This document shows, one piece after another, positions 1 through 64,000 of a stretch of DNA of 64,000 nt. Position 1 is the first letter of the stretch. Every line of letters begins with the position of its first letter. Where the stretch lies: the NCBI GenBank assembly GCA_933228675.1, contig OW121743.1, forward strand, positions 89,139,438 through 89,203,437, given 5' to 3'. The translations under genes were made by a program, and so were the position numbers. Below the pieces are notes generated by a model that searched no databases, had not been told where the DNA came from, and worked only from the letters and a program-made list of their open reading frames with translations. The DNA comes from Stomorhina lunata. Lineage: Eukaryota > Arthropoda > Insecta > Diptera > Rhiniidae.

Positions 1-534
1 AAGTATGTTTAAAAATTTATAGAAAATTTTTAAAAACTTAAGAAAATTTTTAGTAAATTTCCGATATTAGAGAAAATTTTTAGTCAATTTTCGGTATTGA
101 CAAAGTTTACAGAAAATTTTCGGTATATAGAAATTTTTTGTAAATTTCAGACCTAGAGAAAATTTATAGTAAATTTCAGATATAAAGAAAATTTATAGTA
201 AATATTCGATATAGAGAAAATTTATAACAAATTTTCGATTTTGGAGAAATTAATAGTAAATTTTTGATACAGAAATAATTTATAGTAAATTTCGAAATAG
301 TTAAAACTTCTAATAAATTTTCGACATAGATAATATTTATAGTAAATTTTCGGTATAGAAAAATTTATAGTATATTTTCGATATGAAGAAAATTTATAGT
401 AAATATTTGATTTAAATAAAATTTATAGTGAGTTGCCGATTTATAGAAAATTTATAGTTAATTTTAGATATTATAGTAAGTTTTCGATTTAAAAAAAATT
501 ATAGTAAATTGTCGATTTAAATTTTTGATATAGA

Positions 535-1485
535 GAAAATTTATAGTAAGTTTTCGATTTAAAGAAAATTTATAGTAAATTTTAGATATATAGAAAATTT
601 ATATTAAATTTTCGATATAGAGAGAATTTTTAGAAAATTTTCCATTTGGTTAAAATTTATAGTAAATTTCCGATATAAAGAAAATTTATAGTAACTTTTC
701 GATAAAAAGAAAATTTATAGTAAATTTTCGATATAGGGAAAATGTATAGTTAATTTTTTATTTAAAGAAAATTTATGGTAAATTTGTAATGCAGAGAAAA
801 TTTATAGTAAATTATTGATATAACGAAATTTTATAGTAAATTGTCGATTTATAGAAAATTTTTATTAAATTTTTGATATAGAGAATTTATATAGCAAATT
901 TTCGATACAGACAAAATTTATAGTAAACTTTCGATGTAGAAAAAATGTATAGTAAATTTTTGAAATAAAGAAAATTTATATAAAATGTTTGAGATATAGA
1001 AAATTTATATAAAATTTTCAAAATAGGGACCACTTATAGTAAATTTTCGATATAGAAAATTTTATAGTAAATTTTTGACTTAGAGAAAATTTTTAGTAAG
1101 TTTTCGATTTAAAGAAAATTTATAGTAAATTTTAGATATATAGAAAATTTATATTAAATTTTCGATATAGAGAGAATTTTTAGAAAATTTTCCATTTAGT
1201 TAAAATTTATAGTAAATTTCCGATATAAAGAAAATTTATAGTAACTTTTCGATAAAAAGAAAATTTATAGTAAATTTTCGATATAGGGAAAATGTATAGT
1301 TAATTTTTTATTTAAAGAAAATTTATGGTAAATTTGTAATGCAGAGAAAATTTATAGTAAATTATTAATATAACGAAATTTTATAGTAAATTGTCGATTT
1401 ATAGAAAATTTTTGATATAGAGAATTTTTATAGCAAATTTTCGATACAGACAAAATTTATAGTAAACTTTCGATATAGAAAATTT
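535..1485. repeat. 550-bp higher-order repeat in the satellite
   Basis: The block from about 540 is repeated at a 550-bp offset. Matching landmarks are 'ttttcgatttaaagaaaa' at 551 and 1101 and 'aatttgtaatgcagag' at 781 and 1331. The two copies differ by few bases until about 850, where a short deletion shifts the second copy. This points to segment-scale unequal exchange after monomer divergence. Confidence 0.8.
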
Positions 1486-3044
1486 TATAGTAAATTTTTT
1501 ACATAGAGAAAATTTATAGTAAGTTTTCGATTTAAAGAAAACATATGGTAAATTTTAGATATATAGAAAATTTATATTAAATTTTCGATATAGAGAGAAT
1601 TTGTAGAAAATTTTATAGTAAATTTTCGATATAAAGAAAATTTATAGTAACTTTTCGATATAAAGAAAATTTATAGTAAATTTTTGATTTAAAGAAAATT
1701 TATGGTAAATTTTTAATGCAGAGAAAATTTAAAGTAAATTATTGATATAACGAAATTTTATAGTAAATTTTCGATATAGAGAAATTTATAATCAATTTTC
1801 GATATAGAGAAAATTTATAGTAAATTTTTGATATAGAGAAAATTTACAAATTTTTGATGTAATGAAACTTTATAGTAAATTTTCGTTGTAGAGAAAATTT
1901 ACAGTAAATTTAATATAAACTTACAGCAAATTTTTGAGACAGGGGAAATTAATAGTAAATTTTCGATATAAAGAGAAAATTTGTAGTAAATTTTCGATAT
2001 CGACAAAAATTATAGCAAATTTTATATATAGAGAAAATTTAAATAAATGTTCGATAAAGAAATATTTTATAGTAAATTTTCGATATACATAAAGAAAATT
2101 TATAGTTAATTTTCAATATAGAGAAAATTTTCTATATAAAAAAAAATTATAGTAAATTTTTGATATAGAGAAAATGATAAGAAAATTTTCGACATAGAGA
2201 AAATTTGTAGAAAATTATCGATGCAGGGAAAATTTATAGTAAATTTTTGATATGGGTAAGTTTATAGTTAATTTTCGATATAGAAAATATTTATAGTAAA
2301 TTTTCGATTTCGAAAAAATTCATAGCAAATTTTCGATTTAGAGTAATTTTCGATATAGAGAAAATTTATAGTAAATTTTCGATAAAGAGAAAATTTATAG
2401 TTAATTTTCGATATAGGAAAATTTATAGTAAATTTTTAATATAGAGAAAATTTTTGATATAGGAAATTTATAGTAAATTTTCAATATAAAGATAATTTTT
2501 AGTTAGTTTTCAATTTAGAAGAAATTTGTAGAAAATTTTCGATATAGAATAAATTTATAGTAAATGTTCGATATAAGGAAAATTTGTAGCAAATTTTTGA
2601 TATGGAGAAAATTTATAGTAAATTTTTGATATAGAGAAAATTTATAGTAAATTTTTGCTATGGGAAATTTATGGTAAATTTTAATATAAAAAAAATTTAT
2701 AGTTAGTTTTCGATTTAGAAAAAATTTGTAGTAAATTTTCGATATAGAAAAAATTTATAGTAAATTTTCGATATAGAAAAAATTTGTAGTAAATTTTTGA
2801 TATAGGGAAAATTTGTAAAAAATTTTCGATATAAAATAAATTTATAGAAAATTTTCGATATAGAGAAAATTTATAGTTAATTTTCGATATAGAGATTATT
2901 TATAGTAAATTTTCAATATTAAGAAAATTTATAAAAAATTTTCTATATAAAGAAAATTTATTTGTAAATTTTCGATGTAGAGTAAATTTATAGTAAATTT
3001 TCGATATGGAAAAAATTTTCAGTAAATTTTTGATATAAGGAAAA

Positions 3045-3104
3045 TTGTTTATGTTACGAATTAATAAGTTTACTTACATATCGCCCAATTTATCTAGATC
3101 AAAT
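3045..3104. other. Non-satellite interruption
   Basis: About 60 bp of unrelated sequence within the 27-bp satellite. It contains 'tacttacatatcgccca' (3071-3087), a 17-mer that recurs at 4590-4606. Read on the minus strand both copies carry GTAAGTA, which resembles a 5' splice-site, but no exon can be supported. Confidence 0.5.
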
Positions 3105-3618
3105 TTATAGTAAATTTTCGATATAGAGAAAATTTATAGTAAATAGAGAATATTTGTAGTAAATTTTCGAGAAAATTTATAGTAGATTTTCGATATAAAG
3201 AAAATTTATAGTAAATTTTGATATAGAGAAAATTTATAATTAATTTTCGATATAGGGACAATTTTTAGCAAATTTTCGATAAAGAAACAATTTTTAGTAA
3301 ATTTTCGATGTAGAGAAAATTTATAGTAAATTTTAGAAATCGATAAAAGTTATAGTAAAATTTCGATACAGAGAAAATTTTTAGCAAATTTTTAATATAG
3401 AGAAATTTTATATTAAATTTTCGATATAAAGAAAATTGATAGCAAATTTTTGGTATAAAGAAAATTTATAGTAAATTTTCGATATAGAGGAAATTTAGAG
3501 TAAATTTTCGATATAGAGAAAATTTAAATTAAGTTTTCGATCTAAAATTATTTTAAAGTAAATTTTCAATATAGGAAACAAATTTTAATATAATTGTAAT
3601 AATCCAAATTTTCTGAGC

Positions 3619-3831
3619 TCAGATTAGGTGGGATGTCGTAGCTTTTTGCTTTAGCATTCTCATACCATGACATATACCAAACAAATTATAATAAACTAAT
3701 ACAAAACTAAACAGAGAAATATATTTAGCTCTTTGCTTTTTAGGGTAAAAGAACTTATAATGAAATAAAATTGAAAGAATAAAAAAAAGTGGGTAAAGAA
3801 CGAATATTTCAGGCGGTATATTATCCTTCAT
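3619..3831 (-). CDS. Possible small membrane-protein ORF (70 aa), unrecognised
   Basis: An ATG-initiated ORF with two hydrophobic stretches (about residues 8-26 and 39-53) separated by a basic patch KKQRAK at residues 31-36. The codons are less monotonous than the surrounding satellite, which is the only reason it is listed. I do not recognise a family. In DNA this AT-rich, TTT/ATT-rich frames give hydrophobic peptides by chance, so this may be a shadow ORF. No splice sites or promoter can be assigned. Confidence 0.15.
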   Translation of the reverse strand: MKDNIPPEIFVLYPLFFILSILFHYKFFYPKKQRAKYISLFSFVLVYYNLFGICHGMRMLKQKATTSHLI

Positions 3832-3964
3832 TTTTCCTCAGAAAACCATTATTCCACAGCAAACTTTAAACTAATTTGAATAAGTATTAAAAAAGATATC
3901 ATTTATTGATTCGGTGGATAAATCTTACCCTTTAGCTGATTTAATTTAAGTTCGAGCGATTTTT

Positions 3965-4200
3965 TTATTACATTCCCATAAAAGGGTTGTTACAAAACTT
4001 GAAGTGGTAGTGCCTACTGTTTTGTAAAGTAAACTAGCTCTTAATTTATTTAAAATTACCACGAGGACCATTTGCACTGTGTAGTGTATCCACCAGAGTC
4101 TCTGCTAGGAATCGAACCCACACCTTTACCCAATCAGTCTAGAACAATACCCCGAATAGACATTTGACTTTTCAAATTAATGTCAGGTGATTGCAATGAA
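3965..4200 (-). repeat. tRNA-derived SINE-like remnant
   Basis: The minus strand carries GGTTCGATTCC (4109-4119 on the plus strand as its complement), an exact match to the RNA polymerase III B-box consensus. The upstream A-box region on the same strand is degenerate. The flanks do not fold into a tRNA that I can draw. The boundaries are approximate. Confidence 0.4.
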
Positions 4201-5126
4201 ACCCATTTAAAATTGCAGTTTATTTGAAATATACTCGTAGTAACATTTCTTTCTTAAGATTTTTCTTAAATTCCAATTATAAATTTTACATAATTTATCT
4301 TGCATAATAATTATGTTGCCTACCACACATCTTGTGGTAGTGTAGAGTACATTTAAAAAGTAAAAAAATAAATTATGCTGAAATGAAATTAAAAAAAAAA
4401 AAAAAATCTCGCAGTGTTTTGGCCTTCAAAATTTTTGGCGGTTATTGAACCAACAACAACATACCCCAAAATACAACAAATACAGCCACTACTTAATTCA
4501 AATATACTAAAAGAACAAATTCACCATGGCTTAGTCAAGAATAGCAACAACAACAACAACAACGACCATCCAGAAAACAACATAATAAATACTTACATAT
4601 CGCCCATTTCTAAGAAGAAGGATATTACTCAAAATTTCTAGTTTCTGAATTAAGGATAACGAATAATGCTCCTTTCCTCATGTAAAGAAAAAGGCTTAAA
4701 TAAAAATATTGTTATAACTATAATCAGAACGACTTTTTTGTGTTATGTCGTTCTTCTTGTAAATGAGACCAAAATAATCAACAAACCTACTCACATACAT
4801 AAATATTAATACAAAGCTGCTTCTTTATCGACACACACACTCACACACAAACTCACGAATTAATTTCACTCATACATGAAAAAAATACGCACTCTTAGCA
4901 AAAAACCGACAACAAAAAAAAGGTTTGAAAATCGCTTATTTAACAAATGAATGTCTAACTTAAAACAGCAGCAACAACAACAACAAAGCGGATCCATTAA
5001 GTAAAAATTAAACATACCTCTTCAATTCTTTCGCATATCAACCATCAAAATTTTTAATGTTTAGGGCAATAGTGGAATATTTAGTGGGATTGTTGTAGAA
5101 TCGTATAGAGTATATTTTAAGATATT

Positions 5127-5924
5127 TATACCCTTCACCACCATAGGTGGAAAGGGTATTATAAGTTTGTGCTGATGTTTGTAACGCATAGAAATATTTG
5201 TCTTAGACCCACCTTTTAGTATACCAATAGACTTAGAATCACTTTCTGAGTCGATTTAGCGATGTCCGTCCGTCCGTCCGTCCGTCTGGCTGGCTGGCTG
5301 GACCCCCATGTAAACCTTGTAATCAAACTACAGGTCGCAATTCTAAAGATAATTTGATGAAATTTGGCACAGATAATTTTTTTGATAATGGAACCATGGC
5401 TATTGAAATTGGTCAAAATCGGTCCATTATTTATGGTACCTCAAATAGGTCTCACTTCCCGGAATTGCTATATTGGCCACGAATATCAATATTTTTCATG
5501 AAATTTAAAACAAATACTGCTTATATCAATTAAAATCACTGTACCAAATTTTGTTGAAATCGGTCCACATTTGACCATAGCTCCCATACAAACTCTTCTT
5601 TAAAAACGCACTAAATGAGACAAAAAATCACTAAAACGCTCGTAAATCTAAAGATAATGGAAATTTTGAGTCTATTTTCTGCATACATAATTTGTGTAAC
5701 AACTGTAATCAATCTGCCAAATTTCGAGATAATCGGTCCACATTTGACCCTAGCTCTCATATAAGTCCAAATGAAGGAAACAGGTTGAATATATAAGTTT
5801 TGAGAAAATGTTTGTATGATGGCAAAATTTCTGTCTTTACACAGGAAAAATAACACCTTTGACCTTAGTGCTGAAGGGTATCGTATGGTCGGCTTGACCG
5901 ACTATAGCGCTTTCTTACTTGTTT
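5127..5924 (-). mobile_element. Mini-me/Helentron-like non-autonomous element, copy A
   Basis: Full-length copy of a dispersed family found at least five times here. Read on the minus strand it opens with ACAAGTAAGAAAGCGCTATAG and a short inverted repeat (GGTCAAGC/CGACC), and it ends GGTGGTGAAGGGTATA. Near the 3' end is the conserved segment gcgatgtccgtccgtccg, here expanded into GTCC/GTCT and GGCT tetramers at 5262-5300. There are no long TIRs and no obvious target duplication. This matches the described dipteran mini-me elements with a (GTCY)n core, related to DINE-1/Helentrons. ORFs of 60-80 aa inside it are not conserved proteins. Confidence 0.8.
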
Positions 5925-6810
5925 TACATGCCTTTAGTTCTAAGCGTTTTTTTTCAATCAATTTTTCAATCGTCCCGACATTAAGAAGATTTCGGCATTA
6001 CTTAATTTGTTCACCTGTTTATTGAAGATACAAATATTCCTATATTACAGAAATCTAAATTTAGGATAAATCACTTTATTAAGACAATTTCGAGTCTATC
6101 GGATTGACTGACATATTGATGATATACTTAAAGACATTCATTTAAAATAATGACAAGGTTCTTATAGAGTTCAATATGAAGCATATTAAATGCTTCTTAG
6201 GGTTGTGTTTTCTCATTGGCCTAGTCTCATAGAGATCCTAGAGTTGATCCCCCTAACGGTTTCATGTATCCTAGGTGAACAAAGTGAACAAATACCAATG
6301 ATTCTAATGAAAATCTGTCATAAGACACTAAGAATTCAGTCTGATTATAAGACCCACTTAGACTTTATCGTCTAAGTTCTTAAGCGTACCAATATCTATA
6401 TAAATCAGCTAGGCCTAAAAAATTAAGACTAGCCCAGAGTTAATCCCCTTTTATTCGATGGACAGGGTAATTGCAGAGAATATGTTTTACGAAATCCTTC
6501 TCGCCAAAGCTTTAAATGTCACTAGTTATAACCTTCAGCCTAACCAGTTTTCAATTTTCGTTAGTTATTTAACAAATGGGGCTCACAAAATCCACAAACA
6601 GTCCTCGGAAAATATTTACATCCAATGAAACCGAGCGTATGGTGAGGCTTCAGGCGGCATCGTCTGCCGATATTTTTTGAAAATGAGAATGGAAACGCCG
6701 TCGCCGTGAATTTTCTGCACTACCAAACCATGATAATGGATTTTTTTGTGACCACAATAGGCTAATGTTAACATCGACGAGCTTCGGCAAGACGGCGAGA
6801 CAATATTAGC
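5925..6810. other. Diffuse sequence, no gene seen
   Basis: No conserved ORF, RNA gene or recognisable element. From about 6600 to 6800 the base composition is less AT-rich, with several CG dinucleotides, right up to the (GTCT)n array. That may be the eroded body of the element that seeded the microsatellite. Confidence 0.5.
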
Positions 6811-6824
6811 TCCGTCCGTCTGTA

Positions 6825-6923
<99 letters not shown>

Positions 6924-6924
6924 A

Positions 6925-7013
<89 letters not shown>

Positions 7014-7032
7014 GTCTGTCTGTCTGTCTGTA

Positions 7033-7109
<77 letters not shown>

Positions 7110-7112
7110 GCC

Positions 7113-7145
<33 letters not shown>

Positions 7146-7181
7146 TTCTGTCCGTCTGTCTGTCCATCTGTCTTTCTTTCT
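6811..7181. repeat. (GTCT)n microsatellite, ~370 bp
   Basis: An almost uninterrupted GTCT array with scattered GTCC, GTAT and CTAT variants. It lacks the mini-me-like flanks that border the arrays at 32914 and 38063, so it is either a solitary expansion or its host element has decayed. Frames through it give Asp-Arg-Gln-Thr or Ser-Val-Cys-Leu periodic peptides, which are artefacts. Confidence 0.95.
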
Positions 7182-7726
7182 TATCTTACAGATTGCATTA
7201 CCCGACATATTCTTACTTATGTCTGCTGTTGTTGTAATTATCGAAATTCTGAGATGTTCGAGTAGTTCCGAGACGACTGCCATGCGAACGACAATTACTA
7301 TCGTTACGACGACTGACTTTTAAAAACACTATGGTTTTTACTTAGACTTAAGACCCTATAACTAGTTTCTGCTTTTCGCAAGCTTTTGTCTAGTTATAGG
7401 AATTACAAAAGTTGAGCATTTATTCGAGTATAATCATATATTAGGATTCAACCTACTAGGATACATTTCAAAAGCAGGGTCAAGTCAAAACACGTACTGA
7501 ACCTCACCATCTTTGGTTCTAACGAAATTTTGTATATCAAGAGTCTATATTCAATGCTGACTATGAACCAAGTAAAATATTTTTCAGAATGGGCAAAAAC
7601 TGTTTAATATCCAAAATATTTAAATAGAAGTCAATATTTCTTCTAAAAAAGTGATTTTGAAAAAAATTGAATATAGGCTCTCTTCCAAATTTTGAATTTT
7701 TTTTTTGGTTTTGTTTTCTTCAAGAT
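7182..7726. other. Diffuse sequence, no gene seen
   Basis: No gene or repeat is recognised. The first 140 bp are relatively CG-rich and end in the triplet-like run gttacgacgactgac. Confidence 0.5.
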
Positions 7727-8431
7727 TTTTTTGTGCTGATGTTTATAACGTATAGAAATAATAGTCTGAGCCACACCTTTTAGTACACCAATCGACTTAG
7801 AATCACTTTCTGAGCTGTTTTAACAATGTCCGTCCGGCTGGCTGGCCGGTTATCCATGTAAGCTTGTTGTCATTTTACAGGTCGTAACTTAAAAGATAAA
7901 ATGACGAAATTGGTACAGGCTCATGTTTTGGTCCAAGAACGATGCCTATACTTTTTGGGCGAAATCGGATGAATATTTCGGGTACCTCCCATAGGGATGC
8001 CTTCCCGGAATAGAGTTTTTGGTTCTTTACATGCACAAATATTGACTATGATAACCTTAATCAGTGTACCTAATTTCGTATAAATCGGCCCATATTTGAT
8101 CATACCTCCCATACAAGACACTTTTTTAAAAGACGCTTATATACACATAAATGCACAAAAACGTTAATAACTCTAAAGGTAAATGCATTTGATTTCTTAA
8201 ACTTTGCACAGATAAATATTTTGCGAATATAAACCAATAACCAAAATTTGGTAACAATCGGTCCATAATTGACCCTAGCTCCCATATAAAAAAAAAATAT
8301 AGCACATAGTGTATGTATGTACGTCTCTAAGACTTAAGGAAAACTTGTTTAATTGTTGGTCCATATTTTACCTTAGTAGTGAAGGGTATCATGTAGTCGG
8401 GCTTGACCGACTATAACTTTTCTTACTTGTT
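7727..8431 (-). mobile_element. Mini-me/Helentron-like element, copy B (diverged)
   Basis: Same family as copy A: on the minus strand it begins ACAAGTAAGAAAAGTTATAG and contains GACTATAGTC-type subterminal sequence, 'gaccctagctcccatataa' blocks and the GTCCGTCC core (about 7828-7838) followed by GGCT repeats. The 3' terminus lacks the usual ggtggtgaagggtata, so it is truncated at about 7727. It is clearly more diverged than copies A, C, D and H, hence older. Confidence 0.7.
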
Positions 8432-9837
8432 TTGTTTTTATTTTTGGGACACTCTAACAGCTAGCCGAGGCATTTTTTCGACGAAAAATAAGATGTAAAA
8501 AGTGTAAAACTTTAAATAAATAATTGTATCTAGCCGTTTTGTGAAATATTAAATTGTGCTCAAAAATCACATTTTAACCGCGAACATGAAAAAGAAGGAG
8601 ATGAAATTCGGGAACAAATTAAATCATTATTTTCACTGATTTACGAATCTTTAAAAAAAATATGAAATATGATTTTTTTTTTCCTATTAAAAAACATTTA
8701 AGTAAAAACTGTATCGTCCGTCATGTAGCGTCCGCAACAGTTCATTTATGGATATTTGTTGAAACTGGAGACTTTAAAATATTTTATAACAGCTGTTTTG
8801 TAATCCTCTGATTTTCCTCTATATTTAATGTATTTACAATTTTTTCATTACTATGACCGATTTGATGAAGATTACAGAAACACGTGTTGAAAAGTCACTC
8901 CTATTTTTTGTAGCGTCCGTCACAGTACTTTAAAAGCGAATATCTTTTGCATCCAAAAGAAGTATGTAACTTAAAAAAAAACCGATATGCAAATATTCTC
9001 TGAAATCTGTGCAAAGATATCTAGTGTGGAACGACAATGGGATACATGGAATACAAAAAAAGTGGGCCTATGTTCGGAACCTAAAATAATAGACTTTTTG
9101 TAATACAACTCTTAGTATTTCAGAACAAATTTCAGCTTTTACGAAAAGCTCAGAACTCAAAAAAACGACTTGTTTTGAGTAATACCTATATTCTACATAT
9201 TCTGAAAATGTAGTCATAACTATCTTCTGTCTGAAACGACATACACGTGCCTTGTTCTTGTTCATAACTCTTTCAACATATTCATTTCATTTCAGTAAGT
9301 CAAGAAACCGTCCAACAACCAAACATTCCAAATACCAAAAATAAACCAAAGCAAAACTTCGTTCTTTCACAAGAATGCGAATGAATGAAATAAATACCTT
9401 TCTAAAATTTTAAAGAACAGCAAAAACTATAAAAAAAAATTAACAACATTTCGTAAACATCAACAAAAAAAAAATCGTTTTTTTTTTTTTCAAATTATTT
9501 ATGCATGTAGAAAATGTTTGCCGAAAATCAGATTTTGGCTAAAACACAAACACTTTCATAAGCAAATCCTTAAAGAGTTAAGAGTTTTTAGACACATAAT
9601 GTTAATTTGGATACAAAATGATTAATTTTGATTTTTACAAATGAATAATTTTAGTAAGTTTTAATTAAAGCGTGAACATAACTTTGTTTGCAATATTAAT
9701 TTCTTATGCCAAATATTTAGGATCTTACTAATGACTTTATTAATGGAAGTATTTTGGGTTTTACCGAAATTTTAACCAATAACTATTTATTTAAAAAAAA
9801 AATATATAATGAAATATAGTATAGTTTAGATTTAATT
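8432..9837. other. Diffuse AT-rich sequence, no gene seen
   Basis: No supported gene. The phrase tgtagcgtccg occurs at 8724 and 8909, suggesting remnants of an older repeat. Poly-A and poly-T runs occur at about 9465-9490. Confidence 0.5.
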
Positions 9838-12335
9838 TTTTGGTACAAAAAATCAAAATTTTTAAATGACCCCAAAAATCAAGTATTTCCTCGATTGGAC
9901 GCTTATTCAAGAAAGTACAGCGAATTTTAAGTTTTTAATACAAAAAATCAAGATTTTCAAAATGATCCCAAAAAGCAAGTATTTTCTCGATTGAAGGCAT
10001 ATTTAAGAAACTACAGTTTTTGCTACAAAAAATCAAAATTTTCAAAATGATCCCAAAAATCAAGTATTTTCCCGATTGGACGCATATTTAGGAAACTACA
10101 GACAATTTTATGTTTTTGATGCAAAAAATTAAAATTTTTAAAAGTATTCCAAAAATCAAGTATTTTCTCGATTGGACGCATATTTAGGAAACTACAGCCA
10201 ATTTTAATTTTTTGGTACAAAAAATCGAAATTTTCAAAATGATCCCAAAAATCAAGTATTTTCTCGATTGTACTCATATTTAGGAAACTACAGACAATTT
10301 TATGTTTTTAGTTCCAAAAATCAATATTTTTAAAATGATCCCTAAAATCAGGTATTTTCTCGATCAGTCGCTTATTCAAGAAAGTACAGCGAATTTTAAG
10401 TTTTTAATACAAAAAATCAAGATTTTCAAAATGATCCCAAAAAGCAAGTATTTTCTCGATTGGACGCTTATTTAAGAAACTACAGCCAATTTTAAGTTTT
10501 TGGCACAAAAAGTCATTTATTTCAAAATGATTCCAAAAACCAAATATTTTCTTAATTGGACGCTTATTTAAGAAACTACAGCCAATTTTACATTTTTGGT
10601 ACAAAGAATCAAAATTTTTAAAATGATCCTAAAAATACAAAGAATCAAAATTTTTAAAATGATCCTAAAAATCAAGTATTTTTTCGATTGGACGCATATT
10701 TAAGAAACTACAGCAAATTTTAAGTTTTTGGTACAAATCAAATTTTTCAAAATGATCCCAAAAATCAAGTATTTTCCCGAGTGGACGCATATTTAGGAAA
10801 CTACAGACAATTTTATGTTTTTAGTTCCAAAAATCAATATTTTTAAAATGATCCCTAAAATCAGGTATTTTCTCGATCAGACGCTTATTCAAGAAAGTAC
10901 AGCGAATTTTAAGTTTTTAATACAAAAAATCAAGATTTTCAAAATGATCCCAAAAAGCAAGTATTTTCTCGATTGGAAGCATATTTAGGAAACTACAGAC
11001 AATTTTATGTTTTTGATGCAAAAAATTAAAATTTTTAAAAGTATTCCAAAAATCAAGTATTTTCTCGATTGGACGCATATTTAGGAAACTACAGCCAATT
11101 TTAATTTTTTGGTACAAAAAATCGAAATTTTCAATATGATCAAAAAAAAAAAACAAGTATTTTCTCGATTGGACGCTTATTTAAGAAACTACAGCCAATT
11201 TTAAGTTTTTGGCACAAAAAGTCATTTATTTCAAAATGATTCCAAAAACCAAATATTTTCTTAATTGGACTCTTATTTAAGAAACTACAGCCAATTTTAC
11301 ATTTTTGGTACAAAGAATCAAAATTTTTAAAATGATCCTAAAAATACAAAGAATCACAATTTTTAAAATGATCCTAAAAATCAAGTATTTTTTCAATTGG
11401 ACGCATATTTAAGAAACTACAGCAAATTTTAAGTTTTTGGTACAAATCAAATTTTTCAAAATGATCCCAAAAATCAAGTATTTTCTCGATTGTACTCATA
11501 TTTAGGAAACTACAGCCAATTTTATGTTTTTAGTTCCAAAAATCAATATTTTTAAAATGATCCCTAAAATCAGGTATTTTCTCGATCAGACGCTTATTCA
11601 AGAAAGTACAGCGAATTTTAAGTTTTTAATACAAAAAATCAAGATTTTCAAAATGATCCCAAAAAGCAAGTATTTTCTCGATTGGAAGCATATTTAAGAA
11701 ACTACAGTTTTTGCTAAAAAAAAACAAAATTTTCAAAATGATCCCAAAAATCAAGTATTTTCCCGATTGGACGCATATTTAGGAAACTACAGACAATTTT
11801 ATGTTTTTGATGCAAAAAATTAAAATTTTTAAAAGTATTCCAAAAATCAAGTTTTTTCTCGATTGGACGCATATTTAAGAAACTACAGCCAATTTTAAGT
11901 TTTTGGTACAAATCAATTTTTTCAAAATGATCCCAAAAATCAAGTATTTTCTCGATTGGACGCATATTTAAGAAACTACAGCCAATTTTAAGTTTTTGGC
12001 ACAAAAAAATCGTTATTTTCAAAATGATCCCAAAAATCAAGTATTTTCTCGATTGGACGCATATTTAAGAAACTACAGCCAATTTTAAGTTTTTAATACA
12101 AAAAATCAAAATTTTTAAAATGATCCCAAAAATCAAGTAACTACAGACAATTTTATGTTTTTGGTACAAAAAATCATTTTTTTTTTAAATTGTCCCAAAA
12201 ATCAAGTATTTTCTTGATTGGACGCATATTTAAGAAACTACAGCCAATTTTAAGTTTTTGGCACAAAAAAATCATTATTTTCAAAATGATCCCAAAAATC
12301 AAGTACTTTCTCGATAAATTTAGAGTTATAGCAAT
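9838..12335. repeat. ~96-bp satellite array, about 26 monomers
   Basis: The monomer contains atgatcccaaaaatcaagt, ttttctcgattggacgcat and aagaaactacagccaatttt. The cgattgga landmark falls at 9892, 9988, 10073, 10169 and 10264, giving a 95-96 bp spacing. Variant monomers recur in blocks: the 'ttagttccaaaaatcaat' type is at about 10298, 10827 and 11528, showing higher-order organisation. Because 96 is divisible by three, the minus strand reads as a ~32-residue repeated peptide in separate ORFs (10023-10277, 10404-10604, 10917-11156, 11714-12040). I treat this as a by-product of the period. Confidence 0.92.
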
Positions 12336-12784
12336 TTTTTCCCGAAAATTCGTGCAAAAAAATTACTTAAAAATAAAGAAATTTTATTCAAACTAAATGC
12401 TTGAAAAACAAACGATATCAAATTTTATTAAACTTTTTGCAAAATAAATTATTTTAAAAAACCCTAATTTATGTTACACAATATTTGCTTGAAAATCTGA
12501 GTTTTCGATCGATGTCGAATGCGGCGATTTGGCGGCCTGGTTTAAGTCGTAAAATTTTAAAGCAAACTAAACTAAAATCAATTATCAGCTGTGGTCAAGG
12601 AAAGCAGTGATGCCAACTCAAACTTGTAACACTCTAAAACACGTTTTGAAAGAAAGTTACATTTTTTAGATCGAGTCGCCTGATTTTATTAGAACACCAT
12701 ATGAGAGCGCCAAAAAGTAAGTAGTTTAAATTTGAAACGAAAAAATCCAATATATTTTCTCATGCGTAAGGTTATATATTGTAC
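12336..12784. other. Spacer between satellite and TIR element
   Basis: No gene seen. A short less AT-rich patch lies at 12505-12550 (tcgatcgatgtcgaatgcgg). Confidence 0.5.
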
Positions 12785-13921
12785 CACAGTGGTACGAAAC
12801 CAAAAAAAGTGGTAATTAATCTATATCTTCTAAACTGTAAGACTATTGCATTACTTTAAGTGTATTTTTTGCAAAATTTAACTTGAAACTTGATTTTAAA
12901 TTTCTGAAAACACTGAACTGACATACAAATTTTTTTGCACTAATAAAGTTTATTTTATTATTTATGTAAAAAAAATTCAAAAAAAGAAACACAAGTGACC
13001 TTTTTTTCAATTAAAATTTGGGTATATAGAAATTTGCCTTTTTTTTATAAAATTAAATTTTCTGGATTCGTTTATGAATTAGCACTACCTTTTATTATTG
13101 AAATCTAAAGAAAATATATGGGACTATATAAGTGCATTTCAGAAAGTTTTAAAATCGACTTGACTTTTTTGTTATATGTTCGAAAACACAAAAACTTTCT
13201 TAAAAATTAGACAAATTTCGTTCAATGCTGTACGTAAAGGGAATGTTTTACTGACTTGAATTTTGGATTAAAATCATTTTAGAACCCCATTCTTTACGAA
13301 TATATAATAAAACATTATCTTTTAATAAAAAACTTTTTAGTAAAAAGTAAGGAATTTATACCATCTTTTTGAACAAAAATATGTACTATTTTCGATCAGC
13401 GAAAAATATTTGATTTTGGAAATTTCTCAACATTAAACGCTTCAATATATTTAAAAACTGTTTTCACTGTTTTATTTCATGAACTGTTAGCTGTCTGTCA
13501 GTATTTTTCAAAATTATGGGCTTGATATCGAATGCACACTGGGTCAAAAACTAAAAAAAATCTAAGAGAACAATGTTTTTTTTTTATTTTTGAAATAACT
13601 TTGAATCCACAATAATTATTATAGCAAAGGGAGCATGTTTTTTTGTTCCTTTTTTTAGGCTCATTCCAAAATGTAAAAATGTAAAATCAACCATATTGGA
13701 CAATAATTGAAAGAGCTACACGGTCCAAAAGCTTTTTTACTTCTGAGGTGGTCTACTTTGACGCCCAATGATTCACCCTGTGTATAAACAGGACAACCAT
13801 AAATATTTAGAAAGCCTAAGTCCTCCTTAACAATTCTCTCATATATACCGATGCAATCAGACTTACAGTTTAGAAGATACAGATTTGTTACCATTTTTTT
13901 TCTTTGTTTCAAACCACTGTG
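12785..13921. mobile_element. Transib-like non-autonomous TIR element, copy 1
   Basis: The termini are inverted repeats: left CACAGTGGTACGAAACC at 12785 and, as reverse complement, right CACAGTGGTTTGAAACAAAG ending at 13921. The inverted homology continues inward through 'atcttctaaactgtaag' to about 60 bp. Copy 2 starts CACAATGG, which fits the CACWATG start known for Transib elements. No transposase is encoded. The expected 5-bp target duplication is not visible (tgtac on the left, cgtcg on the right), so the superfamily assignment rests on termini only. Copies 2 (31193-32375) and 3 (35964-38937, interrupted) share the interior. Confidence 0.6.
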
Positions 13922-14826
13922 CGTCGGCTTAATAAGAAAAAGTGATGTATCCACTTTTTGGGCAAAATGTGATTTTGATGCCGTCCGATAGAGCGTCTAA
14001 TTCTCCATCGAACGGCATAAAAATCTCATTTGGTCCAAAAATCAGGGACAGTAACTGTTATAATTTTTATCGTAAAAGTCATAATATTAAAGTTATTTTT
14101 TTACTTTTATTTTTCTGTTAAAAAATGACAGTTTTTTTGTACTTTTATTTTTTCAAGCAAAAATAAAAGTAATTTTTTGACTTTTATATTTTTGAGCAAA
14201 AATAACAGTTTTTTTATTTTATTTTATAACAATTATTTTTGACTTTTATTCTTTCGAGCAAAAATAAAAGTTCTTTTTTGTTTAAATTCATGATAAATTC
14301 ATTATATTTATTAAAAAAAGCTTTTCAAACAAAAATAATTTTTCAGTGAAAATAATTTGCATATGCTCAAAACGTAATGGAGTTGAGTTTTGCAATCATA
14401 ATTGGGGTTTAAAACATAAAAATAACTTTTTGTTCTTCTCCAAAAAATAAAAGTCAAAAAATAACTTCTTTTCATGCTCGAAATACTAAAAGTCAAAAAT
14501 AACATAAAATAACTTTTTGCTTGAAAAAATAAAAGTTAAAAAATAACTATTATTTTTGCTCGAAAAAATAAATGTTAAAAATAACTATTATTTTTGCTCA
14601 AAAAAATAAAAATAAAAAAATAACTGTTATTTTTTTACTAAAAAATTAAAATCAGATTTTGAAAAAGCATCGCATTTTATGAAAATTTGGTACAAGACTA
14701 TCGAAATCTTATACCTGGTTTTATTCTCCGACGTTTCCTTGAGGCTGCTTTTTTTAATCAAAAATAACAGTTATTTTCGGCCGCTGCCAAAAATTGGATA
14801 TAGCCGTTTTTCTTATTAAGCCGACG
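13922..14826. mobile_element. TIR element filled with inverted AAAATAAAAGT repeats
   Basis: It is bounded by CGTCGGCTTAATAAGAAAAA (13922-13941) and its complement ending at 14826. The inverted homology extends to about 50 bp (TATCCA, TTTTTGG). The left arm holds a near-perfect hairpin around ATGCCGTCCGAT (from 13979) and ATCGAACGGCAT. The core (14041-14800) consists of 'aaaataaaagt' and 'acttttatttt' tracts in opposite orientation on the two sides, so the whole element can fold on itself. No ORF of note. It abuts the Transib-like element exactly. Confidence 0.6.
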
Positions 14827-15504
14827 ATATTGTAGAAAACAGAAACAATTAGAACCACATGATGTAGGGTGTTAAACATACATTCACTTTCTTATCTGTC
14901 TGTTGTATTAAGGGCGTAGAGTGCTTAAGTTAAATAAATATTTAAATTAATTTATTGTTTCTTTGATATGATAAGTTCAACTAAATAAAACTTTTCCTTT
15001 AAATTAAAAACTTTGTTGCTGTTATTAAATTTTTTCTCATAATATAAAAGAATTTAACGTATCTAGTATCTTAAGTCGAGCATTTTTTTTTTTTTGTGTA
15101 AAGTTTAAGTCAAACCACATCCGTTTTAGATTTTTTTTTAGCGAAATATATAAAAAAAAACTTATAAAAAAAGTCTAGGTTTTTATGATTTTTTGCTTTA
15201 ATTCTGAAATAAAACTTTTATTATATGTTTTATCTTGTAGTTAAGTCAAGAGCCAGTGAAGTATAAAATTTGTTAATTTTTTCTTGTTAAAACACAACCT
15301 TGTGACATTTTGTCACAGTTTATTTAATATTTCTTTTAAGATTTACAATCCAAAAATAAATCTTGATCAAATATCAAATCTCATAAAATATTCAATGATT
15401 GTGACAGAACAAATAACATTCCATCCATTTTTGGTCTATTATTGACTTCAGTCACTGCGTAGATACTTTTCAATCTTTTGGCTACGAGTACAATAGCAAC
15501 AAAA
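14827..15504. other. Diffuse AT-rich sequence, no gene seen
   Basis: No gene or repeat is recognised. A small hairpin, TGTGAC-N5-GTCACA, lies near 15301-15317. Confidence 0.5.
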
Positions 15505-16109
15505 AACAAGTAAGAAAGTGTTATAGTCGGTCAAGCCCGACCATACGATACCCTTCACCACTTAGGTCAAAGGTGTTATTTTTCCTGTATAAAGACAAAT
15601 ATTTGCTAAATTTTGCCATCATACAAACATTTTCTCAAAACTTAAACATATTTAAGCTGTTTCCGTCAATTGGACTTATATGAAAGCTAGGGTCAAATGT
15701 GGACCGATTGTCTCGAAATTTGGCAAATTGATTTCAACAGAATTTTGTTTTAAATTTCATAAAAAAATATTGATTTTTGTGGCCAATATATCAATTCCGG
15801 GAAGTGGGACCTATGGGACCTATACCGATTTAGACGAATTTCAATAGCCATGGTCCCATTATCAAAAAAAAGATCTGTGCTAAATTTCATCAAATTATCT
15901 TTAGAATTGCGACCTGTAGTTTGATAACAAGGTTTACATGGGGCTCCAGCCAGACGGACGGACGGACTGACATCGCTAAATCGACTCAGAAAGTGATTCT
16001 AAGCCTATTGGTATACTAAAAGATGGGTCTAAGACAAATATTTCTATGCGTTACATACATCATCACAAACTTATAATACCCTTTCCACCTATGGTGGTGA
16101 AGGGTATAA
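15505..16109 (+). mobile_element. Mini-me/Helentron-like element, copy C (internal deletion)
   Basis: Starts AACAAGTAAGAAAGTGTTATAG and ends ggtggtgaagggtata. The conserved core ggacggactgacatcgctaa (reverse of GTCC repeats) is present without expansion. Compared with copy A an internal block of about 190 bp is missing around 15735. It is flanked by A-rich sequence on both sides with no clear duplication. Confidence 0.8.
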
Positions 16110-16819
16110 AAACTACTTTATAGATTTAAGAAATAAAAATAAATTTGTAATAATTTCACACATTCTGCCGGGAGGGCATTGCTTTCTTTACATTCGTTCA
16201 TACATAATTTTATCAATTTACTCGATACTTTTTTTCTTCAATTCTTTGAATTGTTCAGATACTTAACTATTCAAACAATTTTTTCTATTTGTTAAATATT
16301 TTTTTATGTAAGTTTGAGCCTTTTTTCATTTCTGTTAATTTGTGGTTCATTTACCTCTAATTTTCTTCATTATTTCTCTCCTACTACTATTTATGACCGA
16401 CTGTTGCTGCTGCTGCCGACGGTGATGATGGTGTTAATGTGTATCTATTAAATATTGGCTACATATATTTTTACCTTTCGTTTCATAGAGATACTACTTT
16501 ATTTAGCAAAAGAGTAATAAATATGTGTATTGTGTTTTTGGTGAATAGATCGAACAGGTATTGAATTCTAAATACTCCAAAATACTACATCCAAAATTGC
16601 TTTTATATAAATTGGCTCTTTGATCCGGATTTTCCAATTTTTTTCTTTTAAATAATTATTTTTGGCTCTTAACTAATAAATACTAGAATGACACGATTCT
16701 GAATTATTATTTCTTTTCAAAAAAATGCTTAACCATTTTTTTTATAAATTAAATTGGTTGTAATTACGTTTTTATTTTATTAACTTAGGTTTTTTCCTAT
16801 TGGGGTTTTTTATTGAAAA
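16110..16819. other. Diffuse sequence, no gene seen
   Basis: No gene is recognised. Short CTG/GAT triplet runs lie at about 16404-16432. Confidence 0.5.
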
Positions 16820-19545
16820 ATATTAATAATGAAAATTTTTCTATAAAAAAAATTTATAATGAAAATTTTTCTATAGCAAAAATTTTAAAATCAAAGTTTT
16901 TCTACAGAATTTTGAATCATTTTGAATAAGAATTTTTCGAAAGAAAAAATTTTATAACGAAAATTTTTCTATAGAAAAATTTTTATAATGAAAGTTTTTT
17001 TATAAACAAAAACTAAAAATGAAATGTTTCTATAGAAAGATTTTATAATCAAAATTTTTCTACTCAAAAACATTTTTAATAAAAATTTTTCTAAAGAAAA
17101 AATTTCATAATGAAAATTTTTCTACACAAAAAACTTTATAATGAAATATTTTATATATAGAAAAAATTTTATAATGAACAATTTTCTCTAGAAAAAATTT
17201 GATAATGAAAATTTTTCTCTAGAAAAATTTTTATAATGAAAATTTTTCTCTAGAAAAAATTTTATTATGAAATATTTTCTATAAAAAAAAGTATAATGAA
17301 ATTTTTTCTATAGAAAAAATTTCATAATGAAGTTTTTTCTATAGAAAAAATTTTATTATGAAATTTTTTCTATAGAAAAAATTATATAACAAAATTTTTT
17401 CTATAGAAAAAATTTTATAATGAAATTTTTTCTTTAAAAAAAATTTTATAATGACATTTTTTCTATAGAAATAATTTTATAATGAAATTTTTTCTATAGA
17501 AAAATTTTATAATGAAACTTTTTCTATAGAAAAAATTTTATAATGAAATTTTTTCTATAGAAAAAATTTTATAATGAAATTTTTTCTATAGAAAAAATTT
17601 TATAATGAAATTTTTTTATAGAAAAATTTTATAATGAAATTTTTTCTATAGAAAAAATTTTATAATGAAATTTTTTCTATAGAAAAAATTTTATAATGAA
17701 ATTTTTTCTATAGAAAAAATTTTATAATGAAATTTTTTCTATAGAAAAAATTTTATAATGAAATTTTTTCTATAGAAAAAATTTTATAACGAAATTTTTT
17801 CTATAGAAAAAATTTTATAATGAAATTTTTCTATAGAAAAAATTTTATAATGAAATTTTTTCTATAGAAAAAATTTTATAATGAAATTTTTTCTATAGAA
17901 AAAATTTTATAATGAAATTTTTTCTATAGAAAAAATTTTATAATGAAATTTTTTCTATAGAAAAAATTTTATAATGAAATTTTTTCTATAGAAAAAATTT
18001 TATAATGAAATTTTTTCTATAGAAAAAATTTTATAATGAAATTTTTTCTATAGAAAAAATTTTATAATGAAATTTTTTCTATAGAAAAAATTTTATAATG
18101 AAATTTTTTCTATAGAAAAAATTTTATAATGAAATTTTTTCTATAGAAAAAATTTTATAATGAAATTTTTTCTATAGAAAAAATTTTATAATGAAATTTT
18201 TTCTATATAAAAAATTTTATAATGAAATTTTTTCTATAGAAAAAATTTTATAATGAAATTTTTTCTATAGAAAAAATTTTATTATGAAATTTTTTCTATA
18301 GAAAAAATTTTATAATGAAATTTTTTCTATAGAAAAAATTTTATAATGAATTTTTTTCTATAGAAACAATTTTATAATGAAATTTGTTCCATAGAAACAA
18401 TTTTATAATGAAATCTTTTATAAAGAAAAATTTTTATAATGAAATTTTTTCTATACAAAAATTTTTATAATGAAAAGTTTTCAATAGAAAAATTTGTATA
18501 ATGAAATTTTTTTTATAGAAAGAATTAATAAAAACCAATTTTTCTATAGAAAGAATTTTATACTAAAAGTTTTGTAATAATGAACATTTTTCTATAGAAA
18601 ATTTTTCAAAATAAAACTTTCTTTAAAAAAATTTTTACAATGAAAAAAAATTTTAACAATGATAATTTTTCTTTTAGATTTTTTTTTATATAAATTGTGA
18701 AATATTTTTTATAGAAAATTAGAACAATTTTATAATGAAAATTTTTCTTTAGAAAAAATCTTGTAGCGAAAATTTTTCTATTGAAAAAATTTATACTGAA
18801 TATTTTTCTATAGAAAAAGTTACTAATTCTTAAAAATTTGATAAAAATTTTTCAGAGAAAAAATTGTATAATGAAAAATTTTTCTTTAGAAAAATGTTTA
18901 TTGTATAATTTTTTCTGTTCAAATATTTTCATTACAAAAATTTTTCTATAAAAAATTTTTCTTTATAAATTTTTTTCTAAAATGTTTATTATAAAATTTT
19001 TTCGATAGAAAAATTTTGATTATAAAATTTTTTATATAGAAAAGTTTTCAATATAAAAATGTTTCTATAGAAAAATTTTAATTGTAAAATTTTTTCTATA
19101 GAAAAATTTTCGATACAAAATTTGATCTATAGAAAAATTTTCGATGCAAAATTTTTACTATGTATAATGAAAATTTTTCTCAAGTAAAAATTTTCTAATG
19201 AAAATTTTTCTATAGAAAAAATTTTATAATAAGAATTTTCTTTTGGAAAAAATTGTATAATAAAAATTTTCTTTTGGAAAGAATTTTATAATACAAATTT
19301 CCTTTTGGAAAAAATTTTATAAAGAAAATTTTCATAGAAAAAATTTTCTAATAAAAATGTTCCTATACAAAAAATGTTATAATGAAAATTGTTCTATACA
19401 AAAAATTTATAATAAAAATTTTTCTAAAGAAAAAATTTTAGAATGAAAATTTTTCTATAAATCCAATTTTATAATAAAAATGTTTCTATAGAAAAAATTT
19501 CATAATGAAAATTTTTCTATAGAAAACATTTTTAATGAAATTAAG
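16820..19545. repeat. 31-bp satellite with TCTATAGA palindrome
   Basis: The core from about 17380 to 18360 is nearly homogeneous. Each 31-bp monomer contains the palindrome TTTTTTCTATAGAAAAAA, extendable to a 24-bp perfect palindrome, followed by ttttataatga. Flanking monomers are diverged, as expected for an array homogenised at its centre. At about 18900-19160 the monomers run in the opposite orientation ('ttcgatacaaaattt' instead of 'aattttataatga'), then return to the original orientation. Confidence 0.93.
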
Positions 19546-20330
19546 TCGATTTTAGTCGGACTAGTATGGACTAGTAAAATCTAAACTACTACGACTGTAA
19601 TCTGTTTTGACATAACTTCTTCAATTTCTAATTTTAATCTGATTGATAAAAGTAGTTCAAGTTTTTCTTGAAACATTCTTTATTTAATCTCTTTTTTGTT
19701 TACTATATTTGTTTATAGCTAAAAAAAAGTATACCTAAACAAAATAATTAAAATATACTATATTTTGTTTATAATCTTGTTATTGTTAGCAAAAGAGAAA
19801 GAAGAAAAAACTATTGCGTTTTTGGTAAAAAATTAAAATAATTAAGTCGGTTTGGCATAAATAAACAAAAAGACAGAAAGACGGACAAACACATTAAAAT
19901 GTTTAAAAAATTCATTCCTCTTTTCAAATCAAAATCATGAACCATTCCCTAACATTTTCATACTTTCTTCTAAGAGTACCATAAAAAAACTACTCAAAAA
20001 TAAAATATTAAAAAGACGCAAAATTTTGTTTCTGAAAACAAAGTAAACAGAAAAAAAACTGTATACATTTTTTAATATTTTGCGTCGTTTTTATTAAAAC
20101 CATTTTTTCAAACGCATATTATTGTTTAGAGAATAAGAGACCTTGAAGGCGTTAACACTATCACCTGCGATGGCAGAAGAAGAACAAACTCTCTACGAAA
20201 CCACTCACACACTTACTCACTACTTTTACTGCCAGTCCGTCCTCTCATAGACTTAGGTATCAAAACAAAATTAAATTTATTAATATTTAATTGAAACTAT
20301 ATTAAAACGTAAAATTCTGTGTCTTGGTGT
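19546..20330. other. Diffuse sequence with a small inverted repeat
   Basis: No gene seen. At about 20009-20096 AAAAAGACGCAAAA and TTTTGCGTCGTTTTT form an inverted pair separated by about 60 bp, possibly a tiny MITE remnant. At 19550-19600 there is a cluster of 'gactagt' repeats. Confidence 0.5.
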
Positions 20331-20534
20331 TAAAAGGGCCAATGTCAAAAAAAAAGTTTTGAGAAAATTTGATTTAAAGTTTTTATTTGACATATAACTT
20401 CATAGTAACATCCCAGCAAAACTTTGGTAATGGCAAGTACTCTGATAACTGGTTACCTTGTAACGACTACAACATACCATCCGAATAAATAATAAGTTAT
20501 TACAGAAGTACATATTTGTAATTAAGATAATAAT

Positions 20535-20592
20535 TTAAACTGAATGGCCCCGGTTCAAATCCCACCAAGGGCAAGAATTTTTTTTAGTTTTT
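20535..20592 (+). repeat. SINE-like fragment with B-box
   Basis: CGGTTCAAATCCC resembles a polymerase III B-box and is followed by caagg and a long T run that could terminate polymerase III. No convincing A-box or tRNA fold is seen upstream. Confidence 0.35.
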
Positions 20593-21366
20593 TTTTATTA
20601 AAAGAGTCTTTTTAAATGATTTTTGAATTTTAAGAACTTTAATATTATATTCTGCAAAAACAATTTGTAAAACTAACTCACGTTAATGAAAAAATACCAT
20701 CATGAGTCAATTTTGATTATATAGGGGATGTTGAATACCAAACACGATTCTAATTGGTCTTAACTTAGTAAGCCCAACTTATCTGGGTCATCCTTCATCT
20801 CAACTGTGGACACACACCTCCTCATGGTATCACCCGGGGAGCTAGTTTAACACCCATTAATATTGTAAGTTAACATGTTCCGAGAGTTGTCCCATAAGAT
20901 CGATAAAAATGGGTTAGGATTACGGGCTAGAAGAGGATAAAATTAGAATTGAAATGTCCCACTAACTAATGTTAGAGGAGGATGTCCGACACTTCGATAG
21001 AAAGACCAAGTAGAGGAACATTTTTCAAAGCTTGGCCTATAAAATTGGAGAATATTCGCATAAGATCGAAATCCATGGAATTCTAAAATATGATCGGACT
21101 TTGACCTTAACAGGTTGTAACATTTAAGTAAGTAAGAGTCAATCTTATGTAAAAGCATATACAAAAAAGAAGATTTAAATTTTTTAAGTTTTAAAATAAT
21201 TTTAAAAAAGTTTTAAAATAATTACAAAAAATCGTATAAAAATATTTTTCCAAAAATTACAACAAAGCAAAAAAAAAAGCAGGGAAAAACAAAGTTATTT
21301 TCACATGATTTTGGATCTAAAAATAAAAATTGTTTATATTAATTATAAACTGCTAAGTTTTCAACA

Positions 21367-21436
21367 TATGAAGTAGCTCAGTGGAAGAGTCTCTGCCTAG
21401 CAGTCGGAGGGTCTGGGTTCGAGCCCCCATGGGATC
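21367..21436 (+). repeat. Degenerate tRNA-Ala(AGC)-like sequence
   Basis: TAGCTCAGTGGAAGAG is a good A-box/D-arm and GGGTTCGAGCCC a good B-box/T-loop. A seven-base anticodon loop CTAGCAG would give anticodon AGC (alanine), but the anticodon stem has one mismatch, the T stem pairs only 3 of 5, and the acceptor stem does not pair. It is best read as a tRNA pseudogene or the head of a tRNA-derived SINE, with an A-rich tail downstream, not as a working tRNA gene. Confidence 0.5.
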
Positions 21437-22018
21437 ATAAAAAAAATTTTGTATTTCGTTTAAAAATATATGTTTTTAATAAAACAACAACAAAAAAGTT
21501 GTTGCTGTTGTTGTTGTTGCTTTCAAATTGCTTACCCAAGTCATTACTTTTCTGCAATTGGTAAGTACTTGCCTCCAATGACATCCCCATGTTAATGTAA
21601 TGACTTAAACAGCGAATGAGTAAGAAGTTCGTGTTCAATAGTTTAACTGTTTAACTCCATTATTTGGTAATGAAAAGTTTTACTGGGATTACCCAGATAA
21701 CCACTTATAAATCTGTTCTGAGTTAAATTAGAGATTAACTATTAAAGCCAAATAAATGAGGGTAAAGAAGGAATCTAATGCAACGATTAACTCAAAACAG
21801 CAAAAAATTGACATTGGCCCTTTTAGCAACAAGCAAAAAAATTATGTTGGCACTCTTGAGATTTTGTCGATTTTGGAATTGGGTCCGACAAGACCCCACT
21901 TAGAGCTTTTAAGTAAAAATAAAGTTCTTTATCTTTTAAGAAGACGAAATTAGAAACAATATCGGGAATTTATTATCTTAATAAAAATTAAAATTTAAGA
22001 TGTTTCAGTTCTACATAA

Positions 22019-22733
22019 AACAAGTAAGAAAGCGCTATAGTCGGTCAAGCCGACCATACGATACCCTTCACCACTAAGGTCAAAGGTGTTATTTTTCCTG
22101 TAAAAAGACAAATATTTGCTAAATTTTGCCATCTTACAAACATTTTCTCAAAACGTATATATTCAACCTGTTTCCGTCATTTGGACTTATATGAGAGCTA
22201 GGGTCAAATGTGGACCGATTATCTCGAAATTTGGCAAATTGATTACAGTTGTTACAAAAATTATGTATGCAAAAAATAAACTCAAAATTTTCATTATCTT
22301 TAGATTTACGAGCGTTTTAGTGATTTTTTGTCTCATTTAGTGAGTTTTTGAAGAAGAGTTTGTATGGGAGCTATGGTCAAATGCGGACCGATTTCACGAA
22401 ATTTAGTACAGTGATTTTAGTTGACATAAGCAGTATTTGTTTTAAATTTCATGAAAAAATATTGATATTCGTGGCCAATATAGCAATTCCGGGAAGTGGG
22501 ACCTATGGGAGGTACCATAAATAATGGACCAATTTTGACTAATTTCAATAGCCATGGTCCCATTATCAAAAAATGATCTGTGCCAAATTTCATCAAATTA
22601 TCTTTAGAATTGCGACCTGTAGTTTGATTACAAGGTTTACATGGGGGTCCAGCCAGCCAGCCAGCCAGACGGACGGACGGACATCGCTAAATCGACTCAG
22701 AAAGTGATTCTAAGCCTATTGGTATACTAAAAG
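22019..22733 (+). mobile_element. Mini-me/Helentron-like element, copy D (3' truncated)
   Basis: Begins AACAAGTAAGAAAGCGCTATAG and is collinear with copies A and H, including the ccagccagccagccagacgg/ggacggacgg block. It stops right after ggtatactaaaag at about 22733, without the ggtggtgaagggtata terminus, so the last ~100 bp are lost. Confidence 0.78.
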
Positions 22734-23789
22734 CCTGACTTAACATCACAATATGACGGTAAATTTCCTATGAGTATGAATTATGTAAGGGTCGCTTAAG
22801 GGAGGACATTGGCTTAAACCTTTCGGAAAAATCTTGTCATTGTATTGTTTAACCGTTTGAAAGTAATGAAAAGTAGGGGTAACTACCATCTAGTCAAATA
22901 TCTGGAGTCTAATAACTTACTAAGCAATCGAAGATACGATCTTCGTAAGGGTCGATCTAGGGGGAAATAACTAAACTTACTCTTGGAAAGGTCTTGTTGT
23001 ATTCAACATGTTAGCGTAAGAAAGGTTGCGGCTGTGAAGTTGGTATTTATAGGTCAAGTCTAATGGAGATTGGAGTTAATAGGCAGGACATAAATACGAT
23101 ACGTTAAATTTGGACCACATCATATAACCTTGTGATAGGAAACTAGCCATAATGAAATGTACTGTGAAACCAAAAAAATATTTTTTCTCAAATCTGTGGA
23201 CTATAGACCTTGTGATCTAGTCATTGATATAAAAAAAGCTTTTTATTTCACTAATATATTTAAATGACATTTCAAACATAATAAAAACTTAAGATTATCT
23301 ATTTATATTTCGTTTAATCACAGATTTTTTCTGTATTGACATAATTTAAATATTTAATTTTCTAAATATAAAAATGACTTTTATTGCACATCTTCCGTGT
23401 CCTCGCTATCGAAGAATATCACATTGGGACAGAAATGGATTTTTGGAAGTGAATCTTTAACATCCAAACCAAAGACTGTATAATATATAATTGTTGCAAT
23501 TCCATACATTGGTTTAATGTATGGTCGTTTTGAAAAGTCCCATACTTTAATTCGGAAACAAGTTATGCATACGATTATCCAATGAGAGAAAGCTAAGGCA
23601 CACACACGTCCTCAATCAAAATTTAGGTTTCTTTGTGAGTTTATATGTTTTTTATCGTTCCTTGTTCACTTTAATTTCACTTCTGTCAGAAAATTATATT
23701 ATAGTCTTTGCTAAAATGGAAGATTTGTCGTATTTCGTCGTAAGGGGATTCACGAGACCTACAAACCAACCATCAAGTCTAAATTATAT
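22734..23789. other. Diffuse sequence with a faint duplicated block
   Basis: The phrase gtaagggtcg occurs at about 22786 and 22947, each followed by 'ggaaa...tcttgt' sequence, suggesting two old diverged copies about 160 bp apart. Apart from the weak ORF at 23381-23620 nothing else is recognised. Confidence 0.4.
23381..23620 (-). CDS. Possible terminal exon or pseudogene fragment, unrecognised
   Basis: A minus-strand open frame, preceded by an in-frame TGA and with no ATG at its start, encodes about 75 residues including a hydrophobic stretch (HWIIVCITCF), the segment KRPYIKPMYGIATIIYYTVF and an acidic C-terminus ending EDTEDVQ. The stop codon overlaps AATAAA, a polyadenylation signal. An AG at the frame's upstream edge could be a weak splice acceptor. 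The residue composition is more protein-like than that of the satellite ORFs. I do not recognise the family; it could be a last exon, a retrocopy or chance. Confidence 0.25.
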
Positions 23790-26070
23790 ATAAATATCGA
23801 ACATTTTTTTAAAGATAAAGTTTTATATCGAAAATTTTTCCATAAAAAAAAAAATTATAACGAAAATTTTTCTTTAAAAAAATTTATATCGACAACTTTT
23901 CTATAGAAAAAATTTTATATTGAAAATTTTTCAAAAGAAATTTTTCTATAGAAAAAATTTTGTATCAAAAATTATTTTATAGAAAAAAATTTATATGGAA
24001 AATATTTGTATAGAAAAAATTGTATATCGAAAGTTTTTCTATAAACAAAATTTTATATGGAAAATTTTTCTATAGAAAAAGTTTTATATGGAAAATTTTC
24101 CTTTAAAAAAAAATTATCCATCGAACATTTTTCTATAGAAAAAATTTTATATCAAAAATGTTTCTATAAAAAAATTTTTATATTGAAAATTTTTTAAAGA
24201 TAAAATTTTATAACGAAAATTCTATAGAAAGAATTTTATAACGAAAATTTTTCTATAGAAAGAATTTTATAACGAAAATTTTTCCATAGAAAAATTTTAT
24301 AATGAAAATTTTTCTATAGAAAAATTTTATAACGAAAATTTTTCTATAGAAAAATTTTATAACGAAAATTTTTCTATAGAAAAATTTTATATCGAAAATT
24401 TTTCTATAGAAAAATTTTATATCGAAAATTTTTCTATAGAAAAATTTTATATCGAAAATTTTTCTATAAGAAAAATTTTTATCAAAAATTTTTCTATAGA
24501 AAAAATTTTTTATCGAAATTTATATAGAAAAATTTGATATCGAAAATTTTTCTATATAAAAATTTGATATCGAAAATGTTTCAATAGAACAATTTGATAT
24601 CGAAAATTTTTCTATAGAAAAGAAAAATTGTATATCTAAAATTTGTCTACAGAAAAATTTTATATCGAAAATTTTTCAATGAAAAAAAAAAATTCTATAG
24701 AAAAGATTTTATATCCATAATTTTTCTATAGAAAAAAAATTATATCGAAAAATGTTTCTTTAGAAAAAATTTTATATCGAAAAATTTGTCTATAAAAACA
24801 ATTTTACATCGAAAATTTTTTTTATCGAAAATTTTTCATTTTAAATTTTTTTTCTATCAAAACTTTATCTTTATAAATTTTTTTCTATAAAAACATTGTT
24901 TTTGAAAATTTTTTATATTGAAATTTTTTTTTATAAAATTTTTTGTATAGAAAAATTTCCAATATGAAATTTTTTCTATAGAAAAATTCTCGGTATAAAA
25001 TTTTTTCTATAAAAAAATTTTCGATATAAAATTTTTCTATAGAAAAATTTTCGGTATAAAATTTTTTCTATAGAAAAATTTTCGATATAAAATTTTTCTA
25101 TAGAAAAGTTTTCGATATAAAATTTTTCTATAGAAAAATTTTCGATATAAAATTTTTCTATAGAAAAATGATTGATTTTTGAATTTTTTCTATAGAAAAA
25201 TTTTCGATAAAAATATTTTCTATAGAAAAATTTTCGATAAAAATATTTTCTATAGAAAAATTTTCGATAAAAATATTTTCTATAGAAAAATTTTCGATAT
25301 AAAAATTTTTTCTATAGAAAATTTTAAATTAAAATTTTTTCAAAAAGAATCACTATTCGCATTTGATCCCAAATCTGTAACATTTATTTATTAATGTAAC
25401 AGATTTGGGATCAAATGCGAATAGTGATTCTTTTTGAATAATATTTACATCCCGACAATTTTGTTATTTTTTGTTAAAATTTTTTCTATAGAAAAATTTT
25501 CGATATAAAAATTTTTTCTATAGAAAAATTTTCGATATAAAATTTTTTCTATAGAAAAATTTTCGATATAAAATTTTTTCTATAGAAAAATTTTCGATAT
25601 AAAATTTTTTCTATAGAAAAATTTTCGATATAAAATTTTTTCTATAGAAAAATTTTCGATATAAAATTTTTCGATAGAAAAATTTTCGATATAAAATTTT
25701 TTCTATAGAAAAATTTTCAATATAAAATTTTTTCTATAGAAAAATTTTCAATATAAAAGTTTTTCTATAGAAAAGTTTTCGATATAAAATTTTTTTCTAT
25801 AGAAAAATTTTCGATATAAATTTTTTTTTATAGAAAAAGTTTTCAATATGAAATTTTTTTATAGAAAAATTTTCGATATAAAAGTTTTTCTAAAGAAAAA
25901 TTTTCGAAATAACAAATTTTCTTTGGCAAAATTTTGAATATAAAATTCTTTCTATAGAGAAATTTTCGATATAAAATTTTTCTATAGAAAAAAATTTTGG
26001 TATAAAATGTTTTATATAGAAAAATTTTCAATATCAAATTTTTTCTATAGAAAAATTTTCGATATCAATT
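23790..26070. repeat. 30-bp TCTATAGA satellite in two inverted halves
   Basis: Left half (about 23820-24835): monomers read ctatagaaaaattttatatc followed by gaaaattttt. Right half (about 24850-26070): they read ctatagaaaaattttcgata followed by taaaattttt, which is exactly the reverse complement rotated. The polarity switches once, near 24840, giving an inverted repeat with arms of about 1 kb. The right half is interrupted by the hairpin at 25341-25436. Some monomers spell a 10-residue periodic peptide; this is an artefact of the 30-bp period. Confidence 0.93.
25341..25436. repeat. 96-bp near-perfect hairpin inside the satellite
   Basis: Two 44-base arms (25341-25384 and 25393-25436) are complementary at 43 of 44 positions around an 8-base loop tatttatt. 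The arms (start CAAAAAGAATCACTATTCGC) are unrelated to the satellite on either side. It could be a minimal MITE or foldback element or, if transcribed, a microRNA- or hairpin-siRNA-like precursor. It is followed by about 50 bp of further non-satellite sequence before the satellite resumes. Confidence 0.85.
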
Positions 26071-26210
26071 TTTTTATGTTGTACTGTAGTGTATTGCACT
26101 AAAATTCCAATTTATTAGAATTATTAATTATAGTAATAAATAGTTATTTGATAAAACTTAATAATGTTTTATCTTAGGCTTCAGTTTTTAAGTTATACTA
26201 TAACTCTTAA

Positions 26211-26440
26211 ACATATCAGGATATTCTAGAGAAGGTCTTTCCATTATTTAAAAATCATGTTAGTCTTTAGCTATCGACTTTCAAACACGACAACGCAACA
26301 ATTCATACTGCTCGTTTGGTAAAATCGGGGTTGTAGTCCAAAAATGTAAGCCCTTTGAAATGTTCACCATACTCGCCTAACCTTAATATAATAGTTAATG
26401 TTCTGGGATGGCTGTCCAGAAATTTTAACAAGTCTAGAAC
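26211..26440 (+). pseudogene. Tc1-like transposase remnant
   Basis: One frame reads YQDILEKVFPLFKNH, then HDNATIHTARLVKSG, then SPYSPNLNI and VLGWLSR. This is the C-terminal part of a Tc1/mariner DDE transposase: HDNA holds the second catalytic Asp, and the SPDLNPIEN-type motif here reads SPNLNIIVN, so the expected Glu is Val. In-frame stops at 26268 and 26337 interrupt it. It is a non-functional fragment of a transposase that cuts and pastes DNA at TA sites. No TIRs were found next to it. Confidence 0.75.
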
Positions 26441-27732
26441 AAAAATTTTTGCAAAAATATAGGGGGTTAAATTTCAAAGTGTTGAGTGGGCTTTTCTAGT
26501 GAAACGCAGACTAGTAGCAATTTTGTATGTAAAATTTGAATTATAAGCTTGTCCTAGCTATATTTTTCGTTTACGAATTAGTTTTATTAAAAAAAATGTA
26601 ATCATTGTAAAATTTTTATGATTGAATATTATAAAATTCCATTATATAACAGTTCCCTTATATTTTCAAGTACTTACAAGATTAAGATTAATAGCCAACA
26701 AAACTAATATAAATAAATATTTGAAAATACCGATACTCTTAACGAAATTTACAACTTTCTAAAAGAAAAAATGTTGAAAATGATGGCATGGTTGATATAT
26801 AACATTTTATTATGCATATAACGTTTGTATTTTTATATTTATGGGTCGGCTAAGGTGACCGGGTACATCTGGTAGTTGTATATTTATGTGAAATATTATC
26901 AGTGATTTACCAACCTAATGTGCTGATAATTAAAATCAAGACATTAAGTACTGACCTTGCCAAAATTATTTAATATTATTATAATTTCATTTCTTTTTTA
27001 TACACTTCACTACAAGTGAAATGGGTATTCTAAGTTTCTTATTCCATTTGAAAGATCTATAGGATTTAAAAAAATAACATAAAAAATTGATCGGTAATTA
27101 ACTTAAATTGAATCCTATGTTAAACTATGCCTTGTTTCAATCTAGTAACCTAGTAAAAAGGATGGTAACATAAATTTACCTTATTTTAAATAAAAAAAAC
27201 ATAGGCCGTTTTTATTTCGGTTCTCTAGTTTAGAAGATATTTCGGTTACTGTCGTGTTATGGTCCCTTAAATATTTTTGTACCAAGAAGTATGTACCAAA
27301 AATGTTTTTTGTCCAACAAAATGATTCGTCGGATCCTCGCTAAGACACAAGTAACGTATCCAATGTTCGTCATGGCCTTATATTCTACTCATACACGTTT
27401 CAAATTCTATTCTTTTTATCGCAAAATTTTTTATTATTTAATGCGTAATTTTCCTTTCTTTTTTTTTTAAATTTGTTATGATTTCTTGGTTGTTAGCATT
27501 TTTTTTTTTTGCAAATAAAAATTTAATTTCTTCAGAGGCTCATAAAAAAATTTCAATGTCATTGATAAAAAGAAATATTTATGTATACGCAAAAAAAAGT
27601 GAATTTTTGTAGATTTTACGCAAATGCTAGGGGTATCAAAATAAAAGAAAATTTTATTTGATAATAAATGAGATCATGTTGCACTTTTAAAATAAAATTT
27701 AGGCAATGAAATTTTGTGCTATTTTAATTTTA
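26441..27732. other. Diffuse sequence, no gene seen
   Basis: The first ~120 bp may be further decayed Tc1-like sequence. A short end-like phrase tatacacttcactacaagtg at 27000 resembles, but does not match, the mini-me-like 3' terminus. Nothing else is recognised. Confidence 0.45.
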
Positions 27733-27879
27733 TGTTTGTTCCCGTACTTTAACGAAACAACCCAAACTTACTCAAACGTGTTCCCGTACAAAATTTTCAA
27801 TACAAATTGTTGTTTTTTGAGTAAATTCTGACCACTTCGGACTGTTTTGGGTAGTTTCGTTAGAGTACGGGAACAAACA
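27733..27879. mobile_element. 147-bp MITE with 5-bp target duplication
   Basis: The terminal inverted repeats start TGTTTGTTCCCGTAC and extend about 36 bp with roughly three mismatches (left from 27733, right ending 27879). The element is flanked by TTTTA on both sides (27728-27732 and 27880-27884), a plausible 5-bp target site duplication. A further 'gttcccgtac' lies internally. It has no coding capacity. Confidence 0.7.
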
Positions 27880-27884
27880 TTTTA

Positions 27885-29476
27885 TTTCAAAACTTTGACA
27901 TTTTAAAAATGAAGATTTCAAAAATAGAATTAGCAGGGTTTTCAATAATATTTTGGGAACATGCGATTTCAGTACGATTTGAATTAACGATTTTGATAAA
28001 ATTTTAACGATGGGTATGTTTTTGGAGTATAGATCAACTAGGAAAGGATTTTTGAAAATTTCGATGCTGAGGGGGTAAAAAGGGAAACAAATTGAAAACG
28101 TTATATCTTCCTAAATAATAGGTATAAAAACAAAATTTAAATTAGGTTTTGAACAGCTATAAAAATAGGTGGATAGGTATTTGTTCCTTATTTGAAACTA
28201 TGCTTGATAGGGGGTAAAAAAAGGGTGAAAATTGTTTTTGGTACTATTTTTAACCCACTCTTATCTTTTGAACCAAAGAATATAGAAAGAAAATTTGTAC
28301 TGCAACCAATAAATGTGAAAAAAATATTGAACACGTATATGGTACTTTTTTAATTTCGGGGGCCAAAATGGGTAAAACTGGGATAACATGATAACTTAAC
28401 ATTTCATAAAAAACATGAATAAGATAAAATATATTTACTGTACCGAATTCAATTGGTACCACATATGCATATGGAGCTTTTTTGGAAATAAGGGAATAAA
28501 AAGGGGAAACAGTTGGTAACGTTATAACTTTTAAAGTATTAGGTATATCTATATCTTTTATATATATGTCCTTTATAGAATAGCAAACTATGCACTTGAT
28601 CATGTTATGATCTTTAGAAAATTTGTTGTGCATAAAACGGTGAATGTTTCTAACTTAGTGTGACTAATTTCCGACAAAATGAATAAACTCGTAAACTATG
28701 GATTTGATAATGCTATGATATTTAGCAAAGTTCTTGCGCATGACCCGGCAAAAGTTTCTTAGTTGGCACGATCGATTTCCGACAGATGGCGGCACTGAAA
28801 ATTACTCAAAGTGAATTTAATCAAAAACTATGCATTTGATCATGTTATTATCTTTAGAAAAGTTGTTGCGCATAAGCCGACAAAGCTTTCTTTGTTGTTA
28901 TGGACGATTTCCGGCTGTTGGCGCCAAGAAAAATTACTCAAAATCAATTAATTAGTAAACTGTACATTTGATAATGGTGTTATCTTTAGCAAAGTTTTTG
29001 CGTATGAACTGACAAAGGTTTTTTAATTAGTATGAACATTTCCTACAGGTGGAGCATGAGCAGACGAAGGTTTCTAAGTTGATATGACAAATTTCCGACA
29101 GGTGACGCCACTGAATATTACTCAAAATAAATAAAACGTAAACTGTGCATCTTTAGCAAAGTTCTTGCGATAGGACAATACGAATAAAATGATTCAAAAT
29201 TAATTAGATATTTGTGTAATGTCTTTTCTCCAGAGACCGAATATTAATACTTTTAAAACAATATTTTCATATTTTAATCCATACAAAAACAATCATTGAA
29301 GTTTTAAAAATAATAAAAATCCCTAATGATTTTTGTTCGAAAAATTTTGTATCGTTTTTCAATCCGATGAAAATAAAAAATAAAAAAATCGTTTGGGATA
29401 TTTATCAGTTCAAGACAATTTTCATCTTTTTTCATCCGATGAAAAAAAATTTTGATAGAAAATATTCAAATTTTAT
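27885..29476. repeat. Diffuse region with ~132-bp degenerate tandem repeat
   Basis: From about 28560 to 29200 the phrases aaactatgcatttgatca, atctttagcaaagtt and atttccgacag recur. The 'aaacta/aaactg' landmark lies at 28585, 28693, 28825, 28957 and 29140, with a spacing of 132 bp between the two best copies. From 28060 to 28560 a looser repeat of 'gggggtaaaaa' and 'acgttataactt' is seen. A 127-codon minus-strand frame (28250-28633) lies across it and has no recognisable protein features. Confidence 0.6.
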
Positions 29477-29996
29477 TTCTGTTACTTCCAGGAAAAATTT
29501 TCCTGGTTTCATTCATCATAATGTTTATGTTAATGCAAAGATTAGTCAATTCTAAAATCCTTGATGTTTACCCCTTGGAGTAGTATATTCTGTAATGTTG
29601 TTTCTATCCATGATGGGTGATGGGTCCAAAGAAACAAGACTCGTTTGTATATCGATCCGCTCGATCCGAGACAGACGCTCGTTTGCAGCCGCAACTAATA
29701 TTTTGAACAGACCCTGCATTTTCGAACTTTACCAAGTACAATTATCTTAGACCCTTAGACCAAATAGGCTGGAATGGCTCTAAGATAACTCCCTCTTATA
29801 TTAGCCCTGACCTAGAATCCTACACTGGTTGTTTACCGCATCTAAAACTATTTTATTCAGGTTTCCAAGATGTACCACGAGGAGGTTAGAGTGGGAATTG
29901 GATACAGTTCTTACCTGGTAACTGGAGACGCTAGGCAACTGTTGCATCCTCCCATGCCCTATGCTCTACTGGAAGTCAAGAATGACAGAAGAAGAG
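29477..29996. mobile_element. Mosaic repeat element, copy 1
   Basis: A diverged second copy of the element at 31293-31863, alignable from ggtttcattcatca (about 29505) to gcaactgttgcatcc (about 29949). The right end reads GCCCTATGCTCTACTGGAAG and runs to ACAGAAGAAGAGG, which is the reverse complement of the left end of copy 2. This means the family carries, or once carried, inverted termini. The left end contains the palindrome CCAGGAAAAATTTTCCTGG at 29488-29506. No ORF is conserved between copies. Confidence 0.6.
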
Positions 29997-31192
29997 GATT
30001 TGTCCTGGTATAAAAAGTCTTTAGAACGTTTAAATAACAATAAATTCTATTATTGTTGCAAATTTTACATTGAAATGGTTTTGCGAATCGAAGAAACCAC
30101 CATTAGTCACATTAGGATTATTAGGTTTAACTTCGATGTCCTAAAACATTCCAATTAATTGGAAACATATTCATACATTCATTGTTGAAAATTTTAAAAT
30201 TTCAAAAATATTTTATTTTTTCAAAGTCAAAACAGAAGTTCAAAAATAAAACAATCAATTATTTATTTCTGTTCGGAAATTTATCGTTAAAGATTTTTAA
30301 AATTTTCATCATGAGGGATATTTATATTTCAAATATAAATCCCTCATTTTTATTCATCGATCGATTGATTTAAAAAATAAAACAATATTCGGTCTCTGCT
30401 TTTCTCCAAATTTATTTTAGTTGTTTAAAAGTTTAAAATTTGCCTAGAAAAGCTTATTATAAAGCTACGAGCTAATCTCGGTCAACCATATACTCATTTA
30501 TTAATTTCATAAAAAGGTGCAACTCCCCCTGACCCTATCCTAAAAATTTTGTTACACCTTTCAGATTGTGCGATATTTAGATATAAAACTTTGTAGTAGA
30601 ACCTGAGGACAACCAGATTATTTGAGAGCCTAAATCTATTTGGTATTAGTATATGTCAAGTAGTGTTGCCAGAGTACCACATATACATCCGATATGATAC
30701 AAAAGTACGAAGCGCATCAGTGATGCGCCGTTTTGACGTTTACCCTTTTAGACCTATCGAGTAATAATTGGATTTTTAAAGAGTACAAAATATATTTACA
30801 TCGACTCAGGAAGTGATTCAGTGTTGATCAGTATACTTAGAGGTGGGTCTGAGAACAATTTTCCTGTAAGATTCCGATAGAATTATAGAATTAACTCAGA
30901 TTGTATGTATAGTGAAATATGTAGGTTTTACTATTGCGATTCCACTGTATTATATAAATTATAATGTTTTACGAATAAGATTATGCGGTCACTGCCTGGG
31001 ATTTATGCTTGATTTATTACAAATCATCGTTTGAAAAGTTTGTGATATTGTATGTATGTACTTTTGATTAGCGCGAATTAAAATAAAAATATTTTTATAA
31101 TTTTAACAGTGGGTGCTCGAATTCCTTAATTTTACAGCACAAACTTTTAAAAATAATTCTAAGATAGTTCTAGCTGCACCCGCACAATGGTT
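29997..31192. other. Diffuse sequence with one mini-me fragment
   Basis: No gene seen. 30798-30870 is a fragment of the mini-me-like 3' region ('cgactcaggaagtgattc', 'gaggtgggtctgag'). 30712-30728 is a 17-bp perfect palindrome, GCGCATCAGTGATGCGC, unusual for its GC content here. Confidence 0.5.
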
Positions 31193-32375
31193 TAAAACAA
31201 AAAAAAAAAAAAGTTGTAATAAATCTGTATCTTCTGCACTGTAAGTCTTCTAACTCAAGCTTTCGGAAATTTGAATTTATGGTTACCCCATGTTTCTTCT
31301 TCTTCTTCTGTTATCCTTAACTCCCAGTGGAGCATAGGGCCTCGTCGGATAGAATTGGTTTCATTCATCAGGATGTTCTTTCATAGATTAGGCACCTCCA
31401 AAATCCTTGTGCCAGCTGCCGTAGCAGGGGGATTTCTCGCATGATTACCCCTTGGAGTAGTATATTCTGTTATGTGGTTTCTTTCCATGCTTAAAACATC
31501 GTAAGTGCTAAGTCGATGGATGATGAGTCCAAAGACAAGAGCCACGTTTGTAAAGCGAGTCGCTCGATCCGGGACAGACACCCGCTTGTAGCCGCAACTA
31601 ACATGTTGAACGGACGCTACAGTTCCGTACTTTACAAAGTACAATTATCTTAGACCCTTAGACCAAATACGTCGGAATGGCTCCAAGATAACTCCCTCTC
31701 ACGTTGGCCCTGACCTAGAATCCCAATCGGGTTATTTACCGCATCTTCAACTAGGTTGCTCAGGTTTCCAGGATGTACCACTAGGAGGTGTGAGTAGGAA
31801 TTGAATACAGTTGTTACCTGTTAGCAGGAAACCCAGGCAACAACTGCATCCCATTTACATCCCACCCCGTGTTTACACATGGTGAATTATTGGTCGTCAA
31901 AGTAGACCACCCCGGAGGTAAAAACTGGCTTCACAGTTTTGTTTCTTAAGCTGTTGGCTATATGTCAATATTTTTAAAAAAAATTATCGGTTTAATATCA
32001 AATGCACAAACGATCAAAAACTAAAACAAGTCGAAGTGAAAAATAATTTTTTTCATTTTTGAAATGAAATAACTTAAAAGCAATAACAGTTAATAAAGTG
32101 AAGTTTTTTCTTCGTATCCTCAAGTTCATTTCATAATTTAAAAAATCAACCATTTTGGACAACAATGGAAAGAGCTACACGGTCCAAAAGATGTTTTACT
32201 ATTGGGGTGGTCTACTTTGGCGCCCAATAATTCATCCTGTGTAAACAAAGGGTTACCATAAATCCAAAATTGAGAAAGCCTGGGTTCTCCTTAAGAATTC
32301 TGTCATACATACTGAAGCAATCAGACTTGAAATTTAGAAGATATTATTACTATTTTATTTTTTGGTTCAAAATCA
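31193..32375. mobile_element. Transib-like TIR element, copy 2, interrupted
   Basis: The left end is CACAATGGTTTAAAAC (31193), followed by the shared 'atcttctgcactgtaag' block. The right end around 32330-32375 is 'tagaagatattattac' and is degenerate. The inverted homology is longer here than in copy 1: TTTATGGTTACCC (about 31276), TGAATTATTGG (about 31882) and CAAAGTAGACCACCCC (about 31899) all have complements at 32190-32260. It is split by the insertion at 31293-31863. The central ~600 bp of copy 1 are missing, so it is an internal-deletion derivative. Confidence 0.65.
31293..31863. mobile_element. Mosaic repeat element, copy 2, inserted in a Transib-like TIR
   Basis: 571 bp flanked by ACCCCATG (31285-31292) and ACCCCGTG (31864-31871), an 8-bp near-identical duplication. 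The target can be checked because the other TIR of the host element shows the uninterrupted sequence (TTATGGTAACCC then TTTGTTTACAC, read on the minus strand). On the minus strand the element ends in AACAGAAGAAGAAGAAG, a simple tail as in a retroposon, while an 8-bp duplication would suit a hAT element. Class left open. An 87-codon minus-strand frame (31381-31644) is not conserved in copy 1. Confidence 0.65.
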
Positions 32376-32780
32376 TAAAATCATTTTTCGACTGGGTCAT
32401 TCATATAAAATCAAATTTGAGTTTAATTTTTGTGGAAATATTCTTCGTATTCAATTATATAACAAGTAAGAAAGTGCTATAGTCGGTCAAGCCCGACCAT
32501 ACGATACCCTTCACCACTGAAGTCAAAAGTTTTATTTTTTCTGTATAAAGACAAATATTTGCTAAATTTTGCCATCATACAAACATTTTCTCAAAACTTA
32601 TATATTTAAGTTGCTTCCGACATTTGGACTTATATGAGATCTAGGGTCAAATGTGAACCGATTATCTCGAAATTTGGCAAATTGATTAATAGTTATTACA
32701 AAAATTATGTATGTATAAAATTCCCATTATCTTCAGATTTACGAGCTTTTTACTGATTTTTGTCTCATTTAGTGCGTTTT

Positions 32781-32917
32781 TATACCCACCATCAAAAAGA
32801 ATGGGGGGTATATTGAGATTGTCATTCCGTTTGTAATTTCCTTAATATTGGCTCAAAAATCAAAAACGATATATATTCTGAATCCTTATGAAATTCTAAG
32901 ACGGTTGAGCGATGTCC

Positions 32918-32972
<55 letters not shown>

Positions 32973-32973
32973 C

Positions 32974-33015
<42 letters not shown>

Positions 33016-34608
33016 CTGTTGGAATCACGATAACGCCTAAACGAAAGGAGCTAGCTCACTGAAACTTGGTAAAACCTATCTTCATCTATGAGAAAATTTT
33101 GGTAATGAAATTGGGCAAAATCCGTTAACATTTGACCATAGCTCCCGTATAACCTCGCCTACGCTAATCGCTTATTTGCTAATAAATAACAAACTATAGT
33201 AGCTATGCTGATAAAATTTGGTATATAGAAGTTTTTCATAAGCCTTATACAGCATGTAAAATTTCATCAAAATCGGTTCACATTTAGTCATAGCTCCCAT
33301 ACAAAAAACTTACGGAAACAGCCAAAATTTCACCTAAAATACACTTAAATGCCAATAAATCCAAAACTATAACAGATATAATCACTAAATTTACTACGAG
33401 GTGGTCTTATGTCGGTGCCAACGAGTGTCGCAATCGGTCACCATTTGACCATAGCTCCCATATAAAAAACTTACGGAAACACAAAAATACAAAAAGAAAA
33501 GGGGGTTTATGTCCGTCTTTCTGTCAGATAAAAGCACGATAGCGCCCTAACGAAAAGAGTTACAACAACAAAATTTTACAAAAGGAAGTCTTATGTGAAT
33601 GCCCACTAGTGTGCAAAATTTTGTCATAATCGGTCACCATTTGACCATAGCTCCCATATAAAAAACTTACGGAAATACAAAAAGAAAACACAGTTTATGT
33701 CCGTCTTTCCGTAAGAGAAAAGCGCGATAGTTCCTTAACTACAAGAGCTAGAGAGACAAAATTTAGCAAAAGTATTTTCGATATGTTATAGAAATTGTGT
33801 GCTGAAAATGGGTAAAATCGGTTCACATTTAGTTAGAGCTCCCATATAACCCTGCCCCGGGAATCACATTTATGCTAATAAATTGAATAAAATTTTAAAA
33901 TCTATGACTACTAAATTTAGAACAGAGAAATTTTATACAACTTTCAGTCAGTATGTCAAATTTTATAGGAATCGGTCCATTTTTGACCATAGCTTTCATA
34001 TAAAAACCGCTCCCGGAAACGACTAACACGCCAGCTAAAAGCTATTAAATTATAAACTATGTCAGCTATGGCCACTAAATTTTGCACAAATAAACTTTAT
34101 ACTAATACCAGCCAGTATATTAAATTTTGTAACATTCGGTCAACATTTGGCTGTAGTTCTTTTATATATAACATCCCCTTTTTATATCTACAATCAAAAA
34201 GATTTGGAGGTACATTCAGTATATAAAGATTGCATCTACGAAATTAGATAGCTATTAATCAATGTTAGGTCCAGCCTTTATACACGGTAGGTGCATTAGG
34301 AACTCCTAACAAAATATATGAACCTGCCGTGTTGCTATCAACATGTTTATGGCACAACGAAACAGCTTATTAATGTGAAACTATATTTGGTTATGGAACA
34401 GCATTTTGTCCAAGGTAGATACTTGGAAAACCACTTAGATACTTTTAAATGTTGAACTATAGTAACTATACCACTGCAACCGAATTAAGTCCAAATATAT
34501 TACCAACAATACCACATTTGGTCAACATTTTGAATTAGCTGCACTCTCGTACAACTTGATGGTGGGTATACAGGATTCGGCACAGCCGAATATAACACTC
34601 TTACTTCT
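32781..34608 (-). mobile_element. Second Helentron-like family (type 2), nested in copy E
   Basis: On the minus strand it begins aagtaagagtgttatattcg followed by the stem gctgtgccg, and it ends gatggtgggtata. It shares with the mini-me family the ACAAGTAAG-like 5' end, the CCCACC/GGTGGG 3' hairpin and the 'gcgatgtccgtctg' core, but the body differs. The body has several ~190-bp blocks of 'gaccatagctcccatataa' (33130-34150). The inserted sequence removes cleanly: 'gcgtttt' plus 'taaagaa' restores the host, so there is no target duplication. Confidence 0.8.
32914..33020. repeat. (GTCY)n microsatellite in type 2 element
   Basis: About 107 bp of GTCT/GTCC repeats directly after gcgatgtccgtc in the nested element. 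The same site in copy F carries 366 bp, so the array length differs over threefold between copies. Confidence 0.95.
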
Positions 34609-34817
34609 TAAAGAAAAGTTTGTATGGGAGCTATGGTCAAATGTGGACCGATTTTAACGAAATTTGATACAGTGATTTACATCGCTAAATCGACTCAGAA
34701 AGTGATTCTAGGCCTATTGGTATACTAAAAGGGTGGTCTCAGACAAATATTTCCATGCGTTACATACATCAGCACAAACTTATAATACCCTTTCCACCTA
34801 TGGTGGTGAAGGGTATA

Positions 34818-35963
34818 ATTAGTCTTTATTTTTCTTTTCGAAAAATTGCAACCGAATTATGCGGATTTTAATTAACCAATCGGAAATTCTAAATCAAATT
34901 ACCCTGGGTATATAAGTATAGTTACATATATTTGACGTACTGCCTCTAAAATATTATAAAATTTTATTTCCTATTCTTTCTTTTTATAATAATATCAACA
35001 ATTATAATTATGCGAATAGAAACAACAAAACCTTAACATCGACATATCGCGGGTCATTGGAACAATTAAAAATTTGACATTAAACAAACAGCGATGAAAC
35101 ATTTATTCAAGCATAACCAAATAAATCTACAATAAATATTCAAATGCAAATACTTTAAGTATAATAATAATGTATTAAAATAATCTATTTATGTTTATTT
35201 AAATACAAGTAAAAAAGTACTAAACAGAAAGAGATAAGAATGAAGTGGAAAAGAATTGCTGTGTAACTAAGACAAAACGACTAAGTTGAGATAAGGAAAT
35301 TTAAAGCTTTATTTTAAAATATTAAAAGTAAAATATGTTTAAAGCAATTTTAAGACATTTTTTTGAAATTTTTAGTATTTTTAAAATGAAATTTTTGTTA
35401 TAATAAACTTAAAATAAGTTCTTTTGCCATAAATTCCTTTAAAATATTTGATAAGCATTTGATTGACATTAGCTCATAAAAGTGATGCCAATGTTTTGTT
35501 TAAAAAAAAAAAAACTTAATCTAATCAGAAATTTTGTATTACTAATGTATTTTTTTAAGATAAAGGCGGAATTATTTATTTGAAATTTTATTTGTATTTT
35601 ATCGAAAGAAATGTTTTGATATTTGAGTGTCGAGACTATTGATTTAATTAAAAATGTTATCGATTTTTAAAAATCAAGACCATCGATCATTTTTTAAAAA
35701 TTAGCTTTTATTACAAGCTTTTCGATGTCGTCTGGAATATGTTTTATTTAATTTCCTTATATAGATATACGACAGTGGATTAATAGGATTGTAAATTTTT
35801 ATTTTTCCCGCCACTTAATAGGGAATTTAAAATTGACGCCTGTCTAAATTGGAACTGGCTGCCTAAATTGACATTTGTTTTTTGTTTGGCAGACTAACTA
35901 GAGCTTTAATAAGAAAAATAATTGATAAGATTTTTCCCACAAGTGTTAAAGGTCTTTTTTTAA
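34818..35963. other. Diffuse AT-rich sequence, no gene seen
   Basis: No gene, RNA gene or repeat is recognised over about 1.1 kb. A 65-codon minus-strand frame at 35863-36060 runs into the Transib-like copy and is not supported. Confidence 0.5.
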
Positions 35964-36473
35964 GCCACAAAAAAACTAAAATTGTATTTTTTTTACAAAA
36001 TTTGACTTTAAATTTCTGAAAAACTGAACAAGATACATAAATAATTTTTTGTGGTAACAAAGTCTATTTTATTGTTTATCTTAAAAAATTTCCAAAATTT
36101 TTAAATATGGAAACTTAATTGACCTTTTTTTTTGTAATAAAAATTTTGGCGTATAGTAATTTGCCATTTTTGATAAAATTCGATTTTCTGGATTCGCTTA
36201 TGAATTCGCGCTATTTTTTATTTCTGAAATCTAAAGAGAATATATGGGACTATATAACTGCATTTGAAAAAATTTCAAAATCGACTTGACTTTTTTGTTA
36301 TATGTTTGACAACACAAAAATTTTCTTTAAAATTAGACAAATTTCGGTAAATGCTGTAAGTAGAGTGAATGTTTCCGAGACTTCAAATTTGGTTTAAAGT
36401 CATACATAAGACCCATTCACTGCGAATATATAATAAACATTAAATTTAATAAAAATTTTCTTCCTAAAAAGTA

Positions 36474-38561
<2,088 letters not shown>

Positions 38562-38937
38562 AAAATTGATGGCATCTTTTGAGAAAAAATTCACTTTTTT
38601 TAGAAAAATATTTGGTTTTGGAAATTTTTCAACACTAAACGGTTCAAGATATTTAAAAACGGTTTTCACAGTGTTATTTCCTAAACTCTTGGCTGTATAA
38701 CATTTTTTTTTTAATAATTTATAGGTTTAATATCGAATGCACAATGGGTCAAAAACTAAAAAAAGTAGAATAGAAAAATGTTTTTTTTATTTTAAAAATG
38801 AAATAACTTAAAACCCATAACAGTAATTATGATAAAGTCCATATGTTTTTTCTTCGATTATTCAAGCTCATTTCAAAATGGAAAGAATTAACTATATTGG
38901 ACAATAATTGAAAGAGCTATAAGGTCCAAAAGCTTTT

Positions 38938-40028
38938 TATACCCACCAAATATTCATGTAAAGCTTATTCTTGTAAAATTAAGGGGCCATAGCTGTCATA
39001 GTTTCTAATTAAATAGCATTTAACTGGTCTTTGTTTTTTTTTTTTGTTTCCAGGAGTGGTTTTTATATGAAAGCTATAAACAAATATGGACCGATTCCTA
39101 TAAAATTTGACATACTGACCAATAGTTGCATAAAACTTCTCTATTCTTAATTTAGTCGTCATAGCTATTACAATTGTATTCAATTTATCAGCATTAATGT
39201 GATTCCCGGGGCGGGGTTAAATGGGAGCTCTAACTAAATGTGAACCGATTTCGCCTATTTTCAATGCACAACTTAATCGGGATAGCGAAAATACTTTTGT
39301 CAAATTTTGTCACTCTAACTATTTTCGTTAAGGTGCTATCGCGCTTTTATCTGACGGACAGACGTACATAAACCCTCTTTTCTTTTTGAATTTGCGTAAG
39401 TTTTTTATATGGGAGCTATGGTGAAATGATGACCGATTGCAACAAAATTTGGCACACTGGCTGGTATTCATATAGGACTTTCTTGTGCTAAATAAAGCGG
39501 TCATAGCTATAACAGTTTGTTATTTATTGGCATTCAAGTGTATTTATGGTGAAATTTAGGCTGTTTCCGTAAGTTTTTTGTATGGGAGATATCATTAAAT
39601 GTGAACCGATTTCGATGAAATTTTATATACTGCCTTGTGCTTATGTAAAACTTTTACATACCAAATTTTATCATCATAGTTGTTATAATTTGTCATTTAT
39701 TAGCAAATATGCGATTAGCCTAGACGAGGTTGTACGGGAGCTATGGTCAAATGTGAACCGATTTTGCTCGTTTTCAATACCAAAATTTCTCAAGAAATGA
39801 AAAATATATGTGCCAAATTTTAGTGACCTATACCCTTTCGTTAAAGTTTGATCGTGCCGATAACAGACAGACAGACAAACGGACGTCGCTTAATGGTCTT
39901 AGAATTTCATCAGGATTCAGAATATATATCACTTTTGGTCTTTGAGATAATATTAAGGAAATTACAAAAGGAATGATAATCTCAATATACCCCCCCCCCC
40001 CCCCCTAGTCTTTTTGATGGTGGGTATA
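38938..40028 (+). mobile_element. Type 2 Helentron-like element, copy G, 5' deleted
   Basis: Begins tatacccaccaaatattcat and ends ttgatggtgggtata. It lacks the ACAAGTAAG head and the first ~500 bp of F, and its GTCY core is unexpanded (acagacagacagac at about 39864). A run of 16 C at 39990-40005 interrupts the conserved 'atataccccc' near the 3' end; its length is suspect as sequence data. Confidence 0.72.
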
Positions 40029-40346
40029 ATAATGGCAAGGGAATGACGAAACTCAACTTAAGAAGTCACTCATATTTATTTTTTTTACAACACAGGGGAA
40101 TGAATTACTTAAGTGCAAAATCTTATTACGAAAGACAAAACAAGTTTTTTTTTATTTTGTTAATATTATTGCCGAAATATTCTGTCATTATCTATTTTGA
40201 TTTAAATAGGTTTTGAAAATTGGCAAAATGTAAGTGATAGTAGTCTTAGGGACAACCAGGGGAATGACATTTGTTTCTCTTTTTGAACCAAAAAAAAAAA
40301 AAAATAAAATAAAAATACACGAAAAAATTAATTAACTTTATAATTA
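40029..40346. other. Spacer between copies G and H
   Basis: About 320 bp with no gene or repeat recognised, containing A-rich runs at 40290-40315. Confidence 0.5.
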
Positions 40347-41106
40347 ACAAGTAAGAAAGCGCTATAGCCGGTCAAGCCCGACCATACGATACCCTTCACC
40401 ACCAAGGTCAAAGGTGTTATTTTTCCTGTATAGAGAGAAATATTTGCTAAATTTTGTCATCATACAAACATTTTCTTAAAACTTATATATTTAAGCTGTT
40501 TTCGTCATTTGGACTTATATGAGAGCTAGGGTCAAATGTGGACCGATTATCTCGAAATTTGGCAAATTGATTACAGTTGTTACAAAAATTATGTATGCAA
40601 AAAATAAACTCAAAATTTTCAATATCTTTAGATTTACGAGCGTTTTAGTGATTTGTGAGTTTGTATGGGAGCTATGGGAGCAAATGTGGACCGGTTTCAA
40701 CGAAATTTGGTACAGTGATTTAGGTTTACATAAGCAGTATTTGTTTTAAATTTCATGAAAAAATATTGATATTTGTGGCCAATATGTCAATTCCGGGAAG
40801 TGGGACCTATGGGAGGTACCATAAATAATAGAGCGATTTTGACCAATTTCAATAGCCATGGTCCCATGATCTGTACCAAATTTCATCAAATTATCTTTAG
40901 AATTGCGACCTGTAGTTTGATTACAAGGTTTGCATGGGGGTCCAGCCAGCCAGCCGGACGGACGGACGGACGGACATAGACTCAGAAAGTGATTCTAAGC
41001 CTATTGGTATACTAAAAGGTGGGTCTAAGACAAATATTTCTATGCGTTACCTACATCAGCACAATCTTATAATACCCTTTCCACCTATGGTGGTGAAGGG
41101 TATAAA
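40347..41106 (+). mobile_element. Mini-me/Helentron-like element, copy H, nearly full length
   Basis: Starts AACAAGTAAGAAAGCGCTATAG, ends ggtggtgaagggtata, and carries ccagccagccagccggacgg followed by ggacggacgg at 40944-40976. Collinear with copies A and D, with small deletions (about 40652 and 40867). High similarity to A and D suggests recent activity of this family. Confidence 0.82.
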
Positions 41107-41457
41107 AATTTAATATAGCCAGCGATGTCTGAGGATGGACTTTGATATATCATTCAAAAGTTATTTTGAATATTTGATAATTGACCTTAACAGCCCATAT
41201 TTGATTACAACTTTTTATTAATCATTCTTATATAATTTTGAAAAAAAATATTTATATAAAAAATTTTAATAATTTTAAATTGAGGGTTGAATTTTGACGA
41301 CTGTCTAACATCAACAAACTAATCAGAATTTTAATTGATTATCCATCATAATATTGTACAAACATTCAATTTGTTTTCCATTACATTTGAAACTTCAATT
41401 ACTCGTAAGTACTTCTAACAGTTGGGAGCAAAAAAAACATACATTTTAAAAATGTGG
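41107..41457. other. Diffuse sequence, no gene seen
   Basis: About 350 bp without a recognisable feature between the mini-me-like copy and the SINE. Confidence 0.5.
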
Positions 41458-41575
41458 ATGCTGTGGCTTAGTTGGTTAGCACATCAACTACCAACAAAAT
41501 ATATATCATTGTTTCTCTGTTTGATACCCGGTCACGGCAACATTAATTTTTGTAACTATTAATTTCTTTTAAAAT
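41458..41575 (+). repeat. tRNA-derived SINE
   Basis: The A-box region TGGCTTAGTTGGTTAGCAC is tRNA-like, and TGTTTGATACCC fits a B-box at a distance of about 45 bp. The downstream phrase GTCACGGCAACATTAATTTT recurs in altered form at 61176-61195, preceded there by GGGTTCTAGTCC, so this is a dispersed SINE family and not a tRNA gene. Confidence 0.6.
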
Positions 41576-41584
41576 TATTAATAA

Positions 41585-41695
41585 CCGAAAGAAATTAATT
41601 TTAGTTGAACCAGAATTTATGTTGATGGTCGTGGGTTCGAGTCGGGCTCAGCTTCATGTCATAAATTATTTTTTTTTTAATTTCTGATTTTTAAA
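41585..41695 (+). repeat. SINE-like tail with B-box, copy 1
   Basis: Contains gaaagaaattaattttagtt, then GTGGGTTCGAGTCGGGCTC (B-box-like) and an AT-rich tail with a T run. The same 100-bp segment recurs at 42147-42255, and diverged forms lie at 43475-43520 and 43949-44045. Confidence 0.6.
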
Positions 41696-41732
41696 TTAGA
41701 TGAATAAATTTTAGGAATACTGAAAAAACTAT

Positions 41733-41801
41733 GTGACACTTAGCAGTGTGGAATGCTGCATTTTCTGTCCCGCTACGGACTTCATCAGCACACTGTGTCA
41801 C
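41733..41801 (-). ncRNA. Type I hammerhead ribozyme
   Basis: The minus strand, 5' to 3', shows stem I 5' strand GTGACACAGTGTG (41801-41789), core CTGATGA (41788-41782), stem II with GTCC/GGAC around loop GTAGCG (41781-41766), GAA (41765-41763), short stem III AATG-CAG-CATT (41762-41752), cleavage-site C (41751), and stem I 3' strand CACACTG, bulge CTAAG, TGTCAC (41750-41733). Stem I pairs 7 plus 6 bp around the bulge, as in natural type I motifs where that bulge contacts loop II. All catalytic-core bases are present, including A15.1-U16.1. The one deviation is A-A in place of the usual G-C at position 10.1/11.1. Self-cleavage between 41751 and 41750 is predicted, not shown. Confidence 0.85.
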
Positions 41802-42146
41802 CAACTGTTAGATGCCAGTAGTTAAGATCATCTATTTAACTGAATTCTTAAGCGAAATTGAAAACGAGAATTATATTAACACTCATTTTCATTTCACCTA
41901 TGACCATATGATCGATTCAGTTAGACGAACTTATCCACCATAGTTTTTTCCTTTATGTTTTGTATTCCTATCCTTTATTAATCTACATTTACTTTGTACT
42001 TTAACCAACTGTCAGCTGGTAATGAAGACAAAGATTTTTGTTTTGACAAGTTTTTGTTTTATTCTTTTACGTTAATGCAAATTTTGAATTTAGTATCAAC
42101 TTGAAAGAGTTAATGAAAACATGTAAATCGCGGTGCCCATGCAATT

Positions 42147-42255
42147 TTAATTGAAAGAAATTAATTTTAGTTGAACCATAATTTATGTTGATGGTCGTGG
42201 GTTCGAGTCGGGCTCAGGTTCATGTCATAAATTATTTTTTTTTTTAATTTAATTT
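42147..42255 (+). repeat. SINE-like tail with B-box, copy 2
   Basis: Nearly identical to 41585-41695 (aattgaaagaaattaatttt, GTGGGTTCGAGTCGGGCTCA, long T run). The pair brackets the ribozyme-bearing repeat as direct repeats about 560 bp apart. Confidence 0.65.
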
Positions 42256-43474
42256 TTTTTTTAATAACCTCTATCGGAGGTAAGTAAGCCTACAGCAATA
42301 ACACGCCGTCGATGTAAAAAAAAAAATTGGGTGTAGAACAAAAAGCTTAAGCAATGCGTCTAAATAAGAACAAATGGCACAACTATAACAGAATTTGTAT
42401 GGACAATATTTCCGTTTCCTATAATTCCTGATTAAACTCCTCACTCATTTTCTAGCCTCCACTGTACATCATCTAAACTAATAAAAAATCTATCCATCAA
42501 CAATTCTTTTAGATAACTTTAATGGAAGAAACTATCAACTTTAAGAGTGATTACATACAGATTTCGTATTTCAAAATGTATAAATACAAAAAATAAAAGA
42601 AATCAACATAATTGAGTTTCAACATAAACATTAATTGAGTTTTTAGCCTCCGAAACAAAAAAAAAAAATACATAAAATCATCAGATATCTGATCATTTCA
42701 TTCACTAAATAATAACAACAACCATTAAAAATCATTGGGCCATCTTGTACCTACCACAGGCATGCGAGTACTCGATGATATTTTTAATACTGATTGATCA
42801 TTTCAGCTGATCTTACACACGCATTATCATCATCTCTTTTATGTGAAATTATGATTGACTTGTATTTATTTTTGTCTCTAACGCCATTGATGTCGACCGG
42901 GTCTGAATGAATTGATCTATTAACTCATTGAAAAGGGAAATAATTTAAATAAAAAAATAAGTAGTTTCTTAGGATATTCGATTGCCGAGCTCTTCTGATT
43001 TGATATTTAACAAATGTTGTCATATAAGACAAACAAATATAACAAATTTTTTAGACCAACTATTTTTGGACCAAAAGTTCTCGATGTTCTTTGAAACTTC
43101 TTTACATGATTTTATTGTCTAAATTAATTTTTTTCATTAGTATTTTAGATAAATTTATATATGCGGGTTAAGCCATGGCATTAACCAGCAGCTATTCTGT
43201 TAATGAATAATTGATTTTTAGTTAGGTTTTGGATTTGGTTCTAAAAATTATTGAAGATGTTTTGATTGAAAGTATTTTATTTTCATTAAATATTTAGATT
43301 TCTTTTAGTAAATAGATAGTCTAATAGTTTTCTAGATCATTTCCTAAAATCATATACATAAATATATGAGGACGATCTGGGATGATCTTAAGTCGTGTGG
43401 TAGTCTGGACACTTTAACAATACTACAATATCAAATTTTTAAGTCTAAAATTGTTAAGGTAATATTAATGTAGG
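42256..43474. other. Diffuse AT-rich sequence, no gene seen
   Basis: About 1.2 kb without a recognisable gene or repeat. It separates the two copies of the ribozyme-bearing repeat. Confidence 0.5.
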
Positions 43475-43520
43475 AGGAGGTGGGTTCGAATCCGGCTCAG
43501 GTTCATATCATATATTTGTA
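43475..43520 (+). repeat. SINE-like B-box fragment, copy 3
   Basis: GTGGGTTCGAATCCGGCTCA followed by gttcatatcat matches the 41630 and 42195 segments. GGTTCGAATCC is an exact B-box consensus. It lies at the same position relative to repeat copy 2 as 41630 does relative to copy 1. Confidence 0.55.
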
Positions 43521-43560
43521 TTTTACACATTTTTATGATTTTAAATTATACTAATAATTA

Positions 43561-44045
43561 TTAGGAGTACTGAAAAAAACTGTCCCGCTACGGACTTCAT
43601 CAGCACACTGTGTCACCAACTGTTTGAAGCCAGTAGTTAAGATCATCTATTTAACTCAACTCTTAAGCGAAATAAAAAACGAGAATTATATTAACACTCA
43701 ATTCTTATTCACCTATGACCATATGATCGATTCAGTTAGACGAACTTATATATAGTTTTTTTCCTTTTATGTTTTGTATTCCTATTCTTTATTAATCTAC
43801 ATTTACTTCGTACTTTAACCAACTGTCAGTTGGTAATGAAGACAAAGATTTTTGTTTTTGACAAGTTTTTGTTTATTATTTTACGTTAATGCAAATTTTA
43901 AATTTAGTGTCAACTTGGAAGAGTTATTGCAGGCAAGTAAATCGCGGTCATGCAATTTAATTGAAAGAAATTAATATTATTTGAACCAATCATTTTTTTG
44001 TTGAAGGTTGTGGGTTCGAATCCTAGCTCAGGTTAAATAAACCCA
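43561..44045 (-). mobile_element. Hammerhead-bearing dispersed repeat, copy 2
   Basis: Collinear with 41711-42255. The ribozyme region is damaged: relative to copy 1, 36 bp between 'aaaaaact' and 'gtcccgctacgg' are missing, with a two-base microhomology at the break. The 5,166-bp duplication begins within this copy at 43852. Confidence 0.65.
43581..43616 (-). pseudogene. Broken hammerhead ribozyme
   Basis: The stem I 5' strand, CTGATGA (43603-43597) and stem II (43596-43581) are identical to the intact motif. GAA, stem III, the cleavage-site C and the stem I 3' strand are deleted. It cannot fold or cleave as a hammerhead. Confidence 0.8.
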
Positions 44046-44107
44046 CAACCTCCTATATAAAAATTCTTGGTTCAAATAAAATTAATTTTTTTCAATTAAA
44101 TTGCATG
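43949..44107. repeat. Inverted SINE-tail repeat (foldback)
   Basis: The left arm from catgcaatttaattgaaag to ggttgtgggtt (43949-44018) pairs with the right arm (about 44038-44107), both about 68 bp with few mismatches, around gaatcctagctcagg. The left arm is the SINE-like tail seen at 42147. It looks like two copies joined head to head. The duplicated copy lies at 49115-49273. Confidence 0.75.
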
Positions 44108-45639
44108 GCACCATGTCGTGATTCTTGTATAATATGTGAAATTATATATTTTTTATTATATATTTTTTTATTTTTCTTGTAAAAAAAATCATTATTGGTA
44201 GAAATTTCGCCAAAACCAGTACTCTAATTTTTCCCATAAAAATTAGTTCAAAAACGTTGACCTTACTGGTACATTATTCCGGCTTAAGTCGATCAAGGTT
44301 TAGTATTTGATACCTTTCACTACATAGATAATACCTGGACCAACAAGTTATTTTTTTTTTAATTCTTAGAGATATGTGATAATTTTTTTTTCAAAATTTT
44401 ATATAATTTCCCGCTAATGATCTGATATGTGGTCAGATTGTTACTAAATTATCGGTTATGACTTATCTGTGCAAAATTTAAGCAACAAGATTTATTATCT
44501 TTAGATTTATTATCGATTTTCTGGGTAATTACTTTTGAGAGTGTAAATTATATTTAAGATATGGGCAAATATTTGCCGATATAAAATTTTCCAACATCAT
44601 TTTATACATTTTCATTTTCATAATGATATTTATAGTGAATTCTATAAAAAACACATAAATTTGGGTCTATAAAGGGTCCAAAACTCTATTCCGGTAAGTC
44701 AGCCTAAAAGTCCGATTTTGTTAAATTTCATTAATAGCCTGTTTCACGATTTCGAAAGAAAATCTACTCAAAAGAAAGTGAGTAACTCGAATTCGAATTA
44801 ATTTTGGTTTCACTATCAAGTGACTCATTTTGACATTTGCTTTCGTATTGCTGGTAACTAATTCGAATCTCCTTTTTTGGGCACTGGACAAAGGACACTG
44901 AGACTCTAATCGTCGCGCATACTTTCTTCTAACCATATGGTTTTTATAAGCTGGGACACACACTTTATCAACTCACCACATCCGGCATTGCCGTGTCATC
45001 TTTTTCGCTTACATTGGATACCAAAAGTGCTTCTTCCATACTTTCAGTACGCTTTCTGTATCTGTCACCAGGTTTCCTTGATCGTTCTTACAGGAGAGAT
45101 ACAATTGCCAAAACCATCTGTTTGGTGTTTAACTTTTTGGTAGAACTTACCACTTTTTACACCATAATCGGAGCAGGGTGACTTGTATTTCTCCCATATT
45201 TTTTTCCCCTCTTTCCGGAAAATTTTTTTAAAACGGTACACATTTTTGTAGCTTGTGAATATAATCTTTCTACATATGAAATTTCGTCATAATTTTAACC
45301 ATTTTTTACACTTTAATTCAAGCGGGTAAATTTTATTCGTTTTCAATAAATCGCTGCAAAACGTTTGAATATTACATTATTGACAACATCATTCCATCAG
45401 CTGTTTTTGCGAAGGAAGCATTGAATAAATATACCTAGAAGGCCGACGAAATTTCAAAGTACACCTGGTACATGTCAAAAGTAAGGATCATTAATATAGT
45501 ATCGATAAGCCTAAAAGAACTTTTACAATTCTTAATCAATTAATGAAGCAGTTGCACAAGAAAGTATGATATGATGGAACGAAAATTTGCTTTAAGATTT
45601 TTTCCGTAATATGAAGAAATCCAATTTGAGAAATCCATC
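44108..45639. other. Unique part of the duplication unit, no gene seen
   Basis: No gene is recognised. 44700-45200 is less AT-rich and contains several overlapping 60-80 codon frames on both strands, none with a family signature. It reappears intact at 49274-50805. Confidence 0.5.
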
Positions 45640-46225
45640 TTTAAATTTTTATATCGAAAAGTTTTAAATAGAAAATTTTTATAACGAAAAATTTTCTATA
45701 GAAAAATTTTTCTGTCAAAAAAATTTTATAAAAAAATTCCGTAAATTTTCTGTAGAAAAATTTTATGTCGTAAAATTTTTATATCAAAAAATTTTCTATC
45801 AAAAAGTTAGAAAAATTTTTCTATCAAAAAATTTTCCATAGAAAATTTTTTATATCAAAACATTTTCTATAGAAATTTTAATATCGAAAATTTGTCTATG
45901 AAAAGTTTTTATATCGCAAAATTTTCTATAGAAAAATTTTGATATCGAAAAACTTCCTACAGAAAAATTTTTATATCGAAAAGTTTCTATAGAAATATTT
46001 TCCATATAGAAAAATTTTTATATAGAAAAATTTTCTATAGAAACATTTTCATATCAAACAATTTTCTAACGAAAAAAAAATTTTAATTCCGAAAAATTTT
46101 TTATAGAGAAAATTTTATATGGAAAATTTATCTATTCAAAAATTTTTCTACAGAAAATTTTACGATATAAAATTTCTTGATTCAAAAGTATTATTAGAAA
46201 ACTTTTTATATTAAAAAATTTTCGG
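45640..46225. repeat. TCTATAGA satellite block, ~590 bp
   Basis: Diverged monomers of the kind tctatagaaaaattttgata and ttatatcgaaaa, in the same polarity as the left half of the 23790 array. Flanking it on both sides are near-identical 130-bp segments: 'aagcctaaaa...tttttccgtaat' at about 45510-45613 and 46227-46330, suggesting duplication of the flank. The second copy of the block is at 50806-51391. Confidence 0.85.
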
Positions 46226-46434
46226 TAAGCCTAAAATGCCTTTTACAATTCTTAATGAATTAATGAAGCAGTTGCAGAAGAAAGTATGATATGATGGAAC
46301 GAAAATTTGCTTTAAGATTTTTTCCGTAATTTGAAGACACTTTCTTGAGAAATCCATCTTTTAATTTCATTAAGCAGCCCTACTTGTTCAATAGAAATTA
46401 AGCAAAAACGAAAAAAAAAGAATGTCGAAGAATA

Positions 46435-47366
46435 CCCTACAAGAAATGAATGACCGAAACTAATACGTAGGCATTTTTTTTTTTTACTAATATCTTTAAT
46501 CAATTTTTGTATGGAAGAGTGAAACAACTGCAGATATCTGCAATTATTTCGCTCTTACATATGTAAGAATATATTTTGACAACTCGTAAATTGTATATCA
46601 AAATTTTATTGTTGTCGAAATTATTTTAATAAAAATAAAATAAAATTATTGTTTATATTTAATTATCAAACATTTCAAGGTAAACGGTTTAATAATCGGT
46701 GGAACTTATGGGGCAGTAACTTTACGTTTTATTACAGGCTTTTGGGAAATATTTATCAAAATTCTCTAGTAAGCAAAGTGCTCAACCAGAACAGGAAAAA
46801 TTTACTGAATATCTTGTTAAAAAAGATAAGATTTCTAAAATAGATTATAATTCTAAATTTAATTTTCGTATTCCAGTTTATGCAAAATTATCATGAAGTG
46901 CTGTGTCAAATAAGAAAGTGTCACCTATAACTATTCCTATGAATTCTTTAATATTTATCTAAACGATAAATGTTTTTAAATATAATACAATAAACAAATT
47001 AAAATTTGGACAGGTAAATGTATTTTCCTTTGTTGTTTTCTGGCTAGACAATTGGGGCCGATATATACATCAAGACTGATTAGTCACCTGTGACCGATAT
47101 TTACATCAAGAGTGACTAGTCACCTGTGATCAATATATACATCACCATTGATAAGTAAAATGTATTAGAGTGAGCGGTTCGGATATACATATCTGGAGCC
47201 CGAATAATACATGTGTAAGAAAGAGATGCAAAATCACATGTATACAAAAGTTTCGGTCAGCTTTTTCATATTTGTCTTAATAAAATGATAGCAACTGCTG
47301 ATTGATATAGCAGTCAACACTACCAGTCAGTTGATCGGTCAAATGACTGGTCATGTTCTTGTAGGG
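46435..47366. mobile_element. CCCTACAAGAA TIR element, copy 1
   Basis: Begins CCCTACAAGAAATGAATGAC and ends GTCATGTTCTTGTAGGG, so the tips are inverted repeats of 11 bp with further inverted similarity (TGACCGAAAC; GATCGGTCA). TA flanks both ends (46433-46434, 47367-47368), a possible TA target duplication of Tc1/mariner type. It contains perfect palindromes TGCAGATATCTGCA and CTTACATATGTAAG, and three copies of 'gatatatacatcaagactga' and 'agtcacctgtga' (47045-47150). It has no transposase. Confidence 0.65.
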
Positions 47367-47582
47367 TAATAAACTAAAAAAAATTCAGTTTATAAAAAAT
47401 AAAAAGTGTTTCGACGTCAAAATATTATTCAAATATTAAAAAAATCAACATTTTATTTATATGTGAAATTCAAAATAGTGCATTGTATTCAAAATTTCGC
47501 GGAATTTTTCAAACAAAAACATGAGAGTAAACAGCTTTCCTGTTTGTCAAAAAAGCTTTAATTTCGTGTACGTGTATATCAG

Positions 47583-48710
47583 CCCTACAAGAAATTAATG
47601 ACCGAAACTAACACATACAAAATTTGTTTACTAATACATTTTTACAAAATTGTGAATGTAAGAGTGAAACAACAGCAAAGTTTGCAGCTGTTTCATTCTT
47701 GCATACATTTCAACATGATTTGTCAAAATTATAATTTTCACAATTTTACCAAGCGTCGTTGTAAACTGTCAAAAAATAAAACTATTGCAAAAATATATTA
47801 AATACTTTTTAAAATCAAATCAAAATTTAATGGAAATTGTAAAAAACTTATAAATAAATAAAACTGTCATCATTTTAAAAGCAGGTAAGTTTTTTTATTT
47901 AGTTTTATGCAAATTTTTTTCAGAAAAAATTAGCTAACAAACATTTTTCTAAAGCAAAGTTTTTATAAATAAAATTTTGTATTAACTTAAATTTTTTCTT
48001 TAGAAAATATCCTGTTAAGTCCACAATATGATCAGACCTCACAATTGTCGGTAGTACAACGTTTGAAGCACTTATTCAGGAATAGGTAAAGAATAATTTT
48101 TAAAGGAGTACATTAAATTTATTTTTAACAAAATTTTAAATTTTCCAGAAGGCTCTATGTCAACCAGCTTTTAGTGACGTGTACCCAGTTTAAACAGCCC
48201 TTTCAATCGGATGAAAACGCCGGAAGGAAAGTTGCAGACCTAATATTTTAATTTTTATCTGAATATGAAATTATTAAATAAATTTTTTACAACTTAAACT
48301 CTTTAATAGTATTGTTTTACCACAAAAGATATTTTGGTCACCTGTGATCGATATATACATTAAGACTGACTACTCACCTGTGACCGATATATACATCACC
48401 GTTGATAAGTAAAAACTATTAGAGTGAGCGGTTCGGATATACATATATAGAGCCAGAATAATACATGCATAAGAAAGAGAAGCAAAATCACATGCATACA
48501 AAAGTTTCGGTCAGCTTTTTCATATTTGCATTAATAAAATGATAGAAACTGCTGACTGATATATTAGTCAGCACTAGCAGTCAGTTGATCGGTCAAATGA
48601 CTGGTCATGTTCTTGGAGGGTTAATAAAATGATAGAATCTGCTGATTGATATAGCAGTCAACACTACCAGTCAGTTGATCGGTCAAATGACTGGTCATGT
48701 TCTTGTAGGG
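47583..48710. mobile_element. CCCTACAAGAA TIR element, copy 2
   Basis: Same family as copy 1: begins CCCTACAAGAAATTAATGAC and ends ATGTTCTTGTAGGG. The last ~90 bp are tandemly duplicated, ending once in TTCTTGGAGGG at 48620 and again at 48710. The 216 bp between copies (47367-47582) reappear after copy 2 (48711-48927), so the pair arose by duplication of element plus flank. Confidence 0.65.
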
Positions 48711-48927
48711 TAATAAACTAAAAAAAATTCAGTTTATGAAAAATAAAAAGTGTTTCGACGTCAAAATATTATTCAAATATTAAAAAAATCAACATTTTAT
48801 TTATATGTGAAATTCAAAATAGTGCATTGTATTCAAAATTTCGCGGAATTTTTCAAACAAAAACATGAGAGCAAACAGCTTTCCTGTTTGTCAAAAAAGC
48901 TTTAATTTCGTGTACGTGTATATCAGC

Positions 48928-49010
48928 TTTGTACTGACGTTTGTAATGCATATTAATATAAGCCTAAAATTCGCTTTCAAGTACATCGATTGACTCAGAA
49001 TCACTTTCTG
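48928..49010 (-). repeat. Mini-me-like 3' fragment
   Basis: tgtactgacgtttgtaatgc and tgactcagaatcactttctg match the mini-me-like 3' region. The fragment ends at the duplication junction. Its duplicate is at 54094-54176. Confidence 0.6.
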
Positions 49011-51600
49011 CAAGAACTTGTTTTTGACAAGTTTTTGTTTATTATTTTACGTTAATGCAAATTTTAAATTTAGTGTCAACTTGGAAGAGTTATTGCAGGC
49101 AAGTAAATCGCGGTCATGCAATTTAATTGAAAGAAATTAATATTATTTGAACCAATCATTTTTTTGTTGAAGGTTGTGGGTTCGAATCCTAGCTCAGGTT
49201 AAATAAACCCACAACCTCCTATATAAAAATTCTTGGTTCAAATAAAATTAATTTTTTTCAATTAAATTGCATGGCACCATGTCGTGATTCTTGTATAATA
49301 TGTGAAATTATATATTTTTTATTATATATTTTTTTATTTTTCTTGTAAAAAAAATCATTATTGGTAGAAATTTCGCCAAAACCAGTACTCTAATTTTTCC
49401 CATAAAAATTAGTTCAAAAACGTTGACCTTACTGGTACATTATTCCGGCTTAAGTCGATCAAGGTTTAGTATTTGATACCTTTCACTACATAGATAATAC
49501 CTGGACCAACAAGTTATTTTTTTTTTAATTCTTAGAGATATGTGATAATTTTTTTTTCAAAATTTTATATAATTTCCCGCTAATGATCTGATATGTGGTC
49601 AGATTGTTACTAAATTATCGGTTATGACTTATCTGTGCAAAATTTAAGCAACAAGATTTATTATCTTTAGATTTATTATCGATTTTCTGGGTAATTACTT
49701 TTGAGAGTGTAAATTATATTTAAGATATGGGCAAATATTTGCCGATATAAAATTTTCCAACATCATTTTATACATTTTCATTTTCATAATGATATTTATA
49801 GTGAATTCTATAAAAAACACATAAATTTGGGTCTATAAAGGGTCCAAAACTCTATTCCGGTAAGTCAGCCTAAAAGTCCGATTTTGTTAAATTTCATTAA
49901 TAGCCTGTTTCACGATTTCGAAAGAAAATCTACTCAAAAGAAAGTGAGTAACTCGAATTCGAATTAATTTTGGTTTCACTATCAAGTGACTCATTTTGAC
50001 ATTTGCTTTCGTATTGCTGGTAACTAATTCGAATCTCCTTTTTTGGGCACTGGACAAAGGACACTGAGACTCTAATCGTCGCGCATACTTTCTTCTAACC
50101 ATATGGTTTTTATAAGCTGGGACACACACTTTATCAACTCACCACATCCGGCATTGCCGTGTCATCTTTTTCGCTTACATTGGATACCAAAAGTGCTTCT
50201 TCCATACTTTCAGTACGCTTTCTGTATCTGTCACCAGGTTTCCTTGATCGTTCTTACAGGAGAGATACAATTGCCAAAACCATCTGTTTGGTGTTTAACT
50301 TTTTGGTAGAACTTACCACTTTTTACACCATAATCGGAGCAGGGTGACTTGTATTTCTCCCATATTTTTTTCCCCTCTTTCCGGAAAATTTTTTTAAAAC
50401 GGTACACATTTTTGTAGCTTGTGAATATAATCTTTCTACATATGAAATTTCGTCATAATTTTAACCATTTTTTACACTTTAATTCAAGCGGGTAAATTTT
50501 ATTCGTTTTCAATAAATCGCTGCAAAACGTTTGAATATTACATTATTGACAACATCATTCCATCAGCTGTTTTTGCGAAGGAAGCATTGAATAAATATAC
50601 CTAGAAGGCCGACGAAATTTCAAAGTACACCTGGTACATGTCAAAAGTAAGGATCATTAATATAGTATCGATAAGCCTAAAAGAACTTTTACAATTCTTA
50701 ATCAATTAATGAAGCAGTTGCACAAGAAAGTATGATATGATGGAACGAAAATTTGCTTTAAGATTTTTTCCGTAATATGAAGAAATCCAATTTGAGAAAT
50801 CCATCTTTAAATTTTTATATCGAAAAGTTTTAAATAGAAAATTTTTATAACGAAAAATTTTCTATAGAAAAATTTTTCTGTCAAAAAAATTTTATAAAAA
50901 AATTCCGTAAATTTTCTGTAGAAAAATTTTATGTCGTAAAATTTTTATATCAAAAAATTTTCTATCAAAAAGTTAGAAAAATTTTTCTATCAAAAAATTT
51001 TCCATAGAAAATTTTTTATATCAAAACATTTTCTATAGAAATTTTAATATCGAAAATTTGTCTATGAAAAGTTTTTATATCGCAAAATTTTCTATAGAAA
51101 AATTTTGATATCGAAAAACTTCCTACAGAAAAATTTTTATATCGAAAAGTTTCTATAGAAATATTTTCCATATAGAAAAATTTTTATATAGAAAAATTTT
51201 CTATAGAAACATTTTCATATCAAACAATTTTCTAACGAAAAAAAAATTTTAATTCCGAAAAATTTTTTATAGAGAAAATTTTATATGGAAAATTTATCTA
51301 TTCAAAAATTTTTCTACAGAAAATTTTACGATATAAAATTTCTTGATTCAAAAGTATTATTAGAAAACTTTTTATATTAAAAAATTTTCGGTAAGCCTAA
51401 AATGCCTTTTACAATTCTTAATGAATTAATGAAGCAGTTGCAGAAGAAAGTATGATATGATGGAACGAAAATTTGCTTTAAGATTTTTTCCGTAATTTGA
51501 AGACACTTTCTTGAGAAATCCATCTTTTAATTTCATTAAGCAGCCCTACTTGTTCAATAGAAATTAAGCAAAAACGAAAAAAAAAGAATGTCGAAGAATA

Positions 51601-52532
51601 CCCTACAAGAAATGAATGACCGAAACTAATACGTAGGCATTTTTTTTTTTTACTAATATCTTTAATCAATTTTTGTATGGAAGAGTGAAACAACTGCAGA
51701 TATCTGCAATTATTTCGCTCTTACATATGTAAGAATATATTTTGACAACTCGTAAATTGTATATCAAAATTTTATTGTTGTCGAAATTATTTTAATAAAA
51801 ATAAAATAAAATTATTGTTTATATTTAATTATCAAACATTTCAAGGTAAACGGTTTAATAATCGGTGGAACTTATGGGGCAGTAACTTTACGTTTTATTA
51901 CAGGCTTTTGGGAAATATTTATCAAAATTCTCTAGTAAGCAAAGTGCTCAACCAGAACAGGAAAAATTTACTGAATATCTTGTTAAAAAAGATAAGATTT
52001 CTAAAATAGATTATAATTCTAAATTTAATTTTCGTATTCCAGTTTATGCAAAATTATCATGAAGTGCTGTGTCAAATAAGAAAGTGTCACCTATAACTAT
52101 TCCTATGAATTCTTTAATATTTATCTAAACGATAAATGTTTTTAAATATAATACAATAAACAAATTAAAATTTGGACAGGTAAATGTATTTTCCTTTGTT
52201 GTTTTCTGGCTAGACAATTGGGGCCGATATATACATCAAGACTGATTAGTCACCTGTGACCGATATTTACATCAAGAGTGACTAGTCACCTGTGATCAAT
52301 ATATACATCACCATTGATAAGTAAAATGTATTAGAGTGAGCGGTTCGGATATACATATCTGGAGCCCGAATAATACATGTGTAAGAAAGAGATGCAAAAT
52401 CACATGTATACAAAAGTTTCGGTCAGCTTTTTCATATTTGTCTTAATAAAATGATAGCAACTGCTGATTGATATAGCAGTCAACACTACCAGTCAGTTGA
52501 TCGGTCAAATGACTGGTCATGTTCTTGTAGGG
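51601..52532. mobile_element. CCCTACAAGAA TIR element, copy 3 (duplicate)
   Basis: The duplicate of copy 1 within the right 5,166-bp unit, with the same tips and TA flanks. Confidence 0.65.
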
Positions 52533-52748
52533 TAATAAACTAAAAAAAATTCAGTTTATAAAAAATAAAAAGTGTTTCGACGTCAAAATATTATTCAAAT
52601 ATTAAAAAAATCAACATTTTATTTATATGTGAAATTCAAAATAGTGCATTGTATTCAAAATTTCGCGGAATTTTTCAAACAAAAACATGAGAGTAAACAG
52701 CTTTCCTGTTTGTCAAAAAAGCTTTAATTTCGTGTACGTGTATATCAG

Positions 52749-53876
52749 CCCTACAAGAAATTAATGACCGAAACTAACACATACAAAATTTGTTTACTAA
52801 TACATTTTTACAAAATTGTGAATGTAAGAGTGAAACAACAGCAAAGTTTGCAGCTGTTTCATTCTTGCATACATTTCAACATGATTTGTCAAAATTATAA
52901 TTTTCACAATTTTACCAAGCGTCGTTGTAAACTGTCAAAAAATAAAACTATTGCAAAAATATATTAAATACTTTTTAAAATCAAATCAAAATTTAATGGA
53001 AATTGTAAAAAACTTATAAATAAATAAAACTGTCATCATTTTAAAAGCAGGTAAGTTTTTTTATTTAGTTTTATGCAAATTTTTTTCAGAAAAAATTAGC
53101 TAACAAACATTTTTCTAAAGCAAAGTTTTTATAAATAAAATTTTGTATTAACTTAAATTTTTTCTTTAGAAAATATCCTGTTAAGTCCACAATATGATCA
53201 GACCTCACAATTGTCGGTAGTACAACGTTTGAAGCAGTTATTCAGGAATAGGTAAAGAATAATTTTTAAAGGAGTACATTAAATTTATTTTTAACAAAAT
53301 TTTAAATTTTCCAGAAGGCTCTATGTCAACCAGCTTTTAGTGACGTGTACCCAGTTTAAACAGCCCTTTCAATCGGATGAAAACGCCGGAAGGAAAGTTG
53401 CAGACCTAATATTTTAATTTTTATCTGAATATGAAATTATTAAATAAATTTTTTACAACTTAAACTCTTTAATAGTATTGTTTTACCACAAAAGATATTT
53501 TGGTCACCTGTGATCGATATATACATTAAGACTGACTACTCACCTGTGACCGATATATACATCACCGTTGATAAGTAAAAACTATTAGAGTGAGCGGTTC
53601 GGATATACATATATAGAGCCAGAATAATACATGCATAAGAAAGAGAAGCAAAATCACATGCATACAAAAGTTTCGGTCAGCTTTTTCATATTTGCATTAA
53701 TAAAATGATAGAAACTGCTGACTGATATATTAGTCAGCACTAGCAGTCAGTTGATCGGTCAAATGACTGGTCATGTTCTTGGAGGGTTAATAAAATGATA
53801 GAATCTGCTGATTGATATAGCAGTCAACACTACCAGTCAGTTGATCGGTCAAATGACTGGTCATGTTCTTGTAGGG
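52749..53876. mobile_element. CCCTACAAGAA TIR element, copy 4 (duplicate)
   Basis: The duplicate of copy 2 within the right unit, including the doubled 3' end. The C/G difference between units (53237) lies inside it. Confidence 0.65.
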
Positions 53877-54183
53877 TAATAAACTAAAAAAAATTCAGTT
53901 TATGAAAAATAAAAAGTGTTTCGACGTCAAAATATTATTCAAATATTAAAAAAATCAACATTTTATTTATATGTGAAATTCAAAATAGTGCATTGTATTC
54001 AAAATTTCGCGGAATTTTTCAAACAAAAACATGAGAGCAAACAGCTTTCCTGTTTGTCAAAAAAGCTTTAATTTCGTGTACGTGTATATCAGCTTTGTAC
54101 TGACGTTTGTAATGCATATTAATATAAGCCTAAAATTCGCTTTCAAGTACATCGATTGACTCAGAATCACTTTCTGCAAGAAC

Positions 54184-55649
54184 TTCTTGAATTTCTGGAT
54201 AGTTTTGGTTAAAATTTAATAGCGTATCCTAGGAGGATATATTCACATATGTCATGATTTTAAAATATACATTTTTTATAATTTTAAGTTGGTCGTTGGT
54301 TGTTAACCATTATATAAAATTGTCTAAATTCAACATTAAATAATTTTAATCTATGTTTTTGTTTGATACTGAATTTATGACTTGTTTCTTTTTATAATAA
54401 TAAGCCTGTTATCAAAACACTAAAATTAACCAAATTTCCAATAAAATTTCAAAAACCCGCATTGATGTCATCATTAATGCGGCATGCAACAATCTAATTA
54501 CGTCAATGTCTAAAAATGTATATATTTTACATACGATTACATTAAGTGCCCACAACCAGACGTAAATTGTAAAGTTACAAGAATTTGTTATTAGTTTTTG
54601 GAAAACCGCAATTTCCCTCGTAAATATTAACATCAACTGAATGCATAAAGAATTACTTTATGGCTGCTCGATGTATTTTGTATGTAGAAACTACCCTCAA
54701 GATATCTGAAGTATATAATTTACTTAAATTAAAATTACTTAGATTTTTGCTTTTGTGGTTTTATTAATAAATTCTAGTTAAATTAAGACGATAAATAGAA
54801 AATGGATTTATTAAGATGTATACTCGTATGTTACACTGGCCGAATATGATTTTTTTTTGGTAAACAATTTTTCAAATATATTTGTATATGTATATTGAGA
54901 GCACTATGCCCTTTATACCAAACGATGTAGGATCATACGTCAATATACTCGCTTGGCTGACAAACATATAAAACTCTTTACTAATGATCTAAGAAGAAAC
55001 AAAACAAAATTTTGTGAATTATTCTGAAAGTTCATCAAAGCTGGACATCTCAAATATGAAAAGCATTCTTCAAAAATCGTATAACGTGAAATGTATAATT
55101 TATCTCTTATAGTCTATGAGTTATTCGTATTTTGAAATAAAAATATACATTTCGAATCATGACCCATTTTTTTACAAAACTTTTAAAAAATTTGAACATT
55201 TTTTTCATCGTTAATTAAAGGACAAAACTCCTACATATTTTTGGAAAAGAATCATTAATTTTGTTTAACAGTGTAATTAGATAGTTGTAGTAATTCTAAT
55301 TAAGAGTTAATATTTAAAATTACACTTAAATTTTTATACATCATCAGTTTCATCTTGAACATGATTATCATCATTTTAAAGTTCATTGATATGATATTTT
55401 CACAAACAACAAATAACAAGTAAAAACTGAAATAAATCTGTTAAAATAAATAAATAAATATTTTCTTAATTATTGTGCAGTTATTTTGTGGTTTTAAATA
55501 ATAATTATAATTCTTTACAATTTCACAATAAACGTAGTCTTAAAATAAATATTTTAATGTTTACATTTTAACACTGTTCGACAGAATATCGCAAAAGAGT
55601 GATAGTCTTGCTATTTTAGAGAAAGATGTCCACCCATCGCGAAGCATTC
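54184..55649. other. Diffuse AT-rich sequence, no gene seen
   Basis: About 1.5 kb with no recognisable gene, RNA or repeat. Confidence 0.5.
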
Positions 55650-58600
55650 GTTTTAATGAAACAAATTTTTCAATAAAAATTTCTTGATAAAATTTATTTT
55701 AAAAAATGTATAAAAGTTTTCTATGGAAAAATCTTCGAAACAAAATTTTTCTGTAGAAAATTTTTAGACGAAAAATTTTTCTATGAAAAAATTTTCAATT
55801 AAAAAAATTTTCGTTAAAAAAATTTCAGATAAAAACTTTTCTATAGACAATTTTTCGATACAATACTTATAATAAAAATTTTTCTATAGAAAACTTGTTG
55901 ATATAAAAAATTGTTCTACTAATAATTTTCAGATAAAAAATTTTTCTATTAAAAATTTTCAGATAAAAAATGTTTCTATGAAAAATTTTCAGATAAAACT
56001 TTTCGATAAAAAAATTTTCGATATAAAATTTTTTATATAGAAAATTTGTTAATATAAAAATTTTCGATAGAAAATTATTTGATATAAGTATAGTTCTATA
56101 GAAAACTTGTTTCGATATAAACATTTTCAATTAAACATTTTTCGATATATTTGTATAGAAAAAAAATTTTTTCTATAGAAAACTTTTTGATATAAAAAAT
56201 TTTTCTACTAATAATTTTCAGATAAAAAATTTTCCTATTAAAAATTTTCAGATAAAAAATCTTTCTATGAAAATTTTTCAGATAAAAATTTTCTATAAAA
56301 AATTTTTCGTTACAAAATTTTTTGTATAGAAAATTTGTTAATATAAAAATTTTCGATAGAAAATTGTTTGATATAAAAATATTTCTATAGAAATTGTTTC
56401 GATATAAAAATTTTCAATAAAAACTTTTTCGATATAAAAATTTTTCTATAGAAAATTTTTCGATAAAAACTTTTCTATAAAAAATTTTTCGATATAAAAT
56501 CTTTCTATAGAAAATTTTTTGATATAAAAATTTATCAATAAAAAATTTTTTTTGATTAAAAAATTTTTTTACAGAAAATTTTTCGATATAAAAATTTTTC
56601 TGTTAAAAATTTTCAGATAAAAAATTTTTCTATTAAAAATTTTCTGATAAAACTCGATATACAAATTTTTGTATAGAAAATTTGTTAATATAAAAATTTT
56701 CCATAGAAAATTGTTTGATATAAAAATATTTCTATAGAAAACTATAAAAATTGTTTCGATATAGAAATTTTGAATAAAATATTTTTCGACATAAAAATTT
56801 TTCGATATTAATATTTTTCTAACGAAAATTTTTCGACATTGAAATTTTTCTGTAAAAAAATGTTCGATATTGAAATTTTTCTATAGAAAATTTTTCGATA
56901 TGAAAATTGTTCTATAGAAAATTTTTCTATATGAACATTTTTCTATAGAAAATTTTCGATATGAAAATTTTTCGATACAAAAATTTTTTATAGAAAGTTT
57001 TTCGATATAAAATTTTTTCTATGGAAAGCTTACGACAAAATTTTGGATATAAAAATATTTCTATAGAAAAGTATAGAAATTTTTTCGATATAAAAATTTT
57101 CAATAAAAAATTTTTCGATATAAAAATTTTTCTATGGAAAATTTTTCGATATTAAAATTTTTCTAAAGACAATTTTTCGATATTAAAATTTTTCTGTAAA
57201 AAATTTTTCGATATTAAAATTTTTCTATAAAAAATTTTTCGATATTAAGATTTTTCTATAGAAATTTTTTCGATACAAAAATGTTTCTATAGAAAATTTT
57301 CGATATAAAAATTTTTCTATAGAAAATTTTTCGATATACAAATTTTTCTATAGGAAATTTTTCGATATAAAAATTTTTCTATAGAAAATTTTTCGATAAA
57401 ATATTTTTCAATAGAAAATTTTCCTTTAAAAAATTTTTTGATATTAATTTTTTTTTTTTAATTTTTGATATACAATTTTTCTATATAAAAAATTTTCTAT
57501 AGAAAATGTTTCCATATAAAAGTTTTTCTATAGAAAATTTTTGCATACAAAATTTTTTTTATAGAAAATTTTTCGATAGAAATATTTTTCTATAGAAAAT
57601 TTTTCGATTTAAATATTTTTCTATATAAAATTTTTCGATATAAAAATTATTCTATAGACAAATTTTCGATATAAAAATTTTTCAATAAAATTTTTTTTTT
57701 ATTAATTTTTTTTTAATTTTTGTTATAAAATTTTTCCATACAAAATTTTTCTATATAAAAAATTTTCTTTTAAAAATTTTTCGATATAAAAAATTTTCTG
57801 TAGGAAATGTTTCCGTATAAACAATTTTCTATAAAAAATTTTTCATATAAAAAAATTTTCGATATAAAAATTTCTCTATAGAAAATTTTTCGATATTAAA
57901 ACTTTTCTATAGAAAATTTTGTCGATATTAAAATTGTTCTATAGAAAAGTTTTTGATATAAAAAATTTCTATAGAAAATTTTTTGACATAAAAAATTTTT
58001 ATAGAAAATTTTTCGATATAAAAAATTTCTATAGAAAATTTTCGATATGAAAATTTTTCGATACAAAAATTTTTTATAGAAAGTTTTTCGATATAAAATT
58101 TTTTCTATGGAAAGCTTACGACAAAATTTTGGATATAAAAATATTTCTATAGAAAAGTATAGAAATTTTTTCGATATAAAAATTTTCAATAAAAAATTTT
58201 TCGATATAAAAATTTTTCTATGGAAAATTTTTCGATATTAAAATTTTTCTATAAAAAATTTTTCGATATTAAGATTTTTCTATAGATATAAAATATAAAA
58301 ATTTTTCTATAGAAAATTTTTCGATATACAAATTTTTCAATAGGAAATTTTTCGATATAAAAATTTTTCTATAGAAAATTTTTCGATAAAATATTTTTCA
58401 ATAGAAAATTTTCCTTTAAAAAATTTTTTGATATTAATTTTTTTTTTTAATTTTTGATATACAATTTTTCTATATAAAAAATTTTCTATAGAAAATGTTT
58501 CCATATAAAAGTTTTTCTATAGAAAATTTTTGCATACAAAATTTTTTTTATAGACAATTTTTCGATAGAAATATTTTTCTATAGAAAATTTTTCGATTTA

Positions 58601-59760
58601 AATATTTTTCTATATAAAATTTTTCGATATAAAAATTATTCTATAGACAAATTTTCGATATAAAAATTTTTCAATAAATTTTTTTTTTATTAATTTTTTT
58701 TTAATTTTTGTTATAAAATTTTTCCATAGAAAATTTTTCTACATAAAAAATTTTCTTTTAAAAATTTTTCGATATAAAAAATTTTCTGTAGGAAATGTTT
58801 CCGTATAAACAATTTTCTATAAAAAATTTTTCCATATAAAAAAATTTTCGATATAAAAATTTCTCTATAGAAAATTTTTCGATATTAAAACTTTTCTATA
58901 GAAAATTTTGTCGATATTAAAATTGTTCTATAGAAAAGTTTTTGATATAAAAAATTTCTATAGAAAATTTTTTGACATAAAAAATTTTTATAGAAAATTT
59001 TTCGATATAAAAAATTTCTATAGAAAATTTTTCGATATAAAAAATTTCTATAGAAAATTTTTCGATATAAAAAATTTCTATAGAAAATCTTTCGATATAA
59101 AAAATTTCTATAGAAAATTTTTCGATATAAAAAATTTCTATAGAAAATTTTTCGATATAAATTTTTTTGTAGAAAACTTTTCGATGTAAAAACTTTTCTA
59201 TAGAAAATTTTTCGATATAAAAGTTTATTTATAAAATTTTTTTTTTGTGGAAAACTTTTCGATTTAAAAATTTTTCTATAAATAATTTTTCGATATAAAA
59301 ATATTTCCATATAAAAATTTTTATATGGAAAATTTTTTTCCATAGAAAAGCTTTAAATGTAAAAATTTTTCAATAGAAAATTTTTCGATACAACAATTTT
59401 TTCTATAGAAAATTTTTCGAAATAAAAATATTTCTATAGAAATTTTTTGGTATAAAAATTTTTTGATACAAAATTTTTCGAAAGAAATTTTTTCGATATA
59501 AATATTTTTTTATAAATTTTTATCTATATCTATAGAAATTCTTTGATATAAAAATTTTTTTAATAGAAAATTTTTCTATATACAAATTTTTCTATAGAAA
59601 ATGTTTCCATATAAACATTTTGTATAGAAGATTTTTCGATATAAAAATTTACTGTAGAAAATTTTTTAGTATCGAATTTTTATATTTAAAAATTTTTCGA
59701 TATTACAATTTTTCGATATAAAATTTTCTACAGAAAATTTTTCAATATAAAATTATTTCA
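55650..59760. repeat. 30-bp TCTATAGA satellite array
   Basis: Monomers of the kind ctatagaaaatttttcgata then taaaaattttt, in the polarity of the right half of the 23790 array. A 1-kb segment is duplicated: atggaaagcttacgac at 57021 and 58107, taggaaatgtttccgta at 57801 and 58789. A homogeneous stretch of 30-bp monomers lies at about 59000-59160. The 90-150 codon frames here are 10-residue periodic artefacts of the 30-bp period. Confidence 0.92.
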
Positions 59761-61495
59761 GAAACTTAATGGGGCCTGCCACCGATAGTTGAGTATTGGA
59801 TTATTATTTTAAAATGTCGCTTAGTGTAATTGTTTATGACTAGATTCTGCTTTTTGTAACATCGTTTTTGGATTTTGGACCTTGTAGGGTTTTTGTTTGA
59901 CTTCTTAATCAGTTTTTTGCTGACACTGCATTTTTGTAATGTGAGAAGAAATGTTCTTTTATGAATCATTATTTTTCTTACCTAAATATATTTACACTAT
60001 TAATCTGGTACATCATAGAATCTTAGTCAATTTAAAGTGATTGTATTTTTTTTATGAAATGAGGAATTTTCAAAATAAAAAAATCATAAATCCAAAAATT
60101 ATTTTTTATAGTTTAAATTTTAGTTATTTTATGTTTATTTATACACCTCTTCATTTTTCTAGGCGTTTTGCTAAGTAGTAAAAGCCTCAAATTTGAAAAT
60201 GTTTTTAAATTTGCGTGATAGTTGTCACTGTTCAAGGTCGTCTTTGAATACACGTGCAGGACATAAAAATTAAAATTAACCCATTTAGCGGCATAGAAAT
60301 GATATTTAAGACAAAAAAAAGATTTTGCAAAACTGACTGAAATAAACATTTATGACTTATTTACTTGAATAGTGGTATAACTCAAATGTTTTCAAGTTTT
60401 TTCAAAATTTGTAAAAAAGTTCAAAAAATCCGTAAACTTACCAAAATAGTATAATATAACATTTCCGGTTCCTGATTATTTTTATTAAGAAGCGGATGTT
60501 ATACTAGCGAAAAATATTTGAACATGATCTTTTTTAAAATAAAGACATTTTTCGATTTAGGCCTTTATTAAAGTTAATGGCCAATATATATACCTAAATA
60601 TAAACAATCATAAAAATCGCAAAAAAAAAGAAAAAAAAATCACCAGAAAAAAAATATTTAGAACAGAAAATAAACACGCAACCCGGAAAAATACATAAAT
60701 GCAAAAACATGAAATTTATATACAAAATATTGAAATGCCTTGAAACCTGTAAATGCAAACATTAAACATTAGAAACAGGGAAATAGGAAAATATCTGCCT
60801 CTCGCTTTTAATTTTCTTTTTATTGTTGATATTTAGTGAATGTATGTATGTATTGTTCTTATGTGTGTGTGAATATGTTGTAGGAAGAAAATTGTCTTAT
60901 TTGTATAACCCACATTTAAATGTGCCAATAAAAAGTTAGATTTGTATTATCAGACAAATCGACTTGATTGGATCTTTACAACAGATTTCGTATTTTGAAT
61001 ATTCACTGGAGCTCTATTAGCATATATAAGTTTTATATCAATTCTTTCTAAAGCGGAACAGGAATAGCTTAGTTTTTCTTCTTCTTTTGTTATCCCAGTA
61101 GAACATAGGACCACAATCATCCTCTTATATCAACTACTAAGCATAACATATTAAATTCTGCCTGGGTTCTAGTCCTAGTCACGGCAACATCACTTTCTGT
61201 AATTAAACTGTGCCAGTTGAAAAAACCGACAAAATGGAGACCTTGTCGGCAAAGATAATATAAGTACTCTGAACGTAATGGAGCCAACCATTTATGTCAG
61301 TTCGAGTTTTCGAGATAAAGCGTTATAAAAAATAAATATTCGCGTAACCCGAAAGTTGTTTACTTTTTTGAACGTAGTAAAAACCGGCAACAAAATTATC
61401 TTTCAGGAACACTAATTATTTTTTTTTAATCCGAACAGTCGTTTTGGAAATAAATTTCCCACCAAAATTTTTTGGTTTTATCAAAAAACTATTTA
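59761..61495. other. Diffuse sequence with small repeat fragments
   Basis: No gene seen. 61074-61113 matches the left end of the mosaic element (ttcttttgttatcccagta, gaacatagga), and 61166-61205 matches the SINE tail (gttctagtcctagtcacggc). The two lie about 50 bp apart. Confidence 0.5.
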
Positions 61496-63055
61496 CTACA
61501 ATAATAAATAATTGCAATAAATTGGGATCTTAGTGCAATACACTGCAGTAAAACTTTTTAATTAAATTTTTGATGTGCCAAAATTTTTGATAAACCTTTT
61601 TAGAAAATTTTTTTGTTTGCAAAAATAAATTATTTTTGAAAATGTAAATTTTTGAGATTTTTCAAAAAAAAAAATTTGCGAAAAGAAAAAATATTTCCAA
61701 TTTTTATTTAGTTCAAGAAACTAAGCACTTTTCGAGCTAAGCGAATACACAATTTTTACATAAAAAAATTTTTGGATAAAAAATTTTTCTTTACAAAATT
61801 CTTCTATAGAAATTTTTCAGATAAAAAAATTTTTTATAGAAATTTTTTTTTTCTACAATAATAAATAATTGCAATAAATTGGGATCTTAGTGCAATATAC
61901 TGCAGTAAAACTTTTTAATTAAATTTTTGATGTGCCAAAATTTTTGGTAAACCTTTTTAGTAAATTTTTTTGTTTGCAAAAATAAATTATTTTTGAAAAT
62001 GCAAATTTTTGAGATTTTTCGAAAAAAATTTTTTGCAAAAAAAAAATATTTCCACTTTTTACTTAGTTCAAGAAACTAAGCAGTTTTCGAGCTAAGCGAA
62101 TACACAATTTTTATATAAAAAAAATTTTCGATAAAAAATTTTTCTTTACAAAATTCTTCTATAGAAATTTTTCAGATAAAAAAATTTTTAATAGAAAATT
62201 GTTTTTTTACTACAATAATAAATAATTGCAATAAATTGGGATCTTAGTGCAATAAAACAGTAAAACTTTTTAATTAAATTTTTGATGTGCCAAAATTTTT
62301 GATAAACCTTTTTAGTAAATTTTTTTGCTTGCAAAAATAAATTATTTTTGAAAATGTAAATTTTTGAGATTTTTCAAAAAAAATTTTTTGCAAAAAAAAA
62401 ATATTTCCACTTTTTACTTAGTTCAAGAATCTAAGCAGTTTTCGAGCTATGCCAATACACAATTTTGCTATAAAAAATTTTTTGATAAAAAATTTTTCTT
62501 TACAAAATTTTTCTATAGAAATTTTTCAGATAAAAAAATTTTTTATATAAATTTTTTATTTCTACAATAATAAATAATTGCAATAAATTGGGATCTTAGT
62601 GCAATATACTGCAGTAAAACTTTTTAATTAAATTTTTGATGTGCCAAAATTTTTGATAAACCTTTTTAGTAAATTTTTTCGTTTGCAAAAATAAATTATT
62701 TTTGAAAATGTAAATTTTTGAGATTTTTCAAAAAAAAAATTTTTGCAAAAATAAATTATTTTTGAAAATGTAAATTTTTGAGATTTTTCAAAAAAAAATT
62801 TTTGCAAAAAAAAATATTTCCACTTTTTACTTAGTTCAAGAAAATAAGCAGTTTTCGAGCTAAGCGAATACACAATTTTTATATAAAAAAATTTTCGATA
62901 AAAAATTTTTCTTTACAAAATTTTTCTATAGAAATTTTTCAGATAAAAAAATTTTTTATAGAAAAATTTTTTTTTACTACAATAATAAATAATTGCAATA
63001 AATTGGGATCTTAGTGCAATACACTGCAATAAAACTTTTTAATTAAATTTTTGAT
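61496..63055. repeat. ~357-bp tandem repeat, about 4.2 units
   Basis: The landmark ctacaataataaataattgc occurs at 61496, 61853, 62210, 62562 and 62977, giving spacings of 357, 357, 352 and 415 bp. The longer unit has a 63-bp internal duplication (gcaaaaataaattatttttg at 62683 and 62746). Each unit ends in sequence of TCTATAGA-satellite type, so the 357-bp unit looks like a satellite segment fused to a unique segment and then amplified. Confidence 0.92.
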
Positions 63056-64000
63056 GTCCCAAAATTTTCGATACAAAATTTTTCTACAAAAAATTTTTCG
63101 ATACCTAAGTTTTCTATAGACAATTTTTCAATATAAAATATTTCTATAGACAATTTTTACATAAAAAATTTTTCATAGAGATTTTTTGATAAAAATTTTT
63201 ATATAGAAATATTTTCTATAAAAGATTTTTCTATGGAAAACATTTTTTTTTAATTTTTCTTCTGAAAATTTTTTGATAAAAATTTTTTCTAGAAAATTCT
63301 TCGATAAAAATTTTATAAAATTTTTCTATAGAAAATTTTTCGATATAAAAATTTTTCTATAGAAAATTTTTCGATATAAAAATTTTTCTATAGAAAATTT
63401 TTCAATATAAAAATTTTTCTAAAGAATATTGTTCGATATAAAAATGTATCAATAGAAAATTTTTTGATATAACAATTTTTCAATAGAAAATTTTTTGATA
63501 AAAAAAAATCTTCTATAGAAAATTATTCGATATTTCGGTATTAACATTTTTCTATAGGATATTTTTCGATATTAAATTTTCTATAGAAAATTTTTTGATA
63601 TTATAACATTTCTATAGAAAATTTTTCGATATTAAAATTATTCGATGTTAAAATTTTTTTAGATAAAATATTTTTATAGGAAATTTTTCGATATAAAAAT
63701 TTTTCTATAGAAAATGTTTCGATGTTAAAATTTTTCTATAGAAAATTTTTCGATATTAAAATTTGTCTGTAGGATATTTTTCGATATTATAAATTTTGTA
63801 TAGAAAATTTTTCGATGTTAAAATTTTTCTATAGAATTTTTTTGATATTAAAATTTTTCTATAGGAAATATTTCGATATTAAATTTTTCTATTGAAAGTT
63901 TTTCGATATAAAAATTTTACTTTAAAAAAATTTTTCGATATAGAAAATTTTTTGATAGAAAAAAATTTTAACTTATAATTTTCTTTAGAAACATTTTGTA
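63056..64000. repeat. TCTATAGA satellite, continues past window
   Basis: Diverged 28-31 bp monomers of tttctatagaaaatttttcg and atataaaaat type, same polarity as 55650-59760, reaching the window edge. Confidence 0.88.

What the first reader, a model, noticed from the sequence alone, without database searches (positions are those of the whole stretch)
41733..41801. Intact-looking type I hammerhead ribozyme in a fly repeat
Seen: on the minus strand CTGATGA, a GTCC/GGAC stem II, GAA, a 4-bp stem III, a C at the cleavage position and a stem I of 7 plus 6 bp with a 5-base bulge, all in the right order and spacing. Known: hammerheads occur in Penelope-like elements, retrozymes and the SINE-like schistosome repeat, and very short stem III is typical of retroelement hammerheads. 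Inference: transcripts of this repeat self-cleave before 41750. The A-A at 10.1/11.1 is unusual and may slow it.
Basis: partly seen in the sequence, partly recalled or inferred. Interest (0 to 1): 0.88.

Follow-up and report, generated by a model that had tools for sequence, protein, structure and literature searches.

The report
Fly retrozyme with Penelope-type insertion ends
The spotted motif is an intact-looking self-cutting RNA (hammerhead ribozyme) inside a 566-base repeat present in hundreds of copies in this insect-like genome, and the way sampled copies are inserted matches that of Penelope retrotransposons in the same genome, which points to who moves such ribozyme repeats in animals.

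Summary
A matching descriptor occurs once in the window and 0 times as strongly in 38.4 Mb of random sequence. It is not a lone motif. The genome that holds the window has 1177 matches to the core and 874 exact 69-nt copies; reversed-pattern controls give 0. The HHR is among the most conserved windows of a 566-bp non-coding unit. Units occur singly or as arrays, mostly head-to-head, with 10-13 bp AT-rich target duplications. In 16 of 16 elements with both ends classified (of 32 clusters), one end is unit position ~566 (T1) and the other ~531 (T2), 35 nt apart. Two Penelope-like (PLE) families in the same genome show the same rule: 18 of 20 head-to-head pairs, spacing 34-38 nt, 0 same-same. Best reading: an animal type I retrozyme copied, probably from circular RNA, by PLE machinery. 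Papers seen name PLEs only as likely helpers. Self-cleavage, circles and the helper protein are untested; Rfam does not recognise the motif.

The parts
41733..41801 (-). Type I hammerhead ribozyme, 69 nt; predicted cut between C41751 and C41750
   Evidence: 874 exact genome copies
41782..41788 (-). Core CUGAUGA (C3-A9)
41763..41765 (-). Core GAA (G12-A14)
41766..41781 (-). Stem II region: A-A closing mismatch (41781, 41766), GTCC/GGAC, loop GUAGCG
   Evidence: A-A in all 100 printed of 1177 matches
41740..41744 (-). Stem I bulge GCUAA, 4-nt complementary to loop II UAGC (possible tertiary contact)
41587..42152 (-). One 566-bp retrozyme unit (reference unit used here)
41587..42260 (-). Whole insertion in the window: one full unit plus part of a second (unit 461-566); T1 end at 41587, truncated at the other end
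41578..41586 (.). Left target-site duplication TTAATAACC
42261..42269 (.). Right target-site duplication TTAATAACC
41587..41621 (-). 35-nt 'tail' between the two insertion-end sites T2 (unit 531) and T1 (unit 566)
41607..41638 (-). Putative stem-loop GAACC...GGTTC spanning T2, like GACC...GGTC in PLEs of this genome
   Evidence: suggestive only
42129..42142 (-). GC-rich box GCATGGGCACCGCG (unit 11-24), 10 nt past T1, resembling the PLE box CGGAGRGCMCGCCG
   Evidence: best-scoring place of the unit on both strands, but a fraction 0.224 of 500 shuffles scores as high
43464..44034 (-). Second, ~81% identical copy that lacks 35 nt (41730-41764 of the first copy): part of GAA, stem III, the cleavage site and the 3' side of stem I

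Best explanation
The motif is the ribozyme of an animal-type retrozyme: a 566-bp non-coding repeat mobilised in trans by Penelope-like element (PLE) machinery. Proposed cycle: (1) arrays are transcribed through the strand that carries the hammerhead (inferred); (2) the hammerhead cuts each unit (inferred from intact core and strong conservation); (3) unit-length RNA is closed into a circle (inferred from published animal retrozymes); (4) a PLE protein cuts both strands of an AT-rich target and starts reverse transcription at T1 from one DNA end and at T2, 35 nt upstream, from the other (end signature shown, enzyme inferred); (5) each cDNA covers from a fraction of the unit to several rounds of it and the two meet head-to-head, leaving a 10-13 bp target duplication (structure shown). 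The window copy is a short, one-sided product with one full ribozyme.
For: Ribozyme. Tandem unit: spacings 561-593 bp among same-strand neighbours in the first 100 printed exact copies. Head-to-head: in that list 17 of 18 multi-copy clusters have both strands and 17 of 18 strand changes are '-+'. Ends: 16 of 16 fully classified elements T1+T2, 0 same-same, out of 32 clusters; direct repeats of 10-13 bp in those 16. Same genome, PLEs: 150 scored Penelope-type endonuclease matches, 11 of them in open frames of 830-864 codons; PLE-B copies end at 139-143 (11 of 49 matches) and 174-176 (19), PLE-K at 145-150 (11 of 47) and 186-188 (26); 18 of 20 head-to-head pairs T1+T2; direct repeats flush with the ends in 9 of 13 fetched pairs (my reading). 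One template per insertion: mean 0.26 substitutions between units of one array (143 pairs) against 5.4 between arrays (406 array pairs), 0.36 between opposite arms (50 pairs), window copies left out. The folded circle is unusually stable, z -5.4, 40 shuffles.
Against: No RNA or biochemical data. No Rfam hammerhead match (uninformative). The A-A at the base of stem II may slow or block cleavage; the hammerhead fold is 3 kcal/mol above the best fold. No blastn similarity beyond short, mostly A/T-rich matches (best E 4e-4, 29 nt) between the unit and the PLE regions L048-L063, so no specific helper is named. In the anole PLE, ribozyme mutants still inserted and no difference in start site between strands was seen in vitro (PMC11167929, parts 1-2 of 4), so ribozyme and circle may not be needed. 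For 16 of 19 multi-unit arrays the nearest other array differs by at most 1 substitution, so array homogeneity does not prove a circle. A third PLE family had too few ends to call.
Confidence: 0.8

Rival explanations
1. The same PLE-mobilised repeat, but copied from linear multi-unit transcripts; the ribozyme is slow, protein-assisted or a passenger and no circle is needed.
For: Anole PLE: ribozyme mutants insert equally and ribozyme cleavage needs protein (PMC11167929, parts 1-2 of 4). Arrays run uninterrupted through the cleavage site. A-A mismatch and better competing fold.
Against: The HHR is almost invariant (0.00015 non-consensus per site) while the stretch after it inside the same search query varies at 0.019 (part of that stretch is an A-run), which a passenger would not be expected to show. 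Both arms of an array carry the same variants, though a uniform linear transcript would give this too.
Confidence: 0.3
2. A LINE-type non-LTR element mobilises the repeat, with twin priming giving the inverted arms.
For: Twin priming yields inverted copies (recalled); target duplications and AT-rich targets fit LINEs too.
Against: Twin priming does not predict two fixed start sites 35 nt apart used one per end; PLEs of this genome show just that. I saw no poly(A) tail at the printed ends. I did not search for LINEs in this genome.
Confidence: 0.1
3. A fold-back type DNA transposon whose inverted arms are tandem units.
For: Long inverted arms with flanking direct repeats.
Against: The two termini differ (T1 versus T2) in 16 of 16 classified elements, arm lengths and inner junctions vary, and one-sided truncated copies exist.
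Confidence: 0.03
4. A tRNA-derived SINE with an accidental hammerhead on its antisense strand.
For: A B-box-like GGTTCGAGTC lies on the + strand at 41634-41647, followed by a T-run (name recalled).
Against: ARAGORN finds no tRNA in the window; the B-box-like stretch overlaps the 5' arm of the stem that spans T2; SINEs are not known to me to form head-to-head tandem arrays; the hammerhead is among the most conserved windows of the unit.
Confidence: 0.04

Closest known systems
Metazoan non-LTR retrozymes (Cervera and de la Pena 2020, PMC7229834; abstract, sections 13 and 17 and passages seen)
   Same: Type I hammerhead, small low-GC non-coding tandem repeat, many copies, highly self-paired unit RNA, target duplications longer than 4 bp when present, co-existence with PLEs.
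   Different: Unit 566 bp, longer than the 150-450 bp stated there; arrays mostly head-to-head; two fixed end sites; A-A at the base of stem II (one axolotl family has U-U). The paper calls PLEs a strong candidate helper but shows no insertion signature in the parts I saw.
Penelope-like elements: Adineta vaga Penelope (PMC3846280, passages) and anole Poseidon PAc (PMC11167929, parts 1-2 of 4)
   Same: Head-to-head pseudo-LTRs, partial tandems, optional 30-40 bp tail equal to the stretch between two RT start sites, AT-rich cutting, 8-10 bp target duplications, hammerheads.
   Different: No protein-coding sequence; the hammerhead has a real stem III hairpin and a bulged long stem I, unlike the minimal PLE type; no alignable sequence with the PLE regions of this genome tested.
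Type III hammerheads of flies including Musca domestica (PMC7936874, passages)
   Same: Hammerheads encoded in dipteran genomes.
   Different: Type III with long helices I and II, described as similar to those of HDV-like agents; this one is type I in an often tandem retroelement.

Membership tests
Hammerhead ribozyme, type I | Core CUGANGA ... GAA with three stems, open in stem I, H17 before stem I | tested here: met
Hammerhead ribozyme, type I | G-C pair at 10.1/11.1 (recalled consensus) | tested here: not met
   A-A, in all 100 printed of 1177 matches; one published axolotl retrozyme family has U-U at the base of stem II (PMC7229834 passage)
Hammerhead ribozyme, type I | Rfam covariance match | tested here: not met
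   uninformative; PLE loci with hammerhead-like cores also unmatched up to E 1
Hammerhead ribozyme, type I | Loop I-loop II contact | tested here: inconclusive
   4-bp complementarity UAGC/GCUA, no covariation available
Hammerhead ribozyme, type I | Self-cleavage | not testable with these tools
   needs bench work
Metazoan non-LTR retrozyme | Non-coding tandem repeat with a type I HHR in the unit | tested here: met
Metazoan non-LTR retrozyme | Unit length 150-450 bp | tested here: not met
   561-593 bp
Metazoan non-LTR retrozyme | Unit-length circular RNA | not testable with these tools
   no RNA data; predicted fold z -5.4
Penelope-like element (autonomous) | ORF with RT and GIY-YIG endonuclease | tested here: not met
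   in the window no ORF of 100 codons or more overlaps the element; the fetched arrays are joined units
PLE-mobilised element | Head-to-head copies with a 30-40 bp tail at one end only | tested here: met
   16 of 16 classified, of 32 clusters; PLE comparison 18 of 20
PLE-mobilised element | AT-rich target with short duplication | tested here: met
   PLE comparison
PLE-mobilised element | PLE protein starts on this RNA | not testable with these tools
   -

The most novel reading that the evidence does not exclude
A ribozyme-made RNA circle is reverse-transcribed from both cut DNA ends at once by a PLE enzyme pair, one subunit starting at T1 and the other at T2, each able to go round the circle; the head-to-head arrays are the frozen record of this double rolling-circle insertion, and 'one start site per DNA end' is a general rule of PLE integration shared by autonomous PLEs and retrozymes.
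Probability: 0.4. Interest if true: 0.87.

Novelty: new variant of a known kind. Interest (0 to 1): 0.73.

Why it matters
Which enzyme moves animal retrozymes is an open question: a 2020 review says the repeats show no conserved motif that helps deduce the helper (PMC7761336, passages). Here retrozyme copies and autonomous PLEs of one genome share the same unusual end rule, which makes PLE mobilisation directly testable and gives a computational test for any other retrozyme genome. It also offers a reading of how PLEs get their head-to-head form.

Tried and rejected
Rfam at gathering and relaxed thresholds: no hammerhead, nor in the whole genome (nothing rang in its controls, so uninformative). 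I fetched the one genome match with the other stem II junction to see whether the A-A explains the Rfam failure; that copy lacks the rest of the hammerhead, so the test told nothing. Viral contigs hold no exact 24-mer. No tRNA in the window by ARAGORN. blastn of the unit against PLE regions found only short matches. The GC-rich box has its best place in the unit at T1+10, but a fraction 0.224 of 500 shuffles scores as high. Helenus-type tRNA-LTR elements (PMC10886601, passages) were considered because of the B-box-like stretch and dropped: the ends found are not LTRs. Literature: searches were searched; their listings (titles and starts of abstracts) showed no report of a PLE end signature in a retrozyme and no type I fly retrozyme. 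Of the 25 papers with 'retrozyme' since 2021 I looked into two by passages (PMC7936874, PMC10886601). Subscription papers are mostly not held, among them the 2014 PLE-hammerhead paper.

Full report
Observation. A descriptor with the core, at least 5/4/3 pairs in stems I/II/III and an allowed mismatch at the base of stem II hits once in the window, at this site; in 38.4 Mb of first-order Markov sequence (one strand) there were 2 loose hits and none with at least 6/4/4 pairs. The loop of stem II (GUAGCG) and the stem I bulge (GCUAA) can pair over four bases, UAGC with GCUA, a plausible loop-loop contact that I cannot test by covariation because copies are nearly identical.

Results against an active ribozyme. 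Rfam 15 gives no hammerhead match in the window at gathering scores, nor in 4 kb or 96 bases around the site up to E 10, nor in the genome (whose controls were silent too). Rfam likewise gave no hammerhead up to E 1 in five PLE loci, three of which carry hammerhead-like cores by my reading, so its silence is weak evidence; I had no positive control. The hammerhead fold is -18.8 kcal/mol against -21.8 for the best fold; 10 of 200 shuffles fold at least as well as the 69 nt. A-A stands where G-C is usual (recalled) at 10.1/11.1.

It is a family. The window's genome (unnamed, 728 Mb, 104 contigs) has 1177 matches to a core pattern that leaves 10.1 and 11.1 free, and 0 to the reversed pattern; all 100 printed matches have A-A. 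A pattern without the A before GAA has 1 match. Exact 69-nt copies number 874; an exact 24-mer elsewhere in the unit numbers 977. Of 106 hammerhead matches in 30 fetched loci (L009-L038, the window copy included), 97 are full-length and 96 of these identical; 9 are partial. In seven overlapping loci of a subfamily 93-96% like the unit, 30 full-length matches are identical and 5 are partial. In 99 aligned pieces the hammerhead has 0.00015 non-consensus letters per site, against 0.0007 in the 29 bases just before it, 0.019 in the stretch after it (421-513) and 0.013 in unit 1-322; the lowest 69-nt windows start at 359, and the hammerhead window itself ranks 11th. The loci were mostly chosen by similarity to a query covering unit 323-513, which favours conservation there, but 421-513 lies in the same query and varies about 100-fold more; that stretch contains an A-run, which inflates it.

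Unit and arrays. The unit is 566 bp in the window. In the first 100 exact hammerheads printed, along contig C1, there are 56 clusters: 38 with one and 18 with two or more. Seventeen of the 18 contain both strands; 17 of 18 strand changes are minus-then-plus, that is head-to-head; same-strand neighbours are 561-593 bp apart.

Ends. In one search, 32 element clusters were classified in 30 loci. Both ends could be classified in 16: all 16 have T1 (unit ~566) at one end and T2 (unit ~531, in three cases up to about 15 nt further in) at the other; none has two alike. Twelve had one classified end, three ran off the fetched stretch, and one had none (the degenerate copy in this window). Of the twelve, L022 and L023 also show a T2-like end by eye, not counted. 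Direct repeats next to the ends of the 16 are 10-13 bp, flush or within a few bases of the ends; the method takes the longest shared string in AT-rich flanks, so single lengths may be off. Other rows give shorter or longer strings (5-24) where an end is truncated or complex. The window copy is one-sided: T1 at 41587, truncated at unit 461, with a 9-bp duplication TTAATAACC. The second copy at 43464-44034 lacks 35 nt of the hammerhead's 3' half.

PLEs of the same genome. The Pfam GIY-YIG model rings twice: an SLX1-like gene (L047) and a Penelope-type endonuclease fragment (L048, both my reading). The L048 fragment finds 150 scored matches of 206 candidates, 11 of them within open frames of 830-864 codons and many broken or short. 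Searches with the start regions of two families list where copies end. Family B, 49 matches: 11 end at 139-143, 19 at 174-176, 7 run through, 12 elsewhere (seven of these at 172 or 179-181). Family K, 47 matches: 11 at 145-150, 26 at 186-188, 2 run through, 8 elsewhere. A third family (G) was searched too; of 19 matches four end at 204, one each at 156 and 167, and ten at 122, too few to call. Among 20 head-to-head pairs drawn by script from all listed B and K matches, with bins set after seeing the ends, 18 are T1+T2, none same-same, 2 unclassified. I fetched 13 of these pairs: in 9 the longest direct repeat is flush with the inserts (9-14 bp in eight, 23 in one); in four (L065, L072, L075, L076) it lies in AT satellite off the ends (my reading). 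Three PLE regions (L058-L060) hold minimal hammerheads without a stem III loop, and L048/L050-L052 a weaker candidate (my reading).

Shared RNA features, suggestive only. A stem GACC...GGTC is in the best fold of six of seven PLE start regions, and GAACC...GGTTC in that of the unit; in B, K and the unit it spans T2, and its 3' arm starts 9-12 nt past T2. The anole PLE starts reverse transcription in an AC-rich stem-loop at two adjacent sites separated by the 'tail' (PMC11167929, parts 1-2 of 4). The GC-rich PLE box has its best unit match 10 nt past T1, though a fraction 0.224 of shuffled units scores as well.

Template. With the two separate window copies left out (one search had joined them by mistake, 43 substitutions), units within one array differ by 0.26 substitutions on average (143 pairs) against 5.4 between arrays (406 array pairs; 3.8 without the subfamily); opposite arms differ by 0.36 (50 pairs). 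One template RNA per insertion explains this. A circle explains multi-unit copies of it; a linear transcript of a uniform array would too, and for 16 of 19 multi-unit arrays the nearest other array is at most 1 substitution away. The folded circular unit is stable beyond shuffles, z -5.4 from 40 shuffles.

Reading. Works like: a retrozyme whose RNA is used by PLE machinery. Member of: type I hammerhead by architecture, with one tested feature (10.1/11.1) and the Rfam match not met; non-LTR retrozyme in the tested features but unit length; not a PLE itself. Shown: sequence, copy number, conservation, arrays, end rule, PLE comparison. Inferred: cleavage, circles, the helper. The published record suspects PLEs (PMC7229834 section 17; PMC7761336 passages) and describes inverted pseudo-LTRs with an optional tail in PLEs (PMC3846280 passages); the listings showed no report of these end signatures in a retrozyme. 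The host as a fly is inference (AT-rich repeats, and an SLX1-like gene beside a MED31-like one in L047, recalled as neighbours in Drosophila; not tested).

Noticed in passing
window 43856-49019 and 49022-54185: Head-to-tail duplication, period 5166 bp, 1 mismatch in 5164 aligned bases: very recent, or an assembly artefact.
   Followed up: partly
L058 327-, L059 937-, L060 1013- (coordinates, L059 and L060 on the minus strand): PLE start regions carry minimal hammerheads (stem III without a loop) with one extra base between A9 and stem II on the 5' side only.
   Followed up: partly
window 41483-41558 and 61129-61205: tRNA-like SINE stretches (A-box/B-box-like by eye, names recalled), 71% alike over 77 columns; the retrozyme lies just beside the first.
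   Followed up: no
window 40500-41117: Another repeat family with copies at 5113-5774, 22172-22733, 15676-16112 and 34689-34818.
   Followed up: no
window 6814-7181, 32913-33019, 38063-38429: (GTCT)n / (TGTC)n / (ACAG)n microsatellites, two of about 92 copies.
   Followed up: no
flanks of many of the loci L009-L037: Many insertions sit in AT-rich repeats of the AAAATTTTTCTATAGAAAAATTTTTGATA type that also fill this window; not counted.
   Followed up: no
G000 places: Eleven PLE endonuclease matches in open frames of 830-864 codons, from several families, in one insect-like genome: good material for PLE biochemistry.
   Followed up: no
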